A stretch of 64,000 nucleotides of DNA from Oceanicoccus sp. (lineage in GTDB: Bacteria > Pseudomonadota > Gammaproteobacteria > Pseudomonadales > Dasaniaceae). The DNA lies in the NCBI RefSeq assembly GCF_029238675.1, contig NZ_JAQWFR010000010.1:1-64000 (forward strand). Direction: 5' to 3'. Each line of letters starts with the position of its first letter. Positions within the stretch are counted from its first letter, which is position 1. Positions 1 to 64,000 of this stretch are shown here, one piece after another. Below the pieces are notes generated by a model, which was not told the origin of the DNA, did not search any database, and saw nothing but the letters and a program-made list of their open reading frames with translations. Made by a program: the position numbers and the translations under genes.

Positions 1-116
1 TTCAGATGACCGTTACCCTGATCAACCCAATCGCGATGGACGAAGGTTTACGCTTCGCAATCCGTGAAGGTGGTCGTACTGTTGGTGCGGGTGTTGTTGC
101 TAAGATCATCGAATAA
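1..116 (+). CDS. tuf: Elongation factor Tu, C-terminal end (partial)
   Basis: Reading from base 3 gives 37 residues and a TAA stop. The tail [18 protein letters not shown] is the end of EF-Tu domain III, the GTPase that delivers aminoacyl-tRNA to the ribosome. The 5' part lies outside the window. A strong terminator follows, and the next gene is sfsA rather than rpsJ or secE, so this tuf copy ends its own transcription unit. I am very sure of the family; which tuf copy it is cannot be seen. Confidence 0.95.
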
Positions 117-136
117 TCGATTCTTAGCGCGATACC

Positions 137-165
137 AAAAAGGCTGCCTTCGGGTGGCCTTTTTT
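137..165 (+). terminator. Rho-independent terminator after tuf
   Basis: An A-run leads into AAGGCTGCC, a TTCGGG-type loop, and GGTGGCCTT followed by a T-run. It sits 20 bases after the tuf stop and should end that transcript. Confidence 0.85.
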
Positions 166-170
166 ATACC

Positions 171-199
171 CGTCATCCCCGCCTGTGCGGGAATGACGG
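171..199. repeat. GTCATTCCCGC-type palindromic repeat
   Basis: Near-perfect inverted repeat CGTCATCCCCGC / GCGGGAATGACGG with a short loop. It is one of at least seven related copies in the window, all between genes. It resembles REP/MITE-like extragenic palindromes common in Proteobacteria. Confidence 0.75.
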
Positions 200-234
200 G
201 TAAAGTGAAACTGTAAATAGTTGAATGGAAGTCG

Positions 235-945
235 ATGGAATTATTCTCTCTGGTTAAAGCCCGCTTAATTAAACGTTATAAACGTTTTCTGGCTGATGTT
301 ATTTTAGAGAGCGGCGAGCAAGTGACGGTACATTGCCCCAACACCGGTGCTATGACTGGCTGCGCTGAACCCGGCTCAAAGGTGTGGTTATCAACCTCCG
401 ATAATCCAAAACGAAAATATTCTAACACCTGGGAGCTAGTACAAACTCCAGAAAACTATATGGCCTGCATTCACTCCGCCAAGGCTAACGATTTAGTGAA
501 AGAGGCCATCGAGGCAGGAGTGATCAAAGAACTACAGGGCTACGACTCCATCCGTACAGAAGTAAAATACGGCAAAGAAAAAAGTCGCATAGATTTATTG
601 TTAGAGCGTGATGCACAGCAGTGCTATATAGAAGTAAAAAGCGTCACCTTATTGCTGGACGGTAGCCTCGGCGTTTTTCCCGATGCCGTTAGTGATCGTG
701 GTCGCAAGCATCTTCGCGAGCTTATAGAAATGGTGCAGCAGGGCCATAGGGCGGTGTTGTTTTTCTGTGTTCAGCATACTGGGATTAAGCGAGTAGCCCC
801 TGCTGATGCCATCGATCAAAAATACGGTGATACTTTTCGTGAAGCCATAGCCGCGGGTGTTGAGGTGTTGGCGTATCAGGCGGACATAAGTCCTGATCTT
901 ATTTGCTTACATAGACCCTTGCCGATATTACCCCGTCAGCCATAA
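235..945 (+). CDS. sfsA: DNA/RNA nuclease SfsA
   Basis: The 236-residue protein matches SfsA in length and motifs: CPNTGAM (residues 34-40) in the OB-like N-terminal part, then a PD-(D/E)xK-like core with D120 and E133-x-K135. SfsA was first described as a sugar-fermentation stimulator in E. coli and is now classed as a nuclease-fold nucleic-acid-binding protein. The ATG start follows a palindromic repeat and has no strong Shine-Dalgarno site. An upstream ATG at 224 is out of frame. The gene appears monocistronic. Confidence 0.93.
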
Positions 946-1007
946 CTGATACGGTTAATACTTAGTAAAAAACGAACCCCTCATGCTATGATATTTTTTT
1001 AACCTTT

Positions 1008-1035
1008 GTCATTCCCGCCTTCGCGGGAATGACGG
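1008..1035. repeat. GTCATTCCCGC-type palindromic repeat
   Basis: Perfect arms GTCATTCCCGC / GCGGGAATGAC around CTTC. The repeat ends only 12 bases before the ATG of the ABC transporter, so its hairpin could affect that gene's translation start region. Confidence 0.8.
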
Positions 1036-1047
1036 TAAATTTTTTAT

Positions 1048-2877
1048 ATGTTTAGTTTTTTTGAAAAGCTGATTGACCCCTTCCCCCCGGTGAGTCCCAC
1101 CAAGCCACCCAAAGGGGTGTATGCCTTTTGCCGCCACTATACGCAAGGTATAGAACGCTATTTATTTTGGATGGCAGTCACCACCGCTATTTTGGCGGTA
1201 TCGGAAGCCATGCTCTACGGCATTTTGGGGCAGTTGGTTGATTGGCTGGCGAGCAAGGATAGAGGTGATTTTCTTGATCAGGAATGGCCGACATTAGTAG
1301 CCATGTCGGTTTTCTTGCTGTTGTTTATTCCTATTGTCGTGGTGATTAATTCCATGCTGGTTCACCAAACCTTAATGGGTAATTTCCCCATGCGGGTTCG
1401 CTGGCAATCACACCGATATTTATTGGGGCAGAGCTACGGCTTTTTTCAAAACGAGTTTAGTGGGCGCGTTGCCACTAAAGTGATGCAAACGGCGCTGGCT
1501 GTTCGAGAGTCCGTGATGAAGGTGTTGGATGTGATGTTGTTTGTCACCGTGTACCTGGTCACTACCATTATTCTTGTGGCCAATGCTGATTGGCGGCTTT
1601 GTATACCTATACTGGCTTGGTTGGTGGGCTATATATTGACACTGCGTTTTTTTGTACCACGTTTGCAATCTATCTCCATGCGCCAGGCTGATGCCCGTGC
1701 GTTAATGACGGGGCGTATTGTAGATAGCTATACCAATATCCTGACGTTAAAATTATTTTCCCATTCAAAGCGCGAGTCTGACTATGTACAGCATGGAATG
1801 AATGAGTTTTTACAGACCGTTCATCCCCAAATGCGCCTGGTGACCTGGCTCAACATTTTTGTCTGGTCCCTTAATATGTTGTTGGTGTTTGCCACTGCCG
1901 CCGCTGGTATTTTCTTATGGTTAGAGGCTGCGATTACCCCGGGAGCAATAGCCATTGCTATGAGTATTGCGGTGCGTATTACTGGTATGTCCCATTGGGT
2001 GATGTGGGAAACCAGTAACTTATTTGAAAATATCGGTACCGTACAGGACGGTATTAACACCGTTTCTAATGAGCAAAAGGTCAGTGACAATGGTGACGCT
2101 AAACCTTTACAGGTAAAGCGGGGCGGGATTGATTTCCAACAAATCAGTTTTAGCTACAATGCCCGCAAAGCGGTATTTGAAAATCTTGACCTGAATATTA
2201 AGCCCGGTGAGAAGGTCGGTATCGTTGGGCGCTCCGGTGCGGGTAAATCGACGCTGGTGAATTTGCTGCTGCGTTTTTACGATTTAGATAGCGGGAATAT
2301 TCGTATTGATGATACAGATTTGCGAGATGTTACCCAGGAAAGTTTAAGGGCATCAATAGCTATGGTTAGCCAGGATACATCCCTGCTATTTCGCTCGGTG
2401 CGTGAGAATATTATGTTTGGTCGCCCGCAGGCCACAGAGGAAGAGATGCTGGAAGCGGCACGCCGCGCCCATGCGGAAGACTTTATCCAGCAACTGGAAG
2501 ATAGTCATGGCCGCCGCGGCTACGATGCCCATGTGGGTGAGCGTGGTGTCAGCCTCTCCGGCGGGCAGCGCCAGCGTATAGCCATTGCCAGGGTCTTGCT
2601 AAAAGATGCGCCGATTCTGGTACTGGATGAAGCCACCTCTGCGCTGGACTCTGAAGTGGAGGCCGGTATTCAAGAGAGCCTGTATACCTTGATGGAAGGT
2701 AAAACGGTACTGGCCATCGCCCACCGTCTCTCAACCATCGCCGCTATGGATCGTTTGATCGTATTGGACGAGGGGCGCATTGTAGAGCAGGGCAGCCACG
2801 CCGAGTTAATTGATAATCATGCACTGTATGCCCAGCTCTGGGCTCATCAAAGTGGCGGGTTCCTGGGTTTAAGGTAA
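1048..2877 (+). CDS. ABC exporter, fused permease and ATPase (MsbA-like half transporter)
   Basis: This 609-residue half-size exporter probably acts as a homodimer in the inner membrane. Residues about 35-325 hold six hydrophobic segments. The nucleotide-binding domain fills about 358-600, with Walker A GRSGAGKST near 394, signature LSGGQRQR near 501, Walker B ILVLDEATSALD near 522 and the H-loop AIAHRLST. The fold is that of type IV lipid or multidrug exporters. The substrate is not readable from sequence, and lpxK and kdtA are not neighbours, so I do not call it MsbA. It stands alone. Confidence 0.85.
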   Translation: MFSFFEKLIDPFPPVSPTKPPKGVYAFCRHYTQGIERYLFWMAVTTAILAVSEAMLYGILGQLVDWLASKDRGDFLDQEWPTLVAMSVFLLLFIPIVVVINSMLVHQTLMGNFPMRVRWQSHRYLLGQSYGFFQNEFSGRVATKVMQTALAVRESVMKVLDVMLFVTVYLVTTIILVANADWRLCIPILAWLVGYILTLRFFVPRLQSISMRQADARALMTGRIVDSYTNILTLKLFSHSKRESDYVQHGMNEFLQTVHPQMRLVTWLNIFVWSLNMLLVFATAAAGIFLWLEAAITPGAIAIAMSIAVRITGMSHWVMWETSNLFENIGTVQDGINTVSNEQKVSDNGDAKPLQVKRGGIDFQQISFSYNARKAVFENLDLNIKPGEKVGIVGRSGAGKSTLVNLLLRFYDLDSGNIRIDDTDLRDVTQESLRASIAMVSQDTSLLFRSVRENIMFGRPQATEEEMLEAARRAHAEDFIQQLEDSHGRRGYDAHVGERGVSLSGGQRQRIAIARVLLKDAPILVLDEATSALDSEVEAGIQESLYTLMEGKTVLAIAHRLSTIAAMDRLIVLDEGRIVEQGSHAELIDNHALYAQLWAHQSGGFLGLR

Positions 2878-3000
2878 GTATTAATCCCTACCTACTGCCC
2901 CGGTTTTGACAACTATTACCGCGAAAATCATGATGTGATTGTCAGGCTTGGGGCTAAAATTAGCCTTCAATGATTTAATAACCAGGTCGATAATAGTTTA

Positions 3001-3291
3001 ATGGCTTTGCCTTCTAACGATTGGCTAAGGAGCGATGAAGTGACTTCGATATTCGAAGCCAGTGCAGAATTAAAAGTCTTGCCAACAGCAGTTGTGCAAC
3101 AGTTCAAGTTAACTAAAGAAGAGTCGGTATTGTGTTTAGGTTTGGTTCAAGGTAAATCCATCGACGATGTAGCGGATGAAGTTCATCAACCCAGAGAAAT
3201 CCTGCGTCACCAATTCCATACTTTGCTAGAGAAAACCGGTACCGACACTGAAGCCAAGTTGGTAACGGTGGTACTTTCCAGCGCCGAGTAA
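3001..3291 (+). CDS. Small LuxR/GerE-type helix-turn-helix protein
   Basis: A 96-residue protein. Residues about 38-93 (from LTKEESVLCLGLVQGKSI to the LVTVVLSS end) follow the GerE/LuxR C-terminal DNA-binding pattern, including the LT..E..VL...QGKS.D.VA core and a recognition-helix-like segment REILRHQFHTLLEK. No receiver or autoinducer domain is present. It may be a stand-alone DNA-binding regulator or a degenerate relative. The start is an ATG with no clear Shine-Dalgarno site. It is convergent with the CNBD gene, 7 bases apart. Confidence 0.6.
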   Translation: MALPSNDWLRSDEVTSIFEASAELKVLPTAVVQQFKLTKEESVLCLGLVQGKSIDDVADEVHQPREILRHQFHTLLEKTGTDTEAKLVTVVLSSAE

Positions 3292-3298
3292 TTTTTCC

Positions 3299-3778
3299 CT
3301 AAGATGAAATAACGTCCCTGCTGGCAATCTGTAGCTGAAACCAGCGGTCATCAGAGGCGCGTAAGCGGCGACTGACTTCACGGCCAATATTCATTTGGAT
3401 AATTAAAAACTGTTCCGGGTCTTGCTGGTATAAGCTTAGCAGGGCGGAAGAGGGGATTTTAATCGCCGTGCAGTCTGTCTCTGCCCGTACCGATGCGCTG
3501 CGCGGGGTAAAGTCAATCAGGGCCAGTTCGCCAAAGCAGTCGCCATCCTCGGCATAGCGTAAAATATACTCCTTGGCATCATGCTGCTTAAAAATCACTG
3601 TACGGCCCTGCTCAATTAAATAGAGCGAGTCCCCCTTTTCACCCTGGTGAAAAAAGTAATCTCCCGCTACTACCTTAAAGGTTTCAGACTGCCCAAGAAT
3701 CAGTGCAACACTGTTATCATTAATCGCGCCAAAAAATGGCATCGACTGTAATAAATGAATGCGTTCTTCTGCGGTCAT
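3299..3778 (-). CDS. Cyclic-nucleotide-binding domain protein (Crp-like sensor, no DNA-binding domain)
   Basis: From the ATG at 3778 the product is 159 residues. That start has AGGA eight bases upstream; the frame stays open 31 codons further but that part is unlike the family. One cNMP-binding beta-barrel covers residues about 10-130, with the phosphate-binding cassette FGELALIDFTPRSASVRAE, whose Arg would contact the cyclic phosphate. No HTH, channel or kinase domain follows. It is probably a cytosolic cyclic-nucleotide sensor; the partner is unknown. Its leader holds a structured RNA ending in a terminator (3902-4100). Confidence 0.75.
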   Translation of the reverse strand: MTAEERIHLLQSMPFFGAINDNSVALILGQSETFKVVAGDYFFHQGEKGDSLYLIEQGRTVIFKQHDAKEYILRYAEDGDCFGELALIDFTPRSASVRAETDCTAIKIPSSALLSLYQQDPEQFLIIQMNIGREVSRRLRASDDRWFQLQIASRDVISS

Positions 3779-3901
3779 GGCCGGTTTCCTATCAACGTAA
3801 TTTACCACACAGTAAAGCGTTTGCTGCCCGTTTTTGCCAGTAATAAAGTGCCATCTGTAATTGGTGTGCAAATACAGGCGGCATTGGAGCGTTTTTTAGG
3901 C

Positions 3902-3930
3902 AAAAAAAAGGCCTCTAAATGATAGAGGCC
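3902..3930 (-). terminator. Intrinsic terminator in the leader of the CNBD gene
   Basis: On the minus strand GGCCTCT, a seven-base loop and AGAGGCC are followed by eight T. There is no minus-strand protein gene directly before it, and the next minus gene starts 124 bases downstream, so it looks like an attenuator or the end of a small RNA. Confidence 0.8.
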
Positions 3931-4100
3931 TAAGAAAGGTGGAAACCTGAATGGCATGTTATCTCGATCTGGAGAAGCCATTGCTGGCTTGTTGACGAGA
4001 TAGGCCGAAGTAAATTTAGATGGCCCATTCATAGGGTCAGCACAACCGTTTACGCATTCTGAAGTGTTTAAACAGCTGTTTTTAAATTCCAATATAGAAT
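3902..4100 (-). ncRNA. Candidate structured leader RNA (attenuator or riboswitch-like) or small RNA
   Basis: Read on the minus strand, TATCTCG (4002-3996) can pair with CGAGATA (3966-3960). Inside this stem AAGCCA-GCAA-TGGCTT forms a second hairpin closed by a GNRA tetraloop. A terminator follows at 3930-3902. GGCCTA (4006-4001) overlaps the outer stem and is exactly complementary to TAGGCC (3932-3927) in the terminator, so two exclusive folds are possible. This is the logic of a cis-acting switch upstream of the CNBD gene. I cannot match it to a named riboswitch. A weak open frame through the region (TTG start, 4092) runs across the terminator and is less convincing. Confidence 0.45.
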
Positions 4101-4166
4101 ATATAAAGCCACGCTCATTTTAAAGCTAGCAGCTTCTCAAACTTGCTCAATTGTGGAAAATTACCA

Positions 4167-5675
4167 CTAATTAATGGCTTTAACGCTATTTATTACTGGT
4201 TGTGTGTACTTACTAATATGGCCGGTATGGCCACCGCCCGGGTGGGGCAGCAGCTCCAGTTGCTGATTAATGCAGCGGGGCATTTCATTAGCGCTATGGC
4301 TAACATAAAGAATATGGCAATCACCCCGTTCAGCGATTTTATCGATCAATGTCAAAATCAATTCCCGGTGGGGTTTATCCAGTCCAATGCAGGGCTCATC
4401 CAAAATCAATACCAGCGGTGACTTCACCATCGCTCGCGCCAGCATCGCCAACCGTTGTTGGCCAAAAGACAGCCGGTTAAAAAACTGGGTAGCAATATCT
4501 TCCAGACCCATCACCTTTAACCAATCCAGCGCGATCTTGCGGTCCTTGCCGGTGCATTGCTGGTAGAGGCCGACACTGTCGTACAGTCCCGAGGCAATAA
4601 CTTCAGCAACACGGGTGCGGCCAACGTGATTAAGCTGCAGCTGCGTATTTACAATACCAAATTTCTGCTTTAGTTCTTGTACGCTTTCACCGCTGCCACG
4701 GGTATTACCAAACAGCTTGATATGTTGGCCATAGGCTTTGTGATTATCACCGCTCAATAAACTTAATAGTGTCGATTTACCCGCGCCGTTAGGTCCGGCA
4801 ATCACACAGTGCTGCCCCCAATCCAGACGCCAATTGATATCCGTTAAAATAGCCTGGTCGTTATAACTGACATTAACATGCTGTAAATCCAGCAGCGATT
4901 GCTCTTTATCTACTGTGTAATGACGTTCGGTGGCCAGAGGCAAATCACCAATACTGATAGTCTGTTGCTGCGCCACAGTTTTGGTCAGTACCTCATCATG
5001 CTCACCACAGGCTTGAATCTTGCCATGTTTCAGCCACAAAATATGATCAATACTGCCGGGGATCTCATCAGTCTGCTTGATCAACAGCAGCACTTTTAGG
5101 GGTGATTGTAATAGCTGGTCAATTAAGATTTTAAGTTCAGTTTGCGATTGCTTATCAAGACCTTCGAAAGGGTTATCCAAAATCAACAGCCTGGGCTGAT
5201 TGAATAAAGCCCTGGCCAATAAGGCTTTACGGCTTTCACCTGTCGATACAAAGCGAATACCACGGTTGAGAATATGATCAATATGACACTGCTTGGCAAT
5301 GGTATGGAATTGCTCATCAGGCGCTTTTTTCTGCAATATAATTTGCGCCACGGTAGTGCCCATATCGAAGGCGTCATCGCGGTCTTCACTGTCATCGTAG
5401 CGAATATCGTGGTCAATCAACTTACGCTGTAATTCAAAGCTAAGGTGCAGAATATCCTGCTCTGGGTTAAGGCCTGCCTGCCGTTCAATCGTGCCCCGTT
5501 GCGGCCTTAATTGGTCAGTAATTAACTGCGCAATCGCACTTTTCCCGGCCCCATTGCCGCCCAAAATCGCCCACTGCTGCCCCTGCTGCCAGTGCCAGTC
5601 AATATCCTGTAAAACGGGGTCAGTTCGGTAAGCAGCCCGAACCTTATTAAAGTGTATAATCGTGTCTTTATTCAT
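4167..5675 (-). CDS. modF: ModF-like tandem ABC ATPase
   Basis: A 502-residue soluble protein with two ATP-binding cassettes and no membrane segments. NBD1 has Walker A GGNGAGKSA (39-47) and signature STGESRK (144-150). NBD2 has GPNGAGKST (294-302), signature LSFGQQRLA (402-410) and Walker B LVLILDEP (421-428). The STGE-R-K signature, RGSGE and Y-LFG-type segments match E. coli ModF/PhrA, associated with the molybdate locus; its role is unclear. No modABC genes are nearby. In NBD1 the catalytic Glu after Walker B is Asn (LILDNPFEGLD), so that site may bind but not hydrolyse ATP. Confidence 0.8.
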   Translation of the reverse strand: MNKDTIIHFNKVRAAYRTDPVLQDIDWHWQQGQQWAILGGNGAGKSAIAQLITDQLRPQRGTIERQAGLNPEQDILHLSFELQRKLIDHDIRYDDSEDRDDAFDMGTTVAQIILQKKAPDEQFHTIAKQCHIDHILNRGIRFVSTGESRKALLARALFNQPRLLILDNPFEGLDKQSQTELKILIDQLLQSPLKVLLLIKQTDEIPGSIDHILWLKHGKIQACGEHDEVLTKTVAQQQTISIGDLPLATERHYTVDKEQSLLDLQHVNVSYNDQAILTDINWRLDWGQHCVIAGPNGAGKSTLLSLLSGDNHKAYGQHIKLFGNTRGSGESVQELKQKFGIVNTQLQLNHVGRTRVAEVIASGLYDSVGLYQQCTGKDRKIALDWLKVMGLEDIATQFFNRLSFGQQRLAMLARAMVKSPLVLILDEPCIGLDKPHRELILTLIDKIAERGDCHILYVSHSANEMPRCINQQLELLPHPGGGHTGHISKYTQPVINSVKAIN

Positions 5676-5726
5676 GGGCGCGCATCTTACTATAGATGGG
5701 TTTGAAATAGTGGTGAGGAAGGGTTA

Positions 5727-6323
5727 GTGGTAATAAAAACATTTCAGCAGGCGCGGCAGCAGTTAGAGCCATTTAAACCGAGAAAGAAGTGGTATCGCCG
5801 CTGGGTAAAGCGCTCTGCCGTTGCATTAATTCTGCGCCAAACGGGAACTGGCCTAGAAACTTTAATGATTAAACGTGCTGATCGTGAAGGCGACCCATGG
5901 TCGGGGCATATGGCTTTCCCTGGTGGTAGGGGTGAGTTTGAAGATACTAACAGCTTACATACAGCGCGCCGCGAAACCCGGGAAGAAATTGGTTTGGACA
6001 CCGATCAACATACCGAGTATCTAGGCCGTCTTTCAGATATAGGTATTCCGCGTTTTCGGGGGCATCATCGAATGGTGGTTACCCCTTATCTTTTTACTAT
6101 TGATCAGGTGCCAGAGTTAAATCTCAACCATGAAGTGGCCGAAGTAATTTGGGTGCCTTTGGCGTTTTTGGCGGATAACAATAATCGTGAGCAAATGCAG
6201 TGGAAGATTAGAGATATGATGCGGGATATCCCTTGTTATTTCTTTGAAGAGAAACGGATCTGGGGAATGTCGTTGATGATGTTGGATGAGCTTGTTGGTT
6301 TGGTGAGGTTGCCGCCTGGTTAG
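5727..6323 (+). CDS. Nudix hydrolase, CoA-pyrophosphatase (NudL) type
   Basis: A 198-residue protein starting at GTG, chosen because AGGAAGGG lies just upstream. The Nudix region AFPGGRGEFED...ARRETREEIGLD (about residues 62-91) carries the REx2EExG catalytic helix. The preceding MIKRADREGDPWSGHMAFPGG is typical of the NudL/coenzyme A diphosphatase group, which cleaves CoA to 4'-phosphopantetheine and 3',5'-ADP. The substrate remains inferred. It is divergent from modF with a 50-base gap. Confidence 0.82.
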   Translation: MVIKTFQQARQQLEPFKPRKKWYRRWVKRSAVALILRQTGTGLETLMIKRADREGDPWSGHMAFPGGRGEFEDTNSLHTARRETREEIGLDTDQHTEYLGRLSDIGIPRFRGHHRMVVTPYLFTIDQVPELNLNHEVAEVIWVPLAFLADNNNREQMQWKIRDMMRDIPCYFFEEKRIWGMSLMMLDELVGLVRLPPG

Positions 6324-6332
6324 CATCTGCGG

Positions 6333-6376
6333 TAGTGGCGTAGTTAGTGGCGTAGTTAGTGGCGTAGTTAGTGGCG
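6333..6376. repeat. 12-bp tandem repeat
   Basis: Unit TAGTTAGTGGCG, three full copies after a partial one (TAGTGGCG), immediately after the Nudix stop codon and before the convergent secreted-protein gene. Copies are identical, suggesting recent slippage. Confidence 0.9.
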
Positions 6377-6403
6377 TTTTATGTGGCTACGATTATAATG
6401 GCT

Positions 6404-7030
6404 TTATTGTTGCCGCAAAAACCGCTTAGTCTCTTGCATCAACTTTTTAGTCTCAGTCAAGGGTTTGGCCGCCTCAACTAGCGCCTGCTCTGGAATAATC
6501 TCTTTAATATAAGCATCAATTAATTCCAGCAAAACAGGGTTCATATTTTTGTTTTCCCATTCCCAGCGATGCCCTTTAACCAAATTCCCTGTTACCAAAC
6601 CTTCTTCAAGTCTTAGCCAATTTGCCCCACACTTCGACAAATAATAATCGTTAAGCCGTCCATAACTCATATTCGGCGTATTAGGATTGAAACCATTATC
6701 AGGGATATCGCTGGTAATCTTTGTCAGGCTCATTACCCATTGTGTACCTACAGGAAAATTTTCAATCCTGGGGCGGCACAATTTCCCGTTATCACCCCAA
6801 ACACGAATAGTAGAATTAAACTCTGTAAAATTAACCCTGCGATCATAGTGCGTACGATCAATAGAAAAATCTACGGAATTACCTTTGCCGGCAGTCACAC
6901 TACCACTCACAATTAAATCGGCTTTTTTATAGGCTTTGGAAAAAGAACCCTGCCATAAACACTCGCAGCTAAAAGCCTGTTGGCTTAATAGCAGTATGCC
7001 TGGAAGGCAAAGTTTAAGGAGATAGGGCAT
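6404..7030 (-). CDS. Secreted CxC protein of unknown function (TIMP/NTR-like N-terminus)
   Basis: From the ATG at 7030 (an in-frame TTG lies four codons upstream) the product is 208 residues. A signal peptide ends near ...LLSQQAFS, and the mature protein begins CECLWQGSF. A Cys-x-Cys directly after signal cleavage, followed by KADLIVSGSV, recalls the NTR/TIMP-like fold, in which that N-terminal cysteine pairs with a later one. Two later Cys (LCRPRI, SKCGANW) could pair with them. The gene starts 15 bases after dxs and may be co-transcribed. Function is unknown. Confidence 0.6.
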   Translation of the reverse strand: MPYLLKLCLPGILLLSQQAFSCECLWQGSFSKAYKKADLIVSGSVTAGKGNSVDFSIDRTHYDRRVNFTEFNSTIRVWGDNGKLCRPRIENFPVGTQWVMSLTKITSDIPDNGFNPNTPNMSYGRLNDYYLSKCGANWLRLEEGLVTGNLVKGHRWEWENKNMNPVLLELIDAYIKEIIPEQALVEAAKPLTETKKLMQETKRFLRQQ

Positions 7031-7045
7031 TGTCTCGGGCAACCA

Positions 7046-8968
7046 TTAATTTAGTTTGGATTCCCGCGCGCTCAATGATTGACTCAGTATCGCCAGTCGC
7101 TGTTCAATACTATGCAGAATGCCGCTGCTGTTTAAACCACAGGCAGCTAATAAATCCTGATGCTTGCCGTGGTCGATAAACGTGTCCGGTAAACCTAAAT
7201 GCAAGACCGGCAGATTAATACCTTGGCTGCTTAGGTATTCACTAACACCAGCACCAGCACCACCGGCAATAGTGTTTTCTTCCAGCGTGACGATAAGGTC
7301 GTGGCTGCTGGCCAGTTCATCAACTAACTGTTCATCTAAAGGTTTAACAAACCGCATATCGGCAACAGTGGCATTCAATTTTTCAGCGGCGGGCATAGCG
7401 TCGGCTAATAAGGTGCCGAAGTTTAAAATAACAACGCCTTTGCCTTGGCGGCGAATAATACCTTTGCCAATTTCCAGTGCTGTCATTTCTTGTTCGATGG
7501 TAGCGCCGGGGCCTGTGCCTCTTGGGTAACGAACAGCGGCGGGGCCCTGAAATTTAAAACCGGTATACAGTAGTTGGCGGGTTTCGTTTTCGTCTGAGGG
7601 AGCCATAACTAACATATTAGGTATGCAGCGCAAAAAGCTCAGGTCAAAGCTACCGGCATGGGTTGGGCCATCTTCACCAACAAGCCCAGCTCTATCAATA
7701 CCAAATAAAACGTCAAGATTTTGTAACGCAACATCATGAATTAGTTGGTCATAGGCGCGCTGCAAAAACGTTGAGTAAATAGCAACAACAGGTTTTAAAC
7801 CGTCGCAGGCCATGCCTGCAGCTAAGGTCACTGCATGCTGTTCCGCAATCGCCACATCGTGATAACGCTCTGGAAACTGTTTGGAAAACTCAATCATGCC
7901 CGAGCCTTCACCCATGGCTGGGGTGATACCAATTAACAGTTCATCCTGCCTTGCCATATCGCAAAGCCAATCGCCAAACACTTTCTGGTACTTGGGTTTT
8001 TTTGAGGCGGCAGGTTGAGCTGGGGCAACACTGGGTTTAACTTCAATTTTATTAATAGCGTGATAGCCCACCGGGTCTTTTTCTGCTGGCGCAAAGCCTT
8101 TGCCTTTTTGCGTCATGATATGCAGTAGTTGCGGGCCAGGTAGTTCGCGCATATTGCGAATGGTGTTGACCAGGGTGGGTAAGTCATGGCCGTCGATGGG
8201 GCCGATATAGTTAAAGCCCAACTCCTCAAAAATAACACCGGGTGCCACAAAGCCTTTCATAGATTCTTCTATACGACGAGCAACACCCCAAGCCTGCGGA
8301 ATTTTGGATAGCACACTTTTACTGCCGGCGCGCAGGTTGGTATAAGCCTTACTCGCCCAGATTTTTGAGAAGTAAGTATTTAAGCCGCCGGAGTTATGAG
8401 AGATGGACATTTGGTTGTCATTCAGGATAACCAGCATATCGGCATCAACATGGGCGGAGTGGGCTAGTGCTTCAAAAGCCATACCGGCAGTCATGGCGCC
8501 ATCACCAATGACGGCAACGGTTTTGCGATCAATACCCTGTTGTCTTGCCGCCAATGCCATACCCAATGCGGCGCTGATGCTGGTGCTGGAGTGGCCCACA
8601 CCAAAGGTATCGTATTCACTTTCGCTGCGCTTGGGGAAGCCGGCCAGACCATCCTGGGTACGAATGCCGCTCATTTGTTCGCGACGGCCGGTGAGGATTT
8701 TATGGGGATAGGTTTGGTGGCCTACATCCCAGACAATGCGGTCGTCGGGTGTTTGATATAAGTAGTGCAGGGCGACGGTCAGTTCGACCACTCCTAAGCC
8801 GGCGCCAAAATGGCCGCCACTTTGACCGACACAGTACAGCAGGTATTCACGCAGCTCATCGGCCAGTTGGGGCAGCTGGGTTTCGTCCAGTTGCCGCAGG
8901 TCAGCGGTTTCGTTAATGCCGTCCAACAGGGGGGTGCCGGGACGTGAGCGTGGGATTTCAGTGAACAT
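7046..8968 (-). CDS. dxs: 1-deoxy-D-xylulose-5-phosphate synthase
   Basis: A 640-residue thiamine-diphosphate enzyme that condenses pyruvate and glyceraldehyde 3-phosphate in the first step of the MEP isoprenoid pathway. Visible motifs are [15 protein letters not shown]-type substrate loop, the ThDP motif [14 protein letters not shown], and the catalytic Glu in [15 protein letters not shown]. The transketolase C-terminal domain is complete. It lies downstream of xseB-ispA on the same strand, the usual gammaproteobacterial order, but separated from ispA by a repeat-bearing 197-base gap. Confidence 0.96.
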
Positions 8969-9068
8969 GCGGTCTGTGCTTATGCCTTTTAAGATAGTGC
9001 TTTTAAGATAATGCGCTGCAATACGCAGAAGGAGAATTGTAACTCAAAAGTTGTATAAAAACTCGCTG

Positions 9069-9145
9069 TAGGGTGGATTAGCATAGCGTAATCCACCAAT
9101 GTGGGTGGACTCATGCCGGATTACGCTGCGCTAATCCAGCCTGCG
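9069..9145. repeat. GTAGGGTGGATTA-type inverted repeat pair
   Basis: Two palindromic halves: GGGTGGATTAGC / GCGTAATCCACC, then GGATTACGC / GCGCTAATCC. Together they form a longer imperfect inverted repeat between ispA and dxs. A truncated copy (TAGGGTGGATT) occurs near 10424. This is a second extragenic palindrome family, distinct from the GTCATTCCCGC one. Confidence 0.7.
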
Positions 9146-9165
9146 GGTGCGGTAATGGTGAGGTT

Positions 9166-10089
9166 TTAGTGGCTGCGGGAGATAATATAACTGGATAAAT
9201 CCTTCAGGGTTTGGGCGCTATCGCCAATGCCTTCCAGTGCGGTCAGCGCTTGCTGATGCAGTTGTCGAGCCTTCTCTTTGGCCCCACCTAGCCCCAACAA
9301 AGCGGGGTAGGTGGGCTTGTTCAGGGCTTGGTCGGCGCCCTGGGTTTTGCCCAGGGTGGCGGTATCGCTTTCGATATCCAGAATGTCGTCCTGTACCTGG
9401 AAGGCCAGGCCAATGGCTTCGGCATAGCGGTCCAGGTCCGCTAATTGCTGTGTGCTGGCGTTGGCCAAGATGGCACCCATAGCAACGGCAGCCCGGATCA
9501 GGGCACCAGTTTTTAAGCGGTGGATGATTTCCAGATGTTCGAGATCAATGGTTTGGTCCGCGGCGCCAAGGTCAATGGCCTGTCCCCCTACCATACCCTG
9601 CTGGCCTGAAGCGGTGCTGAGTATTTTTACTAATGTCAGTTGGGTTTCTGCGGGGCACTCTTCCAGTTCGGTTAGCAATTCAAAGGCGCGGGCTTGCAGG
9701 GCATCGCCGGCCAATATGGCGGTGGCTTCATCAAAGGCCTTATGGCAAGTGGGCTGGCCACGGCGCAGGTCATCGTCATCCATGGCGGGTAAATCGTCAT
9801 GGATTAAAGAGTAGGCATGGATCATTTCTACAGCGCAGGCGACTTTATCCGCATTGCTGGAGGCTGAAGTGTCAGGGTTGATGGCGTTAGCAGCTGCATA
9901 AACGAGTACCGGCCTTACCCGCTTGCCACCATTAATTAAACTGTATTGCATGGCTTGTTGTAATCGAGCCAGATATTCACTGCTGTCTGCCGGGGAATAG
10001 GGTGAAGCAAAACTGCCTACATAGAGGTTTAATGCACGATCTGCCCGCTGCTTGGCCTGTTGCAGATAGGCCTGGAAAGACTGGCTCAT
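9166..10089 (-). CDS. ispA: Farnesyl diphosphate synthase (geranyltranstransferase)
   Basis: A 307-residue trans-prenyltransferase that extends DMAPP/GPP with IPP to farnesyl diphosphate. The first Asp-rich motif is DDLPAMDDDD and the second is DDILD, both Mg-diphosphate sites. GGKRVRP is the IPP-binding segment. The ATG overlaps the xseB stop by one base (TAATG), so translation is probably coupled. Confidence 0.95.
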   Translation of the reverse strand: MSQSFQAYLQQAKQRADRALNLYVGSFASPYSPADSSEYLARLQQAMQYSLINGGKRVRPVLVYAAANAINPDTSASSNADKVACAVEMIHAYSLIHDDLPAMDDDDLRRGQPTCHKAFDEATAILAGDALQARAFELLTELEECPAETQLTLVKILSTASGQQGMVGGQAIDLGAADQTIDLEHLEIIHRLKTGALIRAAVAMGAILANASTQQLADLDRYAEAIGLAFQVQDDILDIESDTATLGKTQGADQALNKPTYPALLGLGGAKEKARQLHQQALTALEGIGDSAQTLKDLSSYIISRSH

Positions 10090-10343
10090 TATGACTCGTC
10101 GTCCTCGTCAAAGTCTTGATCGAGGTCGACGGCTTTGAGTTTGCCGTTTTCTTCCACCAGCATTTGTACTTTTTGCTCGGCCTGGGATAGGGCCGTTTGG
10201 CATTCGCGGGTCAGCTTGATGCCCTGCTCAAAGGCTTTTAAGGATTCTTCAAGGGTGAGATCGCCGTTCTCCATATCTTCGACCAGCTCTTCCAGCTGGT
10301 CCAGGGCTTCTTCGAAGTCGACGCTTTTTTTGGCTTTGGCCAT
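10089..10343 (-). CDS. xseB: Exodeoxyribonuclease VII small subunit
   Basis: An 84-residue coiled-coil protein matching Xse[33 protein letters not shown] is nearly invariant in the family. It combines with XseA to degrade single-stranded DNA; xseA is not in this window. It heads the xseB-ispA-dxs unit. The acidic tail [12 protein letters not shown] is typical. Confidence 0.95.
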
Positions 10344-10660
10344 GTAAGGCTCCTGAAACGGGTTGCTCTGGGCTTATAAAATCGGGGCCAAGGTAACCGA
10401 GGGGCAGGTTTGGGTCAACCTCTGTAGGGTGGATTGCAATCCCTGAAAGGCTGTGGGCTCAAGTCTGCCTGCAAAAGGCCGCTATTCTTCTAACAAAAGC
10501 ATTTTTACCCGCAGTAAATATTTCTTGCCTGATAGCACTTCCCGGCTGTACTCGCGTAAGATTAAGGCTAGACTGTAAGTATTGGAAAAGTAGAGAGTTT
10601 CTCAGCCTAGAGCGGTTGAGCTACCCTTAGGCATAGACACAAGCGATTAGGAGTTTGGCA
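10344..10660. other. Intergenic region between xseB and pomA
   Basis: A divergent promoter region of about 315 bases. It holds a truncated copy of the TAGGGTGGATT repeat (about 10424) and, before pomA, a clear TTAGGAG ribosome site. No ORF or RNA is recognised. Promoter elements are not clear enough to call. Confidence 0.5.
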
Positions 10661-11419
10661 GTGGATTTAGCAACCCTTATAGGCATTATCGGTGCAATGG
10701 CTATTATCATCGCCGCGATGGTACTCAGTGGTGGCGTTGGCATGTTTGTTGATGTTCCATCGGTATTGATTGTTATTGTCGGTAGTATCTTTGTGGTGAT
10801 GGCAAAATTTGGCCTGAGTCAGTTTTTGGGTGCCGGCAAAGTGGCTGCCAAAGCCTTTATGTTTAAAGTGGAAGATCCCGCTGAGACGATCGATGAAATT
10901 GTCGGGCTGGCAGATGAAGCGCGCAGGGGGGGCTTATTGGCCCTTGAAGGTAAGGAATTAAGCAGTGACTTTCTGCAGGGAGGGATCCAGCTACTGGTTG
11001 ATGGTCACGACCCGGATGTGGTCAAAACACTGCTCTCCAAAGATAAAGACAAAGCCGTTGAGCGTCATTCCCTGGGTGCAGATATTTTTGCGGCCCTGGG
11101 TAATGTGGCACCGGCAATGGGGATGATCGGTACTCTGGTTGGTCTGGTAGCAATGCTATCCAATATGGATGACCCCAAGTCAATCGGCCCGGCCATGGCA
11201 GTAGCACTATTAACCACACTCTATGGTGCAATGCTGGCGAATATGGTCGCTATTCCTATTGCAGATAAATTAAGCCTGCGCCGCGGCGAAGAAGATATGA
11301 GTAAAAGCCTGATTATTGATGCGTTGCTGGCGATTCAGGGCGGTCAAAACCCCAGGGTGATTGACTCCATGCTGCGCAATTATCTACCCGAGGGTCAGCG
11401 CGAAAAGGTTGACGAGTAG
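10661..11419 (+). CDS. pomA: Flagellar motor stator protein PomA/MotA (sodium type)
   Basis: A 252-residue inner-membrane protein with four hydrophobic segments. I prefer the GTG at 10661 because TTAGGAG lies seven bases upstream and the product then begins MDLATLIGIIGA, as in PomA; a TTG two codons earlier is also in frame. A cytoplasmic loop (about 55-150) separates TM2 from TM3, and PAMGMIGTLVGLVAML is the conserved stator segment. With PomB it forms the ion channel turning the flagellum. Location next to xseB-ispA-dxs is as in Vibrio. Confidence 0.9.
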   Translation: MDLATLIGIIGAMAIIIAAMVLSGGVGMFVDVPSVLIVIVGSIFVVMAKFGLSQFLGAGKVAAKAFMFKVEDPAETIDEIVGLADEARRGGLLALEGKELSSDFLQGGIQLLVDGHDPDVVKTLLSKDKDKAVERHSLGADIFAALGNVAPAMGMIGTLVGLVAMLSNMDDPKSIGPAMAVALLTTLYGAMLANMVAIPIADKLSLRRGEEDMSKSLIIDALLAIQGGQNPRVIDSMLRNYLPEGQREKVDE

Positions 11420-11450
11420 TGATCAGTTTTAGCCAGCGGTATAACCATTC

Positions 11451-12479
11451 ATGAGTGACGAAGAAGCTAATTGTCCCGAATGCCCACCACCGGGTGCCCC
11501 CAGCTGGATGGCAACTTTTGCGGATTTGATGTCGCTGTTGATGTGTTTTTTCGTGTTGCTGTTATCTTTTTCTGAAATGGACGCGATGAAGTTTAAACGG
11601 CTTGCGGGTTCTATGGCCCAGGCCTTTGGTGTGCAAAATAAACTGGATGTTAAAGACCCGCCAAAGGGCACCAGTATTATTGCACAGGAGTTTAGCCCGG
11701 GTCGTCCTGACCCCACTCCGATTAATCAAATTTATCAACACACCGATGATTTAACCGAGCTATCTTTGGAGGTGAATGCCTCGGAAGAATATGATGTGCA
11801 GGCCGGTATTGACGGGCAAGAAGCAGGCGTGCCCGATAGTGAAGAAAAAAAAGAGTCGGTTGATGAACAGGATGTTATTGAAAAAATTGAAGAGCTGATT
11901 AAAGCAACGCAGCAGGATGCCCGAGAGTTAGCGCAAGCCCTGCAAGATCAAATTATCAAAGGTGAAGTCGAAGTAGAAACCCAGGGTCGGCAAATTATTG
12001 TCAGGATTCGGGAGAAGGGTTCTTTTGCTTCCGGCTCGGCGGAGCTGGCGGGTAATTACTTGCCCCTGCTGCAAGAAATGCGCGATGTGCTGTCTACTAA
12101 AGAAGGTGATATTTCTATTCAGGGACATACTGATGATATTCCGATTAAGACCTCGCGTTTTCGTTCTAACTGGGAGCTATCTACCAGCCGGGCTGTTTCC
12201 GTTGCCCATGCCATTTTTGATGGTGGCATTTTAAATCCGAATCGTGTTCAGGTGAGTGGCTTTGCCGCTACTAAACCCCTTGCCAGTAATGAAACAATAG
12301 AAGGCCGCGCTAAAAACCGCCGCGTTGAAATTGTGATTCAACAGGGTTTGGGGGGCGAGGCGATGCAGCAGGGCCTGCGCAACTTAAAAGAAAAAGATCC
12401 TGAGTTTTACCAGTCACTGGAATTGGAGCCACAGGATAGTGCACCAGCCTTTAATCTGGATCGATCAGATATTTTTTAA
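11451..12479 (+). CDS. pomB: Flagellar motor stator protein PomB/MotB
   Basis: A 342-residue protein with an N-terminal cytoplasmic tail and a single TM helix (about 20-42) carrying the ion-binding Asp25 in ATFADLMSLLMCFFVLLLSF. A long acidic linker leads to an OmpA-like peptidoglycan-binding domain (about 195-300; GHTDDIPI, NWELSTSRA, GRAKNRRVEI). The motif set and PomA pairing favour a Na+-driven stator. The gene is 31 bases after pomA, and no other flagellar genes are present here. Confidence 0.9.
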   Translation: MSDEEANCPECPPPGAPSWMATFADLMSLLMCFFVLLLSFSEMDAMKFKRLAGSMAQAFGVQNKLDVKDPPKGTSIIAQEFSPGRPDPTPINQIYQHTDDLTELSLEVNASEEYDVQAGIDGQEAGVPDSEEKKESVDEQDVIEKIEELIKATQQDARELAQALQDQIIKGEVEVETQGRQIIVRIREKGSFASGSAELAGNYLPLLQEMRDVLSTKEGDISIQGHTDDIPIKTSRFRSNWELSTSRAVSVAHAIFDGGILNPNRVQVSGFAATKPLASNETIEGRAKNRRVEIVIQQGLGGEAMQQGLRNLKEKDPEFYQSLELEPQDSAPAFNLDRSDIF

Positions 12480-12492
12480 ATAGAAGAGAGTT

Positions 12493-13080
12493 ATGAACGA
12501 AGAACGCCGCCGTTATTTTAGAATTGATGACTCTATGGGAGTCTCCTATCGCTGTATAGGTAACGAAGAGGCAAAGGTCTTTACTAAGCAGTCCCTGGAA
12601 CATGGTGGCGCGTTTGATTTTGCGGCTAACTTTGATAACCGTATTCAAACTTTATTGGATACCTGCAAAATTCAAGTGCCGGTAGCCGCTGAATTAATTG
12701 ATTTGATGAATAAAAAACTCAACTTTGTGATTGCACAAATGGATGTGGATTCTGAGTTGATGCACAAAATTGCTTATTCGTTAAAGCAGGTTAATGTCAG
12801 TGCCTGCGGTATGGCTTTTGCTAATGAGGAGGTGTTGAAAAAAGGGCAGTTATTGCAGTTGGATATTATGCTGCATCCCTCTGAGCTGCATGTTTCTGCT
12901 TTAGCAGAAGTTGTTGACTGTATACCGCTGGATGTTGGTGAGGTGCAGGATGATAAAATCTGTTTTGTACGGGTTGATTTTACTGAAGTAAACGGTAATG
13001 ATCAGGAATTATTGATCCAGCATATTGTCAAACGTCAATCAGAAATACTGAAACAAAAACGCCGGTTGGCTGACTCTTAA
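12493..13080 (+). CDS. PilZ-domain protein (c-di-GMP receptor candidate)
   Basis: A 195-residue cytosolic protein. RRRYFRI (5-11) supplies the PilZ RxxxR element, and NVSACGMAF (about 99-107) corresponds to the D/NxSxxG motif; an insertion of about 80 residues, partly helical, separates them. Position 13 bases after pomB suggests co-transcription and a role linking c-di-GMP to motility, as for YcgR-type brakes, though this one lacks the YcgR N-domain. Confidence 0.75.
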   Translation: MNEERRRYFRIDDSMGVSYRCIGNEEAKVFTKQSLEHGGAFDFAANFDNRIQTLLDTCKIQVPVAAELIDLMNKKLNFVIAQMDVDSELMHKIAYSLKQVNVSACGMAFANEEVLKKGQLLQLDIMLHPSELHVSALAEVVDCIPLDVGEVQDDKICFVRVDFTEVNGNDQELLIQHIVKRQSEILKQKRRLADS

Positions 13081-13110
13081 GAGGTATTATCACAAAAAGG
13101 AGTTGGGTTT

Positions 13111-13680
13111 GTGCAAATACTACGATTGAATAAAGCTGGTCACCCTATTGACTGGCTGCATTGGCAGGATGCGGTTTGCCTTATCTCCCGTGAGTTAGTG
13201 TGTTGGAGTATGGGTGATATTATTTTTAATATCCACGGTGGCTACAACCGTTTAACTGAAAAACGCTCTGTGATTGAGTTGCCTAGTATTATCGCCTGTG
13301 GGGGTGAAAAACTGGCCCGGGTTAAAAGCAAGTCTCCTTTAAGTAACCGAGCCCTTTTTGAGCGTGACAATAATCAATGTATGTACTGCGGTCATTTTTT
13401 TAATGCCAAAGAGCTAACCCGGGATCATATCATTCCCAGCTCCAGAGGTGGCCGAGATATATGGGAGAATGTGGTTGCAGCCTGCCGTCGTTGCAACCAG
13501 CATAAGGCAAATCGAAAATTGAATGAAACCAATTTGGAATTATTGGCATTGCCTTATCGGCCAAACCCTGCAGAATATTTAGCGCTGGTAAATAGTCGGC
13601 GTATTCTGCCAGAGCAGGCAGATTTTTTAAGTAAGCAGTTCTCTGCGAATTGCCGTTGGCAAATGCCAGTGGTGCATTAA
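13111..13680 (+). CDS. HNH endonuclease family protein
   Basis: A 189-residue protein from GTG, with AAAAGGAG upstream. The HNH fold is clear: CMYCG zinc knuckle, ELTRDHIIPSSRGG, WENVVAACRRCNQHKANR with the second CxxC pair and final Asn/His. The N-terminal RxLNKAGHPIDW segment and LALPYRPNPAEYLAL tail are found in widely conserved bacterial HNH proteins with unproven substrate. It is not linked to a restriction or CRISPR system here. Confidence 0.82.
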   Translation: MQILRLNKAGHPIDWLHWQDAVCLISRELVCWSMGDIIFNIHGGYNRLTEKRSVIELPSIIACGGEKLARVKSKSPLSNRALFERDNNQCMYCGHFFNAKELTRDHIIPSSRGGRDIWENVVAACRRCNQHKANRKLNETNLELLALPYRPNPAEYLALVNSRRILPEQADFLSKQFSANCRWQMPVVH

Positions 13681-13695
13681 TTTTTTGGAGTTGTT

Positions 13696-13935
13696 ATGTG
13701 GCCTGCCTTTGTTATCGCTTTGTTATCCGGTTTATGTATCGGTTATTGGGTAGGTAGAAATACCCGTTCTTCCTCCGCCTTTGAAGCGGAGCAACAATTA
13801 GAGCAGGCCGGGCAGGATTTAGAGCAGGCCCGCAGCACACAAAAGTTGTTAGAGCAGCAGGTGGCTGATTTGAAATATCAGTTAGGGGAAGAGAAAAAAG
13901 CCCGGGCTTATGCTGAGGGGCGTGATAACAGTTAG
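13696..13935 (+). CDS. Small membrane-anchored coiled-coil protein
   Basis: A 79-residue protein with an N-terminal TM helix (WPAFVIALLSGLCIGYWVG) followed by a Glu/Gln-rich coiled coil (about 28-75). A TTGGAG site precedes the ATG. It follows the HNH gene by 15 bases. No family name recognised; topology is like small inner-membrane adaptor proteins. Confidence 0.6.
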   Translation: MWPAFVIALLSGLCIGYWVGRNTRSSSAFEAEQQLEQAGQDLEQARSTQKLLEQQVADLKYQLGEEKKARAYAEGRDNS

Positions 13936-13939
13936 TTCT

Positions 13940-13967
13940 GTCACTCCCGCCTTCGCGGGAATGACGG
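13940..13967. repeat. GTCATTCCCGC-type palindromic repeat
   Basis: GTCACTCCCGC / GCGGGAATGAC, four bases after the stop of the small coiled-coil gene, between convergent genes, where it could double as a bidirectional transcription or mRNA-decay barrier. Confidence 0.75.
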
Positions 13968-14026
13968 GGTGTTTTATGACAGAGGGTTTTATGATGGGAA
14001 GCTGATAGCAATCCCCTCGCAAACCC

Positions 14027-15190
14027 CTAAATACAAATTTTATTCAGTTCACTATCCACTTTATTGGCTGTGTCTTGCTGGTCATGAGCCTTTTCAGAAA
14101 TAATACCTAATCCGGCACTGACTTCGCGAATCTGGTCGGCAATACTCGACATTTGTTGGTTAATACTATCAGTGGCATTATTTTGCATGGCGGTACCTTC
14201 GGCTATCTGCATGGCCAGACTATCGACATTGGCAACAACGGATTGTACCTGTTGTAAAACGCTTTCCACTTGTTGGCTTTGTTCAAGGCTGTTGCTGCTA
14301 AGTAGTCGCCCCTGTTCCATCGCTGCTACAGCGCTCTGGGCTTTCTCCTGTAAACCTTCAACCATAGTTTGTATCTCACCGGTTGAATCCTGGGTACGGT
14401 GGGCCAGGGCTCTTACCTCATCTGCTACCACCGCAAAGCCACGACCTTGCTCACCGGCACGGGCCGCTTCAATGGCCGCGTTTAAGGCTAGCAGGTTAGT
14501 CTGCTCGGCAATACCGCCGATCACATCCAGTACTGAGCCAATTTGCGCACTTTCTTCCTGCAGGCGGGCAATATTTTCGCTCATCAGCGCTACGTTATTG
14601 ACCAGCTCTTTCATCGAGGCCTGGTTGGAGTTCGAGGCTCCTGACCCCAGCTCCAGCGACTCCAGTGCCTCGCCAATGGTTGAGGTAATTTGACCGGCAG
14701 TGTCAGACAGGGTTGAGGATGTGTCGGCAATTTGGCCGATAGACTCGGCAATATTAAGGGCTTCCGAACTGCTGGTTTCCAGCTGCTGAACTGAGTTGGA
14801 CATTCTTTGAGCCTGATCCTGAGAGCCTTGTAAGACATTATTGGCATCACTACGAATATTGGTCATTACATCACGCAGATCCTCAATAAAGCGATTGAGA
14901 GTATTGCTGATTGCGGCCAGCTCATCTGAACCGGGGTCTTGCAGCGGGTTTGATGGGGCTGTTTCAGTGCTGATGACCAGATTCAAGTAGGTATCCAGCT
15001 CGTTCAGGCGGTTGACCACCTGAGTCTTAATACTCCAGGCTACTACGGCGACCAGTACTATCGCGGCAATGGCCACGGTGAAGATATTAATAGTATCCAA
15101 GGCAAAATGGATCACGGCCAGAATGATAATGCTGGCGATTCCTGCCGGTAACAGGGTGCGCCCAAGCAGGCTAGATGAAAATAAAGGCAT
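14027..15190 (-). CDS. Methyl-accepting chemotaxis protein, short N-terminus
   Basis: A 387-residue chemoreceptor. Two hydrophobic stretches (about 10-30 and 33-52) with almost no periplasmic loop, then HAMP-like sequence and the long signalling coiled coil. The kinase-contacting tip is [23 protein letters not shown]. With no external sensor domain, it probably senses internal or membrane signals. No C-terminal CheR-docking pentapeptide is seen (ends NKICI). Not in an operon with che genes. Confidence 0.88.
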
Positions 15191-15506
15191 GGTTTTATCT
15201 CGTTTCGTTATAAATAGAGCGATAATGGTTTAATTGTAGCAACTGCTGAAAATTGAGCATGGATATATTCACCTAATCTTTCTATGGGATGGCGCTAAAT
15301 TTATTTGTTTTGTCGGGGTGGGGCTATGGGCACCAGAAGTGTCATATAGAGTGAGTGTGTTAGGAAAAACTACTTTCATTGCTGGAACTTAAGCCACAAT
15401 AGACTTAAAGTAGTAACATTATATTTTATGGGGTTGAACGACTACTGGCTGGAGCTCTGACGGAGTGCCCGCAGCGGCCACTTTTATTAACAGGATTGAA
15501 TGCACT
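15191..15506. other. Intergenic region upstream of the GntR gene
   Basis: About 315 bases between divergent genes. A possible promoter for the GntR gene lies around the A/T-rich stretch ACATTATATTTTATGG near 15417. No RNA gene, ORF or clear GntR operator palindrome was recognised. Confidence 0.4.
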
Positions 15507-15538
15507 GGTAGATAGGTAGATAGGTAGAAAGGTAAAAA
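15507..15538 (+). repeat. Four 8-bp direct repeats overlapping the ribosome-binding region
   Basis: GGTAGATA, GGTAGATA, GGTAGAAA, GGTAAAAA run head to tail and end one base before the ATG of the GntR gene. The last copies supply the only purine-rich site before the start. Confidence 0.85.
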
Positions 15539-15539
15539 C

Positions 15540-16325
15540 ATGGATTTGGTCATCGATAAACTGTTTACCCAGTTAGAACTGGAATCATTAAGGGGTGAGG
15601 CGCCAACACCGCTCTATCACCAGATGTATACCTTGCTGAAAAGCCGTATTTTGGACGGTTCTATTGCCCATAGCACTCAGATGCCTACGGAGCAGCAATT
15701 AGCAGAAGCTTTTAATATATCCCGTATTACCGCTAAGCGGGCGATGGATGAATTAGCCGCTGAGGCGTTGGTTGAGCGCCGTCGTGGTAAAGGCACCCAT
15801 GTTACTCACCATTACAGCCCTGAGCCTGTGCCGGCACCATTGACGGGGATGTTGCAGAAGTTGGCCAGTACGGATCAGAATACCAAAATCAAAGTACTTG
15901 ATGTGGGTATGCTGGTGCCACCGGGTGATATTCGGATTGAGCTGGGTTTGCAGGATGATGAAAAAGCCCATCGTGTTGTTCGGGTGCGAAGCACTGAAAA
16001 TGGCGAGCCCTTTGCGCACTATATAAGCTGGACAGTAGGTATGAAGGAGGGCTTTAGTCGCAGCGACCTGGAAACTCGCGTTCGTTATGACATTATGAAA
16101 GAAAATGGCCATGAAGTGACTCGCATTGACCAGAACCTGACGGCTATCAGTGCCCAGGAATTTGTTGCCAATGAGCTGGATATGAAAGTTGGTGAGCCCG
16201 TGCTTAGTCTTACCCGTCGCTCGTTTACTGAAGACGGCCGTCTGGTTGATATTCTCTACTGCCACTATAACCCCAAGCGTTTTCAACACCGCATGTCTAT
16301 GGATATGGACGACTACCGCGGTTAG
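15540..16325 (+). CDS. GntR-family transcriptional regulator (HutC/UTRA subfamily)
   Basis: A 261-residue protein. The winged HTH spans about 22-92 (TPLYHQMYTLLKSRILDG, QMPTEQQLAEAFNISRITA, LVERRRGKGTHV). A UTRA ligand-binding domain follows (about 110-255; RVRSTENGEPFAHYISWTV). Such regulators bind a metabolite and release DNA. The downstream NmrA-like gene is 69 bases away; the effector is unknown. Confidence 0.87.
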   Translation: MDLVIDKLFTQLELESLRGEAPTPLYHQMYTLLKSRILDGSIAHSTQMPTEQQLAEAFNISRITAKRAMDELAAEALVERRRGKGTHVTHHYSPEPVPAPLTGMLQKLASTDQNTKIKVLDVGMLVPPGDIRIELGLQDDEKAHRVVRVRSTENGEPFAHYISWTVGMKEGFSRSDLETRVRYDIMKENGHEVTRIDQNLTAISAQEFVANELDMKVGEPVLSLTRRSFTEDGRLVDILYCHYNPKRFQHRMSMDMDDYRG

Positions 16326-16394
16326 ACGCTATTTAACCACCTGAAGTCATAGTCCGCTATAATTGCCCCTCATAATTCCCGGAGGCAAAACGCA

Positions 16395-17258
16395 ATGAGC
16401 GAAACAATTTTACTAACTGGCGCCAATGGCAAAACCGGTAGAGCTATCTTAAAAAAACTGGTTGGCTTAAAGCTGGTAGTAAAAGTTTTTATCCGCGATA
16501 AAAACCAATGGCAGGATTTAAAGGCATTGGGTGCAGCAGGTTTTGCTGTGGGGGATATGTTAGATGTTGATAGCATTGATAGTGCCGTTATGGGTTGTCA
16601 AAAAATTATCCACGTTGGCCCACCCATGCACCCTGATGAAAAAACCATTACCCAATCATTTATTGAAGCGGCGATAAAACAGAATATAGGCCATTTTATT
16701 TACTATTCCGTAATGCATCCCTTGCGCCGTGATGTTCGTCATCACCGCCTAAAGCTGGACGCCGAAGAAGTGTTGGTTGAGTCGGGTATTCCCTACACCA
16801 TTTTGCAACCCATTCGTTATATGCAGCATCTTTTACCCATTTGGAATAAGGTAGTAGAGGAGGGGGTGCATGCCATGCCGTTTAATACCGAGGTGATGTT
16901 CAACGTGGTGGACCTTGAAGACCTGGCGGAAGCTACAGCCATTGTTGCTGCCGAGCCTGGCCATTATTTTGCCACCTATGAGCTGGCAGGCGTTGAGCCA
17001 TTAAGCCAAACGGATATGGCAGCGATTATTTCAGATGTGATTGGTACGCCTGTTACAGCCCAGGCTATTTCACAGCAACAGCTAGCAGACAATGCCCGGG
17101 AGAAAGGGTTTAACGAAGACAAGGTTGAGCAAATGATGCTTATGAATAAGCACTATGATGACTGTGGCTTTTTGGGTAGCCCGAATGTGTTGCGCTGGAT
17201 ACTGGGCCGCCAGCCCACCCTTTATCGTGAGTTTGTAGAGCGTTTACACCAAGCCTGA
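16395..17258 (+). CDS. NmrA-family NAD(P)-binding protein
   Basis: A 287-residue atypical short-chain dehydrogenase. The Rossmann motif TGANGKTGRAIL is at residues 8-19, and the conserved HVGPPMHPDE and YYSVMHP segments follow. The catalytic YxxxK is not evident, as in NmrA-like redox-sensor proteins or atypical reductases. CCCGGAGG precedes the ATG. It may be the target of the upstream GntR regulator; substrate unknown. Confidence 0.78.
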   Translation: MSETILLTGANGKTGRAILKKLVGLKLVVKVFIRDKNQWQDLKALGAAGFAVGDMLDVDSIDSAVMGCQKIIHVGPPMHPDEKTITQSFIEAAIKQNIGHFIYYSVMHPLRRDVRHHRLKLDAEEVLVESGIPYTILQPIRYMQHLLPIWNKVVEEGVHAMPFNTEVMFNVVDLEDLAEATAIVAAEPGHYFATYELAGVEPLSQTDMAAIISDVIGTPVTAQAISQQQLADNAREKGFNEDKVEQMMLMNKHYDDCGFLGSPNVLRWILGRQPTLYREFVERLHQA

Positions 17259-17287
17259 CAGGGGTTTGGTACAGAGTAGAGGTCAGG

Positions 17288-17315
17288 TTGTTAGTCAATC
17301 AGCATCTGTTATACT
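17288..17315 (+). promoter_or_regulatory. Sigma-70-like promoter candidate upstream of csrA
   Basis: TTGTTA, 16-base spacer, TATACT. It is about 190 bases before csrA, giving a long leader. The assignment to csrA is by position only. Confidence 0.4.
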
Positions 17316-17501
17316 TCTGCAACTTAGGGTGATTGTTAGATGTAATGCCCTATAAAGTGCGATCTATTCTTTACTGGTTTATGCACACCCTCGGGTGGTT
17401 CCAGTATTGTAAGCAGGAGCTAGAAATATACGGGTGGTAACTGTATTGAAGCCAGGTGAGGCAGTGATGGATTATGAGAAAGTGACTGTAGGAGAAAGGC
17501 T

Positions 17502-17705
17502 GTGTTAATACTAACCCGAAGAATTGGTGAAACTGTTATCATCGGTGATGATGTAAAAATCACTGTATTAGAAGTTCAAGGTAATCAGGTCCGTTTGGGT
17601 ATCAGTGCCCCCCGTGAGGTAGAAGTCCACCGCGAAGAAATTTACCAGCGTATCCAGCAGGAAAAAGCCGGTAATATTGATCCCGATAATCGTGGCAATC
17701 GCTGA
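17502..17705 (+). CDS. csrA: Carbon storage regulator CsrA
   Basis: A 67-residue post-transcriptional regulator, nearly identical in pattern to the family ([37 protein letters not shown]). R44 and L4 RNA-contact positions are present. CsrA dimers bind GGA motifs in mRNA leaders. GTG start with AGGAG upstream. The usual lysC or alaS neighbours are missing. Directly repeated GATTAAGCAAACATTT units and a terminator follow. Confidence 0.96.
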
Positions 17706-17725
17706 TTAATAACCGTTAGTCGATG

Positions 17726-17787
17726 GATTAAGCAAACATTTGATTAAGCAAACATTTGATTAAATAAACATGGATTAAGCAAACAAT
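17726..17787 (+). repeat. Four ~16-bp tandem repeats in the csrA 3' UTR
   Basis: GATTAAGCAAACATTT twice exactly, then two diverged copies. Several ATGGAT sequences lie at the edges. They sit between the csrA stop and its terminator. Confidence 0.85.
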
Positions 17788-17792
17788 GGATC

Positions 17793-17826
17793 AAAAAAAG
17801 CGCAACCCTTGGGCTGCGCTTTTTTG
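17793..17826 (+). terminator. Rho-independent terminator of csrA
   Basis: A-run, GCGCAACCC, TT, GGGCTGCGC, T-run. The matching A and T runs could make it bidirectional, also ending the convergent chrR transcript. Confidence 0.9.
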
Positions 17827-17858
17827 TTTGTGGTTCTATCTTTTCGTTTTATCAAAGC

Positions 17859-18515
17859 TTAGTGAGCAAAATGATCTCTACGTAAGATTGGGTTTAACCA
17901 GCGCGTAAAGAAGCCAGTAAACTCGATGGGAGCATCCGTCACTGTGAGGCAGATACACTCTCTATCTTCAGTGACCATAGGTTTATGCTTGTGGCGGCCA
18001 TCCCGAACCACAAAATCCCCTTCCTTATAAACACCGCTTTCATCCGAGAAACTACCCTCCAGTAACATAGTGTATTCATCGCCGGTATGGGTATGGCTGG
18101 GAACCTGACCACCAGGCTTGATACGTAACATTTCAACTTTTGAGCCGTTGCTGTCAGTACACAGTCTGGCCGCCTGGATGGACGGAGACACACGGTGCCA
18201 CTGCAAAGAGTCATAATCATCGGGAATAAACTGCTGCAGTGCGCGGGGCACTCGCGAGTCGCGATTGTTCACTGGGGTAGCTTCCGTCACCTCATCATCA
18301 AGCATAGACAGTACACTACTTTTAAGGTTTTCAGATGCTTTGGCGGGTTTTAGCTCTTCCATCAAGTTGGCACCCATACTATTCAGGCGCATAAGATTGG
18401 AGCGACATTCATCGCAATGTTCAAGGTGTGTGGAAATACACAGGGCATGGCTAAGCTGTAAGCTGCCTGCTGAAAACGCTGCGAGTAATTCCGGGGCTGG
18501 GTGATGGTTCGCCAT
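17859..18515 (-). CDS. chrR: ChrR-family zinc anti-sigma factor (cupin sensor)
   Basis: A 218-residue anti-sigma factor. The N-terminal zinc domain has H30-x3-C34-x2-C37 plus an early His; the C-terminal cupin domain has H141, H143, E147 and H177, and a CxC at 187-189. These agree with the zinc ligands I recall for Rhodobacter ChrR, where the cupin domain is required to release RpoE on singlet oxygen. It starts six bases after the sigma gene, with GAGGTAG as ribosome site, so the pair is one operon. Confidence 0.92.
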   Translation of the reverse strand: MANHHPAPELLAAFSAGSLQLSHALCISTHLEHCDECRSNLMRLNSMGANLMEELKPAKASENLKSSVLSMLDDEVTEATPVNNRDSRVPRALQQFIPDDYDSLQWHRVSPSIQAARLCTDSNGSKVEMLRIKPGGQVPSHTHTGDEYTMLLEGSFSDESGVYKEGDFVVRDGRHKHKPMVTEDRECICLTVTDAPIEFTGFFTRWLNPILRRDHFAH

Positions 18516-18521
18516 CTGTAT

Positions 18522-19145
18522 CTACCTCTTTAACAACAATTCTAATTTCTGTAATGCCAGGCGGACGCGGGATTTAACGGTTCCCAGCGGCAGTCCCAAT
18601 TCGTCTGAAGTCTCCTGGTGGCTTTTGCCCTCCAGGTATACCTTCGCTAATACTTGCGCCTGCTCAATCGGCAGCTGCTTTAGGCCTTCATGGATCTTGC
18701 TTTCAACCCGCTGCTGTTGAGCCAGTTGAAAAGGGTCTGGACCTTCATCTTCCATATTATTGAAGATTTCGGTCGGATCAATTTCTGTACTGAAGCGGCC
18801 ATTGCGCCTTAGATAGTCAATCCTGGAGTTTCTGGCCAGGGTAAAAATCCAGGTAGAAACCGCCGCCATATCGGGCTTGTAGGTATGGGCTTTATTCCAT
18901 ACCTTGATCATTACCTCTTGGGCTAGTTCATCGGCTAACAGGGCTGCACCTGGTTCCCGGGCTAAACTATAGGACCTGAGTAGCGGTGCAAAATGATCAA
19001 ATAACTGCTCAAAGGCCAGTTTGTCGCGGTCTTCAGCGACTTTTGCCATTAGCTGTTTGAGCCTGGCATTACGTTCAGCATTAGAAACACCGGCCTTACT
19101 GCTTACTGTGGACATACGGGCCTTCCTCTTAAGGGGATTAGACAT
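18522..19145 (-). CDS. rpoE: ECF sigma factor, RpoE/ECF11 type
   Basis: From the ATG at 19145 (AGGTGA upstream) the protein has 207 residues; an ATG at 19115 with AGGAAGG is an equally good start. Region 2 (FDHFAPLLRSYSLAR to AAVSTWIFTLARNSRIDYLRR) and region 4 (LPIEQAQVLAKVYLEGKS, LGLPLGTVKSRVRLAL) are complete. Paired with chrR it is of the photo-oxidative-stress group. A TGATCC element 78-83 bases upstream of the ATG suggests autoregulation. Confidence 0.92.
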   Translation of the reverse strand: MSNPLKRKARMSTVSSKAGVSNAERNARLKQLMAKVAEDRDKLAFEQLFDHFAPLLRSYSLAREPGAALLADELAQEVMIKVWNKAHTYKPDMAAVSTWIFTLARNSRIDYLRRNGRFSTEIDPTEIFNNMEDEGPDPFQLAQQQRVESKIHEGLKQLPIEQAQVLAKVYLEGKSHQETSDELGLPLGTVKSRVRLALQKLELLLKR

Positions 19146-19198
19146 TATGTTCACCTATCATAGTGTGTTTCTCGGCTATGGCCTATTGGAGTTTTATT

Positions 19199-19228
19199 TT
19201 TGTACGGGCATGGGCACAGTATGGATCA
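19199..19228 (-). promoter_or_regulatory. Candidate RpoE-dependent promoter of rpoE-chrR
   Basis: Minus strand TGATCC (19228-19223), 18-base spacer, TACAAA (19204-19199). TGATCC is the -35 element I recall for RpoE of Rhodobacter sphaeroides. It implies a leader of about 45 bases. Confidence 0.55.
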
Positions 19229-19266
19229 CAGGGCCTGCTTATTCAGTCGGCTTTGGGGGAGGTATT

Positions 19267-19296
19267 TAATCCAATTAGGAAAAACAGGCGTATAAT
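19267..19296 (+). promoter_or_regulatory. Candidate promoter of the lipid operon
   Basis: TAATCC, 18-base spacer, TATAAT. It differs from the rpoE element by one base in the -35 but has a full sigma-70 -10, so either sigma could use it. Confidence 0.4.
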
Positions 19297-19405
19297 TTCG
19301 AACAAGATGAATGGATATACAAGGGCTCCAGAGTGGTTTCGGGAGCATCTTATAACAGTCTGTTAAAACAAGTTAACTGTGGGCCCAATGTGGAAGCAGC
19401 GCACT

Positions 19406-19834
19406 ATGAGTAACAATCATATTATCGAACTTTTTAAAGCCAGCTACAGCGACATGATGCAGCTGGATCTTGGCCATCTCGACCAGCTATATACCCGCGA
19501 TATGGTCTTCAAAGACCCGGTACACCAGGTTAGGGGGCTGCCGGCCATGCAGGACTATATGGCGGATATCTCTAGTAATGTTGAAGAATGCCGCTTTGAA
19601 TTCCTCGACCAGTTGGTATCTGACAATGCGGCTTATATGAAGTGGGATATGCACTTTCGTCATCCTAAACTGGGAGGTGGTCATTTAATTACCGTTAGGG
19701 GCATCAGCCAAATTCACTTTGACGAGCAGATTCATTATCATGAGGATGCCTATGATATGGGGCAGATGGTCTACGAGCATATTCCCGTGATCGGGGGTGT
19801 TACCCGGTGGCTAAAAGCGCGCTTGGCTGCATAA
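19406..19834 (+). CDS. SnoaL/NTF2-like protein of the ChrR-linked operon
   Basis: From the ATG at 19406 (GGAAG upstream; a GTG nine codons earlier is in frame) the protein has 142 residues. The cone-shaped NTF2-like fold is suggested by LYTRDMVFKDPVHQVRGLPAMQDYM and the late HEDAYDMG strand. Members are small hydrolases, isomerases or scaffolds. It is the first gene of the seven-gene operon facing away from rpoE-chrR; its exact role in the pathway is unknown. Confidence 0.75.
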   Translation: MSNNHIIELFKASYSDMMQLDLGHLDQLYTRDMVFKDPVHQVRGLPAMQDYMADISSNVEECRFEFLDQLVSDNAAYMKWDMHFRHPKLGGGHLITVRGISQIHFDEQIHYHEDAYDMGQMVYEHIPVIGGVTRWLKARLAA

Positions 19835-19856
19835 GCCCATTACAGAGATAATAATA

Positions 19857-20621
19857 ATGTCTGCAATTCAAGAGGTTCAAGGTGAGGTCATTTGGCTGAC
19901 CGGTGCCAGTACAGGGATTGGCAGGGCACTAGCTATAAAGTTGGCGTCTCAAGGTAATACCGTGATCGCCAGTGCCAGAGGCCAGCAGGCACTGAATGAA
20001 TTGGCCGCAGAACATGACAATATTATTCCCCTTGCTTTTGATATTAGCCGTGAAGACCAGATAGAAACCGTTCGGAAACAGCTGCTTGAGCACTCCGGCC
20101 ATCTTGATCGTGTGGTACTCAATGCCGGTACCTGTGAATACCTGGATATTGACCAGCCTGACTGGACGATGATGCAGCGGGTAATGACGGTGAATTATTT
20201 TGGCACCATCAACTCCTTGGCGGTAGCCATGCCGTTGCTGGAAGCCAGTGCCAGGCCTCATATCGTTGGCGTGGTGTCCCTGTCCACCGTAGTACCGTTT
20301 TCACGTGCCGAAGCCTACGGCTCATCCAAGGCTGCCCTGCAATACTTCTTTGATTCATTGCGAGTTGATTTGGTGAAAAAGAACATTGATGTTACCGTGA
20401 TTAACCCCGGCTTTGTAAAAACTCCCTTAACGGATAAAAATGATTTCTCCATGCCTTTTCTAATGTCATCAGAGGAGGCGGCTGATCGTATGGCTAACGC
20501 GATTGCCAAGAGGCCAGCACAGTTTGATTTTCCCGGACGGTTAAAGTGGATATTGAAAGCGCTGGGTTTTATTCCGGCGTTCTGGAATAAAGTCATAGCA
20601 CCTTCATTGAGCGTAAAATAG
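19857..20621 (+). CDS. Short-chain dehydrogenase/reductase
   Basis: A 254-residue classical SDR: cofactor motif TGASTGIG (15-22), NAG (89-91), Ser near 141-143 and catalytic Y154-x3-K158. It likely reduces or oxidises a carbonyl/alcohol with NAD(P)H. A C-terminal hydrophobic segment (LKWILKALGFIPAFWNKVI) may bind membrane. SDRs recur in RpoE/ChrR lipid operons; the substrate is unknown. Confidence 0.85.
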   Translation: MSAIQEVQGEVIWLTGASTGIGRALAIKLASQGNTVIASARGQQALNELAAEHDNIIPLAFDISREDQIETVRKQLLEHSGHLDRVVLNAGTCEYLDIDQPDWTMMQRVMTVNYFGTINSLAVAMPLLEASARPHIVGVVSLSTVVPFSRAEAYGSSKAALQYFFDSLRVDLVKKNIDVTVINPGFVKTPLTDKNDFSMPFLMSSEEAADRMANAIAKRPAQFDFPGRLKWILKALGFIPAFWNKVIAPSLSVK

Positions 20622-20643
20622 CAGAATAAAAAGAGAGTTATTA

Positions 20644-21894
20644 GTGAAAATAGCAGTTATAGGCTCAGGAATTTCCGGTTTAAGTTCCGCCTATTTATTA
20701 CAGCACGATCATGAAATTACCGTATTTGAAAGTGAGGCGAATATTGGCGGCCATACGGCAACGATGGATGTGACGCTACAGGGCAAAGACTATGCCGTTG
20801 ATACGGGTTTTATCGTCTATAACGATTGGACCTACCCCAATTTTATTCGCTTAATGGATGAGTTAGGTGTGCAATCACAGCCCACAGAAATGAGCTTTAG
20901 TGTGAGTTGTGACTTATCTGGCTTGGAATACGGCGGCAATAACCTCAACACCTTGTTTGCCCAGCGGCGCAATATTTTTAGCCCTTCTTATTTAAAAATG
21001 ATCAAAGATATTCTGCGTTTTAATAAAGAGTCGATTGAGCATTTAGAGTCGGGTCGTATAGAAGAGGGCATTACCTTAGGCGAATATTTAAAAAGTAATG
21101 GCTACGGTGAAACCTTTGCCAATAAATATTTGATCCCTATGGGTAGCGCTATTTGGTCAGCCTCTACCGATAGTATGTTTGATTTTCCGTTATTGTTTTT
21201 TGTACGCTTCTTTAAAAACCATGGCTTATTAAGTGTTAATAATCGCCCCCAGTGGCGAGTGATAAAAGGTGGGTCCCGGGAATATCTACAGCCATTGACC
21301 GCAGGCTTTAAAGATCGCATTCGCGTCAATAGCCCAGTGGCAAGCATCAGCCGTGATGAAACCGGTGTTGATATAAGTCTGGCCGATGGTTCCATAGAGC
21401 GCTTTGATCAGGTAATAGTGGCGAGCCATAGTGACCAGGCATTATCCATGTTGAACGATGCTACTGTCGCAGAAAAAGAAGTACTGGGTGCTATTCCCTA
21501 CCAGAAAAATGATGTGGTGTTACATACCGATGCAAGCATTTTACCCAATAAAAAACTAGCCTGGTCCAGCTGGAACTACTGGCTACGTTCAGAGCGTCAG
21601 GAGCAGGCCATACTGACCTACAACATGAATATCCTGCAGGGTATTGAGGCGCCAGAAACTTTTTGTGTCACCCTGAATGCCACAGAGTCAATTGACAGCA
21701 GCAAAATATTGGGTCAATACAACTACAGTCACCCGGTATTTTCTCTGCAGTCCGTAGCTGCTGCTGAGCGTTGGGGTGATATTAATGGTGTTAATCGCAC
21801 CTGGTTTTGCGGTGCTTACTGGGCTAATGGCTTTCATGAAGACGGTGCCAGCAGTGGCATTCGTGTGGCCAAAGCACTGGGTGCAAAGTGGTAA
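20644..21894 (+). CDS. FAD-dependent amine-oxidase-like oxidoreductase (UfaD-like candidate)
   Basis: A 416-residue flavoprotein; GTG start. The dinucleotide motif is GSGISGLSSAYLL (7-19), followed by GGHTATMDV and DTGFIVYN, typical of the COG2907 group found beside cyclopropane-synthase homologues. The C-terminal FAD segment is FCGAYWANGFHEDGASSGIRVAKAL. In R. sphaeroides a flavoprotein of this type acts with a methylase in making furan fatty acids; a similar role here is inferred. Confidence 0.82.
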   Translation: MKIAVIGSGISGLSSAYLLQHDHEITVFESEANIGGHTATMDVTLQGKDYAVDTGFIVYNDWTYPNFIRLMDELGVQSQPTEMSFSVSCDLSGLEYGGNNLNTLFAQRRNIFSPSYLKMIKDILRFNKESIEHLESGRIEEGITLGEYLKSNGYGETFANKYLIPMGSAIWSASTDSMFDFPLLFFVRFFKNHGLLSVNNRPQWRVIKGGSREYLQPLTAGFKDRIRVNSPVASISRDETGVDISLADGSIERFDQVIVASHSDQALSMLNDATVAEKEVLGAIPYQKNDVVLHTDASILPNKKLAWSSWNYWLRSERQEQAILTYNMNILQGIEAPETFCVTLNATESIDSSKILGQYNYSHPVFSLQSVAAAERWGDINGVNRTWFCGAYWANGFHEDGASSGIRVAKALGAKW

Positions 21895-21898
21895 GTGG

Positions 21899-22678
21899 AT
21901 GAAAAGTGCAATCTACAAAGGCTGGGTCCGCCATCGTCGCTATACTCCCAGGTATCATAGCCTGCAGTATAAAATTTTTATGATGTTGCTGGACCTGAAC
22001 GAGTTAGACGAAGTCTTTAAGGGGACCCGGTTGTGGTCTACCAGGCGCTGGGCTTTGGCTCGCTTTAAGCGCGAAGACTTTCTCGGTGATCCTTCTATTC
22101 CCCTTGATACCGCCGTCAGGCAGCAGGTTGAAAAGCAAACCGGTATTTATCCGGATGGTCCCATCCGCTTATTGAGCAACCTGCGTTATTTTGGTTTTAT
22201 TATGAACCCTATTAGCTGTTACTACTGCTTTGATAAGCAAGAGCGGCTGCAAACCATTATCGCTGAAGTGAATAATACTCCCTGGGACGAGCGTCATTGC
22301 TACGTGCTATCTTGTGACCCAAGCCGCCAATACCAGCGTATAAGTTTTAACAAAGAGTTTCATGTGTCGCCGTTTAATCCAATGGATGTGCGATACGACT
22401 GGCGCAGCAGCTTGCCAGATGACAGTTTGCGTATCAATATGCAAAACTGGCGAGGCGAGGCCGATAAGGAAGTCATGGAATTTGATGCCACTCTGGTTTT
22501 GGAGCGAGAAGAAATCAGCGCGACTAAATTACGGCGGCTAATTTGGAGTTATCCATTAATGACCTTGAAAATAGTTGCAGGCATTTATTGGGAAGCTGCT
22601 AAGCTATTCGCCAAAGGAGTCCCGGTTTTTGATCACCCCAAAAATAACGAGCCAAAAAAGCCATTAGCTCAACCGTAA
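21899..22678 (+). CDS. DUF1365 family protein
   Basis: From the ATG at 21899, four bases after the oxidoreductase stop, the protein has 259 residues. The open frame extends upstream into that gene but those codons are not family-like. SAIYKGWVRHRRYTPRYHSL and YFGFIMNPISCYYCFD are the DUF1365 hallmarks. Its members nearly always sit between this flavoprotein and a Cfa-like gene. Function is unproven; involvement in fatty-acid modification is inferred from context. Confidence 0.85.
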   Translation: MKSAIYKGWVRHRRYTPRYHSLQYKIFMMLLDLNELDEVFKGTRLWSTRRWALARFKREDFLGDPSIPLDTAVRQQVEKQTGIYPDGPIRLLSNLRYFGFIMNPISCYYCFDKQERLQTIIAEVNNTPWDERHCYVLSCDPSRQYQRISFNKEFHVSPFNPMDVRYDWRSSLPDDSLRINMQNWRGEADKEVMEFDATLVLEREEISATKLRRLIWSYPLMTLKIVAGIYWEAAKLFAKGVPVFDHPKNNEPKKPLAQP

Positions 22679-22739
22679 AGATAAAGCGCGGGTGAGATAA
22701 ACCTTAACAGTAACTGGAAATAAATAGAATAAAATACCT

Positions 22740-24005
22740 ATGAGCATTGCAAGCGTAAATAATAAAACCAGCCGCGAAGTTAAAGCCAGTTTTTGGGATG
22801 CCATGGCAAAAAAAGCCTTGCTAAAGGCGATGGCTCATATCACCACTGGCCGATTAATTCTTGAAGAGGATGGTGAAGTCTATGAATTTGGTGAGCCAGC
22901 AGAGACGGCAAGCCTGATTGCCCATGTGTTTATTCACCACCCCTCAACCTATAAAGATATTTTATTGGGTGGCTCTATCGGTTCCGCTGAAGCTTATATG
23001 TTGGGTAGTTGGTCTTCATCAAGTTTGCTGGATGTGATTCGCCTGATGACATTAAATTTGGATATGCTGAATAAAATGGATAATACCCGTCCATTATTGA
23101 ATCGTATCTCTTCAAAGGTCATGCATCTGCTTAATGCCAATACCCAAAGCGGTTCGCGCAAAAATATTTCCGCTCACTATGATTTGGGTAACGACTTCTT
23201 TGCTTTATTTCTTGACCCCACCATGATGTATTCCTCGGCTATTTTTCCTTCGGAAAATGCCAGCCTGGAGGAAGCTTCATTATTTAAGCTGGATAGTATT
23301 TGTAAAAAGCTGCGCTTAGGTGAGGGCGACCACCTAATGGAAGTAGGAACAGGGTGGGGCGGTTTAGCGATTTATGCGGCCAAAAACTATGGCTGTAAAG
23401 TGACCACTACAACGATCTCACAAGAGCAATATGATTACGCCTGCGCCGCTGTTAAGCGCGAAGGGCTGGAAGATAAAATCACCCTATTGCTGGAAGACTA
23501 TCGTGACCTGAAAGGTCAGTATGACAAACTGGTTTCCATCGAAATGATTGAGGCCGTTGGCCACGAATACTACGACAACTACTTTGCAAAATGTTCCAGC
23601 TTATTAAAAGATGATGGTTTGATGTTAATCCAGGCAATTACCATTGCTGACCAGCGTTACCAGCAAGCCAAGCGTACGGTTGATTTTATCCAGCGTTATA
23701 TTTTCCCGGGAGGTTGCTTGCCCTCTAATGAAATTATTGCGCAATGCATATCGCGCAATACCGATATGATGATGGTTAATCACCATGATATCGGCCGGGA
23801 TTACGCTAAGACATTGGCTGAATGGCGCAAGCGTTTCCATACTGAAATTGATACGGTTAAGCAGATGGGCTTTGATGATGTATTCTGCCGTATGTGGGAA
23901 TTTTATCTTTGTTACTGTGAGGGAGGCTTTGCCGAGCGTGCTATCAGTACTGCGCAAATTGTATTTGCAAAACCGGGCGCCAGGGAGATTACTCCAGCTC
24001 ATTAA
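22740..24005 (+). CDS. cfa: Cyclopropane-fatty-acyl-phospholipid synthase-like methyltransferase
   Basis: A 421-residue SAM-dependent enzyme. The N-terminal lipid-binding part (1-140) precedes the catalytic domain, with KNISAHYDLGNDFF (141-154), MMYSSAIF (162-169) and SAM motif EVGTGWGG (201-208), then SIEMIEAVGH. It methylates unsaturated acyl chains in membrane phospholipid, giving cyclopropane or, as with UfaM, branched-methyl products. Regulation by the neighbouring ECF sigma factor is likely. Confidence 0.9.
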   Translation: MSIASVNNKTSREVKASFWDAMAKKALLKAMAHITTGRLILEEDGEVYEFGEPAETASLIAHVFIHHPSTYKDILLGGSIGSAEAYMLGSWSSSSLLDVIRLMTLNLDMLNKMDNTRPLLNRISSKVMHLLNANTQSGSRKNISAHYDLGNDFFALFLDPTMMYSSAIFPSENASLEEASLFKLDSICKKLRLGEGDHLMEVGTGWGGLAIYAAKNYGCKVTTTTISQEQYDYACAAVKREGLEDKITLLLEDYRDLKGQYDKLVSIEMIEAVGHEYYDNYFAKCSSLLKDDGLMLIQAITIADQRYQQAKRTVDFIQRYIFPGGCLPSNEIIAQCISRNTDMMMVNHHDIGRDYAKTLAEWRKRFHTEIDTVKQMGFDDVFCRMWEFYLCYCEGGFAERAISTAQIVFAKPGAREITPAH

Positions 24006-24510
24006 AGGCGCCGCGAACAAGAAACTCCTCAATGCTGCGCTGTTTCAGCTGGGCTGGTTTGCCTGTGTGTTAGGCGGCGATGCGATTGCCTTTGTGGTGA
24101 CTGCCACCATTCTCTGTATCCATCAGTTATTTGTTGTTAATAAACGTTTTGAATGGTCGTTGATTGCGATTGTCGCAGTTACTGGCTTTGTTGTAGATAG
24201 TAGCTTGGCTCATTTCGGTGTGTTTTCTTTTAAGTCATCTTCATTATTCTATATCCCGTTCTGGTTATTTTGTCTGTGGGTGTTATTTGCTACCACTTTA
24301 AATCATAGTCTTGAATGGTTAAAAAACTGGTTGTGGCTGGCCGTAATATTGGGTGGTTTTTTCGGTCCAATGTCTTATTTTGCAGGCAGTAGACTGGCTG
24401 ATGTCGCCTTGTCTTCGCCGCCGTTATTGTCAATGGTGTATATCAGTCTTTGTTGGGCCGTGTTATTACCCGCTTTTTATCTCTATATTCGCTTCCGGGA
24501 AGTCCAGTAA
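23965..24510 (+). CDS. DUF2878 family membrane protein
   Basis: About five to six hydrophobic helices in 170-180 residues; conserved opening NAALFQLGWFACVLGG and the FGPMSYFAG motif identify DUF2878. The start is uncertain: TTG at 23965 overlaps cfa by 41 bases, while an ATT at 24001, just before the cfa stop, would give the usual short N-terminus but a rare start codon. No ATG or GTG lies at the expected place. Translational coupling to cfa is likely. Function unknown; possibly lipid transport or modification. Confidence 0.75.
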   Translation: MQNRAPGRLLQLIKGAANKKLLNAALFQLGWFACVLGGDAIAFVVTATILCIHQLFVVNKRFEWSLIAIVAVTGFVVDSSLAHFGVFSFKSSSLFYIPFWLFCLWVLFATTLNHSLEWLKNWLWLAVILGGFFGPMSYFAGSRLADVALSSPPLLSMVYISLCWAVLLPAFYLYIRFREVQ

Positions 24511-24512
24511 TT

Positions 24513-25289
24513 GTGCTTGGTTTTTTGTATAAAACCGGCATGTTACTCCTGCTTTTATCGCAGGTTTACGCTGATAGTCTAACTGTTGTCGGCGATGCCT
24601 ATGCCCCGGATGGAGATGCATTGCTGTACCGTGAGTTTCATTATTATTCTGATGATGGTATGGACCATCGGGTGGTCTATATGACGCAGGATAATATCAA
24701 AATGGCTGAGAAGTCTCTTAATTACAGGTCGGGTAAATCTACTCCTGCCGTTAACCACCAAGCCTGGGTGTATCCGGAGAAGATACAAATAGTTTTGGAT
24801 AAAGACCAGTTATCACTCGCCTATACCGACAATGACAATGAAGAAGACCGCGCTACCCTGGATGCCAATTGGCCGTTGGTCATTGATGCGGGTTTTGATA
24901 ACTATGTGCGAGAAAATTGGTCATCCCTGTTGAACGGAGCCATTCTGGAATTTTACTTCCCGGCACCAACCCGTATGAGTCTGGTCAATTTAAGAATTAA
25001 GCAAAAGCTTTGTTCGGCTGAGCAGCCGGATGATGTTTGCTTTTCGATAAACTCTTCTAATTGGTTTATTCGTTTGCTGCTAGACCCCATTGAGCTAAGC
25101 TATGACAAAAATACCAGGCAACTCAGTCGCTTTAGGGGCTTAGGGAATATGATGGATAAAAAAGGCAAAAGTTTGGTGGTAGATATCCGCTACCGTTACC
25201 AAAGTCTATGTGTTGACCCCGACAAATGCACTCGAGGGCAGACTCCGGCGAAAATAACTATCGTCATTCCCGCGAAGGCGGGAATCTAG
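24513..25289 (+). CDS. Secreted protein of unknown function, last gene of the lipid operon
   Basis: Starts at GTG two bases after the DUF2878 stop; 258 residues. A signal peptide (GMLLLLLSQVYA) precedes a beta-rich domain with two Cys (KLCS, DVCFS). No family is recognised. The last residues, TIVIPAKAGI, are read from the repeat at 25262, which also supplies the stop codon, so the native C-terminus has been altered. Its place behind cfa suggests an envelope role. Confidence 0.65.
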   Translation: MLGFLYKTGMLLLLLSQVYADSLTVVGDAYAPDGDALLYREFHYYSDDGMDHRVVYMTQDNIKMAEKSLNYRSGKSTPAVNHQAWVYPEKIQIVLDKDQLSLAYTDNDNEEDRATLDANWPLVIDAGFDNYVRENWSSLLNGAILEFYFPAPTRMSLVNLRIKQKLCSAEQPDDVCFSINSSNWFIRLLLDPIELSYDKNTRQLSRFRGLGNMMDKKGKSLVVDIRYRYQSLCVDPDKCTRGQTPAKITIVIPAKAGI

Positions 25290-25365
25290 TGCTGTAGATT
25301 TCCGCTTTAGCGGAAATAACAGCATAAGCATGCAGGCTGGATTCCCGCCTTCGCGGGAATGACGG
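25262..25365. repeat. MITE-like composite palindrome with GTCATTCCCGC ends
   Basis: Terminal inverted repeats CGTCATTCCCGCGAAGGCGG and its complement enclose about 55 bases, with an inner hairpin TTCCGC TTTA GCGGAA. Flanking text (AGATTTCCGC, AAATAACAGCAT) is shared with the element at 42148 in reverse orientation. Confidence 0.8.
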
Positions 25366-25522
25366 TCTTTTTTGAGTGATGCAACGCCTCTAGCCACATG
25401 CAGAAAAGTGTTAAGAATATAGTTGCGTTCGGTAGATTATTACATGCGCTTAGGTAACAATATCGCCTTTAATAATAACCTGACAATAGTTGTTTGGCTG
25501 ACCTTTAAAGAGTGCAAAATCT

Positions 25523-26065
25523 ATGCTGGATCCAGATACAAAGAAAACTTATGGCGTAACCTCCGCTATATTGGCTTGGCTGGTTTTCTTTAGTTTTACT
25601 ATTACCTTGGTTATTTCTATCTCGTGGCCACTAATGAATGTGGTTGACCCTGATCGAGACTTTTATCGTGCCATGCATATGACCCTGGGCGTAGTGAGTT
25701 TTGTATTTGTCGCGCTGCGTTTGTTGTGGTGGGCTAAAAATCCGCGACCACAGGCCCCCAAACGCATGACAGAAAATGCCTATGGCCTATCGCGGTTAAC
25801 GCTGTTATTCCTTTATATAAGTGTACTGGGCCTGAGTGTTAGTGGCTTTATGAATAGCTGGGCCATAGGTTATGAAGTCAGCCTATTTGGTTTATTTACC
25901 CTGCCGATATTGGAAGGTTGGGCAATGGCTTTTGCCAGTAGTGCCCACAACATTTTTGTGTTATTTAATTATGGGATGTTGCTGACTTACCTGATGGTGT
26001 TTGTATACCACGCACTCCGTTACAAGGTCGGTTTTCGTAGAATGATACCCGGCATGCATGTGTAA
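25523..26065 (+). CDS. Cytochrome b561-type membrane protein
   Basis: A 180-residue protein with four hydrophobic helices. His ligands for two hemes are plausible in RAMHMTLG, SSAHNIF and VYHALRY; the CybB-like helix pattern and late RYKVGFRRMIPG match bacterial cytochrome b561 (superoxide or quinone electron transfer). Single gene behind the repeat element. Confidence 0.8.
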   Translation: MLDPDTKKTYGVTSAILAWLVFFSFTITLVISISWPLMNVVDPDRDFYRAMHMTLGVVSFVFVALRLLWWAKNPRPQAPKRMTENAYGLSRLTLLFLYISVLGLSVSGFMNSWAIGYEVSLFGLFTLPILEGWAMAFASSAHNIFVLFNYGMLLTYLMVFVYHALRYKVGFRRMIPGMHV

Positions 26066-26070
26066 GATTT

Positions 26071-26364
26071 TCAACTGTTATCAGTGGCTGTAGCGTCAAG
26101 CGGTAAAAATAGCAGTTGGCATAATGTCATCAATACAATCGAAGAACCAATAACCAGATATTGCTCTATAGAGCTCTCTTCTGTTAGTAGATACCCTATC
26201 AAAAACCAGAGTGAAGCAGGCAGTACCGTATGCAGATAGTTTTTCCAACTTACCGTCAACTCAGTTCCACAGCTATCACAGGGTATAGTGATTAATGGAC
26301 TTATGGTTGCTTTGTGCCAACCCATTTGTGAACAATTATTACATGCGGGGCATATAGCCTTCAT
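26071..26364 (-). CDS. Zinc-ribbon membrane protein
   Basis: A 97-residue protein. Two Cys pairs (CPAC near residue 5, CDSCG near 29) suggest a zinc ribbon, followed by two TM helices. Similar small proteins are common in marine gammaproteobacteria and uncharacterised. It is convergent with the cytochrome gene, five bases apart. Confidence 0.6.
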   Translation of the reverse strand: MKAICPACNNCSQMGWHKATISPLITIPCDSCGTELTVSWKNYLHTVLPASLWFLIGYLLTEESSIEQYLVIGSSIVLMTLCQLLFLPLDATATDNS

Positions 26365-26573
26365 TGTTTTTCCTGGTCAGTATTTGCTGATATTTTAGTT
26401 ATTTTTTTTGTGTTTATTCTTTGATATATCGCAATCGCAGCAACTGCTTTCCCTTCATTATATAGCAACATAAGCACAGCGGCTTCGTGCATATTTACAT
26501 ATTTCTTACTTTGTGTTTTAGCGGCTTAACAGAATTGATAGGGATGAGGGAGGAGGCCCCGGACGCTGCCAGC

Positions 26574-26774
26574 TTATTCACTTTTGGGCTTATTGCTCAA
26601 GGTAATATGCTTGGGCCCCGCCATACTCTGCTGGCCGCTTACCCCGGATTCAATTTGTTCAATAGCTCCGCCGGCTTTTAAAAAGGCCGCGGTTTGCTCT
26701 TCAATCGATAGGGATGTCTCTGTAGCGTCAGGTTGCTTCTTTCTACCTGTGGTTGTTTTGGGCTTGGCTGCCAT
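26574..26774 (-). CDS. Small conserved hypothetical protein
   Basis: A 66-residue hydrophilic protein: basic N-terminus, then QTAAFLKAGGAIEQIESGVSGQ, a pattern seen in short uncharacterised proteins of Pseudomonas and relatives. No domain assigned. An AAAGG site precedes the ATG. Confidence 0.55.
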   Translation of the reverse strand: MAAKPKTTTGRKKQPDATETSLSIEEQTAAFLKAGGAIEQIESGVSGQQSMAGPKHITLSNKPKSE

Positions 26775-27053
26775 GGAAAGGGTGCCTTTAATCAGCTAAA
26801 TGGATAGACAGTATACACATAATTGACGCTTACTGCGTGGCTTCTGCAATCATTGACAGTGCAGGCTTTGAGGGTGCAGGCCTAAGGCCACTTATGGGCT
26901 ACATTGAATTCAGAGGCTGTTTTAGCTAGAATGCGCGACCCTTCTACTGGCCGTATAACAACAATTCCTGCCGATTAGAGAACCTATTTCAGTTCCGTGT
27001 CATCAATGATGATGGATGCGGGCTAATGTATTGATGTTGACTGAGAGAATGAC

Positions 27054-28619
27054 ATGTTTGAGTTTCACCCAAGTAAAGTAGCCACCATCAAGAATGATGT
27101 GCTTTCGGGCTTAACGGTAGCGTTGGCGCTGGTGCCTGAGGCGGTAGCCTTTGCGTTTGTTGCTGGTGTGGAGCCGTTGGTTGGGCTGTATGCTGCTTTT
27201 ATGGTGGGTTTAATCACCGCTTGTATCGGTGGTCGTCCCGGTATGATTTCAGGGGCTACCGGTGCTTTGGCCGTGGTGATGGTAACCCTGGTGGCTGACC
27301 ACGGAGTTGAATACCTGTTTGCTACGGTGGTGCTGATGGGCTTTTTGCAAATAATGGCGGGGGTATTACGACTGGGTAAATTTATCCGCATGGTGCCGCA
27401 TCCAGTGATGCTGGGTTTTGTGAACGGTCTGGCGATTGTTATTTTCCTGGCTCAATTGGGTCAGTTTGGTGTTGCCGGTGAGCCGGGCTGGTTGAGCGGT
27501 ACGTTTATGGAAGGCACCATTGTTGATGTGGCTTGGCTGGAAGGGCAGCAGCTTTATATGTTGTTGGGCCTGGTAGTAATCACCATGTTGATTATTCATT
27601 TCCTGCCCCGTTTTACCACCGCTGTACCTTCTTCGCTGGTCGCCATTGTGGCGGTGACGCTGCTAGTGTTTGGTCTGGACTTAAATACCCGTGTAGTGGG
27701 CGATGTGGCCTCTATCAAAGGCGGCCTACCGACTTTCCATATTCCTTCGGTGCCCTTCAATCTGGAAACCTTCTGGATCATCCTCCCTTATTCGGTGATT
27801 TTGGCAGCCATTGGTTTGATTGAGTCTTTGCTGACGCTGCGCCTGGTGGATGAAATTACCGAATCCCGTGGTCGTGGCAATAAAGAGTGTATTGGCCAGG
27901 GCGTTGCCAATACCGTGACTGGTATGTTTGGTGGTATGGGTGGTTGCGCGATGATTGGCCAGAGTATGATCAATGTAAACTCCGGTGGTCGCGGTCGTCT
28001 TTCCGGTATTACCGCTGCACTGTCTCTATTGTTTTTTATTCTTGTAGGTTCTGCACTGATTGAAAAAATTCCCCTGGCGGCGTTGATTGGCGTTATGTTT
28101 ATTGTGGTAATTGGTACCTTTGAGTGGAGTAGCTTCCGTATTTTGCGCAAAGTGCCACGCAGTGATGCCTTGATCCTGATTACCGTATCCGGCGTAACCG
28201 TAGCAACCGATTTAGCGGTTGCGGTTGTGGTTGGTGTGATTGTGTCGGCGCTGGTATTTGCCTGGGACCACGCCAAGCATATTCGCATTGATGCAAAGGA
28301 AGATCATAAAGGTTCAACCGTTTATGCGGTGACTGGCCCGCTGTTCTTTGGCTCAGCTACGTCCTTCCTTGAACACTTTGACCCCAGTACCGATAACGAT
28401 GATGTGGTGATCGACTTTGCCCGCTCACGGGTGGCAGATCACTCTGGTCTGGAGGCTATTGATACCTTGGCTGAGCGCTATGTAAATGCGGGTAAAACCC
28501 TGCACTTGGTGCATTTGAGTGAAGAGTGTCGTCATTTATTGAAAAAGGCTGGTGGTTTGGTTGAAGTCAATGTGATTGAAGATCCCAAGTACTTTGTGGC
28601 TGAGGATGCTTTGGCTTAA
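27054..28619 (+). CDS. SulP-family anion transporter with STAS domain
   Basis: A 521-residue inner-membrane protein. The opening [32 protein letters not shown] is the SulP signature; about 10-14 TM segments end near 400 and a STAS domain (about 430-515; [19 protein letters not shown]) follows. Substrate could be sulfate or bicarbonate (BicA-like); sequence alone does not decide. Monocistronic. Confidence 0.88.
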
Positions 28620-28684
28620 TATGTCTGGACACTAAATATGTATGGACAATCAGCGAGCTTATTTTATTTCAAAGGAAATACGCC

Positions 28685-29578
28685 ATGAAAGTGATAGCCC
28701 CCTCTACCTTTGTTAAGACTGCTTTACTCGCTGTGACTTTGATCGTTGCCGCCTGTGCTGCCACCACGGGCAGTGACGACCAGCAAGTGGCCAGCGCGAA
28801 ACTTAATAGGATTTTGGATAGCCGCAGCGATGATTTTAAGGCTCGCGATAGCAGTCGCCACCCTAAAGAAACGATTGAGTTTTTTGGCATAACTCCCGGT
28901 ATGAAAATCGCAGAAGTTTTACCCGGTGGCGGTTGGTACTCACACATCTTGGCGCCCTATGTGGCTTCAGAAAGTGCGGGCTCAGAAGGGGCCTTCTATG
29001 GCATTAATTATGCCGATGATATGTGGCCGATGTTTGGCTTTTTTAAACCCGATGTTATCGCAAAGCGCATTGAGGCCCATAAAGCTTTTGGCGATAAGGT
29101 GGCAGCTTACCCCGGGGCAGAAAAATTGCCTGCCGCGGGTTATGCCTTTGGCGGTATCCCCAAGTCGATCAATGGCACTCTCGATGCAGTGATTATGATT
29201 CGTGCACTACATAACCTGAACCGCTTTGAAGCCAAAGCCGGCACTCGTACCGCCGCATTAAAAGCAATAAATGCCTTATTAAAAACCGGTGGTATTGTAG
29301 CTGTAGTACAGCACCGTGCACCAGCAGATGCCGATGAGCAATGGGCCAATGGCAGTAATGGCTACCTGAAGCAGGCGGCTGTTGTGGCCATGTTTGAGCA
29401 GGCGGGCTTTGAGCTGGTCGATAGCAGTGAAATCAATGCCAACCCGAAAGATCAGCCGGTAGTTGGTGACTCAGTGTGGCGCTTGCCTCCATCACTGAGA
29501 ACTGCGCCTGAAAATAAGGCGGCCAATATGGCGATTGGTGAATCTGATCGTATGACTTTGAAGTTTATTAAAAAATAA
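28685..29578 (+). CDS. Exported methyltransferase-like lipoprotein (COG4798)
   Basis: A 297-residue protein with a lipoprotein signal (lipobox VAAC near residue 23). The mature part is a Rossmann-like SAM methyltransferase fold, with VLPGGGWYSHILAPYV as motif I and AVIMIRALHNL. Such envelope-located methyltransferase homologues are widespread; how they would obtain SAM outside the cytoplasm is unexplained. AAAGGAAATACGCC precedes the ATG. Confidence 0.8.
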   Translation: MKVIAPSTFVKTALLAVTLIVAACAATTGSDDQQVASAKLNRILDSRSDDFKARDSSRHPKETIEFFGITPGMKIAEVLPGGGWYSHILAPYVASESAGSEGAFYGINYADDMWPMFGFFKPDVIAKRIEAHKAFGDKVAAYPGAEKLPAAGYAFGGIPKSINGTLDAVIMIRALHNLNRFEAKAGTRTAALKAINALLKTGGIVAVVQHRAPADADEQWANGSNGYLKQAAVVAMFEQAGFELVDSSEINANPKDQPVVGDSVWRLPPSLRTAPENKAANMAIGESDRMTLKFIKK

Positions 29579-29827
29579 GAATTAAACGCTTGTTTCACCG
29601 CCAAAAAACCGCTCTGGTTTAGTTAATTTTATAATCTTAAAAATTTCACTCAGTGGACTATTGTTTTCGCATTTTTGCGCAATAGAAAACGGCCATTCAC
29701 AAATAGAGGTTCATTTGTTTATTTGATTTTTTTCCTTGATGAGGTGGGGATTTATTCCTTAGAAGTGTCTTATAGCTAGAGAGTGCAAGCATAATCATTC
29801 TGTTGGGCGCTGGATACAGAGGATGTC

Positions 29828-30643
29828 ATGTTATATAAATCGCCATTTTTTATATCGGTATTTTTTATACTGGTACTTTTTTTGATCAGCCCTATTAGCT
29901 ACGGTCAAAACAGTATCGTTGAGCGAGCTGATTGGGTGCGGTATTTTGATCAGTTTTCTGCCAAAGGCACTATCGTTGTTATTGATGAACGTGGCCCCTA
30001 TGCAAAAAATTGGGTATTTAACAATGCTCGAGCTCTTAAGCGTTACTCTCCAGCGTCTACTTATAAGATTCCCCATACGCTGTTTGCTTTGGATGCTGGC
30101 GCTGTAGAAGATGAGTTCCAGGTGTTTGAATGGGACGGTATAAAGAGGGATTACGAGCTGCACAATCAAAATCAGGATTTGCGTTCTGCTATGCAATATT
30201 CTGCGATTTGGGTCTATGAGCAGTTTGCTAAAAAGATTGGTAAAAAAAGGGTGCAGCGTTACTTGCGTGAAATAGACTATGGTAATAAGGACCTTCATAC
30301 CGCAAGCGGAAATTATTGGGTTGAAGGAGACCTGGCTATTTCTGCTTATGAACAAGTAGCCTTTCTAAAAAAATTACATCGAAACCAACTCCCGTTTTCA
30401 TCGCTACACCAGGGTATTGTAAAAGATATTATGCAGCTCGATAAAGGTGATACCTGGACATTATGTGCCAAAACGGGATGGGATGGCGGTTATGGCTGGT
30501 GGGTAGGATGGGTCGATTGGCCGACTGGTCCGGTCTTTTTTGCATTAAATATAGACACACCTAATAAGGCCGATGATTTATACAAGCGTGAAGCGATTGC
30601 CAGAGTTGTCCTCCAGTCTCTTGATGCGTTGCCGTCGGGTTAG
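29828..30643 (+). CDS. Class D beta-lactamase (OXA-like)
   Basis: A 271-residue periplasmic serine enzyme with a signal peptide ending near SYGQ. The family motifs are present: S77-T-Y-K80 (nucleophile and carbamylated Lys), S125-A-I, Y151-G-N and K215-T-G, with YWVEGDLAISAYEQV carrying the Trp that supports Lys carbamylation. It hydrolyses beta-lactams by acyl-enzyme. No mobile element is adjacent, so it is probably intrinsic. Spectrum cannot be read from sequence. Confidence 0.92.
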   Translation: MLYKSPFFISVFFILVLFLISPISYGQNSIVERADWVRYFDQFSAKGTIVVIDERGPYAKNWVFNNARALKRYSPASTYKIPHTLFALDAGAVEDEFQVFEWDGIKRDYELHNQNQDLRSAMQYSAIWVYEQFAKKIGKKRVQRYLREIDYGNKDLHTASGNYWVEGDLAISAYEQVAFLKKLHRNQLPFSSLHQGIVKDIMQLDKGDTWTLCAKTGWDGGYGWWVGWVDWPTGPVFFALNIDTPNKADDLYKREAIARVVLQSLDALPSG

Positions 30644-30670
30644 GTGAGCGCTGGCTTCTTTTGTTCAGGG

Positions 30671-30714
30671 TTTTAATGTTGTTTTGTTTTAATGTTGTTT
30701 TAATGTTGTTTTAA
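30671..30714. repeat. 11-bp repeats after the beta-lactamase
   Basis: TTTTAATGTTG occurs three times, with a five-base TTTTG inserted after the first copy, ending in TTTTAA. Confidence 0.85.
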
Positions 30715-30730
30715 AGCGGGTCAGATGGGC

Positions 30731-30946
30731 TTAATGAATGGCCTGTGACTGCTCCACATAAGGTGTCGTTATATCCGTTTCTTTTGGCGGGCTAGCCTTG
30801 GTTTCATGTTCAGTTTGCTCAGTGATATAGCCTCGCAACCGGCCGACAACATTGGTCATAATCTCAATGGTCTGGCCAATTTGGTCCAGGGTCATCAAAA
30901 TGGTTTCTGGGTCTACCTGGGCTTTCTTGTCTTCGCTTTCGCTCAT
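30731..30946 (-). CDS. Small conserved hypothetical protein
   Basis: A 71-residue acidic protein; helical centre ILMTLDQIGQTIEIMTNVVG and a disordered C-terminus. AGGATAGGG precedes the ATG, a good ribosome site. No family recognised. It lies between nrdB and the beta-lactamase and points the same way as nrdB. Confidence 0.6.
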   Translation of the reverse strand: MSESEDKKAQVDPETILMTLDQIGQTIEIMTNVVGRLRGYITEQTEHETKASPPKETDITTPYVEQSQAIH

Positions 30947-30991
30947 GGCCCTATCCTGTTATCGCTAGTGAGTTTTGTCTTTAACATCTCT

Positions 30992-31060
30992 GTCGCCCCC
31001 GCGAAGGCGGGGGCCCAGCCTGCATGCACCTCTGGATTCCCGCCTTCGCGGGAATGACGG
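30992..31060. repeat. Composite GTCATTCCCGC-type palindrome abutting nrdB
   Basis: GTCGCCCCCGCGAAGGCGGG on the left and the canonical ATTCCCGCCTTCGCGGGAAT arm on the right, with a short centre. The repeat ends exactly at the base before the nrdB stop codon. Confidence 0.75.
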
Positions 31061-32308
31061 CTAGTCCCAAGTCAATGCACCGCCTGTTTGATACTCGATA
31101 ACGCGAGTTTCAAAAAAGTTTTTCTCTTTGCGCAAGTCCATAATTTCACTCATCCATGGGAATGGGTTCTGCGCGCCAATGTATTGCTCCGGCAAGCCCA
31201 GCTGGGTTAAGCGGCGGTTGGCAATAAACTGTAGGTACTCTTCCATCATGGCAGCGTTCATACCGAGTACACCGCGGGGCATAGAGTCACGGGCGTATTC
31301 GATTTCAAGCTGGGTGCCTTCCAGAATCATTTGAATAATTTCCTGCTGGAATGTTTCGCTCCACAGTTGTGGGTTTTCCAGTTTGATTTGGTTGATCACG
31401 TCGATGCCAAAGTTCAGGTGCATCGATTCATCCCGCAGGATGTACTGGAACTGCTCGGCAACACCGGTCATTTTATTACGGCGACCCATAGACAGAATCT
31501 GGGTAAAGCCACAGTAAAAGAAAATACCTTCAGTCACCCCGTAGAAACCGATCAGGTTGCGTAGCAATTCCTGGTCTGCTTCGTGGGTGCCGGTTTTAAA
31601 GTTCGGGTCAGACAGCGCGTGAGTATGCTTTAAGCTCCAGGCGGCTTTTTTGGCGATTGAAGGCAGTTCGCGGTACATATTGAATACTTCACCCTCATCC
31701 ATAGCCAATGACTCAACACAGTACTGGTAAGCGTGGGTATGAATTGCTTCTTCAAAGGCCTGGCGTAATAGGTACTGGCGACACTCAGGGTTGGTGATAT
31801 GGCGGTACATAGCCAGTACTAAGTTATTGGCAACCAGCGAGTCGGCAGTAGAGAAGTAACCTAAAGAGCGCATAACAATGCGACGTTCGTCATCACTAAG
31901 GCCGTTAGGGTCTTTCCACAAGGCGACGTCAGCGGTCATGTTAACTTCTTGTGGCATCCAGTGGTTGGCACAGCCATCCAGATATTTCTGCCAGGCCCAG
32001 TCATATTTAAAGGGCACTAACTGGTTTAGGTCAGCGCGGCAGTTGATCATAGCCTTGTCGTCAACGGTAAGACGGGCAGCGCCCATTTCCAGTTCTTCAA
32101 GGCCGGCAGAAACATCCAGGTTGGCAATAGCGGCTTCAGCTTTGGCTGCGGCGCTGCCTGTTGGTTTGACGGCTGGTGCTTCAGCTGCGGGTGCAGCAGC
32201 TTGAGGTGCTGGTGCGGCCTCTACTTCCGGCGTAATGACTTCCTGTGCAACAGGCGGTGGCATTGCGCTTTCGTTTTCTTCAACATTGTACTCATCCCAA
32301 TTCAGCAT
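31061..32308 (-). CDS. nrdB: Ribonucleoside-diphosphate reductase, beta subunit (class Ia)
   Basis: A 415-residue R2 subunit holding the di-iron/tyrosyl-radical centre. Ligand segments are [19 protein letters not shown] (Glu, His and the radical Tyr in E-x2-H-x3-Y spacing) and [10 protein letters not shown]. An Ala/Pro-rich N-terminal linker of about 60 residues precedes the core. The C-terminal tail that docks on NrdA is present. Start ATG has AGAGGTAA upstream. It follows nrdA by 118 bases. Confidence 0.95.
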
Positions 32309-32327
32309 ACTTTATTTACCTCTTTAA

Positions 32328-32345
32328 CATACCGCTAGCGGTATG
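32328..32345. promoter_or_regulatory. Perfect 18-bp palindrome upstream of nrdB
   Basis: CATACCGCTAGCGGTATG, 19 bases before the nrdB ATG and adjacent to its ribosome site. A second GC stem (CCCCGCC at 32362 with GGCGGGG at 32389) follows upstream. It could be an operator or an mRNA hairpin separating nrdA and nrdB expression. Confidence 0.5.
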
Positions 32346-32426
32346 GTGTTCTATTTTTTACCCCCGCCTGTCTATATCTATAATTGGTGGCGGGGTGTAA
32401 TGCTTAAGTTCTTTTTACTCGGTGTG

Positions 32427-35321
32427 CTATTGGCAAGCTTCGCAATCAGGATCGTCCAGTGAACAAGCCTGAGGTACCGGTGCTGGACCTGCGGCGGCTT
32501 CTGCTGGCGCTGCGGGTGCTGCTGCGGAAGATACGGCGTTTAGCGAGCCGGTATCAATCGTAGACTTCTCAGTACCGGTGGCCGCTAAGGCGCGTAGATA
32601 ATAAGTCGTCTTCAGGCCGCTGTACCAGGCCATACGGTAAGTGATATCCAGCTTCTTGCCGGAGGCACCGGAAATGTAAAGGTTGAGCGACTGTGCCTGG
32701 TCAATCCATTTTTGGCGGCGGCTTGCGGCATCAATAATCCAGCGAGGCTCAACTTCAAAGGCGGTGGCGTACATCGCTTTTAGGTCTGCGGGAATACGGT
32801 CGATCTGCTGCACACTACCTTCGTAGTATTTAAGATCGTTAACCATTACGTTGTCCCACAGTCCGCGAGCTTTTAGGTCGTTAACTAGGTGTGGGTTAAC
32901 CACGGTGAATTCACCGGAGAGGTTAGATTTCACATAAAGGTTTTGATAAGTCGGCTCAATTGACTGGGCAACACCAGTAATATTGGCGATGGTAGCTGTC
33001 GGTGCAATGGCCATTACGTTGGAGTTACGCATGCCTTTGCTTTGCACTTGAGAGCGCAGCCCGTCCCAATCCATAGTCTGAGACTGGTCGACTTTGATGT
33101 ATTGCTCACCACGTTCTTCAACCAGTTTTTTCACTGAGTCGATGGGTAAAATACCCTGGCTCCATAATGAACCGTCAAAGGTGGAGTAGCTGCCGCGCTC
33201 TTCAGCCAGTTCAGAGGAAGACTTGATAGCGAAGTAGCTAATGGCTTCCATAGAGCGGTCAGCAAACGTCACCGCGTCATCAGAACCGTAGGCAATATGT
33301 TGCTTGTAGAGAGAGTCCTGGAAACCCATCAAGCCAAGCCCAACAGGACGGTGCAGCATATTGGATTTCTCTGCCTGGCCAACGGAGTAGTAGTTGATAT
33401 CGATAACGTTATCTAACATACGTACTGCTGTCTTAACGGTTTTTTCCAGCTTCTCTAAATTGAGGCCGCCTTCTTCGGTATGTTGAGCCAGGTTAACCGA
33501 GCCCAGGTTACAAACAGCGATCTCTTCTTTATTGGTGTTAAGCGTAATTTCTGTACACAGGTTTGAAGAGTGAACCACGCCAACATGCTGCTGCGGAGAG
33601 CGAATGTTGCAAGGATCTTTAAAGGTGATCCAAGGGTGGCCAGTTTCAAACAACATACCCAACATTTTGCGCCATAGTTCCTGGGCGCGAACGGTTTTAA
33701 ATAATGGGAAGTCACCAGACTTACAGCGAGCTTCATAGGCGGTGTAAGCTTGTTCAAAAGCTTCGCCATATAAATCGTGTAGATCAGGGACATCGTTAGG
33801 TGAGAATAAAGTCCACTCGCCATCATCGAATACGCGTTTCATAAACAGGTCAGGTACCCAGTTAGCGGTATTCATATCGTGAGTACGGCGGCGGTCATCA
33901 CCGGTGTTTTTTCGTAGCTCAACAAACTCTTCGATATCCATATGCCAGGTTTCAAGGTAGGCACAGACAGCGCCTTTACGCTTGCCGCCCTGGTTAACCG
34001 CAACAGCGGTATCGTTAACCACTTTTAAGAACGGTACAACACCCTGAGACTTACCGTTAGTGCCTTTAATATAGGCACCTAAGGCACGTACTGGCGTCCA
34101 GTCGTTACCTAAACCGCCAGCCCACTTTGACAGCATGGCGTTGTCCTGGATGGCACCGTAAATACCGTGCAAGTCATCAGGTACAGTGGTTAGGTAGCAA
34201 GAAGATAATTGTGGGCGCAAAGTACCGGCATTAAATAACGTCGGTGTAGAGCTCATATAGTCGAAGGAGCTAAGTAGACGATAAAACTCAATCGCACGCT
34301 CTTCTCTTTGCTCTTCGCGGTGGGCCAGGCCCATGGCGACACGCATAAAGAAGATCTGCGGTAATTCAATGCGCACTTCATTGCTGTGAATAAAGTAGCG
34401 GTCGTATAAAGTCTGGAGACCAAGGTAGTTAAACTGCAGGTCGCGGGATGCATCGATGGCTTGACCCAGTTTGTCCAAATCATAATCCAGTAGGTTTGGC
34501 GCCAGTAACTCCAGTTCGATACCTTTGTTGATATAAGCCGAAAGAGCTTTGGGATAAAGGGTGTCCATATCGCCCTGGGTTGCGCTGTCGGCGATGCCCA
34601 GAAAAGGCAGGGCTTCTGCGCGCAGGTTGTCGAGCAGTAAGCGAGAGGTTGCATAAGAGTAGTTAGGCTCTTTCTCAACCAGGGTTCTGGCGGTGATCAC
34701 CAGGGAGGTGTTCACGTCTTTGGCGGGCACACCGTCATAAAGGTTTTTCAGGGCTTCATCAATGATGTGCTGAGCATCAACATCTTTAAGCCCGGCACAG
34801 GCTTCACCCACAATAATTTCCATGCGGCCAAGGTCCAGTGGTGCCTGGCTGCCATCAGGGTGGCTTACTTTGATGGTGGGGTGCGCTTTGGTCGGTTCGG
34901 AGGAGGCTTTATCTTCACGCTGCAGGCGACGCTCTTCCCGGTACAATACGTAATCGCGGGCCACTTTGTGGTCGCCGCTGCGCATTAGGGCCAGTTCAAC
35001 CTGATCCTGGATATCTTCAATATGCATCGTACCGCCGGAGGGCATACGACGTTTGAAAATAGCACTAACTTGCTGAGACAGTTTTTCCACCGTTTCGTGG
35101 ATGCGTGATGAAGCGGCGGCGGTGCCACCTTCAACGGCTAAAAAAGCTTTGGTGATGGCAACAGTAATTTTACTGTCGTCATAGCTCACTACCGTGCCAT
35201 TACGTTTGATAACACGCAATTGCCCAGGTGCAGTTGCTTGTACTTCGGTGTTTGAGGTTGCAGACGTTGGTGCTGCCGCATGGGGTACGGCTTTGTTGTT
35301 ATCATCTACTTCGGTTTGCAT
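32427..35321 (-). CDS. nrdA: Ribonucleoside-diphosphate reductase, alpha subunit (class Ia)
   Basis: From the ATG at 35321 (GGAGA just upstream; a GTG lies five codons earlier) the protein has 964 residues, close to Pseudomonas NrdA. Two tandem ATP cones occupy about 35-245 (LRVIKRNGTVVSYDD and the second starting TIKVSHPDGSQ). The catalytic barrel has SNLCTEITLN and AVCNLGSVNL, and PTATIANITGVAQSIEP. The C-terminal redox pair is C-SLDDPDCEAC-Q. It reduces ribonucleotides to deoxyribonucleotides with NrdB. Confidence 0.96.
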   Translation of the reverse strand: MQTEVDDNNKAVPHAAAPTSATSNTEVQATAPGQLRVIKRNGTVVSYDDSKITVAITKAFLAVEGGTAAASSRIHETVEKLSQQVSAIFKRRMPSGGTMHIEDIQDQVELALMRSGDHKVARDYVLYREERRLQREDKASSEPTKAHPTIKVSHPDGSQAPLDLGRMEIIVGEACAGLKDVDAQHIIDEALKNLYDGVPAKDVNTSLVITARTLVEKEPNYSYATSRLLLDNLRAEALPFLGIADSATQGDMDTLYPKALSAYINKGIELELLAPNLLDYDLDKLGQAIDASRDLQFNYLGLQTLYDRYFIHSNEVRIELPQIFFMRVAMGLAHREEQREERAIEFYRLLSSFDYMSSTPTLFNAGTLRPQLSSCYLTTVPDDLHGIYGAIQDNAMLSKWAGGLGNDWTPVRALGAYIKGTNGKSQGVVPFLKVVNDTAVAVNQGGKRKGAVCAYLETWHMDIEEFVELRKNTGDDRRRTHDMNTANWVPDLFMKRVFDDGEWTLFSPNDVPDLHDLYGEAFEQAYTAYEARCKSGDFPLFKTVRAQELWRKMLGMLFETGHPWITFKDPCNIRSPQQHVGVVHSSNLCTEITLNTNKEEIAVCNLGSVNLAQHTEEGGLNLEKLEKTVKTAVRMLDNVIDINYYSVGQAEKSNMLHRPVGLGLMGFQDSLYKQHIAYGSDDAVTFADRSMEAISYFAIKSSSELAEERGSYSTFDGSLWSQGILPIDSVKKLVEERGEQYIKVDQSQTMDWDGLRSQVQSKGMRNSNVMAIAPTATIANITGVAQSIEPTYQNLYVKSNLSGEFTVVNPHLVNDLKARGLWDNVMVNDLKYYEGSVQQIDRIPADLKAMYATAFEVEPRWIIDAASRRQKWIDQAQSLNLYISGASGKKLDITYRMAWYSGLKTTYYLRALAATGTEKSTIDTGSLNAVSSAAAPAAPAEAAAGPAPVPQACSLDDPDCEACQ

Positions 35322-35698
35322 AGTTTCTCCGGGCACTACGTTCTCGCAGTGGTTAGCTCAGCGTATTTAAGGTTTTATTGTTGAGGTGAGACTAACTAAG
35401 ATGAAATGCTGTGATTCAACCCGGCTATGAACAGTTTTTTATGATCTTCATGTGCAAGCCATTAAAAAATGACCTGTTAAGCCGCTCAGCCAAGTAAAAA
35501 CAGTAGATGCGAACCTCTGTTTTTCCATCTTCTTCAATCCACGTTCATACTCGGCTTTTGCGCAAATAAAAGCGGCAAAAATGGCCTTTCTGACTTATCC
35601 CCTCTGTTTTTCTAGTTGCATTGATAAGTATGTACTAACTCTCGTGATTCTTTTGTAGTCCTGAGGTTAGTTTTCTTATAGTTTTCAGTGCAACTGTA

Positions 35699-35745
35699 CC
35701 CCTACATATTGGGGTCTGCGAAAAACATTATACAAGATAATGCGG
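35699..35745 (-). promoter_or_regulatory. Paired NrdR-like boxes over the nrdA promoter
   Basis: Minus-strand CCCCAATATGTAGGGG (35714-35699) and CCGCATTATCTTGTAT (35745-35730), matching about 10 and 12 of 16 positions of the NrdR consensus as I recall it (ACACWATATMTTGTGT). They begin 31 bp apart, three helical turns, the usual NrdR spacing. NrdR represses RNR genes when dATP is high. Confidence 0.6.
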
Positions 35746-35784
35746 TTTTGGGGGTAATGCAAGGGTAAAGTTCTGAGGAGAAGC

Positions 35785-35804
35785 TGTGGATAAAGTGTGG
35801 GTAA
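35785..35804. promoter_or_regulatory. DnaA boxes upstream of nrdA
   Basis: TGTGGATAA (35785-35793) is a perfect DnaA box in inverse orientation; TGTGGGTAA (35796-35804) matches 8 of 9. DnaA binding upstream of nrdAB is known in E. coli and ties dNTP supply to replication. Confidence 0.6.
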
Positions 35805-35957
35805 ACAAGTCTGTCTGTGACCACTAACCTGCAAACTCAGGGACGGTAATAATTCACAAAAAACAAGCCGTAACAAAACGGTTTTATCGACCTAAAAATA
35901 TTTTCTTATAATTAAAGATATTGATATGCGCGAAAGTTATTTCTGTTTTATGGGAGG

Positions 35958-36998
35958 CTATTTTTGCAAGCCAAAGGCAATTAAGTGCTCGACCTCAGCC
36001 TGGATGTTGAGAGTGTCACCGACCTTGTAATCATGGTGGCTAGGGAAAAGGCACTCCACCAGGCTGCCGGTGGGCAGTTGCAGGGTGTAGAGGGTTGAGC
36101 TGCCGGAGAAGACTTTTTTTACCACGGTGCTACTGATGCCGTTGTCCGGGTTAAGCACAATATCATCGGGGCGCAGCAACACATCAACGGGGGTGTCAGC
36201 TGGCCAGTCGTAGGCGCGGTTGCCAGTAATCACCCCCAGCTCGGTTTTGATTTGGTGTTGGTCGATACTCATGCCCGGCAATAGGCCGCCCTGGCCAATA
36301 AAATTAGCGACAAAGCGATTGCAGGGTTCGTGGTAAAGATTGAAGGGTGTATCCCATTGTTGCAATCGGCCTTCGTGCAGCAAGCCTATGTGGTCGCCAA
36401 AGGCAAAGGCCTCTTCTTGATCGTGAGTCACCAGAATAGCGCTGGTGCCCACTTCTTTTAAAATATCCCGCACTTCCAGGTTCAGGTGGCGACGAAGATC
36501 AACATCCAGATTGGAAAAAGGTTCGTCCAGTAATAACAGGCGTGGGTTGGGTGCCAGCGCCCGTGCCAGTGCAACACGCTGTTGTTGGCCGCCGGAAAGC
36601 TCGTGAGGGAAGCGCTTGGCAATGTTTTCCAGTTTGATCAGGTCCAGCAGGCTATCAACAATTTTATCTTGCTCCAGCTCCGACAGTTTCTGGATACCAA
36701 AACGAATATTGTCGCCAACTGTCAGGTGCGGGAACAGGGCGTAATCCTGGAACACCATGCCAATCTGTCGCTGCTCGGGTTCCAGTTGAAAGTCGCTGCT
36801 GCTGAGTAGTTGGTCGCCCAGCGTGATACTGCCGTTGGCCAGCGGTTGAAAACCGGCGATGGCGCGAAGGGCGGTGGTCTTGCCGCAACCGCTGGGGCCC
36901 AGCAGGCAGCAAATATCACCTTCATTAACATGAAAGCTTACATTGTCCAGTACCGCCTGGCTGCCATAGTGGCATTGGATGCTATCAACTTTTAACAC
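35958..36998 (-). CDS. ABC transporter ATP-binding protein, FbpC/iron(III) type
   Basis: A 346-residue ATPase from GTG: Walker A GPSGCGKTT (34-42), Q-loop FQDYALFPHLTV, signature LSGGQQQRVALARAL, Walker B LLLLDEPFSNLD, then a TOBE domain from about 240. It is closest in pattern to FbpC/PotA-type ATPases of iron(III) or small-solute importers. No permease or binding-protein genes are adjacent; it follows argF by 13 bases, so it may be co-transcribed with arginine genes or serve a transporter elsewhere. Confidence 0.8.
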   Translation of the reverse strand: MLKVDSIQCHYGSQAVLDNVSFHVNEGDICCLLGPSGCGKTTALRAIAGFQPLANGSITLGDQLLSSSDFQLEPEQRQIGMVFQDYALFPHLTVGDNIRFGIQKLSELEQDKIVDSLLDLIKLENIAKRFPHELSGGQQQRVALARALAPNPRLLLLDEPFSNLDVDLRRHLNLEVRDILKEVGTSAILVTHDQEEAFAFGDHIGLLHEGRLQQWDTPFNLYHEPCNRFVANFIGQGGLLPGMSIDQHQIKTELGVITGNRAYDWPADTPVDVLLRPDDIVLNPDNGISSTVVKKVFSGSSTLYTLQLPTGSLVECLFPSHHDYKVGDTLNIQAEVEHLIAFGLQK

Positions 36999-37011
36999 AA
37001 CATATTTGCCC

Positions 37012-37917
37012 TTATTGGGTTAGCAGTAATTCCATCAGGGCTTTTTGTGCGTGCAAGCGGTTTTCGGCTTCATCCCAAATGACCGTCTCGGGGTGATCCA
37101 TTAACTCGGCACTAATTTCTTCGCCGCGATGTGCCGGTAAGCAGTGCATATAGAGTGCATCGCTGGCGGCGACCGATAGTAGCTGGTCATTTAATTGATA
37201 GCCGGTAAATTGCTTGATACGTTCAGCCTGCTGTTCTTCCTGCCCCATAGATGCCCAGACATCGGTTACTAGCAGGTGAGAATTTTTAGCGGCCTCAACG
37301 GGGTCGCGTACAATGGTGACTCGGTCTTTATTGGCACTGACCAAATTGCTATTTGGTTCAAAGCCTTCCGGGCAGGCAATGCGCAATTCAAAATCAAATT
37401 GTCTGGCGGCATTAATATAGGACTGGCACATATTATTGCCGTCGCCAATCCAGCTCACTGTTTTACCTTGAATGCTGCCTCTGTGTTCAACAAAAGTTTG
37501 CATATCAGCTAGCAGTTGGCAGGGGTGGTATTCATCCGTCAGCGCATTGATGATCGGCACTTTGGAGTATTGGGCAAAACGCTCGATAATTTTATGGCCG
37601 AAGGTGCGGATCATAATAATATCGGTCATTGATGAGAGTACCCTGGCGCTATCTTCTATGGGTTCACCACGGCCCAGCTGGGTGTCCTTTGAGGATAGAA
37701 ACATCGCGTGACCGCCAAACTGTGCCATACCGGCCTCAAAGGAAACGCGGGTACGGGTAGAGGATTTTTCAAAAATCATCCCCAGCACCTTATTTTTAAA
37801 AGGGTCGTTGTGGCCACCGTTGGTCAGCTCTGCTTTTAGGGCAATAGCTCTGTTAATCAAAGCGTTAAGCTCTTGCGGTGATAAATCGAGTAAGGTTAAA
37901 AAGTGTCTGGTTGCCAT
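37012..37917 (-). CDS. argF: Ornithine carbamoyltransferase
   Basis: A 301-residue cytosolic enzyme making citrulline from ornithine and carbamoyl phosphate. Motifs: carbamoyl-phosphate loop SSTRTR, HPCQ, and ornithine-binding [10 protein letters not shown]. It follows argD by 45 bases. Both serve arginine synthesis. No clear ArgR box was found. Confidence 0.95.
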
Positions 37918-37962
37918 GAGCTTTGTTCTATTAATGTACGTTTAAGAGTGTTTTCGTTTTAA

Positions 37963-39138
37963 TTAATGCGATTCAGCAAACGAGTTAACAATATCCACGA
38001 TAGAGGCCAGTAGAATCTCAGCCTGGGCCTGATTAATAATTAACGGCGGTAGCAGGCGGATAACATTGCCAGCAGTGACATTAATTAAGAGGCCTTTTTC
38101 CCGAGCCTGGTTCACTAGCTCGCCACAGGGCTGGGTCAGTTCAATACCGATCATTAAACCCTGGCCACGAATATCTTTAATGATGGCTTTATCGCCCAGT
38201 TGCTCTCTAAAGCCCCGTATCAACCAGTTGCCTAACTGTTTTGCATTGTCGCACAACTTTTGTTCGGCAATGGTATCGACCACAGCTTGAGCAGCGGCGC
38301 AGACCAGGGGATTGCCGCCATAGGTTGAGCCGTGATTACCAGGGCCCAATGTCTCGGCCGCTTTGCCCTGTGCAAGGCAGGCGCCGATGGGTAAACCATT
38401 ACCTAAACCTTTAGCGGTGGTCACCACATCCGGTAAAAGGTCGTGGTGTTGGTAGGCAAAATATTCACCGGTACGCCCGTTACCTGATTGCACTTCATCC
38501 AGCATCATTAACCACTGCTGCTGATCGCACAGTGCCCTTAGCTGCGGCATAAAATTCTCAGGCAAGACATTAATACCGCCTTCGCCCTGAATCGGCTCGA
38601 CTAGTACAGCCACTACATTGCGGTTGTTTTGGGCGATATTTTTTAATGCTTCTATATCACCATGGGGTGCCCGCAGAAAACCACCCAGCAGCGGCTCAAA
38701 GCCCGCCTGGATTTTACGATTACCGGAGGCGGTTAGTGTGGCCATGGTGCGGCCGTGGAAGGCGTTATCCATCACCACGATTTGTGGCAGGTCAATGCCG
38801 TTATTGTGGCCATAGAGTCTGGCGATTTTAATCGCTGCTTCATTGGCTTCGGCGCCGGAGTTACTAAAAAACACGGATTCCATACCGGAAATAGCGCAGA
38901 GTGATTCCGCCAGTTTTTGCTGTCGTTCAATGCCATAAAGATTGGAGGTATGGATCAGTAAGTCAGCCTGGCTTTTGATGGCCTCAGTTACCGCCGGGTG
39001 AGCGTGCCCAAGGGCATTAACACCGATGCCGCTAATGGCATCCAGGTATTCATGGCCTTCCTGATCATAAAGGTAGACGTTTTTGCCATGGCTAAAGCTT
39101 ACCGGAAGCCGACCATAGGTATTCATAACAGCTGTCAC
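37963..39138 (-). CDS. argD: Acetylornithine aminotransferase
   Basis: A 391-residue PLP-dependent class III transaminase. SNSGAEANEAAIKIAR binds cofactor phosphate, LDEVQSGNGRTGEYFAYQ carries the PLP-contact Asp, and the Schiff-base Lys is in TTAKGLGNGLPIGA. It converts N-acetylglutamate semialdehyde to N-acetylornithine (and may act in lysine synthesis). I take the GTG at 39138 since AGGA lies seven bases upstream; ATG at 39126 is an alternative. Leader has a hairpin-plus-T-run. Confidence 0.94.
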   Translation of the reverse strand: MTAVMNTYGRLPVSFSHGKNVYLYDQEGHEYLDAISGIGVNALGHAHPAVTEAIKSQADLLIHTSNLYGIERQQKLAESLCAISGMESVFFSNSGAEANEAAIKIARLYGHNNGIDLPQIVVMDNAFHGRTMATLTASGNRKIQAGFEPLLGGFLRAPHGDIEALKNIAQNNRNVVAVLVEPIQGEGGINVLPENFMPQLRALCDQQQWLMMLDEVQSGNGRTGEYFAYQHHDLLPDVVTTAKGLGNGLPIGACLAQGKAAETLGPGNHGSTYGGNPLVCAAAQAVVDTIAEQKLCDNAKQLGNWLIRGFREQLGDKAIIKDIRGQGLMIGIELTQPCGELVNQAREKGLLINVTAGNVIRLLPPLIINQAQAEILLASIVDIVNSFAESH

Positions 39139-39189
39139 TGTTTTATCCTTTCATTTTTAAAGATATGCGTGATTGGAGTTAATGGCCAA

Positions 39190-39216
39190 AAACGCAAAAA
39201 GGCAGCTGGAGCTGCC
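39190..39216 (-). terminator. Terminator-like hairpin in the argD leader
   Basis: Minus strand GGCAGCT CC AGCTGCC followed by TTTTTGCGTTTTT. It lies only about 8 bases downstream of the predicted transcription start, between promoter and argD, so it may act as an attenuator or a 5'-stabilising hairpin. Confidence 0.6.
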
Positions 39217-39230
39217 TGATTTAAGAGCTA

Positions 39231-39259
39231 ATAGTATAGCGCTGACCGCAGTTTGGCAA
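39231..39259 (-). promoter_or_regulatory. Sigma-70 promoter of argD
   Basis: Minus strand TTGCCA (39259-39254), 17-base spacer, TACTAT (39236-39231). Predicted start near 39224, giving a leader of about 85 bases. Confidence 0.65.
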
Positions 39260-39466
39260 TCATTCTATCGACAATAGGTAGGTGGTACGGCCCGTGGCTG
39301 CTGGGTTTACTATCAGCTGATGGCCTGATTGGGGCGGGTGGGCCAAGTGGTAAAAGGTCAGACTAATTTAGTCGGGCAAATACAAGTAAATCACGGTACA
39401 ATGTTGTCCAGTTTATAGCGCTGTTCAATTTATAGTATTCAAATTTTTTAACCTAAGGTGTACCTG

Positions 39467-39793
39467 ATGGACGTAATGGAAACAATTAAAGACCAAATTG
39501 AGAGCAACTCGATTATTTTATATATGAAGGGTTCTCCTAATCAGCCACAGTGCGGTTTTTCAGCCCGTACAGTACAGTCGCTGATGTCTTGTGGTGAGCG
39601 TTTCGCCTTTGTTGATATTCTATCGAATCCTGAAATACGCTCTAACCTGCCAACCTATGCTAACTGGCCAACCTTTCCGCAGCTTTGGGTGGGTGGTGAA
39701 TTAGTCGGTGGCTGCGATATCGTCTGCGAGATGTTTGAAAAGGGTGAATTGCAAACCCTGATTAAAGAGACGGCTGCTGCAACGGCAGAATAA
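39467..39793 (+). CDS. grxD: Monothiol glutaredoxin, Grx4 type
   Basis: From the ATG at 39467 (TAAGG eight bases upstream) the protein has 108 residues. Active-site CGFS at 29-32 (SPNQPQCGFSART), then the glutathione-binding TYANWPTFPQLWV and GGCDI. Such proteins carry a glutathione-ligated 2Fe-2S cluster and deliver it to apoproteins, in line with the nearby bfr/bfd and Fur-linked genes. Confidence 0.95.
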   Translation: MDVMETIKDQIESNSIILYMKGSPNQPQCGFSARTVQSLMSCGERFAFVDILSNPEIRSNLPTYANWPTFPQLWVGGELVGGCDIVCEMFEKGELQTLIKETAAATAE

Positions 39794-39835
39794 GCTGATT
39801 TAACGTTTGGCTCTTTTGTGGGGGCCATCCTATTA

Positions 39836-39859
39836 AAGCCGCCAGTTGGCGGTTTTTTT
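39836..39859 (+). terminator. Rho-independent terminator after grxD
   Basis: CCGCC AGTT GGCGG followed by seven T. Confidence 0.88.
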
Positions 39860-39888
39860 GTGACTGTAGACAATTACTGTAATGTTAT

Positions 39889-39909
39889 TGCAAATCATTA
39901 TCATTTAGA
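39889..39909 (+). promoter_or_regulatory. Fur-box-like site upstream of the TonB receptor
   Basis: AAATCATTATCATTTAGA resembles the GATAATGATAATCATTATC consensus (ATCATTATCATT core). Located 45-65 bases before the receptor start, it predicts iron repression. Confidence 0.6.
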
Positions 39910-39952
39910 ATAACATTCACTCCAGTTATTAAAGTCATGTAGGAGATTAGGT

Positions 39953-42136
39953 GTGTTAACTATCAGAAATATGTCGTTAGGCCTCATGTTGGCGGTCACT
40001 AGCAGTGTTGCAGTGGCAACTGCTATAGAGAAAAACAAGGCTTCACAGATATCGCTGGAGCAAGTTGTGATTATTGGCTCCAAAGATGAAGCCAGAACTA
40101 TGTCCGGTTCTGCATTTGTAATTGATGAAGCTGAGCTTGAGAAATTCCAGTACACAGACATTCACCGCATCTTGCGCCAGGTGCCAGGTGTTTATGTACA
40201 GCAGGAAGAAGGGTATGGCCTGCGTCCTAACATCGGTATTCGTGGTGCCGGTGGTTCCCGCTCTGAAAAGATTACCTTAATGGAAGACGGTGTACTGATT
40301 GCACCGGCTCCTTACTCAGGCCCCTCGGCGTATTATTTTCCTACCACGGGTCGTGTCAATGCTGTTGAAGTATTGAAAGGCCCTGAAGCATTGAAGCAAG
40401 GCCCCTATACCGTTGGTGGTGCCGTTAATCTGATTTCAACACCCATTCCTGCACAAGCACAGGGTGATGTATTGGTTGAAATTGGTGAAGATGGCGAAAA
40501 CCGTATGCATGCCTGGTATGGCGATAGCAGCGATAATATGGGTTGGCTGGTTGAGACCCACCAGCATGATGCTGATGGTTTTAAAAATATCGACCGCTCT
40601 AACCGTGATGCCGGTTTGGATAAAAAAGATTATCTGGCCAAATTACGACTCAATACCACTGAAGGCGATGGTATCTACAACCAGGTAGATATCAAACTGC
40701 AGTACTCTACTGAAGTTTCTGACCAGAGCTACCTGGGTTTAACGGATGCTGATTTCGATAAAGATCCTAACCGTCGTTATGGTATTAGTGAGCTGGACCA
40801 AATGGATAACGAGCATGCATCGGTAACGATTGGTCACTTGATGGCATTTAATGATGATTTGTCGCTTAAAACGACTGCTTATTACAATGACTTTGAGCGC
40901 GATTGGTACAAATTAGGAGGTGGTGATGACTATATCGATGCAGCCAATGCTGGTGATGCTACAGCTCAGGGAATTCTTGATGGCACTATCGATGAGAGCG
41001 GTCTTAAGGTTAAGCATAATGCTCGCCAATATAAATCTTACGGTTTGCAGGCTGAGCTAAATTGGCAAGTGTCGTTAATCGGCATGAATCACGATTTGGA
41101 TTTCGGCTTGCGGTGGCATGAAGATGAAGTCGATCGCTTCCAGCCTACTGATATTTTTGACCAAATTAATGGCAGCCTTGTTTATCAGTCAACGGATGAC
41201 CCAAGCTCTAAAAACAACCGTGTTGAAGAAGCAGAAGCCCTTTCCGTTTACATCATGGATCATATCGCTGTTAACGAGCAGCTGGATATTACAGCCGGTA
41301 TTCGTTATGAAGATATCGACACCCAGCAAAAGCGTTATAACGATATAGATCGCAGTTCTTCTTATATCAATGCAGAAAACAGCACCAGTGAAACCTTATT
41401 AGCTTTAGGTGCTACCTATCAGCTAAATGACCAGTGGGGTTTATTAGCCGGTGTTCACCAGGGTTTTGCACCAGCTAGCGCCGGTGCTGAAAATGTAGAC
41501 CCTGAAGAAAGCACTAACTATGAAGCCGGTGTGCGTTTTGCTGAAGAAAACCTGTTTGTAGAAGCGATTTACTTCTTTAGTGATTACGAAAACTCTGTGC
41601 AATATTGTACCGTTGCCAACCCTTGCGGCACGCAAGACTTTGGTAGCATCAGTCAGGGTAAGGCAGAAATTGAAGGTTTGGAGTTTTTACTGAACTATGA
41701 TTTTGCTGGCAGGGCAGCTTACAGCATCCCGTTCACCTTTACTTATACCTACACCGATACTGAAATCACTAGCAGCAGCGATGAGGGCGATATCCTGAAA
41801 GGTGATTCATTGCTAGATATTCCAGAGAACCAGTGGGCAGCTTCCATCGGCTATGTGGCAGCATCAGGTTGGGATACTTACCTGAATGCCAGCTACACCG
41901 ATGAAACTTGTATTAACTATAGCTGCGACCGTGCAGGTGTGGATGATAGGTTCTTAACGACAAATGACCTGTTAGTGTTTGACCTGTCTGCCAGCTATCC
42001 GCTAAACCCAAAAACCCGGGTTTATGCCAAGGTTGATAATCTGTTAGATGACCAGGAAATTATTTCCCGCAAGCCTTACGGAGCTCGCGCCAATAAGCCA
42101 CGTACTGTTTACTTTGGTTTACAGGTTAGCTTCTAA
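39953..42136 (+). CDS. TonB-dependent outer-membrane receptor (FecA-like siderophore/iron class)
   Basis: A 727-residue protein; GTG start with AGGAG seven bases upstream and a signal peptide ending near VAVATA. The plug domain (about 38-160) has the RILRQVPGVYVQQEEGYGLRPNIGIRG pattern of FecA-type receptors; the 22-strand barrel follows and ends in aromatic YFGLQVSF. No N-terminal signalling extension for a FecR is apparent. The Fur-like site suggests ferric-citrate or siderophore uptake; ligand unknown. Confidence 0.88.
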   Translation: MLTIRNMSLGLMLAVTSSVAVATAIEKNKASQISLEQVVIIGSKDEARTMSGSAFVIDEAELEKFQYTDIHRILRQVPGVYVQQEEGYGLRPNIGIRGAGGSRSEKITLMEDGVLIAPAPYSGPSAYYFPTTGRVNAVEVLKGPEALKQGPYTVGGAVNLISTPIPAQAQGDVLVEIGEDGENRMHAWYGDSSDNMGWLVETHQHDADGFKNIDRSNRDAGLDKKDYLAKLRLNTTEGDGIYNQVDIKLQYSTEVSDQSYLGLTDADFDKDPNRRYGISELDQMDNEHASVTIGHLMAFNDDLSLKTTAYYNDFERDWYKLGGGDDYIDAANAGDATAQGILDGTIDESGLKVKHNARQYKSYGLQAELNWQVSLIGMNHDLDFGLRWHEDEVDRFQPTDIFDQINGSLVYQSTDDPSSKNNRVEEAEALSVYIMDHIAVNEQLDITAGIRYEDIDTQQKRYNDIDRSSSYINAENSTSETLLALGATYQLNDQWGLLAGVHQGFAPASAGAENVDPEESTNYEAGVRFAEENLFVEAIYFFSDYENSVQYCTVANPCGTQDFGSISQGKAEIEGLEFLLNYDFAGRAAYSIPFTFTYTYTDTEITSSSDEGDILKGDSLLDIPENQWAASIGYVAASGWDTYLNASYTDETCINYSCDRAGVDDRFLTTNDLLVFDLSASYPLNPKTRVYAKVDNLLDDQEIISRKPYGARANKPRTVYFGLQVSF

Positions 42137-42147
42137 GTTGTTTATGT

Positions 42148-42291
42148 CCGTCATCCCCACGAAGGCGCATTGCTGTCTGGGGTAATCTTTGTGGTGTAAT
42201 GCTGATGCTGTTATTTCTGCCCCCGACTCAATCACTCGGGGGCAGGCTGCGGAAATCTTCAGTGCTGGGTTCCCGCCTGCGCGGGAACGAC
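42148..42291. repeat. MITE-like composite palindrome, second copy
   Basis: Ends CCGTCATCCCC and GCGCGGGAACGAC are degenerate forms of the GTCATTCCCGC repeat. The centre has a strong hairpin, TGCCCCCGA / TCGGGGGCA. Flanks match the 25262 element in reverse orientation, but the inner hairpin is different. Confidence 0.7.
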
Positions 42292-42310
42292 AATGAGGGG
42301 GAGGGGTAAG

Positions 42311-42781
42311 TTAGCTGCTCATCTGGCTTTGCTGGTAATTTTGCAATCCAATCCGCTCAATCAAACCAAGCTGGGTTTCAAGCCAGTCAATATGCTCTTC
42401 TTCTGATTCCATAATACTCTGGAATAAATCCCGGCTGACATAATCGCCAATAGACTCACAGTAAGCGACGGCCTCTTTTAAATCCTTATGGGCAATCATT
42501 TCCAGCTTGAGGTCGCACTCCAGCATTTCCTTGGTGTTTTCACCGATTAACAGTTTGCCCAGATCTTGCAGATTGGGTAGGCCTTCAAGAAACAGGATGC
42601 GCTCAATCAGGCTGTCCGCATGCTTCATTTCATCAATGGACTCGTGGTATTCGTGATCACCCAGGTCTTTAAGGCCCCAATCTTTATACATTCTTGAGTG
42701 CAGGAAGTACTGGTTAATCGCAACCAGTTCGTTGCCTAATACTGTGTTCAGGTGCTCAATAACCTTGGCGTCGCCTTTCAT
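42311..42781 (-). CDS. bfr: Bacterioferritin
   Basis: A 156-residue ferritin-like protein that stores iron in a 24-mer. Ferroxidase ligands E18, E51 and H54 and the EEEHIDW segment are present, and M52 is the bridging heme ligand. Partner of the Bfd ferredoxin encoded 180 bases upstream on the same strand. Confidence 0.95.
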
Positions 42782-42897
42782 GATGTGTCTCCGGGTGGGA
42801 TGGTTCCGTGATTTTTGGCAAGTGTGTGCCAGCGGGGGAATACTGTCAATGCTAAGCTATTGATTTTTATGAGATAAAAATGGGAATAAAAGTTATT

Positions 42898-42926
42898 CGC
42901 ACTCGCACTCGCACTTGCACTTGCAT
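42898..42926. repeat. Hexamer microsatellite between bfr and bfd
   Basis: ACTCGC twice then ACTTGC twice, with partial flanking copies. It lies in the bfd-bfr intergenic space. Confidence 0.85.
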
Positions 42927-42961
42927 CTCGGTGAGGGGGTGAGGTCAATAGAGGGGAGGGG

Positions 42962-43165
42962 CTAGCTTACTGCGTAGAACAGTTGCTCATTATCGATATT
43001 GCGTTCAATGCTTTGATCGAAAACTTCGCGGGCCAGAATACCGCATTTGCCACATTGCGAGGCAAGATTCAGCTCCTTACGGACCTGGCCAAACCGGGTA
43101 GCGCCTTTGGCAACTGCTTCGCGGATCTGGCTGTCAGTAACGGCTTTGCATAAACAGATGTACAT
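42962..43165 (-). CDS. bfd: Bacterioferritin-associated ferredoxin
   Basis: A 67-residue 2Fe-2S protein with C4-x-C6 and C38-x2-C41, the Bfd pattern. It reduces the core of bacterioferritin to release iron. A Fur-box-like site lies about 50-70 bases upstream, consistent with induction in iron starvation. Confidence 0.93.
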   Translation of the reverse strand: MYICLCKAVTDSQIREAVAKGATRFGQVRKELNLASQCGKCGILAREVFDQSIERNIDNEQLFYAVS

Positions 43166-43216
43166 AGTGGTTCGGTTCTTTGTTGTCTTAGTTCAAGATG
43201 GGGGAATGTTAATTCA

Positions 43217-43235
43217 AATGAGAATCATTGTCAAT
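43217..43235 (-). promoter_or_regulatory. Fur-box-like site upstream of bfd
   Basis: AATGAGAATCATTGTCAAT on the plus strand matches the alternating NATWAT-type Fur pattern (TGAGAATCATTGTCA). An adjacent ATATCATTTAGA could extend it. Confidence 0.65.
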
Positions 43236-43501
43236 ATCATTTAGATGTATTATTCCCTCATTCAGGCTAGTTTGCCTGATAACTAATCAAACAATATTGA
43301 TATCAATCAATAGTTTTTGCCTATGGCGTTGATTTAAAAAAATCAGTGGGATTGTGGCAGGCTGCTGTGTAGTATGGCTGCCATATTCGAACTGGACCCC
43401 AGCGCTGGCGAGGCTGAAATATCGTTGCAACGCTGGGTGGTTAGAATGGCAATAGATGTAAACTGACTTTATATTCCACAACCTTTGGAGGCTAGAAAAC
43501 A
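43236..43501. other. Intergenic region before the peroxiredoxin gene
   Basis: Together with the bfd leader it spans about 335 bases. It has one OxyR-like half palindrome, ATAG-N7-CTAT (43310-43324), with no good second half; treat it as a weak hint. GGAGG precedes the peroxiredoxin ATG. No ORF recognised. Confidence 0.35.
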
Positions 43502-44104
43502 ATGAGTGTACTCGTTGGCAAACCCGCACCGGATTTTACCTGTAATGCAGTATTGGGTAATGGCGAAATCGTAGATAACTTTAACCTGGCAGAAACTATC
43601 AAGGGCAAAATTGGCCTGATATTTTTCTATCCATTGGATTTTACTTTTGTTTGTCCTTCTGAATTATTGGCGGTTGATCACCGTATGGATAAATTCAAAG
43701 AGTTGGGTGTAGAGGTTATCGGTGTTTCTATCGATTCTCACTTTACTCATAACGCATGGCGTAACACGGATGTAAACAATGGTGGTATTGGCCAGGTAGC
43801 TTACACATTGGCTGCTGATATCAATCACGACATCTGCCGCGCTTATGACGTTGAGTCTGCCGATGGCGTTGCTTTCCGTGGTGCGTTTATTATCGACCAG
43901 GAAGGTGTTGTACGTTCACAGACTGTAAACGATTTACCACTGGGCCGTAACTTCGATGAGTTTATTCGTGTGATCGAAGCACTGCAGTTCCACGAAGAGC
44001 ACGGTGAAGTGTGTCCTGCTGGTTGGAGCAAAGGTGATAAAGGCATGACAGCTTCTCCTGACGGCGTAGCCGCTTACCTTTCTGAGAATGCTGATAACTT
44101 GTAA
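43502..44104 (+). CDS. Typical 2-Cys peroxiredoxin (AhpC/Prx1 type)
   Basis: A 200-residue thiol peroxidase. Peroxidatic C51 lies in FYPLDFTFVCPSE, resolving C171 in GEVCPAGW. It reduces hydrogen peroxide and alkyl hydroperoxides. No ahpF adjacent, so thioredoxin is the likely reductant. The GGxG-like and C-terminal helices resemble sensitive Prx1-class enzymes. Confidence 0.94.
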   Translation: MSVLVGKPAPDFTCNAVLGNGEIVDNFNLAETIKGKIGLIFFYPLDFTFVCPSELLAVDHRMDKFKELGVEVIGVSIDSHFTHNAWRNTDVNNGGIGQVAYTLAADINHDICRAYDVESADGVAFRGAFIIDQEGVVRSQTVNDLPLGRNFDEFIRVIEALQFHEEHGEVCPAGWSKGDKGMTASPDGVAAYLSENADNL

Positions 44105-44121
44105 GTTGCCAGTCTCGTAAT

Positions 44122-44157
44122 AAAAAAGGCTGATAGTTTTGCTATCGGCCTTTTTTG
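44122..44157 (+). terminator. Rho-independent terminator after the peroxiredoxin
   Basis: A-run, GGCTGATAG TTTT GCTATCGGCC, T-run of six. Confidence 0.9.
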
Positions 44158-44178
44158 TTGAGAGTAAACAGTATTCTT

Positions 44179-45165
44179 ATGCCTCATAGCTTGATTAACG
44201 AACAAATACGCATTGCCACCAAAGCCGACCATGCCATCAAAGGCGAAACCTTGCAGTCTTTATGGAGTGGTTACGGGGAAGTGGTACGCTATTTTTTATC
44301 GGGCGTTAATGCCTGTGCTCAATCGGTCGTTGTAAAGTGGGTGTCACCGCCGTCAAAAGCCCATCATCCTCGCGGTTGGAATACCAATCGCTCTCACCAA
44401 AGAAAACTCCACTCCTACGATGTTGAAATGTATTGGTATCAACACTTTGCCAAACAGTGTGGTGAGTATAGCCGCGTACCTGAAGTCTATGGTGTTTACC
44501 AGTACTCCGTTGAAAGTCACGTACATACAGTGATGGTGTTAGAGGACTTGGATGCCGCCGGTTATCAGCTGAGAAAAGACCAGTTGGAGCTTTCCGAAGT
44601 CAAGCAATGCCTGCGTTGGCTGGCGAATTTTCATGGCCGGTTTATGGGGCAGGCCCCCGAGGGTTTATGGCCGGTGGGCAGCTACTGGCATTTGGATACC
44701 CGCCCTGATGAGTTTGAAGCCATGCCAGCTGGTGAGTTAAAAGATGCCGCTATTGATTTGGATCGCCGTTTGCGTGAAAGCCCTTTTCAAACCTTGGTAC
44801 ATGGGGATGCCAAGGTGGCCAATTTTTGTTTTTCGGAAGAGGGCAATGTAGCGGCTGTAGATTTTCAATATGTAGGCGGTGGTTGCGGGATGAAAGATGT
44901 GGCTTATTTTTTGGGAAGTTGCATGGATGAGGATGATTGTGAGCACTATGAAAAGGAATGCCTGGATTTTTATTTTGCCATGTTGCAACAGTCTTTGGTG
45001 CGCCAGCAGTCAGAGATAGATTTTTCCCAATTAGAACAAGAGTGGCGTTCACTTTACCCTGTCGCATGGACCGATTTTTATCGTTTCTTGCAGGGTTGGA
45101 TGCCCGGGCATTCCAAAATTAATGCCTATACCTTGAAGTTAGCTGAGGCTGTTTTATCAATGTAG
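44179..45165 (+). CDS. Aminoglycoside-phosphotransferase/choline-kinase-like protein
   Basis: From the ATG at 44179 (the frame opens at a TTG inside the terminator) the protein has 328 residues. The kinase-like fold shows VVVKWV (Lys), the Brenner motif HGDAKVANFCF and the metal site AVDFQYVGGG. The closest pattern is the EcKinase-like/DUF1679 group of small-molecule kinases. Substrate unknown; not evidence of antibiotic resistance. Confidence 0.78.
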   Translation: MPHSLINEQIRIATKADHAIKGETLQSLWSGYGEVVRYFLSGVNACAQSVVVKWVSPPSKAHHPRGWNTNRSHQRKLHSYDVEMYWYQHFAKQCGEYSRVPEVYGVYQYSVESHVHTVMVLEDLDAAGYQLRKDQLELSEVKQCLRWLANFHGRFMGQAPEGLWPVGSYWHLDTRPDEFEAMPAGELKDAAIDLDRRLRESPFQTLVHGDAKVANFCFSEEGNVAAVDFQYVGGGCGMKDVAYFLGSCMDEDDCEHYEKECLDFYFAMLQQSLVRQQSEIDFSQLEQEWRSLYPVAWTDFYRFLQGWMPGHSKINAYTLKLAEAVLSM

Positions 45166-45184
45166 TGACTGAGTATTACTGCTC

Positions 45185-45418
45185 TCAAACAAACCGTATT
45201 TCCATTCGTTTACCCACCACCTGCGCCACTTTAGCCAAGCTGCCCAATGTGACCTTGGTATCTTTAGGGTCTAGCAAACGATCCAGACCGCTACGACTGG
45301 TTTCCAGTGCTTTTGCCAAAGCAACTTTAGTAATGGATTGTTTTCGTCGATTTTCAGCTAATTGAATATCCGGTTTGGGAGTGGCTGTCGCAAAAAATCT
45401 TACATTGATGATTTTCAT
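45185..45418 (-). CDS. XRE-type HTH antitoxin-like protein
   Basis: A 77-residue protein; HTH ITKVALAKALETSRSGLDRLLDPKDTKVTLGSLAKVAQVVG. This is the pattern of short antitoxins paired with HigB/Gp49-type toxins. No intact toxin precedes it; a short remnant reading FLVHFATLKKPRTVSK ends overlapping its ATG. It is thus probably an orphan. Convergent with the kinase-like gene. Confidence 0.65.
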   Translation of the reverse strand: MKIINVRFFATATPKPDIQLAENRRKQSITKVALAKALETSRSGLDRLLDPKDTKVTLGSLAKVAQVVGKRMEIRFV

Positions 45419-45474
45419 TGTTTAGATACCGTTCGTGGTTTCTTGAGTGTGGCAAAATGTACCAAAAATGGTGC
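45415..45474 (-). pseudogene. Possible C-terminal remnant of a Gp49/HigB-type toxin
   Basis: An in-frame piece of 19 codons (APFLVHFATLKKPRTVSKQ, then TGA overlapping the HTH ATG as ATGA). The LVHFATLKKPRT string resembles the toxin end (LLHGFvKKTqkTP). A TAG stops the frame upstream. Weak but positionally apt. Confidence 0.3.
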
Positions 45475-45666
45475 CTATGGTCAGCTGTTTGAATTAAAAC
45501 AAAATAAATATTATTCCCGTGCACAAGGTGAATTGCGCAGCAAGAGAGGGCAAGTGGGGACAGTAACCATTAAAGGGGCACTGTCCTACCCACTTTATAG
45601 AGCTGCCCCAGTTTGTAATTTAGGTTATCCTTATAGCATTGCAAATATAGAGTAGGATGAAACATT

Positions 45667-46257
45667 ATGGTTGATCAGTCCAGCGACACGCCTCGTCGCT
45701 TGATTATAGGTATTTCCGGTGCGTCGGGTATTGTCTACGGTGTGCGCATGCTGCAAATGCTGCGGGATACGGATATTGAAACCCATCTGGTGATGAGTAA
45801 GTCTGCTGAGCTTACGCTGGGTTATGAGATGGATATCAGCGCCAAAGAAGTCTATGCCATGGCTGATGAGTTTCATGCGGTTAAAAATGTAGGGGCGTCT
45901 ATTTCCAGTGGTTCTTTTCCTACCATGGGGATGGTGATAGCCCCTTGTTCTATACGCAGTATGTCTGAGATTGCTTCTGGTATTACTTCAACCCTGCTAA
46001 CTCGCGCGGCGGATGTGATATTAAAAGAGCGTCGCAAATTGGTGCTGATGGTTAGGGAGACCCCTTTACATACTGGCCATTTGCGCACGATGACGTCATT
46101 ATCCGAGATGGGTGCTATTGTCGCGCCACCACTCCCTGCCTTTTATAACAAGCCTGAATCTATCGACGATATGGTTAACCATAGTGTTGGTCGTGTGCTG
46201 GATTTATTCGATATTGATGTTGGTCTGGTTAAGCGCTGGGGCGTTGATGCCGGTTAA
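45667..46257 (+). CDS. ubiX: Flavin prenyltransferase UbiX
   Basis: A 196-residue flavoprotein: IIGISGASGIVYGVRML at the N-terminus, CSIRSMSEIASG and RRKLVLMVRETPLHTGHLRTM are the FMN- and DMAP-binding signatures. It makes prenylated FMN for UbiD decarboxylases in ubiquinone synthesis. ubiD is not in the window. The following thioesterase is 65 bases away. Confidence 0.93.
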   Translation: MVDQSSDTPRRLIIGISGASGIVYGVRMLQMLRDTDIETHLVMSKSAELTLGYEMDISAKEVYAMADEFHAVKNVGASISSGSFPTMGMVIAPCSIRSMSEIASGITSTLLTRAADVILKERRKLVLMVRETPLHTGHLRTMTSLSEMGAIVAPPLPAFYNKPESIDDMVNHSVGRVLDLFDIDVGLVKRWGVDAG

Positions 46258-46266
46258 CGATCTTGT

Positions 46267-46287
46267 TATTCCCGCGAAGGTGGGAAT
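46267..46287. repeat. Short GTCATTCCCGC-type repeat
   Basis: ATTCCCGCGAAGGTGGGAAT, an incomplete arm between ubiX and the thioesterase gene. Confidence 0.6.
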
Positions 46288-46322
46288 CCCATTTAAATAA
46301 AACAGAGAAAACAGAAAAAATC

Positions 46323-46769
46323 ATGGCCACTAAAGTCAATGTAACCCGTAATGATTACAAGGTGTTTTATCCCATCACAACTCGCTGGATGGATAATGAT
46401 ATTTATGGGCACGTTAATAATGTCACCTATTATTCGTACTTTGATACCGCGGCCAATAATTTCCTTATTAATCATTGTGGCCTGGATATACATAACAGCC
46501 ATATTATCGGTTTTGTGGTCAGTTCAGGTTGTGAGTATTTAGCACCTATTGCCTTTCCGGATAAAATTGAAGTGGGTGTGAGGATTGATCGTCTGGGTAA
46601 TAGCTCCTGCCAATACGGTATTGGGATATTCACAGAAAAAGAAGAGCAGGCCTGTGCTTTTGGTCATTTTATTCATGTGTTTGTTGATCGTGTGTCTAAT
46701 AAACCAGTACAGATTCCTGATGACATGCGCAAAAATATGAAAAAAATCGAAGTGACACTTTCCAGTTAA
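46323..46769 (+). CDS. Acyl-CoA thioesterase (4HBT hotdog family)
   Basis: From the ATG at 46323 the protein has 148 residues (upstream in-frame codons read the repeat). TRWMDNDIYGHVNNVTYYSYFDTA is the 4HBT catalytic signature with Asp. It hydrolyses acyl-CoA thioesters; chain preference is not evident. Confidence 0.87.
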   Translation: MATKVNVTRNDYKVFYPITTRWMDNDIYGHVNNVTYYSYFDTAANNFLINHCGLDIHNSHIIGFVVSSGCEYLAPIAFPDKIEVGVRIDRLGNSSCQYGIGIFTEKEEQACAFGHFIHVFVDRVSNKPVQIPDDMRKNMKKIEVTLSS

Positions 46770-46787
46770 GCGAGCCACAGGTAACCG

Positions 46788-48023
46788 TTAGCGGGCTAGA
46801 CAGTTGCGGCCATTTTTTTTAGCTTTATAGAGTGCTTTATCGGCTGCTTTTAGTACCTGTTTGGGGGTGGTCAGAGTGTCGTCTTTCTCTGCAACTCCAA
46901 TACTAATAGTTACTGAAACGGTTTTCTTTTTTCTATCTTTTTTACTCTGCCGTTGTGTGGCACCCTCTTTGGCGTTTTTAGGTCGCGTATTTTTATCTCG
47001 CAAGTTTATGCTGTAATTGCCAATCGCTTCTCTTGCCGCTTCCAGATGTGGCACGCAGGGTTTGAGTTTTTTGCCGGGGAAAATCACACAGAACTCTTCT
47101 CCACCATAGCGATAGGGGATGCCACCACCTGTGACTTCGGCAATACGGTTGGCTACAATTCTTAGCACGTCGTCACCTACATCGTGGCCATGAGTGTCAT
47201 TAAACTTTTTAAAATGGTCGACATCCATCATAGCGATAGAGTACTGCCTGCCAAGCCCTCGCAGTTTTTCATTAAAGGCTCTTCGCCCAAACAATCCTGT
47301 TAGGTCATCCCTGTAGGCCATTTCAAAAGAGCTACGCAATAAGCCAATCACCAGAGTAAGGCCGCAGGCTGAAAACAGAATGCTGGAAATAAACGGTTGG
47401 TCAAAGCCTACCAGGGTGGCAAAACAAAACATTATACAGGCACAAAAGGCAGCCTCTGCCTCGTTGTTTCTGATCACCAGCATGACTAAGCCCAGTAGCA
47501 GTGACAGCAAAAAGCCGAGGCTGGCATAAACCGATAAAACATAAGCCTCATAGGGTTTGATCGTGAATAAGTCGGTAAAGGCTAATAGCTGTTGTTCGCT
47601 ATAGTGTTGGCTGGCGATATAGGCTGCGATCATTAATAGTGGGGTAATGGATAGGGGCAATAGGCCATGTATATTCCAAAGTCCTCGCTCTGGTAAAATC
47701 GTCAGGAATAATAAGCCTGGCGGCAATAACAGGCTGAGTGCAGTATAAAAGTAGAGTGGGTACAGTTCGGCTAAAGAGGTTTGCAGTTGACCCTGAATTA
47801 GCCAGTAGGCGGTAGCTAACAACAGTGCCGCTGAAAAAAAACGCGAGCGATTAAAATAGTGAGCCAGCGCCAGCACTATAACGAACAGGGCATAGGGCAG
47901 AAGGCCCAGTAACTCCAAATAGTTGTTATTGATTAGCGCTGTTTTGCCTGACAGGTAAAAAGACAGGGCTAGCATCAATAGGGGTAAGGTCAGGCGTAAT
48001 AGTGGTTTAAGTGTTAGAGCCAT
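46788..48023 (-). CDS. Membrane diguanylate cyclase (GGDEF)
   Basis: A 411-residue protein with seven or eight TM helices (1-235) and a GGDEF domain. The active site is YRYGGEEFCVIF; the metal site is MMDVDHFKKFND. No RxxD inhibitory site precedes GGEEF, so product inhibition may be absent. A Lys-rich insert (about 360-375, KDRKKKT) interrupts the late domain. It makes c-di-GMP and could feed the PilZ protein at 12.5 kb, by inference. Confidence 0.9.
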   Translation of the reverse strand: MALTLKPLLRLTLPLLMLALSFYLSGKTALINNNYLELLGLLPYALFVIVLALAHYFNRSRFFSAALLLATAYWLIQGQLQTSLAELYPLYFYTALSLLLPPGLLFLTILPERGLWNIHGLLPLSITPLLMIAAYIASQHYSEQQLLAFTDLFTIKPYEAYVLSVYASLGFLLSLLLGLVMLVIRNNEAEAAFCACIMFCFATLVGFDQPFISSILFSACGLTLVIGLLRSSFEMAYRDDLTGLFGRRAFNEKLRGLGRQYSIAMMDVDHFKKFNDTHGHDVGDDVLRIVANRIAEVTGGGIPYRYGGEEFCVIFPGKKLKPCVPHLEAAREAIGNYSINLRDKNTRPKNAKEGATQRQSKKDRKKKTVSVTISIGVAEKDDTLTTPKQVLKAADKALYKAKKNGRNCLAR

Positions 48024-48163
48024 TTTCTTATTTCAGGTAGTGACTATTGCCAGCCTTCAACTCCTCGTTCTTGCTGTACTTGTCAACAAATTCTGAATTT
48101 TTATAGTATAAGACTCAAAGGTAGCTATCTGCAGATGCAAATGCAAGCGCTAAAAACCTAATA

Positions 48164-49747
48164 TCAGGCTTTGTCTTCTTGAAGAATCCTGGAACGCTCC
48201 TCTTCACTTTTCGCCCACCAGTTTTTATAGGCAAGAGCCATTCTTGAATTTTTGCCAAGGGTGTCGGCATGGCGGTCTAGAAACTGCCAGTAGAGCCGGT
48301 TGATGGGGCATGCGTTTTCACCGGTGACTTCTTTAACGTTGAAGCGGCAGGATTTGCAGTAGTCACTCATACGATTCACGTAGGCGCCACTAGCGGCGTA
48401 GGGTTTGGTGCCGACGATACCGCCATCGGCAAATTGGGACATCCCTCGGGTATTGGGTAGCTGCACCCATTCCAAAGCATCGGCATAGACACCGAGGTAC
48501 CACTCGTCCACTTGGTCAGGGTTAATTCCCGCAAGCAGGAGGTAGTTACCAATAATCATCAAACGCTGAATATGATGCGCGTAGGCATAGTCGAGTGACT
48601 GGGTGATGGATTGTTTGAGGCAGTTCATCTCAGTGTCCCCGGTCCAGAAAAAGTCGGGTAAGTCGGCTTTTGCCTCCAGGCTATTTTTAGCTGCGTATTC
48701 GGGCATATTAGCCCAGTAAACGCCTCGTACAAATTCACGCCAACCCAAAATTTGCCGTACGAAACCCTCGACCTGTGCAAGGTTAATATCTTGACTTGCC
48801 CGGTAGGCAAGGATGGCCGCATCAATAACCTCGAGCGGATGCAGCAGTTTGGCGTTGATCGAAAATGACAGCCTCGAGTGATAAAGACTCCAGGCATGGG
48901 GGCTCTGGTCGGTCATGGCATCCTGGAAGCGACCAAAATCAGGTAAGCAAACCTTACAAAAAACCTCCAGCAGTTGAAGTGACTGTGCACGCGTAACTGG
49001 CCAGTCAAGCTGAGCTTTCTCGACACCAAAACGCTGGACGCCAGATTTGTCTAACAGGCTGTAAATCTCTTGGGCATCAGTATCAAACACCTTTGGGGCG
49101 GGGATACTTTGAAGGTCTTTGGTATTGAGCTTTTTACGATTTTCGGCATCGAAATTCCAGCGTTCACCCTCTGGTTTACCATCGATCATCAATAAATCAA
49201 AACGCTTGCGCATCATGCGGTAAAAAAATTCCATTTTTTTGTGCTTGCCGCGGGGGAAAAGGGCGGTTATCTCCTCGTAGGGCAAAAGGAAATGCTCGGT
49301 ATCGACAATCTCGATCAATACCTTGGCTTTGTCTTGCATATTCTGGATTTGCGTCAGGAGGCGCCACTCATCTGGTCGCTGAAAAGTAATTTGTTCTGGC
49401 TGATATCGCTCGCAAAGGTCGGTAAGTATGGAAACCAAACTTGAACTTTTCGATTTGGAATTTTCTTGCACTACGAGGGTGTGATCGAGCCTAAAGTATT
49501 CCACGCGATGACCTCGCTGTTCCAAATGCTGAGAAAAAGCTCGCATGGCCAAAAAGAAGGCGGCGATTTTCTGCGCATGATGTTTTACGTATTCCATTTC
49601 TTGTGGCATTTCCGCAAGTACGTAAAGCACATGGTCGTTTGCCTCAGCAAACCATGAGTGTTGGTGGTTGAGCTGATCGCCGAATATAAATCGTATTTCT
49701 TTGGTTGTAGTTGTAGTTGTAGTTGTAGCTTTAGTGGCTGTGCTCAA
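48164..49747 (-). CDS. Cryptochrome/photolyase-related protein, iron-sulfur (FeS-BCP/CryB) group
   Basis: A 527-residue protein from TTG, overlapping the upstream photolyase stop by four bases (TTGA). IRFIFGDQLNHQHSWF opens the family; the late MSDYCKSCRF...NACPINRLYW carries the cluster cysteines; FAD pocket GWREFVRGVYW. Members repair (6-4) photoproducts or act as photoreceptors. The N-terminus has eight Thr coded by a hexamer repeat. Operon with the DASH-type gene. Confidence 0.88.
   Translation of the reverse strand: MSTATKATTTTTTTTKEIRFIFGDQLNHQHSWFAEANDHVLYVLAEMPQEMEYVKHHAQKIAAFFLAMRAFSQHLEQRGHRVEYFRLDHTLVVQENSKSKSSSLVSILTDLCERYQPEQITFQRPDEWRLLTQIQNMQDKAKVLIEIVDTEHFLLPYEEITALFPRGKHKKMEFFYRMMRKRFDLLMIDGKPEGERWNFDAENRKKLNTKDLQSIPAPKVFDTDAQEIYSLLDKSGVQRFGVEKAQLDWPVTRAQSLQLLEVFCKVCLPDFGRFQDAMTDQSPHAWSLYHSRLSFSINAKLLHPLEVIDAAILAYRASQDINLAQVEGFVRQILGWREFVRGVYWANMPEYAAKNSLEAKADLPDFFWTGDTEMNCLKQSITQSLDYAYAHHIQRLMIIGNYLLLAGINPDQVDEWYLGVYADALEWVQLPNTRGMSQFADGGIVGTKPYAASGAYVNRMSDYCKSCRFNVKEVTGENACPINRLYWQFLDRHADTLGKNSRMALAYKNWWAKSEEERSRILQEDKA
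49705..49728. repeat. TTGTAG hexamer repeat inside the photolyase-related gene
   Basis: Four exact copies of TTGTAG (coding Thr-Thr on the minus strand) near the N-terminus. Changes in copy number keep frame. Confidence 0.9.
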
Positions 49748-51105
49748 TGTGTTCTCTCCTGATCGGTCATATCATCAGACACTATTTGTGCGTTCGTATC
49801 AGGTGTAAGCGGCCAATCGGCTGCGTCTCGGGTATCGATTTGCTCTACCGTTTTATAGCCCTGCCACCGATCGATATAATGGCGATCGGGGTCGTAGATT
49901 TGGGTTTGCTTTTCGAGGGAAAAATGCCGCTGGCCTCGCGGGTCGGCGCCCACGCCGGCTAAGTATTGCCAATTACCCCAGTTTGACGCCGCATCGTAGT
50001 CCAGCAGTTGTTGCTCAAAATAAGCCGCACCATAGCGCCAATCAAGATCAAGCTCGTTGACTAAACAACTTGCCACCACTTGTCTGCCTCGGTTGCTCAA
50101 ATAGCCAGTGGTCGCGAGTTCTTTCATGCAGGCATTGACCAGGGGCCAGGGCGTGGAGCCTTGCGTCCATGCGCGAAATCGCTCAGGGTAAAAGCTAGTG
50201 AGGGGAGCTGTTGGGTTGCGGCCTTTTTTCCAGAAAAGCTTGGCGCCAAGTTGTCGAGCAGACCAAAAGAAAAACTCTCGCCATAATAACTCAAAGTAAA
50301 TCCAGTAGGTCGATTCATTGGCGCCGTGTTTATCTTCGTATTCGCGCAAGGCCTTGATTATCGTAACGGCGGATAAACTTCCCTGTGCCAGCCAGGGCGA
50401 GAATCGGGTACTCGATTCGAAGCCCTGTAATTCATTGCGAGTTTTTTTATAGCTGAGCGGTGCCAGAGACCCGAAATAAGAATGCAGGTGTTTCATAGCG
50501 GCAGCTTCGCCACCGCGAAATACTTGGTCTGAGTTAATAGATTTGGGTAAGGGCATGCTCTTGTGAGCGTGCTTCAAGGGTTTGCTGAACAGTACGGCTG
50601 ATGCCTGCTCTCTTGGTTCGGTGGCCTGCGCTTCAATGGCTTTCCTGAAGGGGGTAAATTGCTTTGGCATTTCCCCTGCGCTAAATGGCAGGGCACTTTC
50701 CTTAAACAGTGTTGCGCTGGACACAGAATGAAAATCAACCTGTGGATAAGCGCTGTCAAAAAAGTTCCAAAGCTCGGTTTCATCGAATGCGCATTGCTGT
50801 GCTGCATAGACAGCATCTATATCATAATTGGCCAGTAATATACCCAGGTGCTCATGGGCTCGTCCGTTAATAATGAGTAGTTTATGGCCATAGTGTTCGA
50901 GCTGCTCACTCAATTTGGCAATGGCCTCAAATAAAAATCGCTTTCGATGCTCGCTTGTGCCTTTTAAACCGGGGACCGAAGCAGGTCGCAGTAGATCACC
51001 CACAAACACTACGTGAAGTACCTCTTGAGCCGCCCTGTGGGCTTCGAACAGCAGTGGGTTATCCGCTAACCTTAAATCTTGCGTAAACCAAATAAGAGCT
51101 CGCAT
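49744..51105 (-). CDS. DASH-family cryptochrome/photolyase
   Basis: A 453-residue flavoprotein. N-terminal antenna domain (ALIWFTQDLRLADNPLL) and FAD domain with YWIYFELLWREFFFW, SNRGRQVVAS and NWQYLAGVGADPRGQRHF, the DASH hallmark. It would bind FAD and probably MTHF and repair cyclobutane dimers in DNA, likely single-stranded. It follows the DUF2805 gene by 26 bases. Confidence 0.92.
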   Translation of the reverse strand: MRALIWFTQDLRLADNPLLFEAHRAAQEVLHVVFVGDLLRPASVPGLKGTSEHRKRFLFEAIAKLSEQLEHYGHKLLIINGRAHEHLGILLANYDIDAVYAAQQCAFDETELWNFFDSAYPQVDFHSVSSATLFKESALPFSAGEMPKQFTPFRKAIEAQATEPREQASAVLFSKPLKHAHKSMPLPKSINSDQVFRGGEAAAMKHLHSYFGSLAPLSYKKTRNELQGFESSTRFSPWLAQGSLSAVTIIKALREYEDKHGANESTYWIYFELLWREFFFWSARQLGAKLFWKKGRNPTAPLTSFYPERFRAWTQGSTPWPLVNACMKELATTGYLSNRGRQVVASCLVNELDLDWRYGAAYFEQQLLDYDAASNWGNWQYLAGVGADPRGQRHFSLEKQTQIYDPDRHYIDRWQGYKTVEQIDTRDAADWPLTPDTNAQIVSDDMTDQERTH

Positions 51106-51131
51106 GGTTGTTTGTCACCTAATTTAAATAA

Positions 51132-51446
51132 CTAGTTTCTTTTACGCCGAGCGCGACGATATTGAGAAGCCTTATACTGCGTGGCGCAATAGCCGCGTTC
51201 CACCCCTGCCGGCCTCTTTTGGCGGTGCTTGGTGATACGTCCAGTCACCCTTGCGCGCCAGTTTTGAAATGAACGTGGTTTTTGATTTAGCCTCATCAGT
51301 GCAATGACGGATGATTCTGATAAACCAAACTGGGCAGTAATCGCCTCAAATGGTGTTCGATCCTCCCAGGCCATCTCGATGACGCGGTCAAGTTCATCCG
51401 CAGTAAGGGCGCTAAATTTTGAGGTATTGTGATTGGCTCGGCTCAT
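51132..51446 (-). CDS. DUF2805/TIGR03643 family protein
   Basis: A 104-residue basic protein: ELDRVIEMAWEDRTPFEAITAQFGLSE is the family core, with an HTH-like turn, then a basic tail. It often precedes cryptochrome/photolyase genes. Function unknown. The ATG lies just where a TGATCC promoter would start transcription and no ribosome site is visible, so it may be leaderless. Confidence 0.85.
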   Translation of the reverse strand: MSRANHNTSKFSALTADELDRVIEMAWEDRTPFEAITAQFGLSESSVIALMRLNQKPRSFQNWRARVTGRITKHRQKRPAGVERGYCATQYKASQYRRARRKRN

Positions 51447-51451
51447 AGACT

Positions 51452-51482
51452 TAAGTACGTGTAGAAAAGCGGTAACGGATCA
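51452..51482 (-). promoter_or_regulatory. Candidate RpoE-dependent promoter of the photolyase operon
   Basis: Minus strand TGATCC (51482-51477), then TACTTA (51457-51452) after 19 bases. It shares TGATCC with the rpoE-chrR promoter at 19199-19228. Confidence 0.5.
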
Positions 51483-51592
51483 GTCGAGGAAGCCTGGTCA
51501 AACCCCATGCACCAAAGATTCGCAGTCCATTGATAGACTTTTCCAACTACTCTTTACAGAAAATAGCGAGACCAAAATGACATTGAGGTACT

Positions 51593-52582
51593 TTAGGCGT
51601 TAGTTATGCCACGGAACTCGCTTGGCGGTATTTTATTCCAGCGAACAAAAGCGCGGCGGAAGTTTGCCGTGTCGGTGTAGTCAAGTAAGTGCGCAATATC
51701 TGCAACCGTAAGCTCTGTGTGAGTAAGATATTCTTTGGCGAGTAAGTTTTTGACTTCTTCGGTGATGATTCTAAAACGGGTAGATTCACTATCCAGTCGG
51801 CGACCGAGTGTGCTTTTACTCATGTGCAGTTGCCTGGCCACTTGATCAATATTTGGGAAATTACCGGCAGCCTGTATTAGTAAGCGCCGCACAGCCGCTG
51901 AAGTATTCTCAATACGGTTTAAATCCCGTAGCATTGTTTCGCATTGTTGCTGGAAAACTACATGGCCAGCGGGGTCGGCCATTTTAACGGGTACGTCTAA
52001 TAATGCTTTGGATATGATGATCTGGTTGTAGGGTTGATCAAATTTAAGTGGTGTAGGTAAAAATTTCTTGTAAGCTTTATAGTAGTCAGGTTTTGAATGT
52101 TTTATGTGTACTGCTGTAGCGGTAACAACTTTACCGGTTAAATATTTGGCCATTGTGAAGAAACTCACGAACGCTAGTTCTGCCATTAATCTTTTCTGGT
52201 CCGGGTTGCCAATATTTATTGTGAAGCGCGCTGCCACCCAATCATCTACTTCGTAAAGCTCCCATCGTAAATCTTGCCTCACTATCAAGGGGTGGTACCT
52301 GAGTAATAAATTCAATACCTGTCTTAAGTCGGAGCAGCTCTGTAAGGCATATCCAAAGAACCCGAAATGTGGAATAGGGTTGATTTGACCCAATTGCAAT
52401 GCGTAGGAGGTATCTTTACGCAGTGATACTGCAACAGGTAGTAAGTGCACCAGGGATTTGTTTTTTCTTGCCTGTTCATTTGCATCTGCTTCTTTATCTG
52501 CAGAGGCAAGCGCTAGTATCTCTTCGGGACCAAAACCTGCGAGCTCCAGAAAATTTAAGGGAGAGAGTTGGGATTTGGTCAT
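51593..52582 (-). CDS. AraC-family regulator (OruR/ArgR-like)
   Basis: From the ATG at 52582 the protein has 329 residues; the frame runs 42 codons further but that stretch is unlike the family. An N-terminal ligand-binding domain (about 15-205, with FGFFGYALQSCSDLRQVLNLLLRYHPL) is followed by a double-HTH domain (about 240-325; LHMSKSTLGRRLDSEST, LLDYTDTANFRRAFVRWNKIPPSEFR). Divergent from the OYE-GST genes, which it probably controls. Confidence 0.86.
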   Translation of the reverse strand: MTKSQLSPLNFLELAGFGPEEILALASADKEADANEQARKNKSLVHLLPVAVSLRKDTSYALQLGQINPIPHFGFFGYALQSCSDLRQVLNLLLRYHPLIVRQDLRWELYEVDDWVAARFTINIGNPDQKRLMAELAFVSFFTMAKYLTGKVVTATAVHIKHSKPDYYKAYKKFLPTPLKFDQPYNQIIISKALLDVPVKMADPAGHVVFQQQCETMLRDLNRIENTSAAVRRLLIQAAGNFPNIDQVARQLHMSKSTLGRRLDSESTRFRIITEEVKNLLAKEYLTHTELTVADIAHLLDYTDTANFRRAFVRWNKIPPSEFRGITNA

Positions 52583-53017
52583 AGATGATTGCGGGGTTGT
52601 CTCAGTAGCTTCAATTATGCCAGTAAATGATCCTGAATGTGAAGATAAATGACTCCCATCATGGCAACAAATGACCCTATAGTTGGCGTATCTGGTATGT
52701 ATAACCAACGTAGAAACTAGCGCGTGAACCGTTTTTGAGATCGGTTCACCGTAGTTAGCTTGTTAAGCAATGATAGGAAAGCACCATGATTGGTACTTCA
52801 CATAATCACGCGATTAAGTTTATTCAAAACATCCAGATATTCCAGAGGGTGATGCAGCGTATTCAAAAACACCTGCACACGATGAGTCAAGGCGCTAAAC
52901 TAGCGGTAGCTGATTGATTCGATTCGATGGGGCAGAAGGATATCCTGACGACCCGGATGATTTAGCAGCCCATTAAAAAATGCCAAAAACAGATAGCGAT
53001 AAACAACGAGAATAACT
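52583..53017. other. Divergent region between araC-like and OYE genes
   Basis: A 435-base control region that holds one short ORF (52786-52917). No repeated AraC half-sites were recognised by eye. Confidence 0.4.
52786..52917 (+). CDS. Possible 43-residue small protein
   Basis: ATG preceded by TAGGAAAG at good spacing; 43 codons ending TGA. The product is helical and amphipathic-looking (AIKFIQNIQIFQRVMQRIQK) and basic. No family recognised. It lies 101 bases before the OYE gene, same strand. Confidence 0.35.
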   Translation: MIGTSHNHAIKFIQNIQIFQRVMQRIQKHLHTMSQGAKLAVAD

Positions 53018-54271
53018 ATGAATAGCGACAATCTAAGCTGCGATCATGCTCCAACACTGTATAGCAAGTTTTCCCTTCCCGGCGGTCAATCGGTTAACAA
53101 TCGTTTCTTTAAATCAGCAATGAGTGAGCAGTTAGGCAATAGTCGCCTTCTCCCGGATCAACGCTTAGTCAGGGTGTATCAACGCTGGGCAAAAGGTGGC
53201 ACCGGCGTTCTCGTCACTGGAAACGTTATGGTTGATCGAGAAGCACTGGGGGAATACAAAAATGTAGTGCTTGATGAACAGCAAGACCTGCAGCCATTTT
53301 GCGCATGGGCTGAGGCGGCAACTCAAACACAGCCAGGCGCGCACATTTGGATGCAGTTAAATCACCCCGGTAAACAAAGCCCGAAGAATTTATCACCACA
53401 GCCTGTTGCTCCCAGCGCCGTAGCTTTGGGCCGAGGCCTTGAAGCGGCTTTCAATAAACCGCGTGAACTGAGCGATGCTGAGATTCTTACGCTAGTTGAA
53501 AAGTTTGCCACTAGCGCCGCCTTGGCACAAGAGGCAGGTTTTACTGGGGTTCAAATCCATGCTGCTCATGGTTATTTGGTTAATCAGTTTCTTTCCCCTC
53601 ACCATAATCGGCGCACTGACCGTTGGGGTGGTTCCAGTGAAAACCGTCGACGCTTTTGCCTGGAAATATATCGTGCTATCCGTGCTCGTGTAGGCAAGGG
53701 GTTTCCTGTGGCCATTAAAATCAATTCTGCTGATTTTCAAAAAGGCGGGTTTGATGAAAATGATGCCTTTGATCTTATCCGGGTTTTATCCGAGGAGGGC
53801 ATGGACCATATCGAAATATCCGGTGGTAATTATGAGTCACCAGCCATGACGGGTGCAAAACAATCCACCGTCGAAAGGGAAGCATACTTTCTGACGTTCG
53901 CCGAGCGCGCAAGAGAAATCACCGATGTGCCGCTTGCTGTGACTGGCGGCTTTCGTTCGGTTAATGCTATGGAGCAAGCGCTTGCTAGCAACGCTATAGA
54001 TTTTATTGGTTTGGCCAGACCGTTGGCGATCAACCCGGATCTGCCGCGGTGTGCTGCTGCTGACAGTAGTTATATTGCAGAGACCGGTAATCCAACCTGT
54101 GGTGTCAGGGCAGTTGATACTATGTTTATGATGGCGATTGGTTGGTATGAAACCCAAATTGCTCGTATGGCTAAAGGCAAGAACCCTAAACCTAATCTAT
54201 CGGGCTGGTGGACTGTGCTGGATGCAGTATGGTCAATGGGTATGAGCAGTATTAAACCCCGCCGGGCCTAA
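53018..54271 (+). CDS. Old Yellow Enzyme-family NADH:flavin oxidoreductase
   Basis: A 417-residue FMN TIM-barrel. IHAAHGYLVNQFLSPHHNRRTDRWGGS is the active-site signature of the 2,4-dienoyl-CoA/xenobiotic-reductase branch, and GFRSVNAMEQAL binds FMN phosphate. It reduces activated C=C bonds. The usual C-terminal iron-sulfur/FAD extension is absent. First gene of a three-gene cluster with two GST-like proteins. Confidence 0.88.
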   Translation: MNSDNLSCDHAPTLYSKFSLPGGQSVNNRFFKSAMSEQLGNSRLLPDQRLVRVYQRWAKGGTGVLVTGNVMVDREALGEYKNVVLDEQQDLQPFCAWAEAATQTQPGAHIWMQLNHPGKQSPKNLSPQPVAPSAVALGRGLEAAFNKPRELSDAEILTLVEKFATSAALAQEAGFTGVQIHAAHGYLVNQFLSPHHNRRTDRWGGSSENRRRFCLEIYRAIRARVGKGFPVAIKINSADFQKGGFDENDAFDLIRVLSEEGMDHIEISGGNYESPAMTGAKQSTVEREAYFLTFAERAREITDVPLAVTGGFRSVNAMEQALASNAIDFIGLARPLAINPDLPRCAAADSSYIAETGNPTCGVRAVDTMFMMAIGWYETQIARMAKGKNPKPNLSGWWTVLDAVWSMGMSSIKPRRA

Positions 54272-54304
54272 CAGGCTATTAATTTTTAAGAGAGATTTTT
54301 GAAG

Positions 54305-55534
54305 ATGAGTGATGTTATCCCTGCCAACTTGTTAAGAGAGCAGCAAGCGCACAAACAAAGTCAGCAGTTGGGGCCGGGTGAGGAAAACCATTACCGTATT
54401 TGGCAGAACTTGGCCTCACCGTATTCCTACAAGGTGATGACCTATATGAATTACAAGGGCATTCCCTATAAGCGCATGGAAGCCAATGTGAAAGTCAGCA
54501 TGGAAGAAATCCCGCGTTTGGTAGGTCAAACTATCGTGCCGGTTATGTTAAGCCCGCAGGACGAGGTGTTGCAGGATTCAACTCCTATTATTGAATGGCT
54601 TGAACAGCGTTTTCCAGAAAAACGGGTTACGCCTGAAGATGCGCGGTTGGCTTTTTTAATGTGGCTGCTAGAAGAGTTTGCCGATGAATATATGCCGCGT
54701 ATTCATATGCATACCCGTTGGGGTAATGAACAAAATCAGAGAGCGGTAAGTCATCGCATTGGACGTGATCTTGCCTATGCAATACCCGATGCGTCAGTTA
54801 GTGACCTTGCAGACTTTATGTTGTCCCGTCAGGCAGGTTTTAATAAACACCTGGGGTTAACCGACAGGGTGCGTGAGAATATGGATCAGCAAGTGCTGGA
54901 TTTGCTGTCCATTCTGGATGAGCATTTTTTGCATTATCAATTCCTGTTAGGCGACAAACCTTCCATGGCCGATTTCGCACTTTATGGTTCGTTAAAGGTT
55001 CATCTTTATAGTGACCCCAATTCAAAAGAAACCATGGAGGTTCATGGCCCCAGAACCTGCAACTGGATAGAGACGATTACAGAACTGGGCGATACGCGTG
55101 GTTGTGTTGGGCAAACCACATTTGGTGACTGGATCAATCTGAACGCCGGTGTTCCAGAAAGTTTGCACAAATTACTTAGCTTTACCGCAAAAACCTATAT
55201 TCCTTTTGCACAAGCCTGCGCCCAGGCCAGTAAAAATAAAAGTAAAACATTTGACGCCGAAGTCTACGGATTAACAGAAACCTTCAGTGTGCATCAATAC
55301 CGTGTCTGGTCATTTGAGCAGCTGCAAAACCGTTATGTGCAGTTGCAAGGTGATGAGAAGCAGTTAATCGACGAAGCGCTGACAGCTGCGGGTGTACTCC
55401 CCTTAATGATGACTGATGGCATAGTGCACAGCGATCTGTTTGACGGCTTTACACCACCGGTGATTAAAGACGGTGCGACTGATGCGCGAATTCGCTACCT
55501 GCTGAATAAAGGGAAAAAAGCAGGAATGCTGTAG
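54305..55534 (+). CDS. Glutathione S-transferase-like protein, long form (copy 1)
   Basis: From the ATG at 54305 the protein has 409 residues. A thioredoxin-like N-domain (about 30-115, LASPYSYKVMTYMNYKGIPY, VPVML, QDSTPIIEWLEQRFP) leads to a helical GST C-domain (LGDKPSMADFALYG) and an extra region of about 150 residues unlike standard GSTs. The usual catalytic Cys is absent. Homologous in part to the next gene. Confidence 0.78.
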   Translation: MSDVIPANLLREQQAHKQSQQLGPGEENHYRIWQNLASPYSYKVMTYMNYKGIPYKRMEANVKVSMEEIPRLVGQTIVPVMLSPQDEVLQDSTPIIEWLEQRFPEKRVTPEDARLAFLMWLLEEFADEYMPRIHMHTRWGNEQNQRAVSHRIGRDLAYAIPDASVSDLADFMLSRQAGFNKHLGLTDRVRENMDQQVLDLLSILDEHFLHYQFLLGDKPSMADFALYGSLKVHLYSDPNSKETMEVHGPRTCNWIETITELGDTRGCVGQTTFGDWINLNAGVPESLHKLLSFTAKTYIPFAQACAQASKNKSKTFDAEVYGLTETFSVHQYRVWSFEQLQNRYVQLQGDEKQLIDEALTAAGVLPLMMTDGIVHSDLFDGFTPPVIKDGATDARIRYLLNKGKKAGML

Positions 55535-55592
55535 TGCCTGAATAGAATTGGCACAATGTCTGAAAACATACACAAACTCTAAGATATTCCAT

Positions 55593-56630
55593 ATGACTAA
55601 TCCAACCCCCGATTCCATGCACAAATTGCACGGTTTTCTAATGTCGCCGTATTCAATGAAATTGCGGGCCTACTTACGCTATCGTCATATACCTTTTCAG
55701 TGGTGTAACAACTTGGGGGCGGATGAAATAGCCAGAACAAAGGTGAAAACCTATATGGTGCCGGTAATTGAATACCCGGACGGCACGTTTGAAAACGACT
55801 CCACACCTATTATCGACAAGCTTGAACAAAAGTTTTCGGCGCGCAGCACAGAGCCAGAAAACGAAGCTGATGCCTTTCTTGCTTACTTGATAGAAGACTT
55901 TGCTGACGAATGGTTGCTTTGGCCGTTTTTTATGTACCGTTGGCGCCTGAAGGCGGATCAAGAACACAATAGCCAATGGATTCTTTATGAAGGGATGAAG
56001 GGCGACATTGAAAACGACGGGTTTAATGCCATGAGTGAGATGTGGGCCAGCCGCCAGTTAATTGGGGTTGAAAAGATCTGTGGTAGTCCTGCTAATGACT
56101 ACGTGCTTGAAAGCAGTTTTCATGCTTTCTTGAGTATTATGGAACGAGCTGTCACCAAAGGATTATTTTTCTTTGGATCACGTCCATCTCGAGCCGAAAT
56201 TGCCATTTACGGTATTTTGTCTCAAGAAATTCAAGACCTCACGGCGTCTGTATTTATGCGCGAGAAGTATAACTTCACCACCCGCTGGGTAAGCATTATT
56301 GATGACCTGAGTGGGGTTGAAGGGGAATGGGAATCGTTAAGCACTAATAAAGAAAAGCTCATGTCATCACCCGTAGCGGAAATATTGAAGCTTAGTGGTA
56401 AGTACCATTTACCATTATTGGCCGCTAATGCAGCAGCGTTGGAAAAAGGTGAGAAAAGGTTTTCATACGATATAGAGGGCAGAGCCTTTACACGCATTGC
56501 ACACGACCGCCATTCCTTTTGCTTGCCAGCACTACGCAAACGTTATGCAGCGCTTTCCGGTGAATCCAAGGCGGCGCTTAAAGCGGTGCTTGAGCAATCC
56601 GGATGTTTAAATTACCTAGTGGCTAACTAA
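55593..56630 (+). CDS. Glutathione S-transferase-like protein, long form (copy 2)
   Basis: From the ATG at 55593 the protein has 345 residues. LMSPYSMKLRAYLRYRHIPFQW and YMVPVIEYPDGTFENDSTPIIDKLEQKF match copy 1 in order, and FFGSRPSRAEIAIYG replaces LGDKPSMADFALYG. It too has a C-terminal extension (about 255-345). The start is not backed by a good ribosome site. Probably a heterodimer or parallel enzyme with copy 1, by inference. Confidence 0.75.
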   Translation: MTNPTPDSMHKLHGFLMSPYSMKLRAYLRYRHIPFQWCNNLGADEIARTKVKTYMVPVIEYPDGTFENDSTPIIDKLEQKFSARSTEPENEADAFLAYLIEDFADEWLLWPFFMYRWRLKADQEHNSQWILYEGMKGDIENDGFNAMSEMWASRQLIGVEKICGSPANDYVLESSFHAFLSIMERAVTKGLFFFGSRPSRAEIAIYGILSQEIQDLTASVFMREKYNFTTRWVSIIDDLSGVEGEWESLSTNKEKLMSSPVAEILKLSGKYHLPLLAANAAALEKGEKRFSYDIEGRAFTRIAHDRHSFCLPALRKRYAALSGESKAALKAVLEQSGCLNYLVAN

Positions 56631-56654
56631 ATAAGCCCTTCGTTTCAAAATCTA

Positions 56655-56759
56655 TCAGACTTTAAATAAAGGAAATCGAGCGTTAGGTGGTCTTTTGAAA
56701 CTAACAGCGTTTTCATACCAACCAACAGAACGGGCACCTGTTATCCAATAACATCCCAT
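56655..56759 (-). pseudogene. AlpA-like regulator fragment
   Basis: A 34-codon frame reading WITGARSVGWYENAVSF shares TGARSVGWYE with the AlpA gene at 63848. The HTH half is missing. It looks like a scar of a prophage or satellite island. Confidence 0.55.
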
Positions 56760-56851
56760 ACTAGATATTTTATTCCTCGCAACCACAAAAAACCATACCC
56801 ATGGAAAACCAGCTTAAGTGTGCGAGCTTTCAGCCAGCGGCTAACCCTTCA

Positions 56852-58360
56852 TTATCTTTTCAGTCGAATCCCCATAACCCCAAAACCCACCATCACCAAC
56901 AAAAACACCACCACAACTATATCCCTGCCTTCACGCCCAAGCAGTGGCACCAAAATATTCCATTTATGCAGCAAAGAAAAAGACAGTCTTTCCAACCCCT
57001 GCGCTTTTTTAATATGGTCCACCAAAATTCCGGTTACAGGATCAATAAACAACTTATCACCCTCTGCATTATCAATAGTCACTCGCCATACCGGCAGCCG
57101 CTTATTCCGAAAGTCATAATCAGCACCAAAGTGTGTAACACGCTCCAGGGTTAATTTATCGGCGGTGGCGGATAAATAGGTTAAAGCGGTTGAAGCAACA
57201 ACCACTTCATCAGAGAGTGCTGTGTTATCACCAGCGGTAGTGAGATAGAGTGCTCCTCGCTCTTTAGTCTGGCCATCAAAGCGTTTATTTCTTACATCAT
57301 TATCGCTGGCTTTTTCATGGTGTTGGTGGGGCTTGGTGCTGGCGGGCGCTGCGCCGTTGGCTTTGCTGGCTCTAAAATAGAGTTCCCCTTGATGGTCGAG
57401 CAGTGATAGGGCGCTAAGTTCTATGCCCTTTAGGGAATCGGCGTTAAGGATTTCGCCGGGTGTATTGATGGTGATGGGTTTATAAAGGCGCATGCCTATC
57501 GGGGCTTCACCGTATTCCGATTGTAGTAAATGGTAGCCGGCGCTTAGGATAAGACCCAGAAAAGGCATGGCGATAAACCAGGCGAGTTTGCGGTGGTAAC
57601 GCTGGGAGCTGGTTTTAGATTGTGAGCGTTTCACAGTGGCCAGAAGAGTGATCCCTGCAACGCTAATGGTTAATAAGCTCAGAAGTAGTATTAATACAAT
57701 ACTGACACGCAGCGTTGGGTAATTATCCAGCCAGGACCAGGTGTGGAACCACTGGAAAATGGTTTGTAGTGAAGTTTTCCAATTATTGTTAATAGAGGCC
57801 AGGGCGTTGGTTTCGGTATGGATATACACCGAGAGTTGGTCCGGGGTATCAAAGTTAATTTTATAGACCGGTAACAGGCGATTTACTGACGGGTATTGGT
57901 TAGAGAAGCTATCGATAAACTTGATACTTTTGATCGCAGCGTTTGTGCCGGTGTAATAGCGGGCCAGCCACTCGGCCTGTTGTCGGTCGAACTGTTGTAG
58001 CGGGCTATGGGGCAGGTTGTTTGATAGCGGATAATACTCCCTGGGCTGCGTCGGTTCCGTGGTGACTTGCAGCATAGGGCCCTGTTGGGTCGGCACCACT
58101 TTTACAATGCGGGCATTTTTTCCATTAAGGTTTTTCAGTGTTTCCATAACACCGTTAATGGTTTGTTCACTAATCGTCATCGTCGGTGGAAAAAATTTAC
58201 TGGCCTGTGGCCCGGTCCATACCATAATGGGGTGGGTCAGGGCCGATAGAATAAATAAGGCCAGAGCAGCAATGGCTAGCCATACCAGCCTCTGGTGAAA
58301 TTGGCGGGCCAGTAGAATAGTGTTGGCTTTTTTGCTGCGGCTGGTCATAGTGTTGCTCAT
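56852..58360 (-). CDS. PepSY-associated TM-domain protein
   Basis: A 502-residue inner-membrane protein with four TM helices (about 27-48, 218-245, 263-280, 478-499) and two periplasmic PepSY-type regions (about 60-180 and 370-460). PDQLSVYIHTETNALASI and DKLFIDPVTGILVDHI are the repeats. Such proteins often pair with TonB receptors and may reduce or process metal ligands. It follows the receptor by 20 bases. A His-rich stretch (KPHQHHEK) may bind metal. Confidence 0.8.
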   Translation of the reverse strand: MSNTMTSRSKKANTILLARQFHQRLVWLAIAALALFILSALTHPIMVWTGPQASKFFPPTMTISEQTINGVMETLKNLNGKNARIVKVVPTQQGPMLQVTTEPTQPREYYPLSNNLPHSPLQQFDRQQAEWLARYYTGTNAAIKSIKFIDSFSNQYPSVNRLLPVYKINFDTPDQLSVYIHTETNALASINNNWKTSLQTIFQWFHTWSWLDNYPTLRVSIVLILLLSLLTISVAGITLLATVKRSQSKTSSQRYHRKLAWFIAMPFLGLILSAGYHLLQSEYGEAPIGMRLYKPITINTPGEILNADSLKGIELSALSLLDHQGELYFRASKANGAAPASTKPHQHHEKASDNDVRNKRFDGQTKERGALYLTTAGDNTALSDEVVVASTALTYLSATADKLTLERVTHFGADYDFRNKRLPVWRVTIDNAEGDKLFIDPVTGILVDHIKKAQGLERLSFSLLHKWNILVPLLGREGRDIVVVVFLLVMVGFGVMGIRLKR

Positions 58361-58380
58361 CTGTGATCAAATATTAAAGA

Positions 58381-60492
58381 TTAAAAGGTATAGCGAAAGC
58401 CTGCATAGGCGCTGCGAGGATTGCCCGGGCGATAGCTGATATCCGGGTCACCTACCTGGTTGGAGGTATAGGTTGAGTAGCGCTTGTCACCGATATTTTG
58501 CACGCGACCATAAAGCTCAAGTCCATTCCCTAGTACATAGTTAACTCTAAAGTTATATAGGTCATGGCCACCGTAGTCGGCGGTATTGGTTTCGTCGGTG
58601 TAGTAGTCGCCAAGGTGTTCCCATTCCACTTCCAGTCGCAGGCCGGTGAAGATAACGGGGGTATAAACCAGTACCACATTGCCGATCGTGTCCGGGGCTT
58701 TGCCGATATCATTGTCGCTGACATCAATATTTTGTGTGGGGAAGCAGCAGGTGTAAGAAAAATTTTTATAGGTTTGTCGGGTTTTGGTAAACCCGGCGGC
58801 GTAGGAGAACTCTTCGGTAATAGCGCCGTTAACACTCAGTTCAATACCCTGGTGTTCGGTTTCACCGGCATTGTAAACATTGCGCTCAAAACCGTTAACC
58901 ACACTGACAATATCATCACTAATATCCATCTGGTAAATAGCCAGTTCATAAAAAATCGCGTCGGAGGCCTGGCCGCGAATACCCAGCTCATAGCTGTCGG
59001 CGGTAATAGGCTCAAGCTTGTCGGTAATTTGCGTACTGCCGGAGCGGAACAGTGTGGTCACCGAGGGAATGGAAAATGCCTGGCGATAATTAAAGTAGGT
59101 GGCATGATGGTCGTTGAGGGTATACACCAAGCCCAGCTTGGGACTCAATTGTTCGAAGGAAATATCCTGATCATCGGGGCGGCGATGGGTAACCGGGCGG
59201 CCCAGTTGTGGAATAAAAATACTCTCAGGGTCGCTGCTGGATAAATTATCTTTATAACTGATATCAAAATAGTCATAACGCAAACCGACTGACGCCAGCA
59301 GTTTTTCTGATACTTGCACTTCTATATGGGCATAGGGTGAAAGTGAGGTTTGCTCGGCATCAAAATCATAGTTGCTATTGTTCAGTGAGATATAGCCGGT
59401 ATAGATATCATCTTCCAGGTTATGGCTAATGGCTTCTTCTTGATATTTCGATGGGGTGTAGTCGATATCCAGGCCAATAATCCATTGCACCGTATCGTTA
59501 CTACGCACCCGGTATTTACTGAGTAAACCATAGGATTGGAATTCGCTTTCCCGCTCATTGGGGTCGTAAGTTACCATCCATGAAGGGGCCATGCTGGTGG
59601 TATTGTTGCGGTAATAGGGTGTCAGGGTGGCCAGGGTACTGTCACTGGTCGCCCAGGAAAACTCCGAGGATAAACGCAGGGCATCCACTTCACGAAAAGC
59701 GGTATCGCCGTGGAAGCGATTTTTTTTATCGTTGTTTTTATAGTCGAATTCTTCGAGGCTGGAGACACCGCTTTGGTTTACCTGGGTATAGGACAGCAGG
59801 GTTTTGATAGAAAGCTGGTCACCGGTGGCAAAGTCCCAGCGACCGGTAAGTGATGTTCTGTCGTAATCCGCTTCGTCCCGGTAGCCGCTGTTATCGGTGG
59901 CATTAAGGTTAATACTAAGGCCGTGGCCACCGTGGCTGGTGCCGGCGGAAAGCAAGGCACGCTGCCAATCGTTGGAACCGGCCTCAAAGTTGATCATCAC
60001 TTCGGTTTCTGCGGGTGGCTTGCGGCTAAGTGAATTAATAATACCGCCAATGGCATCACTGCCGTACAGCGCAGACCCCGGCCCCTTGGTCACTTCCAGT
60101 TGCCCGCTCTGGGGAATATTCACTTCATACAGGGCATTATGATTAAAAAAACCTGTGGGTCTTACGGGAACACCATCTTCAAGGTAGAGATAAACACCGC
60201 GGGTGGTAATCGGCTGGCGAATCGCCGTCATATGGCCTTCGCCGCTTAGGTTATTCACATGAACACCGGCGGCGCGGTTTAAAATTTCACTGGGGTGGGA
60301 GGGGGCTACGGCATCAATGGTTTCCCGGTCAAAGGACTGGATCGATTCCGGCAGCTCCATTTTTCGGCGCTCTTCCCGGGTGGCGGTAACCACAACGGTT
60401 TCCAGTTGGGCGAGTTCAAGTGTCTCGGCATAGGCAGTGGATGTTGCAAAAGGTGTGGCTAGAGTTAATGCAATAGACAGGTGTTTTTTCAC
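58381..60492 (-). CDS. TonB-dependent outer-membrane receptor
   Basis: A 703-residue protein from GTG; signal peptide ends near STAYA. The TonB box-like ETVVVTAT and plug domain (about 35-155, with GPGSALYGSDAIGGIINSLSRKP) are followed by a beta barrel ending YAGFRYTF. Co-transcribed with the PepSY protein. The plug pattern resembles catecholate/heme/copper receptors; the ligand is unknown and no Fur-like site was found. Confidence 0.87.
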   Translation of the reverse strand: MKKHLSIALTLATPFATSTAYAETLELAQLETVVVTATREERRKMELPESIQSFDRETIDAVAPSHPSEILNRAAGVHVNNLSGEGHMTAIRQPITTRGVYLYLEDGVPVRPTGFFNHNALYEVNIPQSGQLEVTKGPGSALYGSDAIGGIINSLSRKPPAETEVMINFEAGSNDWQRALLSAGTSHGGHGLSINLNATDNSGYRDEADYDRTSLTGRWDFATGDQLSIKTLLSYTQVNQSGVSSLEEFDYKNNDKKNRFHGDTAFREVDALRLSSEFSWATSDSTLATLTPYYRNNTTSMAPSWMVTYDPNERESEFQSYGLLSKYRVRSNDTVQWIIGLDIDYTPSKYQEEAISHNLEDDIYTGYISLNNSNYDFDAEQTSLSPYAHIEVQVSEKLLASVGLRYDYFDISYKDNLSSSDPESIFIPQLGRPVTHRRPDDQDISFEQLSPKLGLVYTLNDHHATYFNYRQAFSIPSVTTLFRSGSTQITDKLEPITADSYELGIRGQASDAIFYELAIYQMDISDDIVSVVNGFERNVYNAGETEHQGIELSVNGAITEEFSYAAGFTKTRQTYKNFSYTCCFPTQNIDVSDNDIGKAPDTIGNVVLVYTPVIFTGLRLEVEWEHLGDYYTDETNTADYGGHDLYNFRVNYVLGNGLELYGRVQNIGDKRYSTYTSNQVGDPDISYRPGNPRSAYAGFRYTF

Positions 60493-60861
60493 GTTCTATT
60501 TTCCCTATAAAGTTAAAGCAGGCACGGCCTGCGTCAGGCGCGGTATTATAGGGAGACGCCAATAAGATGGAATGTGACATAGTGTCGCAGAGAGGGAAGT
60601 TGTTGATTGAAGTTTATTCGGGGTGACTATTGCATCAGCGGATTTGATTATTCATTATCCAGCGACAGAATAAAAAGGGTGGAAAAATAAGGTAATCAAA
60701 ATCGTGCTTGCCTCCCCTGTTAGACATTGTTGCCACTGGCAACAAGCCCCCTCAATAACACTCACTCGCCCCGTCAACAAGAAGCGATCTCATTATTGTG
60801 GATAGTTAATAGCTGTTCATTTAAGAGATATATTTACATTTAGAAATCTGATCTTGATGTT
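60493..60861. other. Intergenic region upstream of the TonB receptor and HTH gene
   Basis: About 370 bases between divergent genes. A minus-strand TATAAT (60550-60545) with weak -35 may serve the receptor. No riboswitch (for example cobalamin) features recognised. Confidence 0.4.
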
Positions 60862-60898
60862 TATACAAAATATCGTATATTATACAGAATCTTGTATA
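60862..60898 (+). promoter_or_regulatory. Double palindromic operator of the HTH gene
   Basis: TATACAAAATATCGTATA (60862-60879) and TATACAGAATCTTGTATA (60881-60898), each a palindrome with TATAC/GTATA arms, 19 bp apart. This is the layout of an autoregulated antitoxin operator. Confidence 0.65.
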
Positions 60899-60916
60899 TA
60901 TCCAGAGGGCTTAATT

Positions 60917-61255
60917 ATGACCCAATTAGAATATGACAATATCTTCGATTCCTTTGAAGAAGACCCGATTGAGTCAGCTGATTTGAGGTTTCGCTCAGAT
61001 TTGATGGTGGTATTAAGAAAGTTGTTTAAAGCACGTGATTGGAAACAGGCTGAAGTTATGCAGCACCTGGATATTGCCCAGCCAAGGGCTAGCGAACTAA
61101 TGAGGGGGAAAATCGACAAAGTCTCTTCTGAAAAGCTTATAGGTTACTTGGCAATACTCGGGTTTCGTTTTAAACCTACCTATCATGCCCCGCCTAAAAG
61201 AAGAAATCGGTCACCAATACAATGCGAAGTGCGCTCTGAAGCGGTTGCTGCTTAA
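60917..61255 (+). CDS. XRE-family HTH antitoxin-like protein
   Basis: From the ATG at 60917 (AGAGGG upstream) the protein has 112 residues. HTH: DWKQAEVMQHLDIAQPRASELMRGKIDKVSSEKLIGYLAILGF, typical of antitoxins paired with Gp49/HigB toxins. The toxin-like gene is nearby but convergent on the opposite strand, not upstream as usual, so the unit is rearranged. Confidence 0.8.
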   Translation: MTQLEYDNIFDSFEEDPIESADLRFRSDLMVVLRKLFKARDWKQAEVMQHLDIAQPRASELMRGKIDKVSSEKLIGYLAILGFRFKPTYHAPPKRRNRSPIQCEVRSEAVAA

Positions 61256-61285
61256 GCTTGTTACGTGAAGCGCCTCTTTAACTGA

Positions 61286-61603
61286 TTACTGTCGGCGCTT
61301 TTTCTTACCTTTAGGTTTCTTTTGTGCTCCTTTCTTACTATTTTTCACTTCTTCGACCATTAATTTGTAGCGCTCTTTAGCGGTAGTCATAGCCTGCAGA
61401 TCTACGCCATTGGTTGTTTTTGTAAAGGCGTGTAGTAAATATACGGTATCTTCGTATTTTGCACAGTAAACAGCCCTGTATGCAGGGCTGCCGTTCTCTA
61501 TTAGCTCTATTGCTCCAGTGCCAACGCTGCCAGAAATATCCTTAAAATCAGAAAAAGGCTTTTCACCCTGTTGAACGGCATTCAGGTCGGAGCCAAATTT
61601 CAA
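61286..61603 (-). pseudogene. Gp49/HigB-type toxin, 5'-truncated or interrupted
   Basis: 105 codons from a TTG. YRAVYCAKYEDTVYLLHAFTK is the toxin core. The usual N-terminal 25-30 residues are missing; the same frame upstream reads TLRKLATSSE, then TAG (61609-61607), then SLKFGSDLNAVQQG, so an internal stop probably split a longer gene. The basic tail KKGAQKKPKGKKKRR is unusual. Probably inactive. Confidence 0.55.
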
Positions 61604-61712
61604 AGACTATTCAGATGATGTCGCGAGTTTACGAAGGGTAGGGTACTTAGTGGATTTATTGACAAGATTTTTGAATGTAGAGAAATCTCGAAAAGCTTAA
61701 CTAAGAAGTGAA

Positions 61713-61931
61713 TTAGACACAGCTATCTGCTACAACCATACTACCGTTTAGTCTCTCTGCTAATTGTTTTATGGAGTCGGCAATATACGCAGCCTTGCTC
61801 TTTGCTAGCAGTCTGGAAGTAGTCCTGAGTGAATATATTATTTCCCGTTGACCCAAAATGTCGCGAAGGTGTATCAGTAGGGTGTATCTAAAGTAGTAAC
61901 CAGAAGGTCGTTGTAAGAGATAATCAGCCAT
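61713..61931 (-). pseudogene. Tyrosine recombinase (integrase) N-terminal fragment
   Basis: 72 codons from the ATG at 61931. MADYLLQRPSGYYFRYTLLI and LRTTSRLLAKSKA match the DUF6538-type N-terminus of phage/island integrases. The SAM-like and catalytic domains are gone. It lies 90 bases from a tmRNA 3'-end copy, the expected integrase-to-att layout. Confidence 0.7.
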
Positions 61932-62382
61932 TATTTTCGTACCTTGTTTTGTACCCAGGGACACTGATGGCATCCCAGATACGAAAAAACTCCTGATTTC
62001 TCAGAGGTTTATCGCTTTTTTGGTGGGCCGGCGGGAGTTGAACCCTAATCCTAACGGTTTGTATTTAAAGAATTTTTGCTGTTTATTTTTCCCCTGATAC
62101 TACTAGCGGTACTACTAAAAATATTATTCATAATAATATTAATGTGTTGAGGTTTTTAGGGGCTATAGCTGCTGAGTTCAACCCATTCAGCAAAAATACG
62201 CAAAGCAGAATTGCAGGAGGTGGGGAAAAAGGGTGTTCAGGTGTCTTATACAGAGTGAGTAATCACCATATTAAACGAGCGCGAGAGATATTAGACAAGC
62301 TGGGTATCAACACCGCTTTATGAGCTAGGGCAGATGGACGGCAGCGCCGCTAAATGACTGCCAATAAAGGAGGAAAGGAATA
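61932..62382. other. Island-scar intergenic region
   Basis: About 450 bases. It contains the tmRNA 3'-end copy (62021-62045). Near its end, 62260-62323 codes a stop-ended fragment HHIKRAREILDKLGINTAL that looks like the tail of a lost gene. No complete gene seen. Confidence 0.45.
62021..62045 (-). other. tmRNA (ssrA) 3'-end copy: attachment-site remnant
   Basis: On the minus strand GGGTTCAACTCCCGCC then GGCCCACCA. The first 16 bases equal the T-arm of E. coli tmRNA as I recall it, and CCA ends it. The rest of ssrA is absent. Integrating elements duplicate the ssrA 3' end, so this is an att half-site. Confidence 0.65.
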
Positions 62383-62844
62383 ATGTCACTTGAAACCCCG
62401 CCCCTCGCAAGGGCGACAATGCTTATTCGTCGCCCAATTGAAGAAGTGTTCAGGGCATTTGTAGACCCTGATATAACAACCAGGTTCTGGTTCAGTAGAT
62501 CCACTGGCCAGCTTAGTGTGGGTAACACTGTGACATGGTTCTGGGATCACTACGGTGTTTCAGCCGAAGTGTTTGTAAAAGCTATTGAAGAATGCCAAAG
62601 AATAGAAATTGAGTGGCCCACCCCTGTTGAATGGGTGTTTACTTCCAGAGGTGATACCACCTTTGTTGAGATAATCGCTTCGGGTTTTACGGGAAGTGAT
62701 GATGAACAAGTCGCTCAGGCATTGGATTCTACGGAAGGCTTCAATCTCGTGATTTCTGCCTGTAAGGCTTTTCTTGAACATGGTATCGAACTCAAACTGG
62801 TTACTGATAAAAATCCTTATGCCGGAGATAATAATGGCGATTGA
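62383..62844 (+). CDS. SRPBCC (AHSA1-like) family protein
   Basis: A 153-residue START-like protein: ATMLIRRPIEEVFRAFVDPDITTRFWFS and a late FNLVISACKAFLEHG helix. Such proteins bind hydrophobic ligands. Strong AGGAGGAAAGGA site. First of three overlapping or adjacent genes with GNAT and VOC proteins. Confidence 0.83.
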   Translation: MSLETPPLARATMLIRRPIEEVFRAFVDPDITTRFWFSRSTGQLSVGNTVTWFWDHYGVSAEVFVKAIEECQRIEIEWPTPVEWVFTSRGDTTFVEIIASGFTGSDDEQVAQALDSTEGFNLVISACKAFLEHGIELKLVTDKNPYAGDNNGD

Positions 62845-63352
62845 TAAAGGGTTTAGGTCAGACAATATGTATCCCTACTCGTTTGTTAAAGCAGGGGAGA
62901 ATCATCTGGAATTAATCGAAAAATGGTTAAGGTCGCCTGAAGTTTTCAAATGGTATCAAGACTCCGATTATATTGAAGATTTAGAAGAAGGGTTGTCAGA
63001 TATGAGAATCCGGATGATGATTGTTTTCTTCAAAAATAGGCCATTCGCTTTTGTACAGGACTATGATATTCACGGCTGGCAAGACCATCATTTATCTTAT
63101 CTGCCAAAAGGGTCACGCGGAATAGATACTTTTATTGGCGAGGCGGAGATGATGGGCCAAGGGCATGGTACTAGCTATCTAGGCTTTCGTGTAGATACTC
63201 TTTTCGCTTCAAGCGTGCCTGCTATTGGTATCGACCCTGATGTTGCTAATGTCAGAGCGATAAATGCTTATAAGAAAGTTGGGCTTATGAAAGATAAGGT
63301 GGCTTCAACAGAGTGTGGTGAGCTACAGCTCATGTCATTGATAAATAGTTAG
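62834..63352 (+). CDS. GNAT acetyltransferase, AAC(6')-like
   Basis: From the ATG at 62834, overlapping the SRPBCC stop by 11 bases, the protein has 172 residues. GIDTFIGEAEMMGQGHGTSYL is the acetyl-CoA loop, and IDPDVANVRAINAYKKVGL follows, as in AAC(6')-I enzymes. Real substrate unknown; resistance should not be assumed. Confidence 0.82.
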   Translation: MAIDKGFRSDNMYPYSFVKAGENHLELIEKWLRSPEVFKWYQDSDYIEDLEEGLSDMRIRMMIVFFKNRPFAFVQDYDIHGWQDHHLSYLPKGSRGIDTFIGEAEMMGQGHGTSYLGFRVDTLFASSVPAIGIDPDVANVRAINAYKKVGLMKDKVASTECGELQLMSLINS

Positions 63353-63381
63353 TTCGCAATAAATTGCAGGAGGAAAAGCAA

Positions 63382-63771
63382 GTGAAAATATCTCTAGTCA
63401 GTATACCGGTGCAAGATGCTGTTAAAGCACATGAGATCTACACGTCAAAGTTAGGGTTTATCTCAAAAGAGTTTGATGCAGACGCGCATATAGCCATTGT
63501 TGTTTCAGCCGAAGATCCAAAAGGTACAGCAATTTTACTGGAACCCTGCCAAGGAACATTCGCTGAGAAATACCAAAAAGCAGCATATGAAGAAAACTTA
63601 CCGATAATGGTTTTCTCGGTCAATAATGTTGAAGCTGAACTGGAGAGGTTGGAATCCGCTGGTGTGAAATTACGTCCTGAATTAGATAATCCGAATTGGG
63701 GGTTAAAAAACATGTTCGAGGATGGGTGCGGGAACTTTCTTATGATTGACGATGTATCTGTCAATCAGTAA
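63382..63771 (+). CDS. VOC/glyoxalase-fold protein
   Basis: From the GTG at 63382 (AGGAGG upstream) the protein has 129 residues with two beta-alpha-beta-beta-beta halves: VSIPVQDAVKAHEIYTSKLGF and MFEDGCGNFLMIDD. VOC members are metalloenzymes or binding proteins. Third gene of the cassette. Confidence 0.83.
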   Translation: MKISLVSIPVQDAVKAHEIYTSKLGFISKEFDADAHIAIVVSAEDPKGTAILLEPCQGTFAEKYQKAAYEENLPIMVFSVNNVEAELERLESAGVKLRPELDNPNWGLKNMFEDGCGNFLMIDDVSVNQ

Positions 63772-63847
63772 ATATATCAGCTGCATAAACAAACAAGCAT
63801 AGTCAAATCACTCTACTACATTAGTTCTGTGTTATTAGTTTTAGGGC

Positions 63848-64000
63848 TTATAGTTGGTGTCGAGATTCAATCCACTCAGTAATATCACTTTCATACCACC
63901 CCACCGAACGCGCACCAGTCAAATGTACCTGCTTGGGGAAATGACCCTTCGATATTTGCAAGTAGATGGTTGAGCGGGATAAGCCTGTTAATTTTTTCAC
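63848..64000 (-). CDS. AlpA-family transcriptional regulator (partial)
   Basis: The last 50 residues read KKLTGLSRSTIYLQISKGHF, then PKQVHLTGARSVGWYESDITEWIES, an AlpA HTH with its usual wing. Its start is beyond the window. AlpA proteins control excision and expression of prophage-like islands, so another element, or the rest of this one, continues to the right. Confidence 0.85.
   Translation of the reverse strand: MKKLTGLSRSTIYLQISKGHFPKQVHLTGARSVGWYESDITEWIESRHQL

Follow-up and report, generated by a model that had tools for sequence, protein, structure and literature searches.

The locus at positions 17859-25289 of the DNA described here is very probably an ECF11 (ChrR-sigmaE) photo-oxidative stress module that drives a furan fatty acid operon. 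The window, that is, the whole stretch of 64,000 nucleotides that was analysed, is contig C28 of an Oceanicoccus sp. genome of 2.32 Mb in 30 contigs (92.7% complete), and its positions 12899-25364 are 99.8% identical over 12,466 bases to a contig of Oceanicoccus sp. isolate Bpl_5. Open reading frame and family searches located chrR and rpoE on the reverse strand and, divergent to them, seven genes on the forward strand, every named gene being intact. The features are as follows.

17859..18515, reverse: chrR, zinc anti-sigma factor with an ASD and a cupin-like domain (PF12973, 3e-17; TIGR02451, 197 bits; PDB 2z2s/2q1z)
18522..19154, reverse: rpoE, ECF sigma factor, ECF11-like by partner and promoter (Sigma70_r2, r4_2); start at GTG 19154 or ATG 19145
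19202..19228, reverse: predicted sigmaE-type promoter of rpoE-chrR, TGATCC-N16-CGTAC
19267..19293, forward: predicted sigmaE-type promoter of the lipid operon, TAATCC-N16-CGTAT
19406..19834, forward: SnoaL-like protein (SnoaL_2), NTF2 fold (PF12680, 1e-13); a GTG start at 19379 is possible
19857..20621, forward: SDR, short-chain dehydrogenase/reductase (PF00106, 6e-41)
20644..21894, forward: UfaD-like FAD fatty-acyl desaturase, GTG start (PF01593/PF13450)
21899..22678, forward: UfaO-like DUF1365 fatty-acyl oxygenase (PF07103, 8e-83)
22740..24005, forward: UfaM-like SAM methyltransferase, CMAS/Cfa-like (PF02353, 2e-89)
~24016..24510, forward: DUF2878 membrane protein, exact start codon uncertain (PF11086, 5e-41)
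24540..25289, forward: secreted protein with signal peptide, operon-linked family (24-member alignment)

Because the gaps among the seven forward-strand genes are only ~4-60 bp, their spacing is consistent with a single transcript.

The ChrR-RpoE pair and its divergent promoters

The score of the ChrR protein against TIGR02451 lies well above the cut-off of 124.5 bits, and the protein aligned along its length with the structure of Rhodobacter ChrR (2z2s, 4e-39; also 2q1z). Rhodobacter ChrR has eight zinc ligands, H6, H31, C35 and C38 together with H141, H143, E147 and H177 (PMC6852236). The first-pass annotation had claimed a position-by-position match of these ligands, and all eight indeed align with 2z2s: H5/H30/C34/C37 of the ASD occupy the positions of the first four, and H141/H143/E147/H177 of the cupin-like domain are present with numbering identical to that of Rhodobacter. 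C187 and C189 also match the same Rhodobacter positions, and rpoE adjoins chrR in relatives too. The His-His-Cys-Cys set in the ASD, the His-His-Glu-His set in the cupin and the autoregulatory-type promoter TGATCC-N16-CGTA, by which ECF11 sigmaE-ChrR pairs are recognised, were all found, and the identity of the pair as ChrR-RpoE (ECF11) is supported.

RpoE2 promoters of Shewanella, whose transcription starts have been mapped, consist of TGATCC followed by CGTATT or CGTAAT (PMC4336711), and the Vibrio promoter consensus is TGATC-N16-18-CGTAW (PMC5241685). We scored the ECF11 motif TGATCC-N16-CGTAW over 11 positions. One predicted site per direction lies in the 263 bases that separate the sigma gene from the SnoaL gene; each scores 10/11 (on the rpoE side this count takes in the base after CGTA), and none of 500 dinucleotide shuffles reached this in both directions. 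On the operon side the -35 element is TAATCC, one departure from the motif; a locus of the same genus (L048) has the full TGATCC there. Among 22 homologous divergent regions, a set that includes the near-identical L002, scores of at least 10/11 were found in 18 on the operon side and in 16 on the rpoE side, compared to 1.1% of shuffled controls. Judging from these predicted sites, the lipid operon is likely to be under ChrR-RpoE control, as the first-pass annotation had proposed. A third match, TAATCC-N16-CGTA at 19115-19140 on the reverse strand, overlaps the rpoE start and probably arose by chance, unless the true start of rpoE is a later ATG.

In the mechanism that we propose, ChrR would keep the sigma factor inactive until singlet oxygen or organic peroxides bring about its loss, a step that is established in Rhodobacter and that we extend to this locus. 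The released sigmaE would then fire both divergent promoters, producing more of itself and of the operon. We regard as possible, but rather doubtful, a reading in which the module is real but has peroxide or blue light, and not singlet oxygen, as its main signal, and in which a LitR-type regulator may also act. In Shewanella, mutation of rpoE2 makes cells sensitive to H2O2 and paraquat (PMC4336711), a blue-light case has been described in Vibrio (PMC5241685), and Pseudomonas LitR governs ufaM and phrB (PMC9758184), MerR genes being neighbours of 12 related loci. However, no MerR gene was seen beside the operon in the window, and the ChrR cupin ligands E147 and H177, which are required for the singlet-oxygen response of Rhodobacter, are kept here. 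In non-phototrophs, the signal of the regulon may be peroxide or blue light instead of singlet oxygen.

Other sites of this type occur in the same genome. The region 48164-51482 (reverse strand) of the window is likely a second ECF11 target: TGATCC-N17-CGTA at 51482-51456 is followed by genes for a TIGR03643/DUF2805 protein (51132-51446), a DASH cryptochrome (49744-51105) and a DPRP photolyase-related protein (48164-49747). With only ~10 bases between the end of the site and the first start codon, transcription may yield a leaderless message. We count this second ECF11-type promoter before a cryptochrome operon as support for a photo-oxidative stress module. Elsewhere in the genome (L035, C27:214170-214194), TGATCC-N15-CGTA lies ~54 bases before genes for a BCP-like peroxiredoxin and a HIT-like protein, both named by eye; it may mark a further regulon member, with a spacer shorter than usual.

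The UfaD-UfaO-UfaM core

In R. sphaeroides and R. palustris, UfaM, UfaD and UfaO turn cis-vaccenoyl chains into the 9M5-furan fatty acid, UfaO being a DUF1365 protein and the oxygen of the furan ring coming from O2 (PMC7380195). The divergent FAD oxidoreductase, DUF1365 and Cfa-like genes, for which a link to furan fatty acids had been noticed at first pass, correspond to this UfaD/UfaO/UfaM set. All three are present and intact in the window in the order D-O-M. The same arrangement was shared by almost all of 62 related loci from many families of the order, a set retrieved for the most part by way of DUF1365 genes; the trio is contiguous in most of these loci, and the UfaD gene adjoins the DUF1365 gene in nearly all relatives. 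The probable orthology to the Rhodobacter Ufa enzymes rests on family, gene order and active-site signature. By analogy, UfaM would methylate the phospholipid cis-vaccenoyl chain, as shown for the Rhodobacter and Halomonas enzymes, UfaD would desaturate the methylated chain, giving a methylated conjugated diene, and UfaO would insert O2, closing the furan ring, the last two steps as shown in Rhodobacter. N126, Y135, K152 and Y166 are invariant in the UfaO-like DUF1365 proteins, and H12 and R14 occur in 61 of 63 aligned sequences, the other two rows being gapped there. A search for a solved relative of DUF1365 found none, and a model predicted from two sequences (pLDDT 55) matched nothing significantly in Foldseek (best E 0.029).

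The UfaM-like protein could instead be an enzyme that makes ordinary cyclopropane fatty acids, with the FAD and DUF1365 proteins acting on something else. Family models do name a cyclopropane synthase (PF02353; PRK11705 below its cut-off), and the homologous gene has been called cfa in two studies (PMC4336711, PMC10012899). We nevertheless consider this very improbable, since two bicarbonate-site residues of E. coli Cfa are replaced throughout the group. We take this site to be formed by C139, E239, H266, I268 and Y317. When compared with the E. coli reference, which agrees with the 6bqc alignment, the window enzyme reads S/E/Q/I/Y instead of C/E/H/I/Y (Cys139 to Ser, His266 to Gln) and thus does not carry the residue set of a cyclopropane fatty acid synthase. 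Among the relatives of UfaM, His266 is replaced by Gln in 59/59 and Cys139 by Ser or Ala in 58/59, while E239, I268 and Y317 are kept. Gln is also present in all of 14 wider-relative loci, where the Cys139 position is occupied by Ser in 13 and by Gly in the other. In contrast, Cfa-like paralogues at loci L113 and L120 retain His. Furthermore, the Halomonas homologue, encoded in a consecutive set of ufa genes, makes a methylated alkene, 11-methyloctadec-12-enoate, when expressed in E. coli (PMC12089945). By these replacements, the predicted active site fits a maker of methylated alkenes better than a maker of cyclopropanes. This simple sequence mark separates UfaM from true cyclopropane synthases, as which it is often mis-annotated.

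Distribution of the operon and its accessory genes

A contig scan with the DUF1365 protein gave two loci only, and the 62 related loci came from a wider genome search. Within the order, 106 of 145 genomes have DUF1365; in a phylum sample it is matched over most of its length in 92 of 299 genomes, to which two fragment matches are added. The chrR-rpoE pair is close to the operon in 26 of the 62 loci. The complete arrangement SnoaL-SDR-D-O-M-DUF2878-secreted with divergent chrR-rpoE recurs in several families (L051, L052, L053, L063, L064, L092, L102), so that the gene-order comparison suggested at first pass does recover the same layout across gammaproteobacteria. The combination of chrR-rpoE with a furan-lipid operon is already known and widespread, and recurs in many gammaproteobacterial families. 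These results support the view that, in many gammaproteobacteria that are not phototrophic, the furan fatty acid pathway belongs to the standard response to photo-oxidative stress.

Neighbours of the operon in related loci (for example L121, L122, L066 and L077) include photolyase, TudS-DUF1722 (RudS-like), MerR, fatty acid desaturase, Chalcone_3, DUF3833 and DUF6134 genes, some of which encode small proteins without known role. In four genomes of one genus (g16: G014, G056, G089, G117), a single stop codon lies inside the DUF1365 match, which may reflect decay or an artefact of the extended match.

The SnoaL-like family was found in 39 loci, with F35, D37, W80, D114, D117 and P127 invariant; D37, W80, D114, D117 and P127 occur in 40/40 members and H112 in 39/40, suggesting an active site and not a bare fold. 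The SDR of the window is 32% identical to that of the Rhodobacter-like locus L106, and both contain the stretch INPGF-KT-LTDKNDF-MPFLM. DUF2878, with five hydrophobic segments, exceeds its cut-off in 45 of the 299 phylum-sample genomes, 44 of which also have DUF1365 (within 6 kb in 31). The secreted protein occurs in 11 of the 299, all of them with DUF1365 (UfaO), within 6 kb in 10; both sets of counts ignore shared ancestry and are descriptive only. A literature search turned up no study on the function of DUF2878 or of the SnoaL-like member.

The 24 aligned members of the secreted family (21-78% identity to the window protein) carry signal-like N-terminal segments and a conserved DAGFD motif. 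Searches of family and structure databases gave no convincing Pfam match and no PDB relative, and a single-sequence predicted structure (mean pLDDT 41) was too poor for a structure search. By its alignment, the last gene founds a previously unannotated secreted family. A palindromic repeat (CGTCATTCCCGCGAAGGCGGGAATC and its complement) lies at 25263-25366, and the reading frame of the secreted protein ends inside it, gaining an IVIPAKAGI tail that relatives lack; a similar reading, HSREGG, is found near 13712-14011.

The first-pass annotation had named three members without an assigned step. The SnoaL-like, DUF2878 and secreted proteins remain so, and the count rises to four, since the SDR also lacks one. 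Single deletions of RSP1087, RSP1088 and RSP1089, the three additional genes of the Rhodobacter operon, leave the furan lipids and the fatty-acid profile of R. sphaeroides unchanged (PMC7380195), and for this reason we infer that the four proteins come into play once the furan lipid exists and concern what it is oxidised to or where it is placed. Most likely they are accessory and would handle or clear carbonyl and peroxide products of furan lipids and singlet oxygen; alternatively, they might serve lipid movement in the membrane and periplasm. It is unlikely that they form a dedicated gammaproteobacterial add-on by which furan lipids, once oxidised by singlet oxygen, are converted or exported, giving a lipid or signal not yet described. 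A little less likely still is that SnoaL and SDR carry out a further modification, either of the furan fatty acid or of what singlet oxygen makes of it, to give an undescribed membrane lipid whose placement or transport would fall to DUF2878 and the secreted protein. The strong linkage of the accessories to the module and the invariant Asp and near-invariant His of SnoaL, as enzymes of this fold often have, speak for such a modification. Against it stand the Rhodobacter deletions and those loci in which accessories are missing or swapped (DUF3833, DUF6134, Chalcone_3, MFS) while UfaD-UfaO stays. An undescribed lipid, suggested at first pass from the unassigned members, is thus possible but not favoured: the layout is common, and it is not required because the Rhodobacter deletions are without effect and a related SDR exists in a Rhodobacter-like locus. 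The secreted family and the conserved SDR offer well-defined entry points to what is still unexplained in the response.

Comparison with known systems

Halomonas sp. YLGW01 carries ufaM-ufaD-ufaO as the same consecutive gammaproteobacterial trio, with UfaM activity demonstrated (PMC12089945). It also has a true cfa, whereas here the UfaM-like gene is the only full-length Cfa-family match in a genome that is 92.7% complete. The RpoE2-ChrR regulon of Shewanella oneidensis shares the TGATCC-N16-CGTA promoters, a cfa operon and photolyases (PMC4336711), but its operon is unlinked to rpoE2-chrR and begins with ybgA-phrB. Aeromonas salmonicida has an operon (AXA69_RS13645-13670) of identical order, SnoaL, SDR, FAD, DUF1365, cfa and DUF2878, and these six genes went down along with chrR in an experiment with riboflavin (PMC10012899); by coordinates the operon lies away from chrR, and the secreted protein was not reported there.

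The sigmaE-ChrR system of Rhodobacter sphaeroides, with RSP1091-1087 and ufaM (RSP2144), has the same anti-sigma ligands, promoter type and UfaD-UfaO order as the window. Loci L106 and L107 carry chrR-rpoE and ufaD-ufaO-MFS-DUF3833-SDR (MFS_2 and DUF3833 being assigned in L106), a layout that equals the R. sphaeroides operon in order and approximate size (RSP1089, 402 aa; RSP1088, 186 aa; PMC7380195); judging from L106, an SDR is probably present in R. sphaeroides as well. Compared with that operon, the one described here includes ufaM and has SnoaL, DUF2878 and the secreted family in place of MFS and DUF3833.
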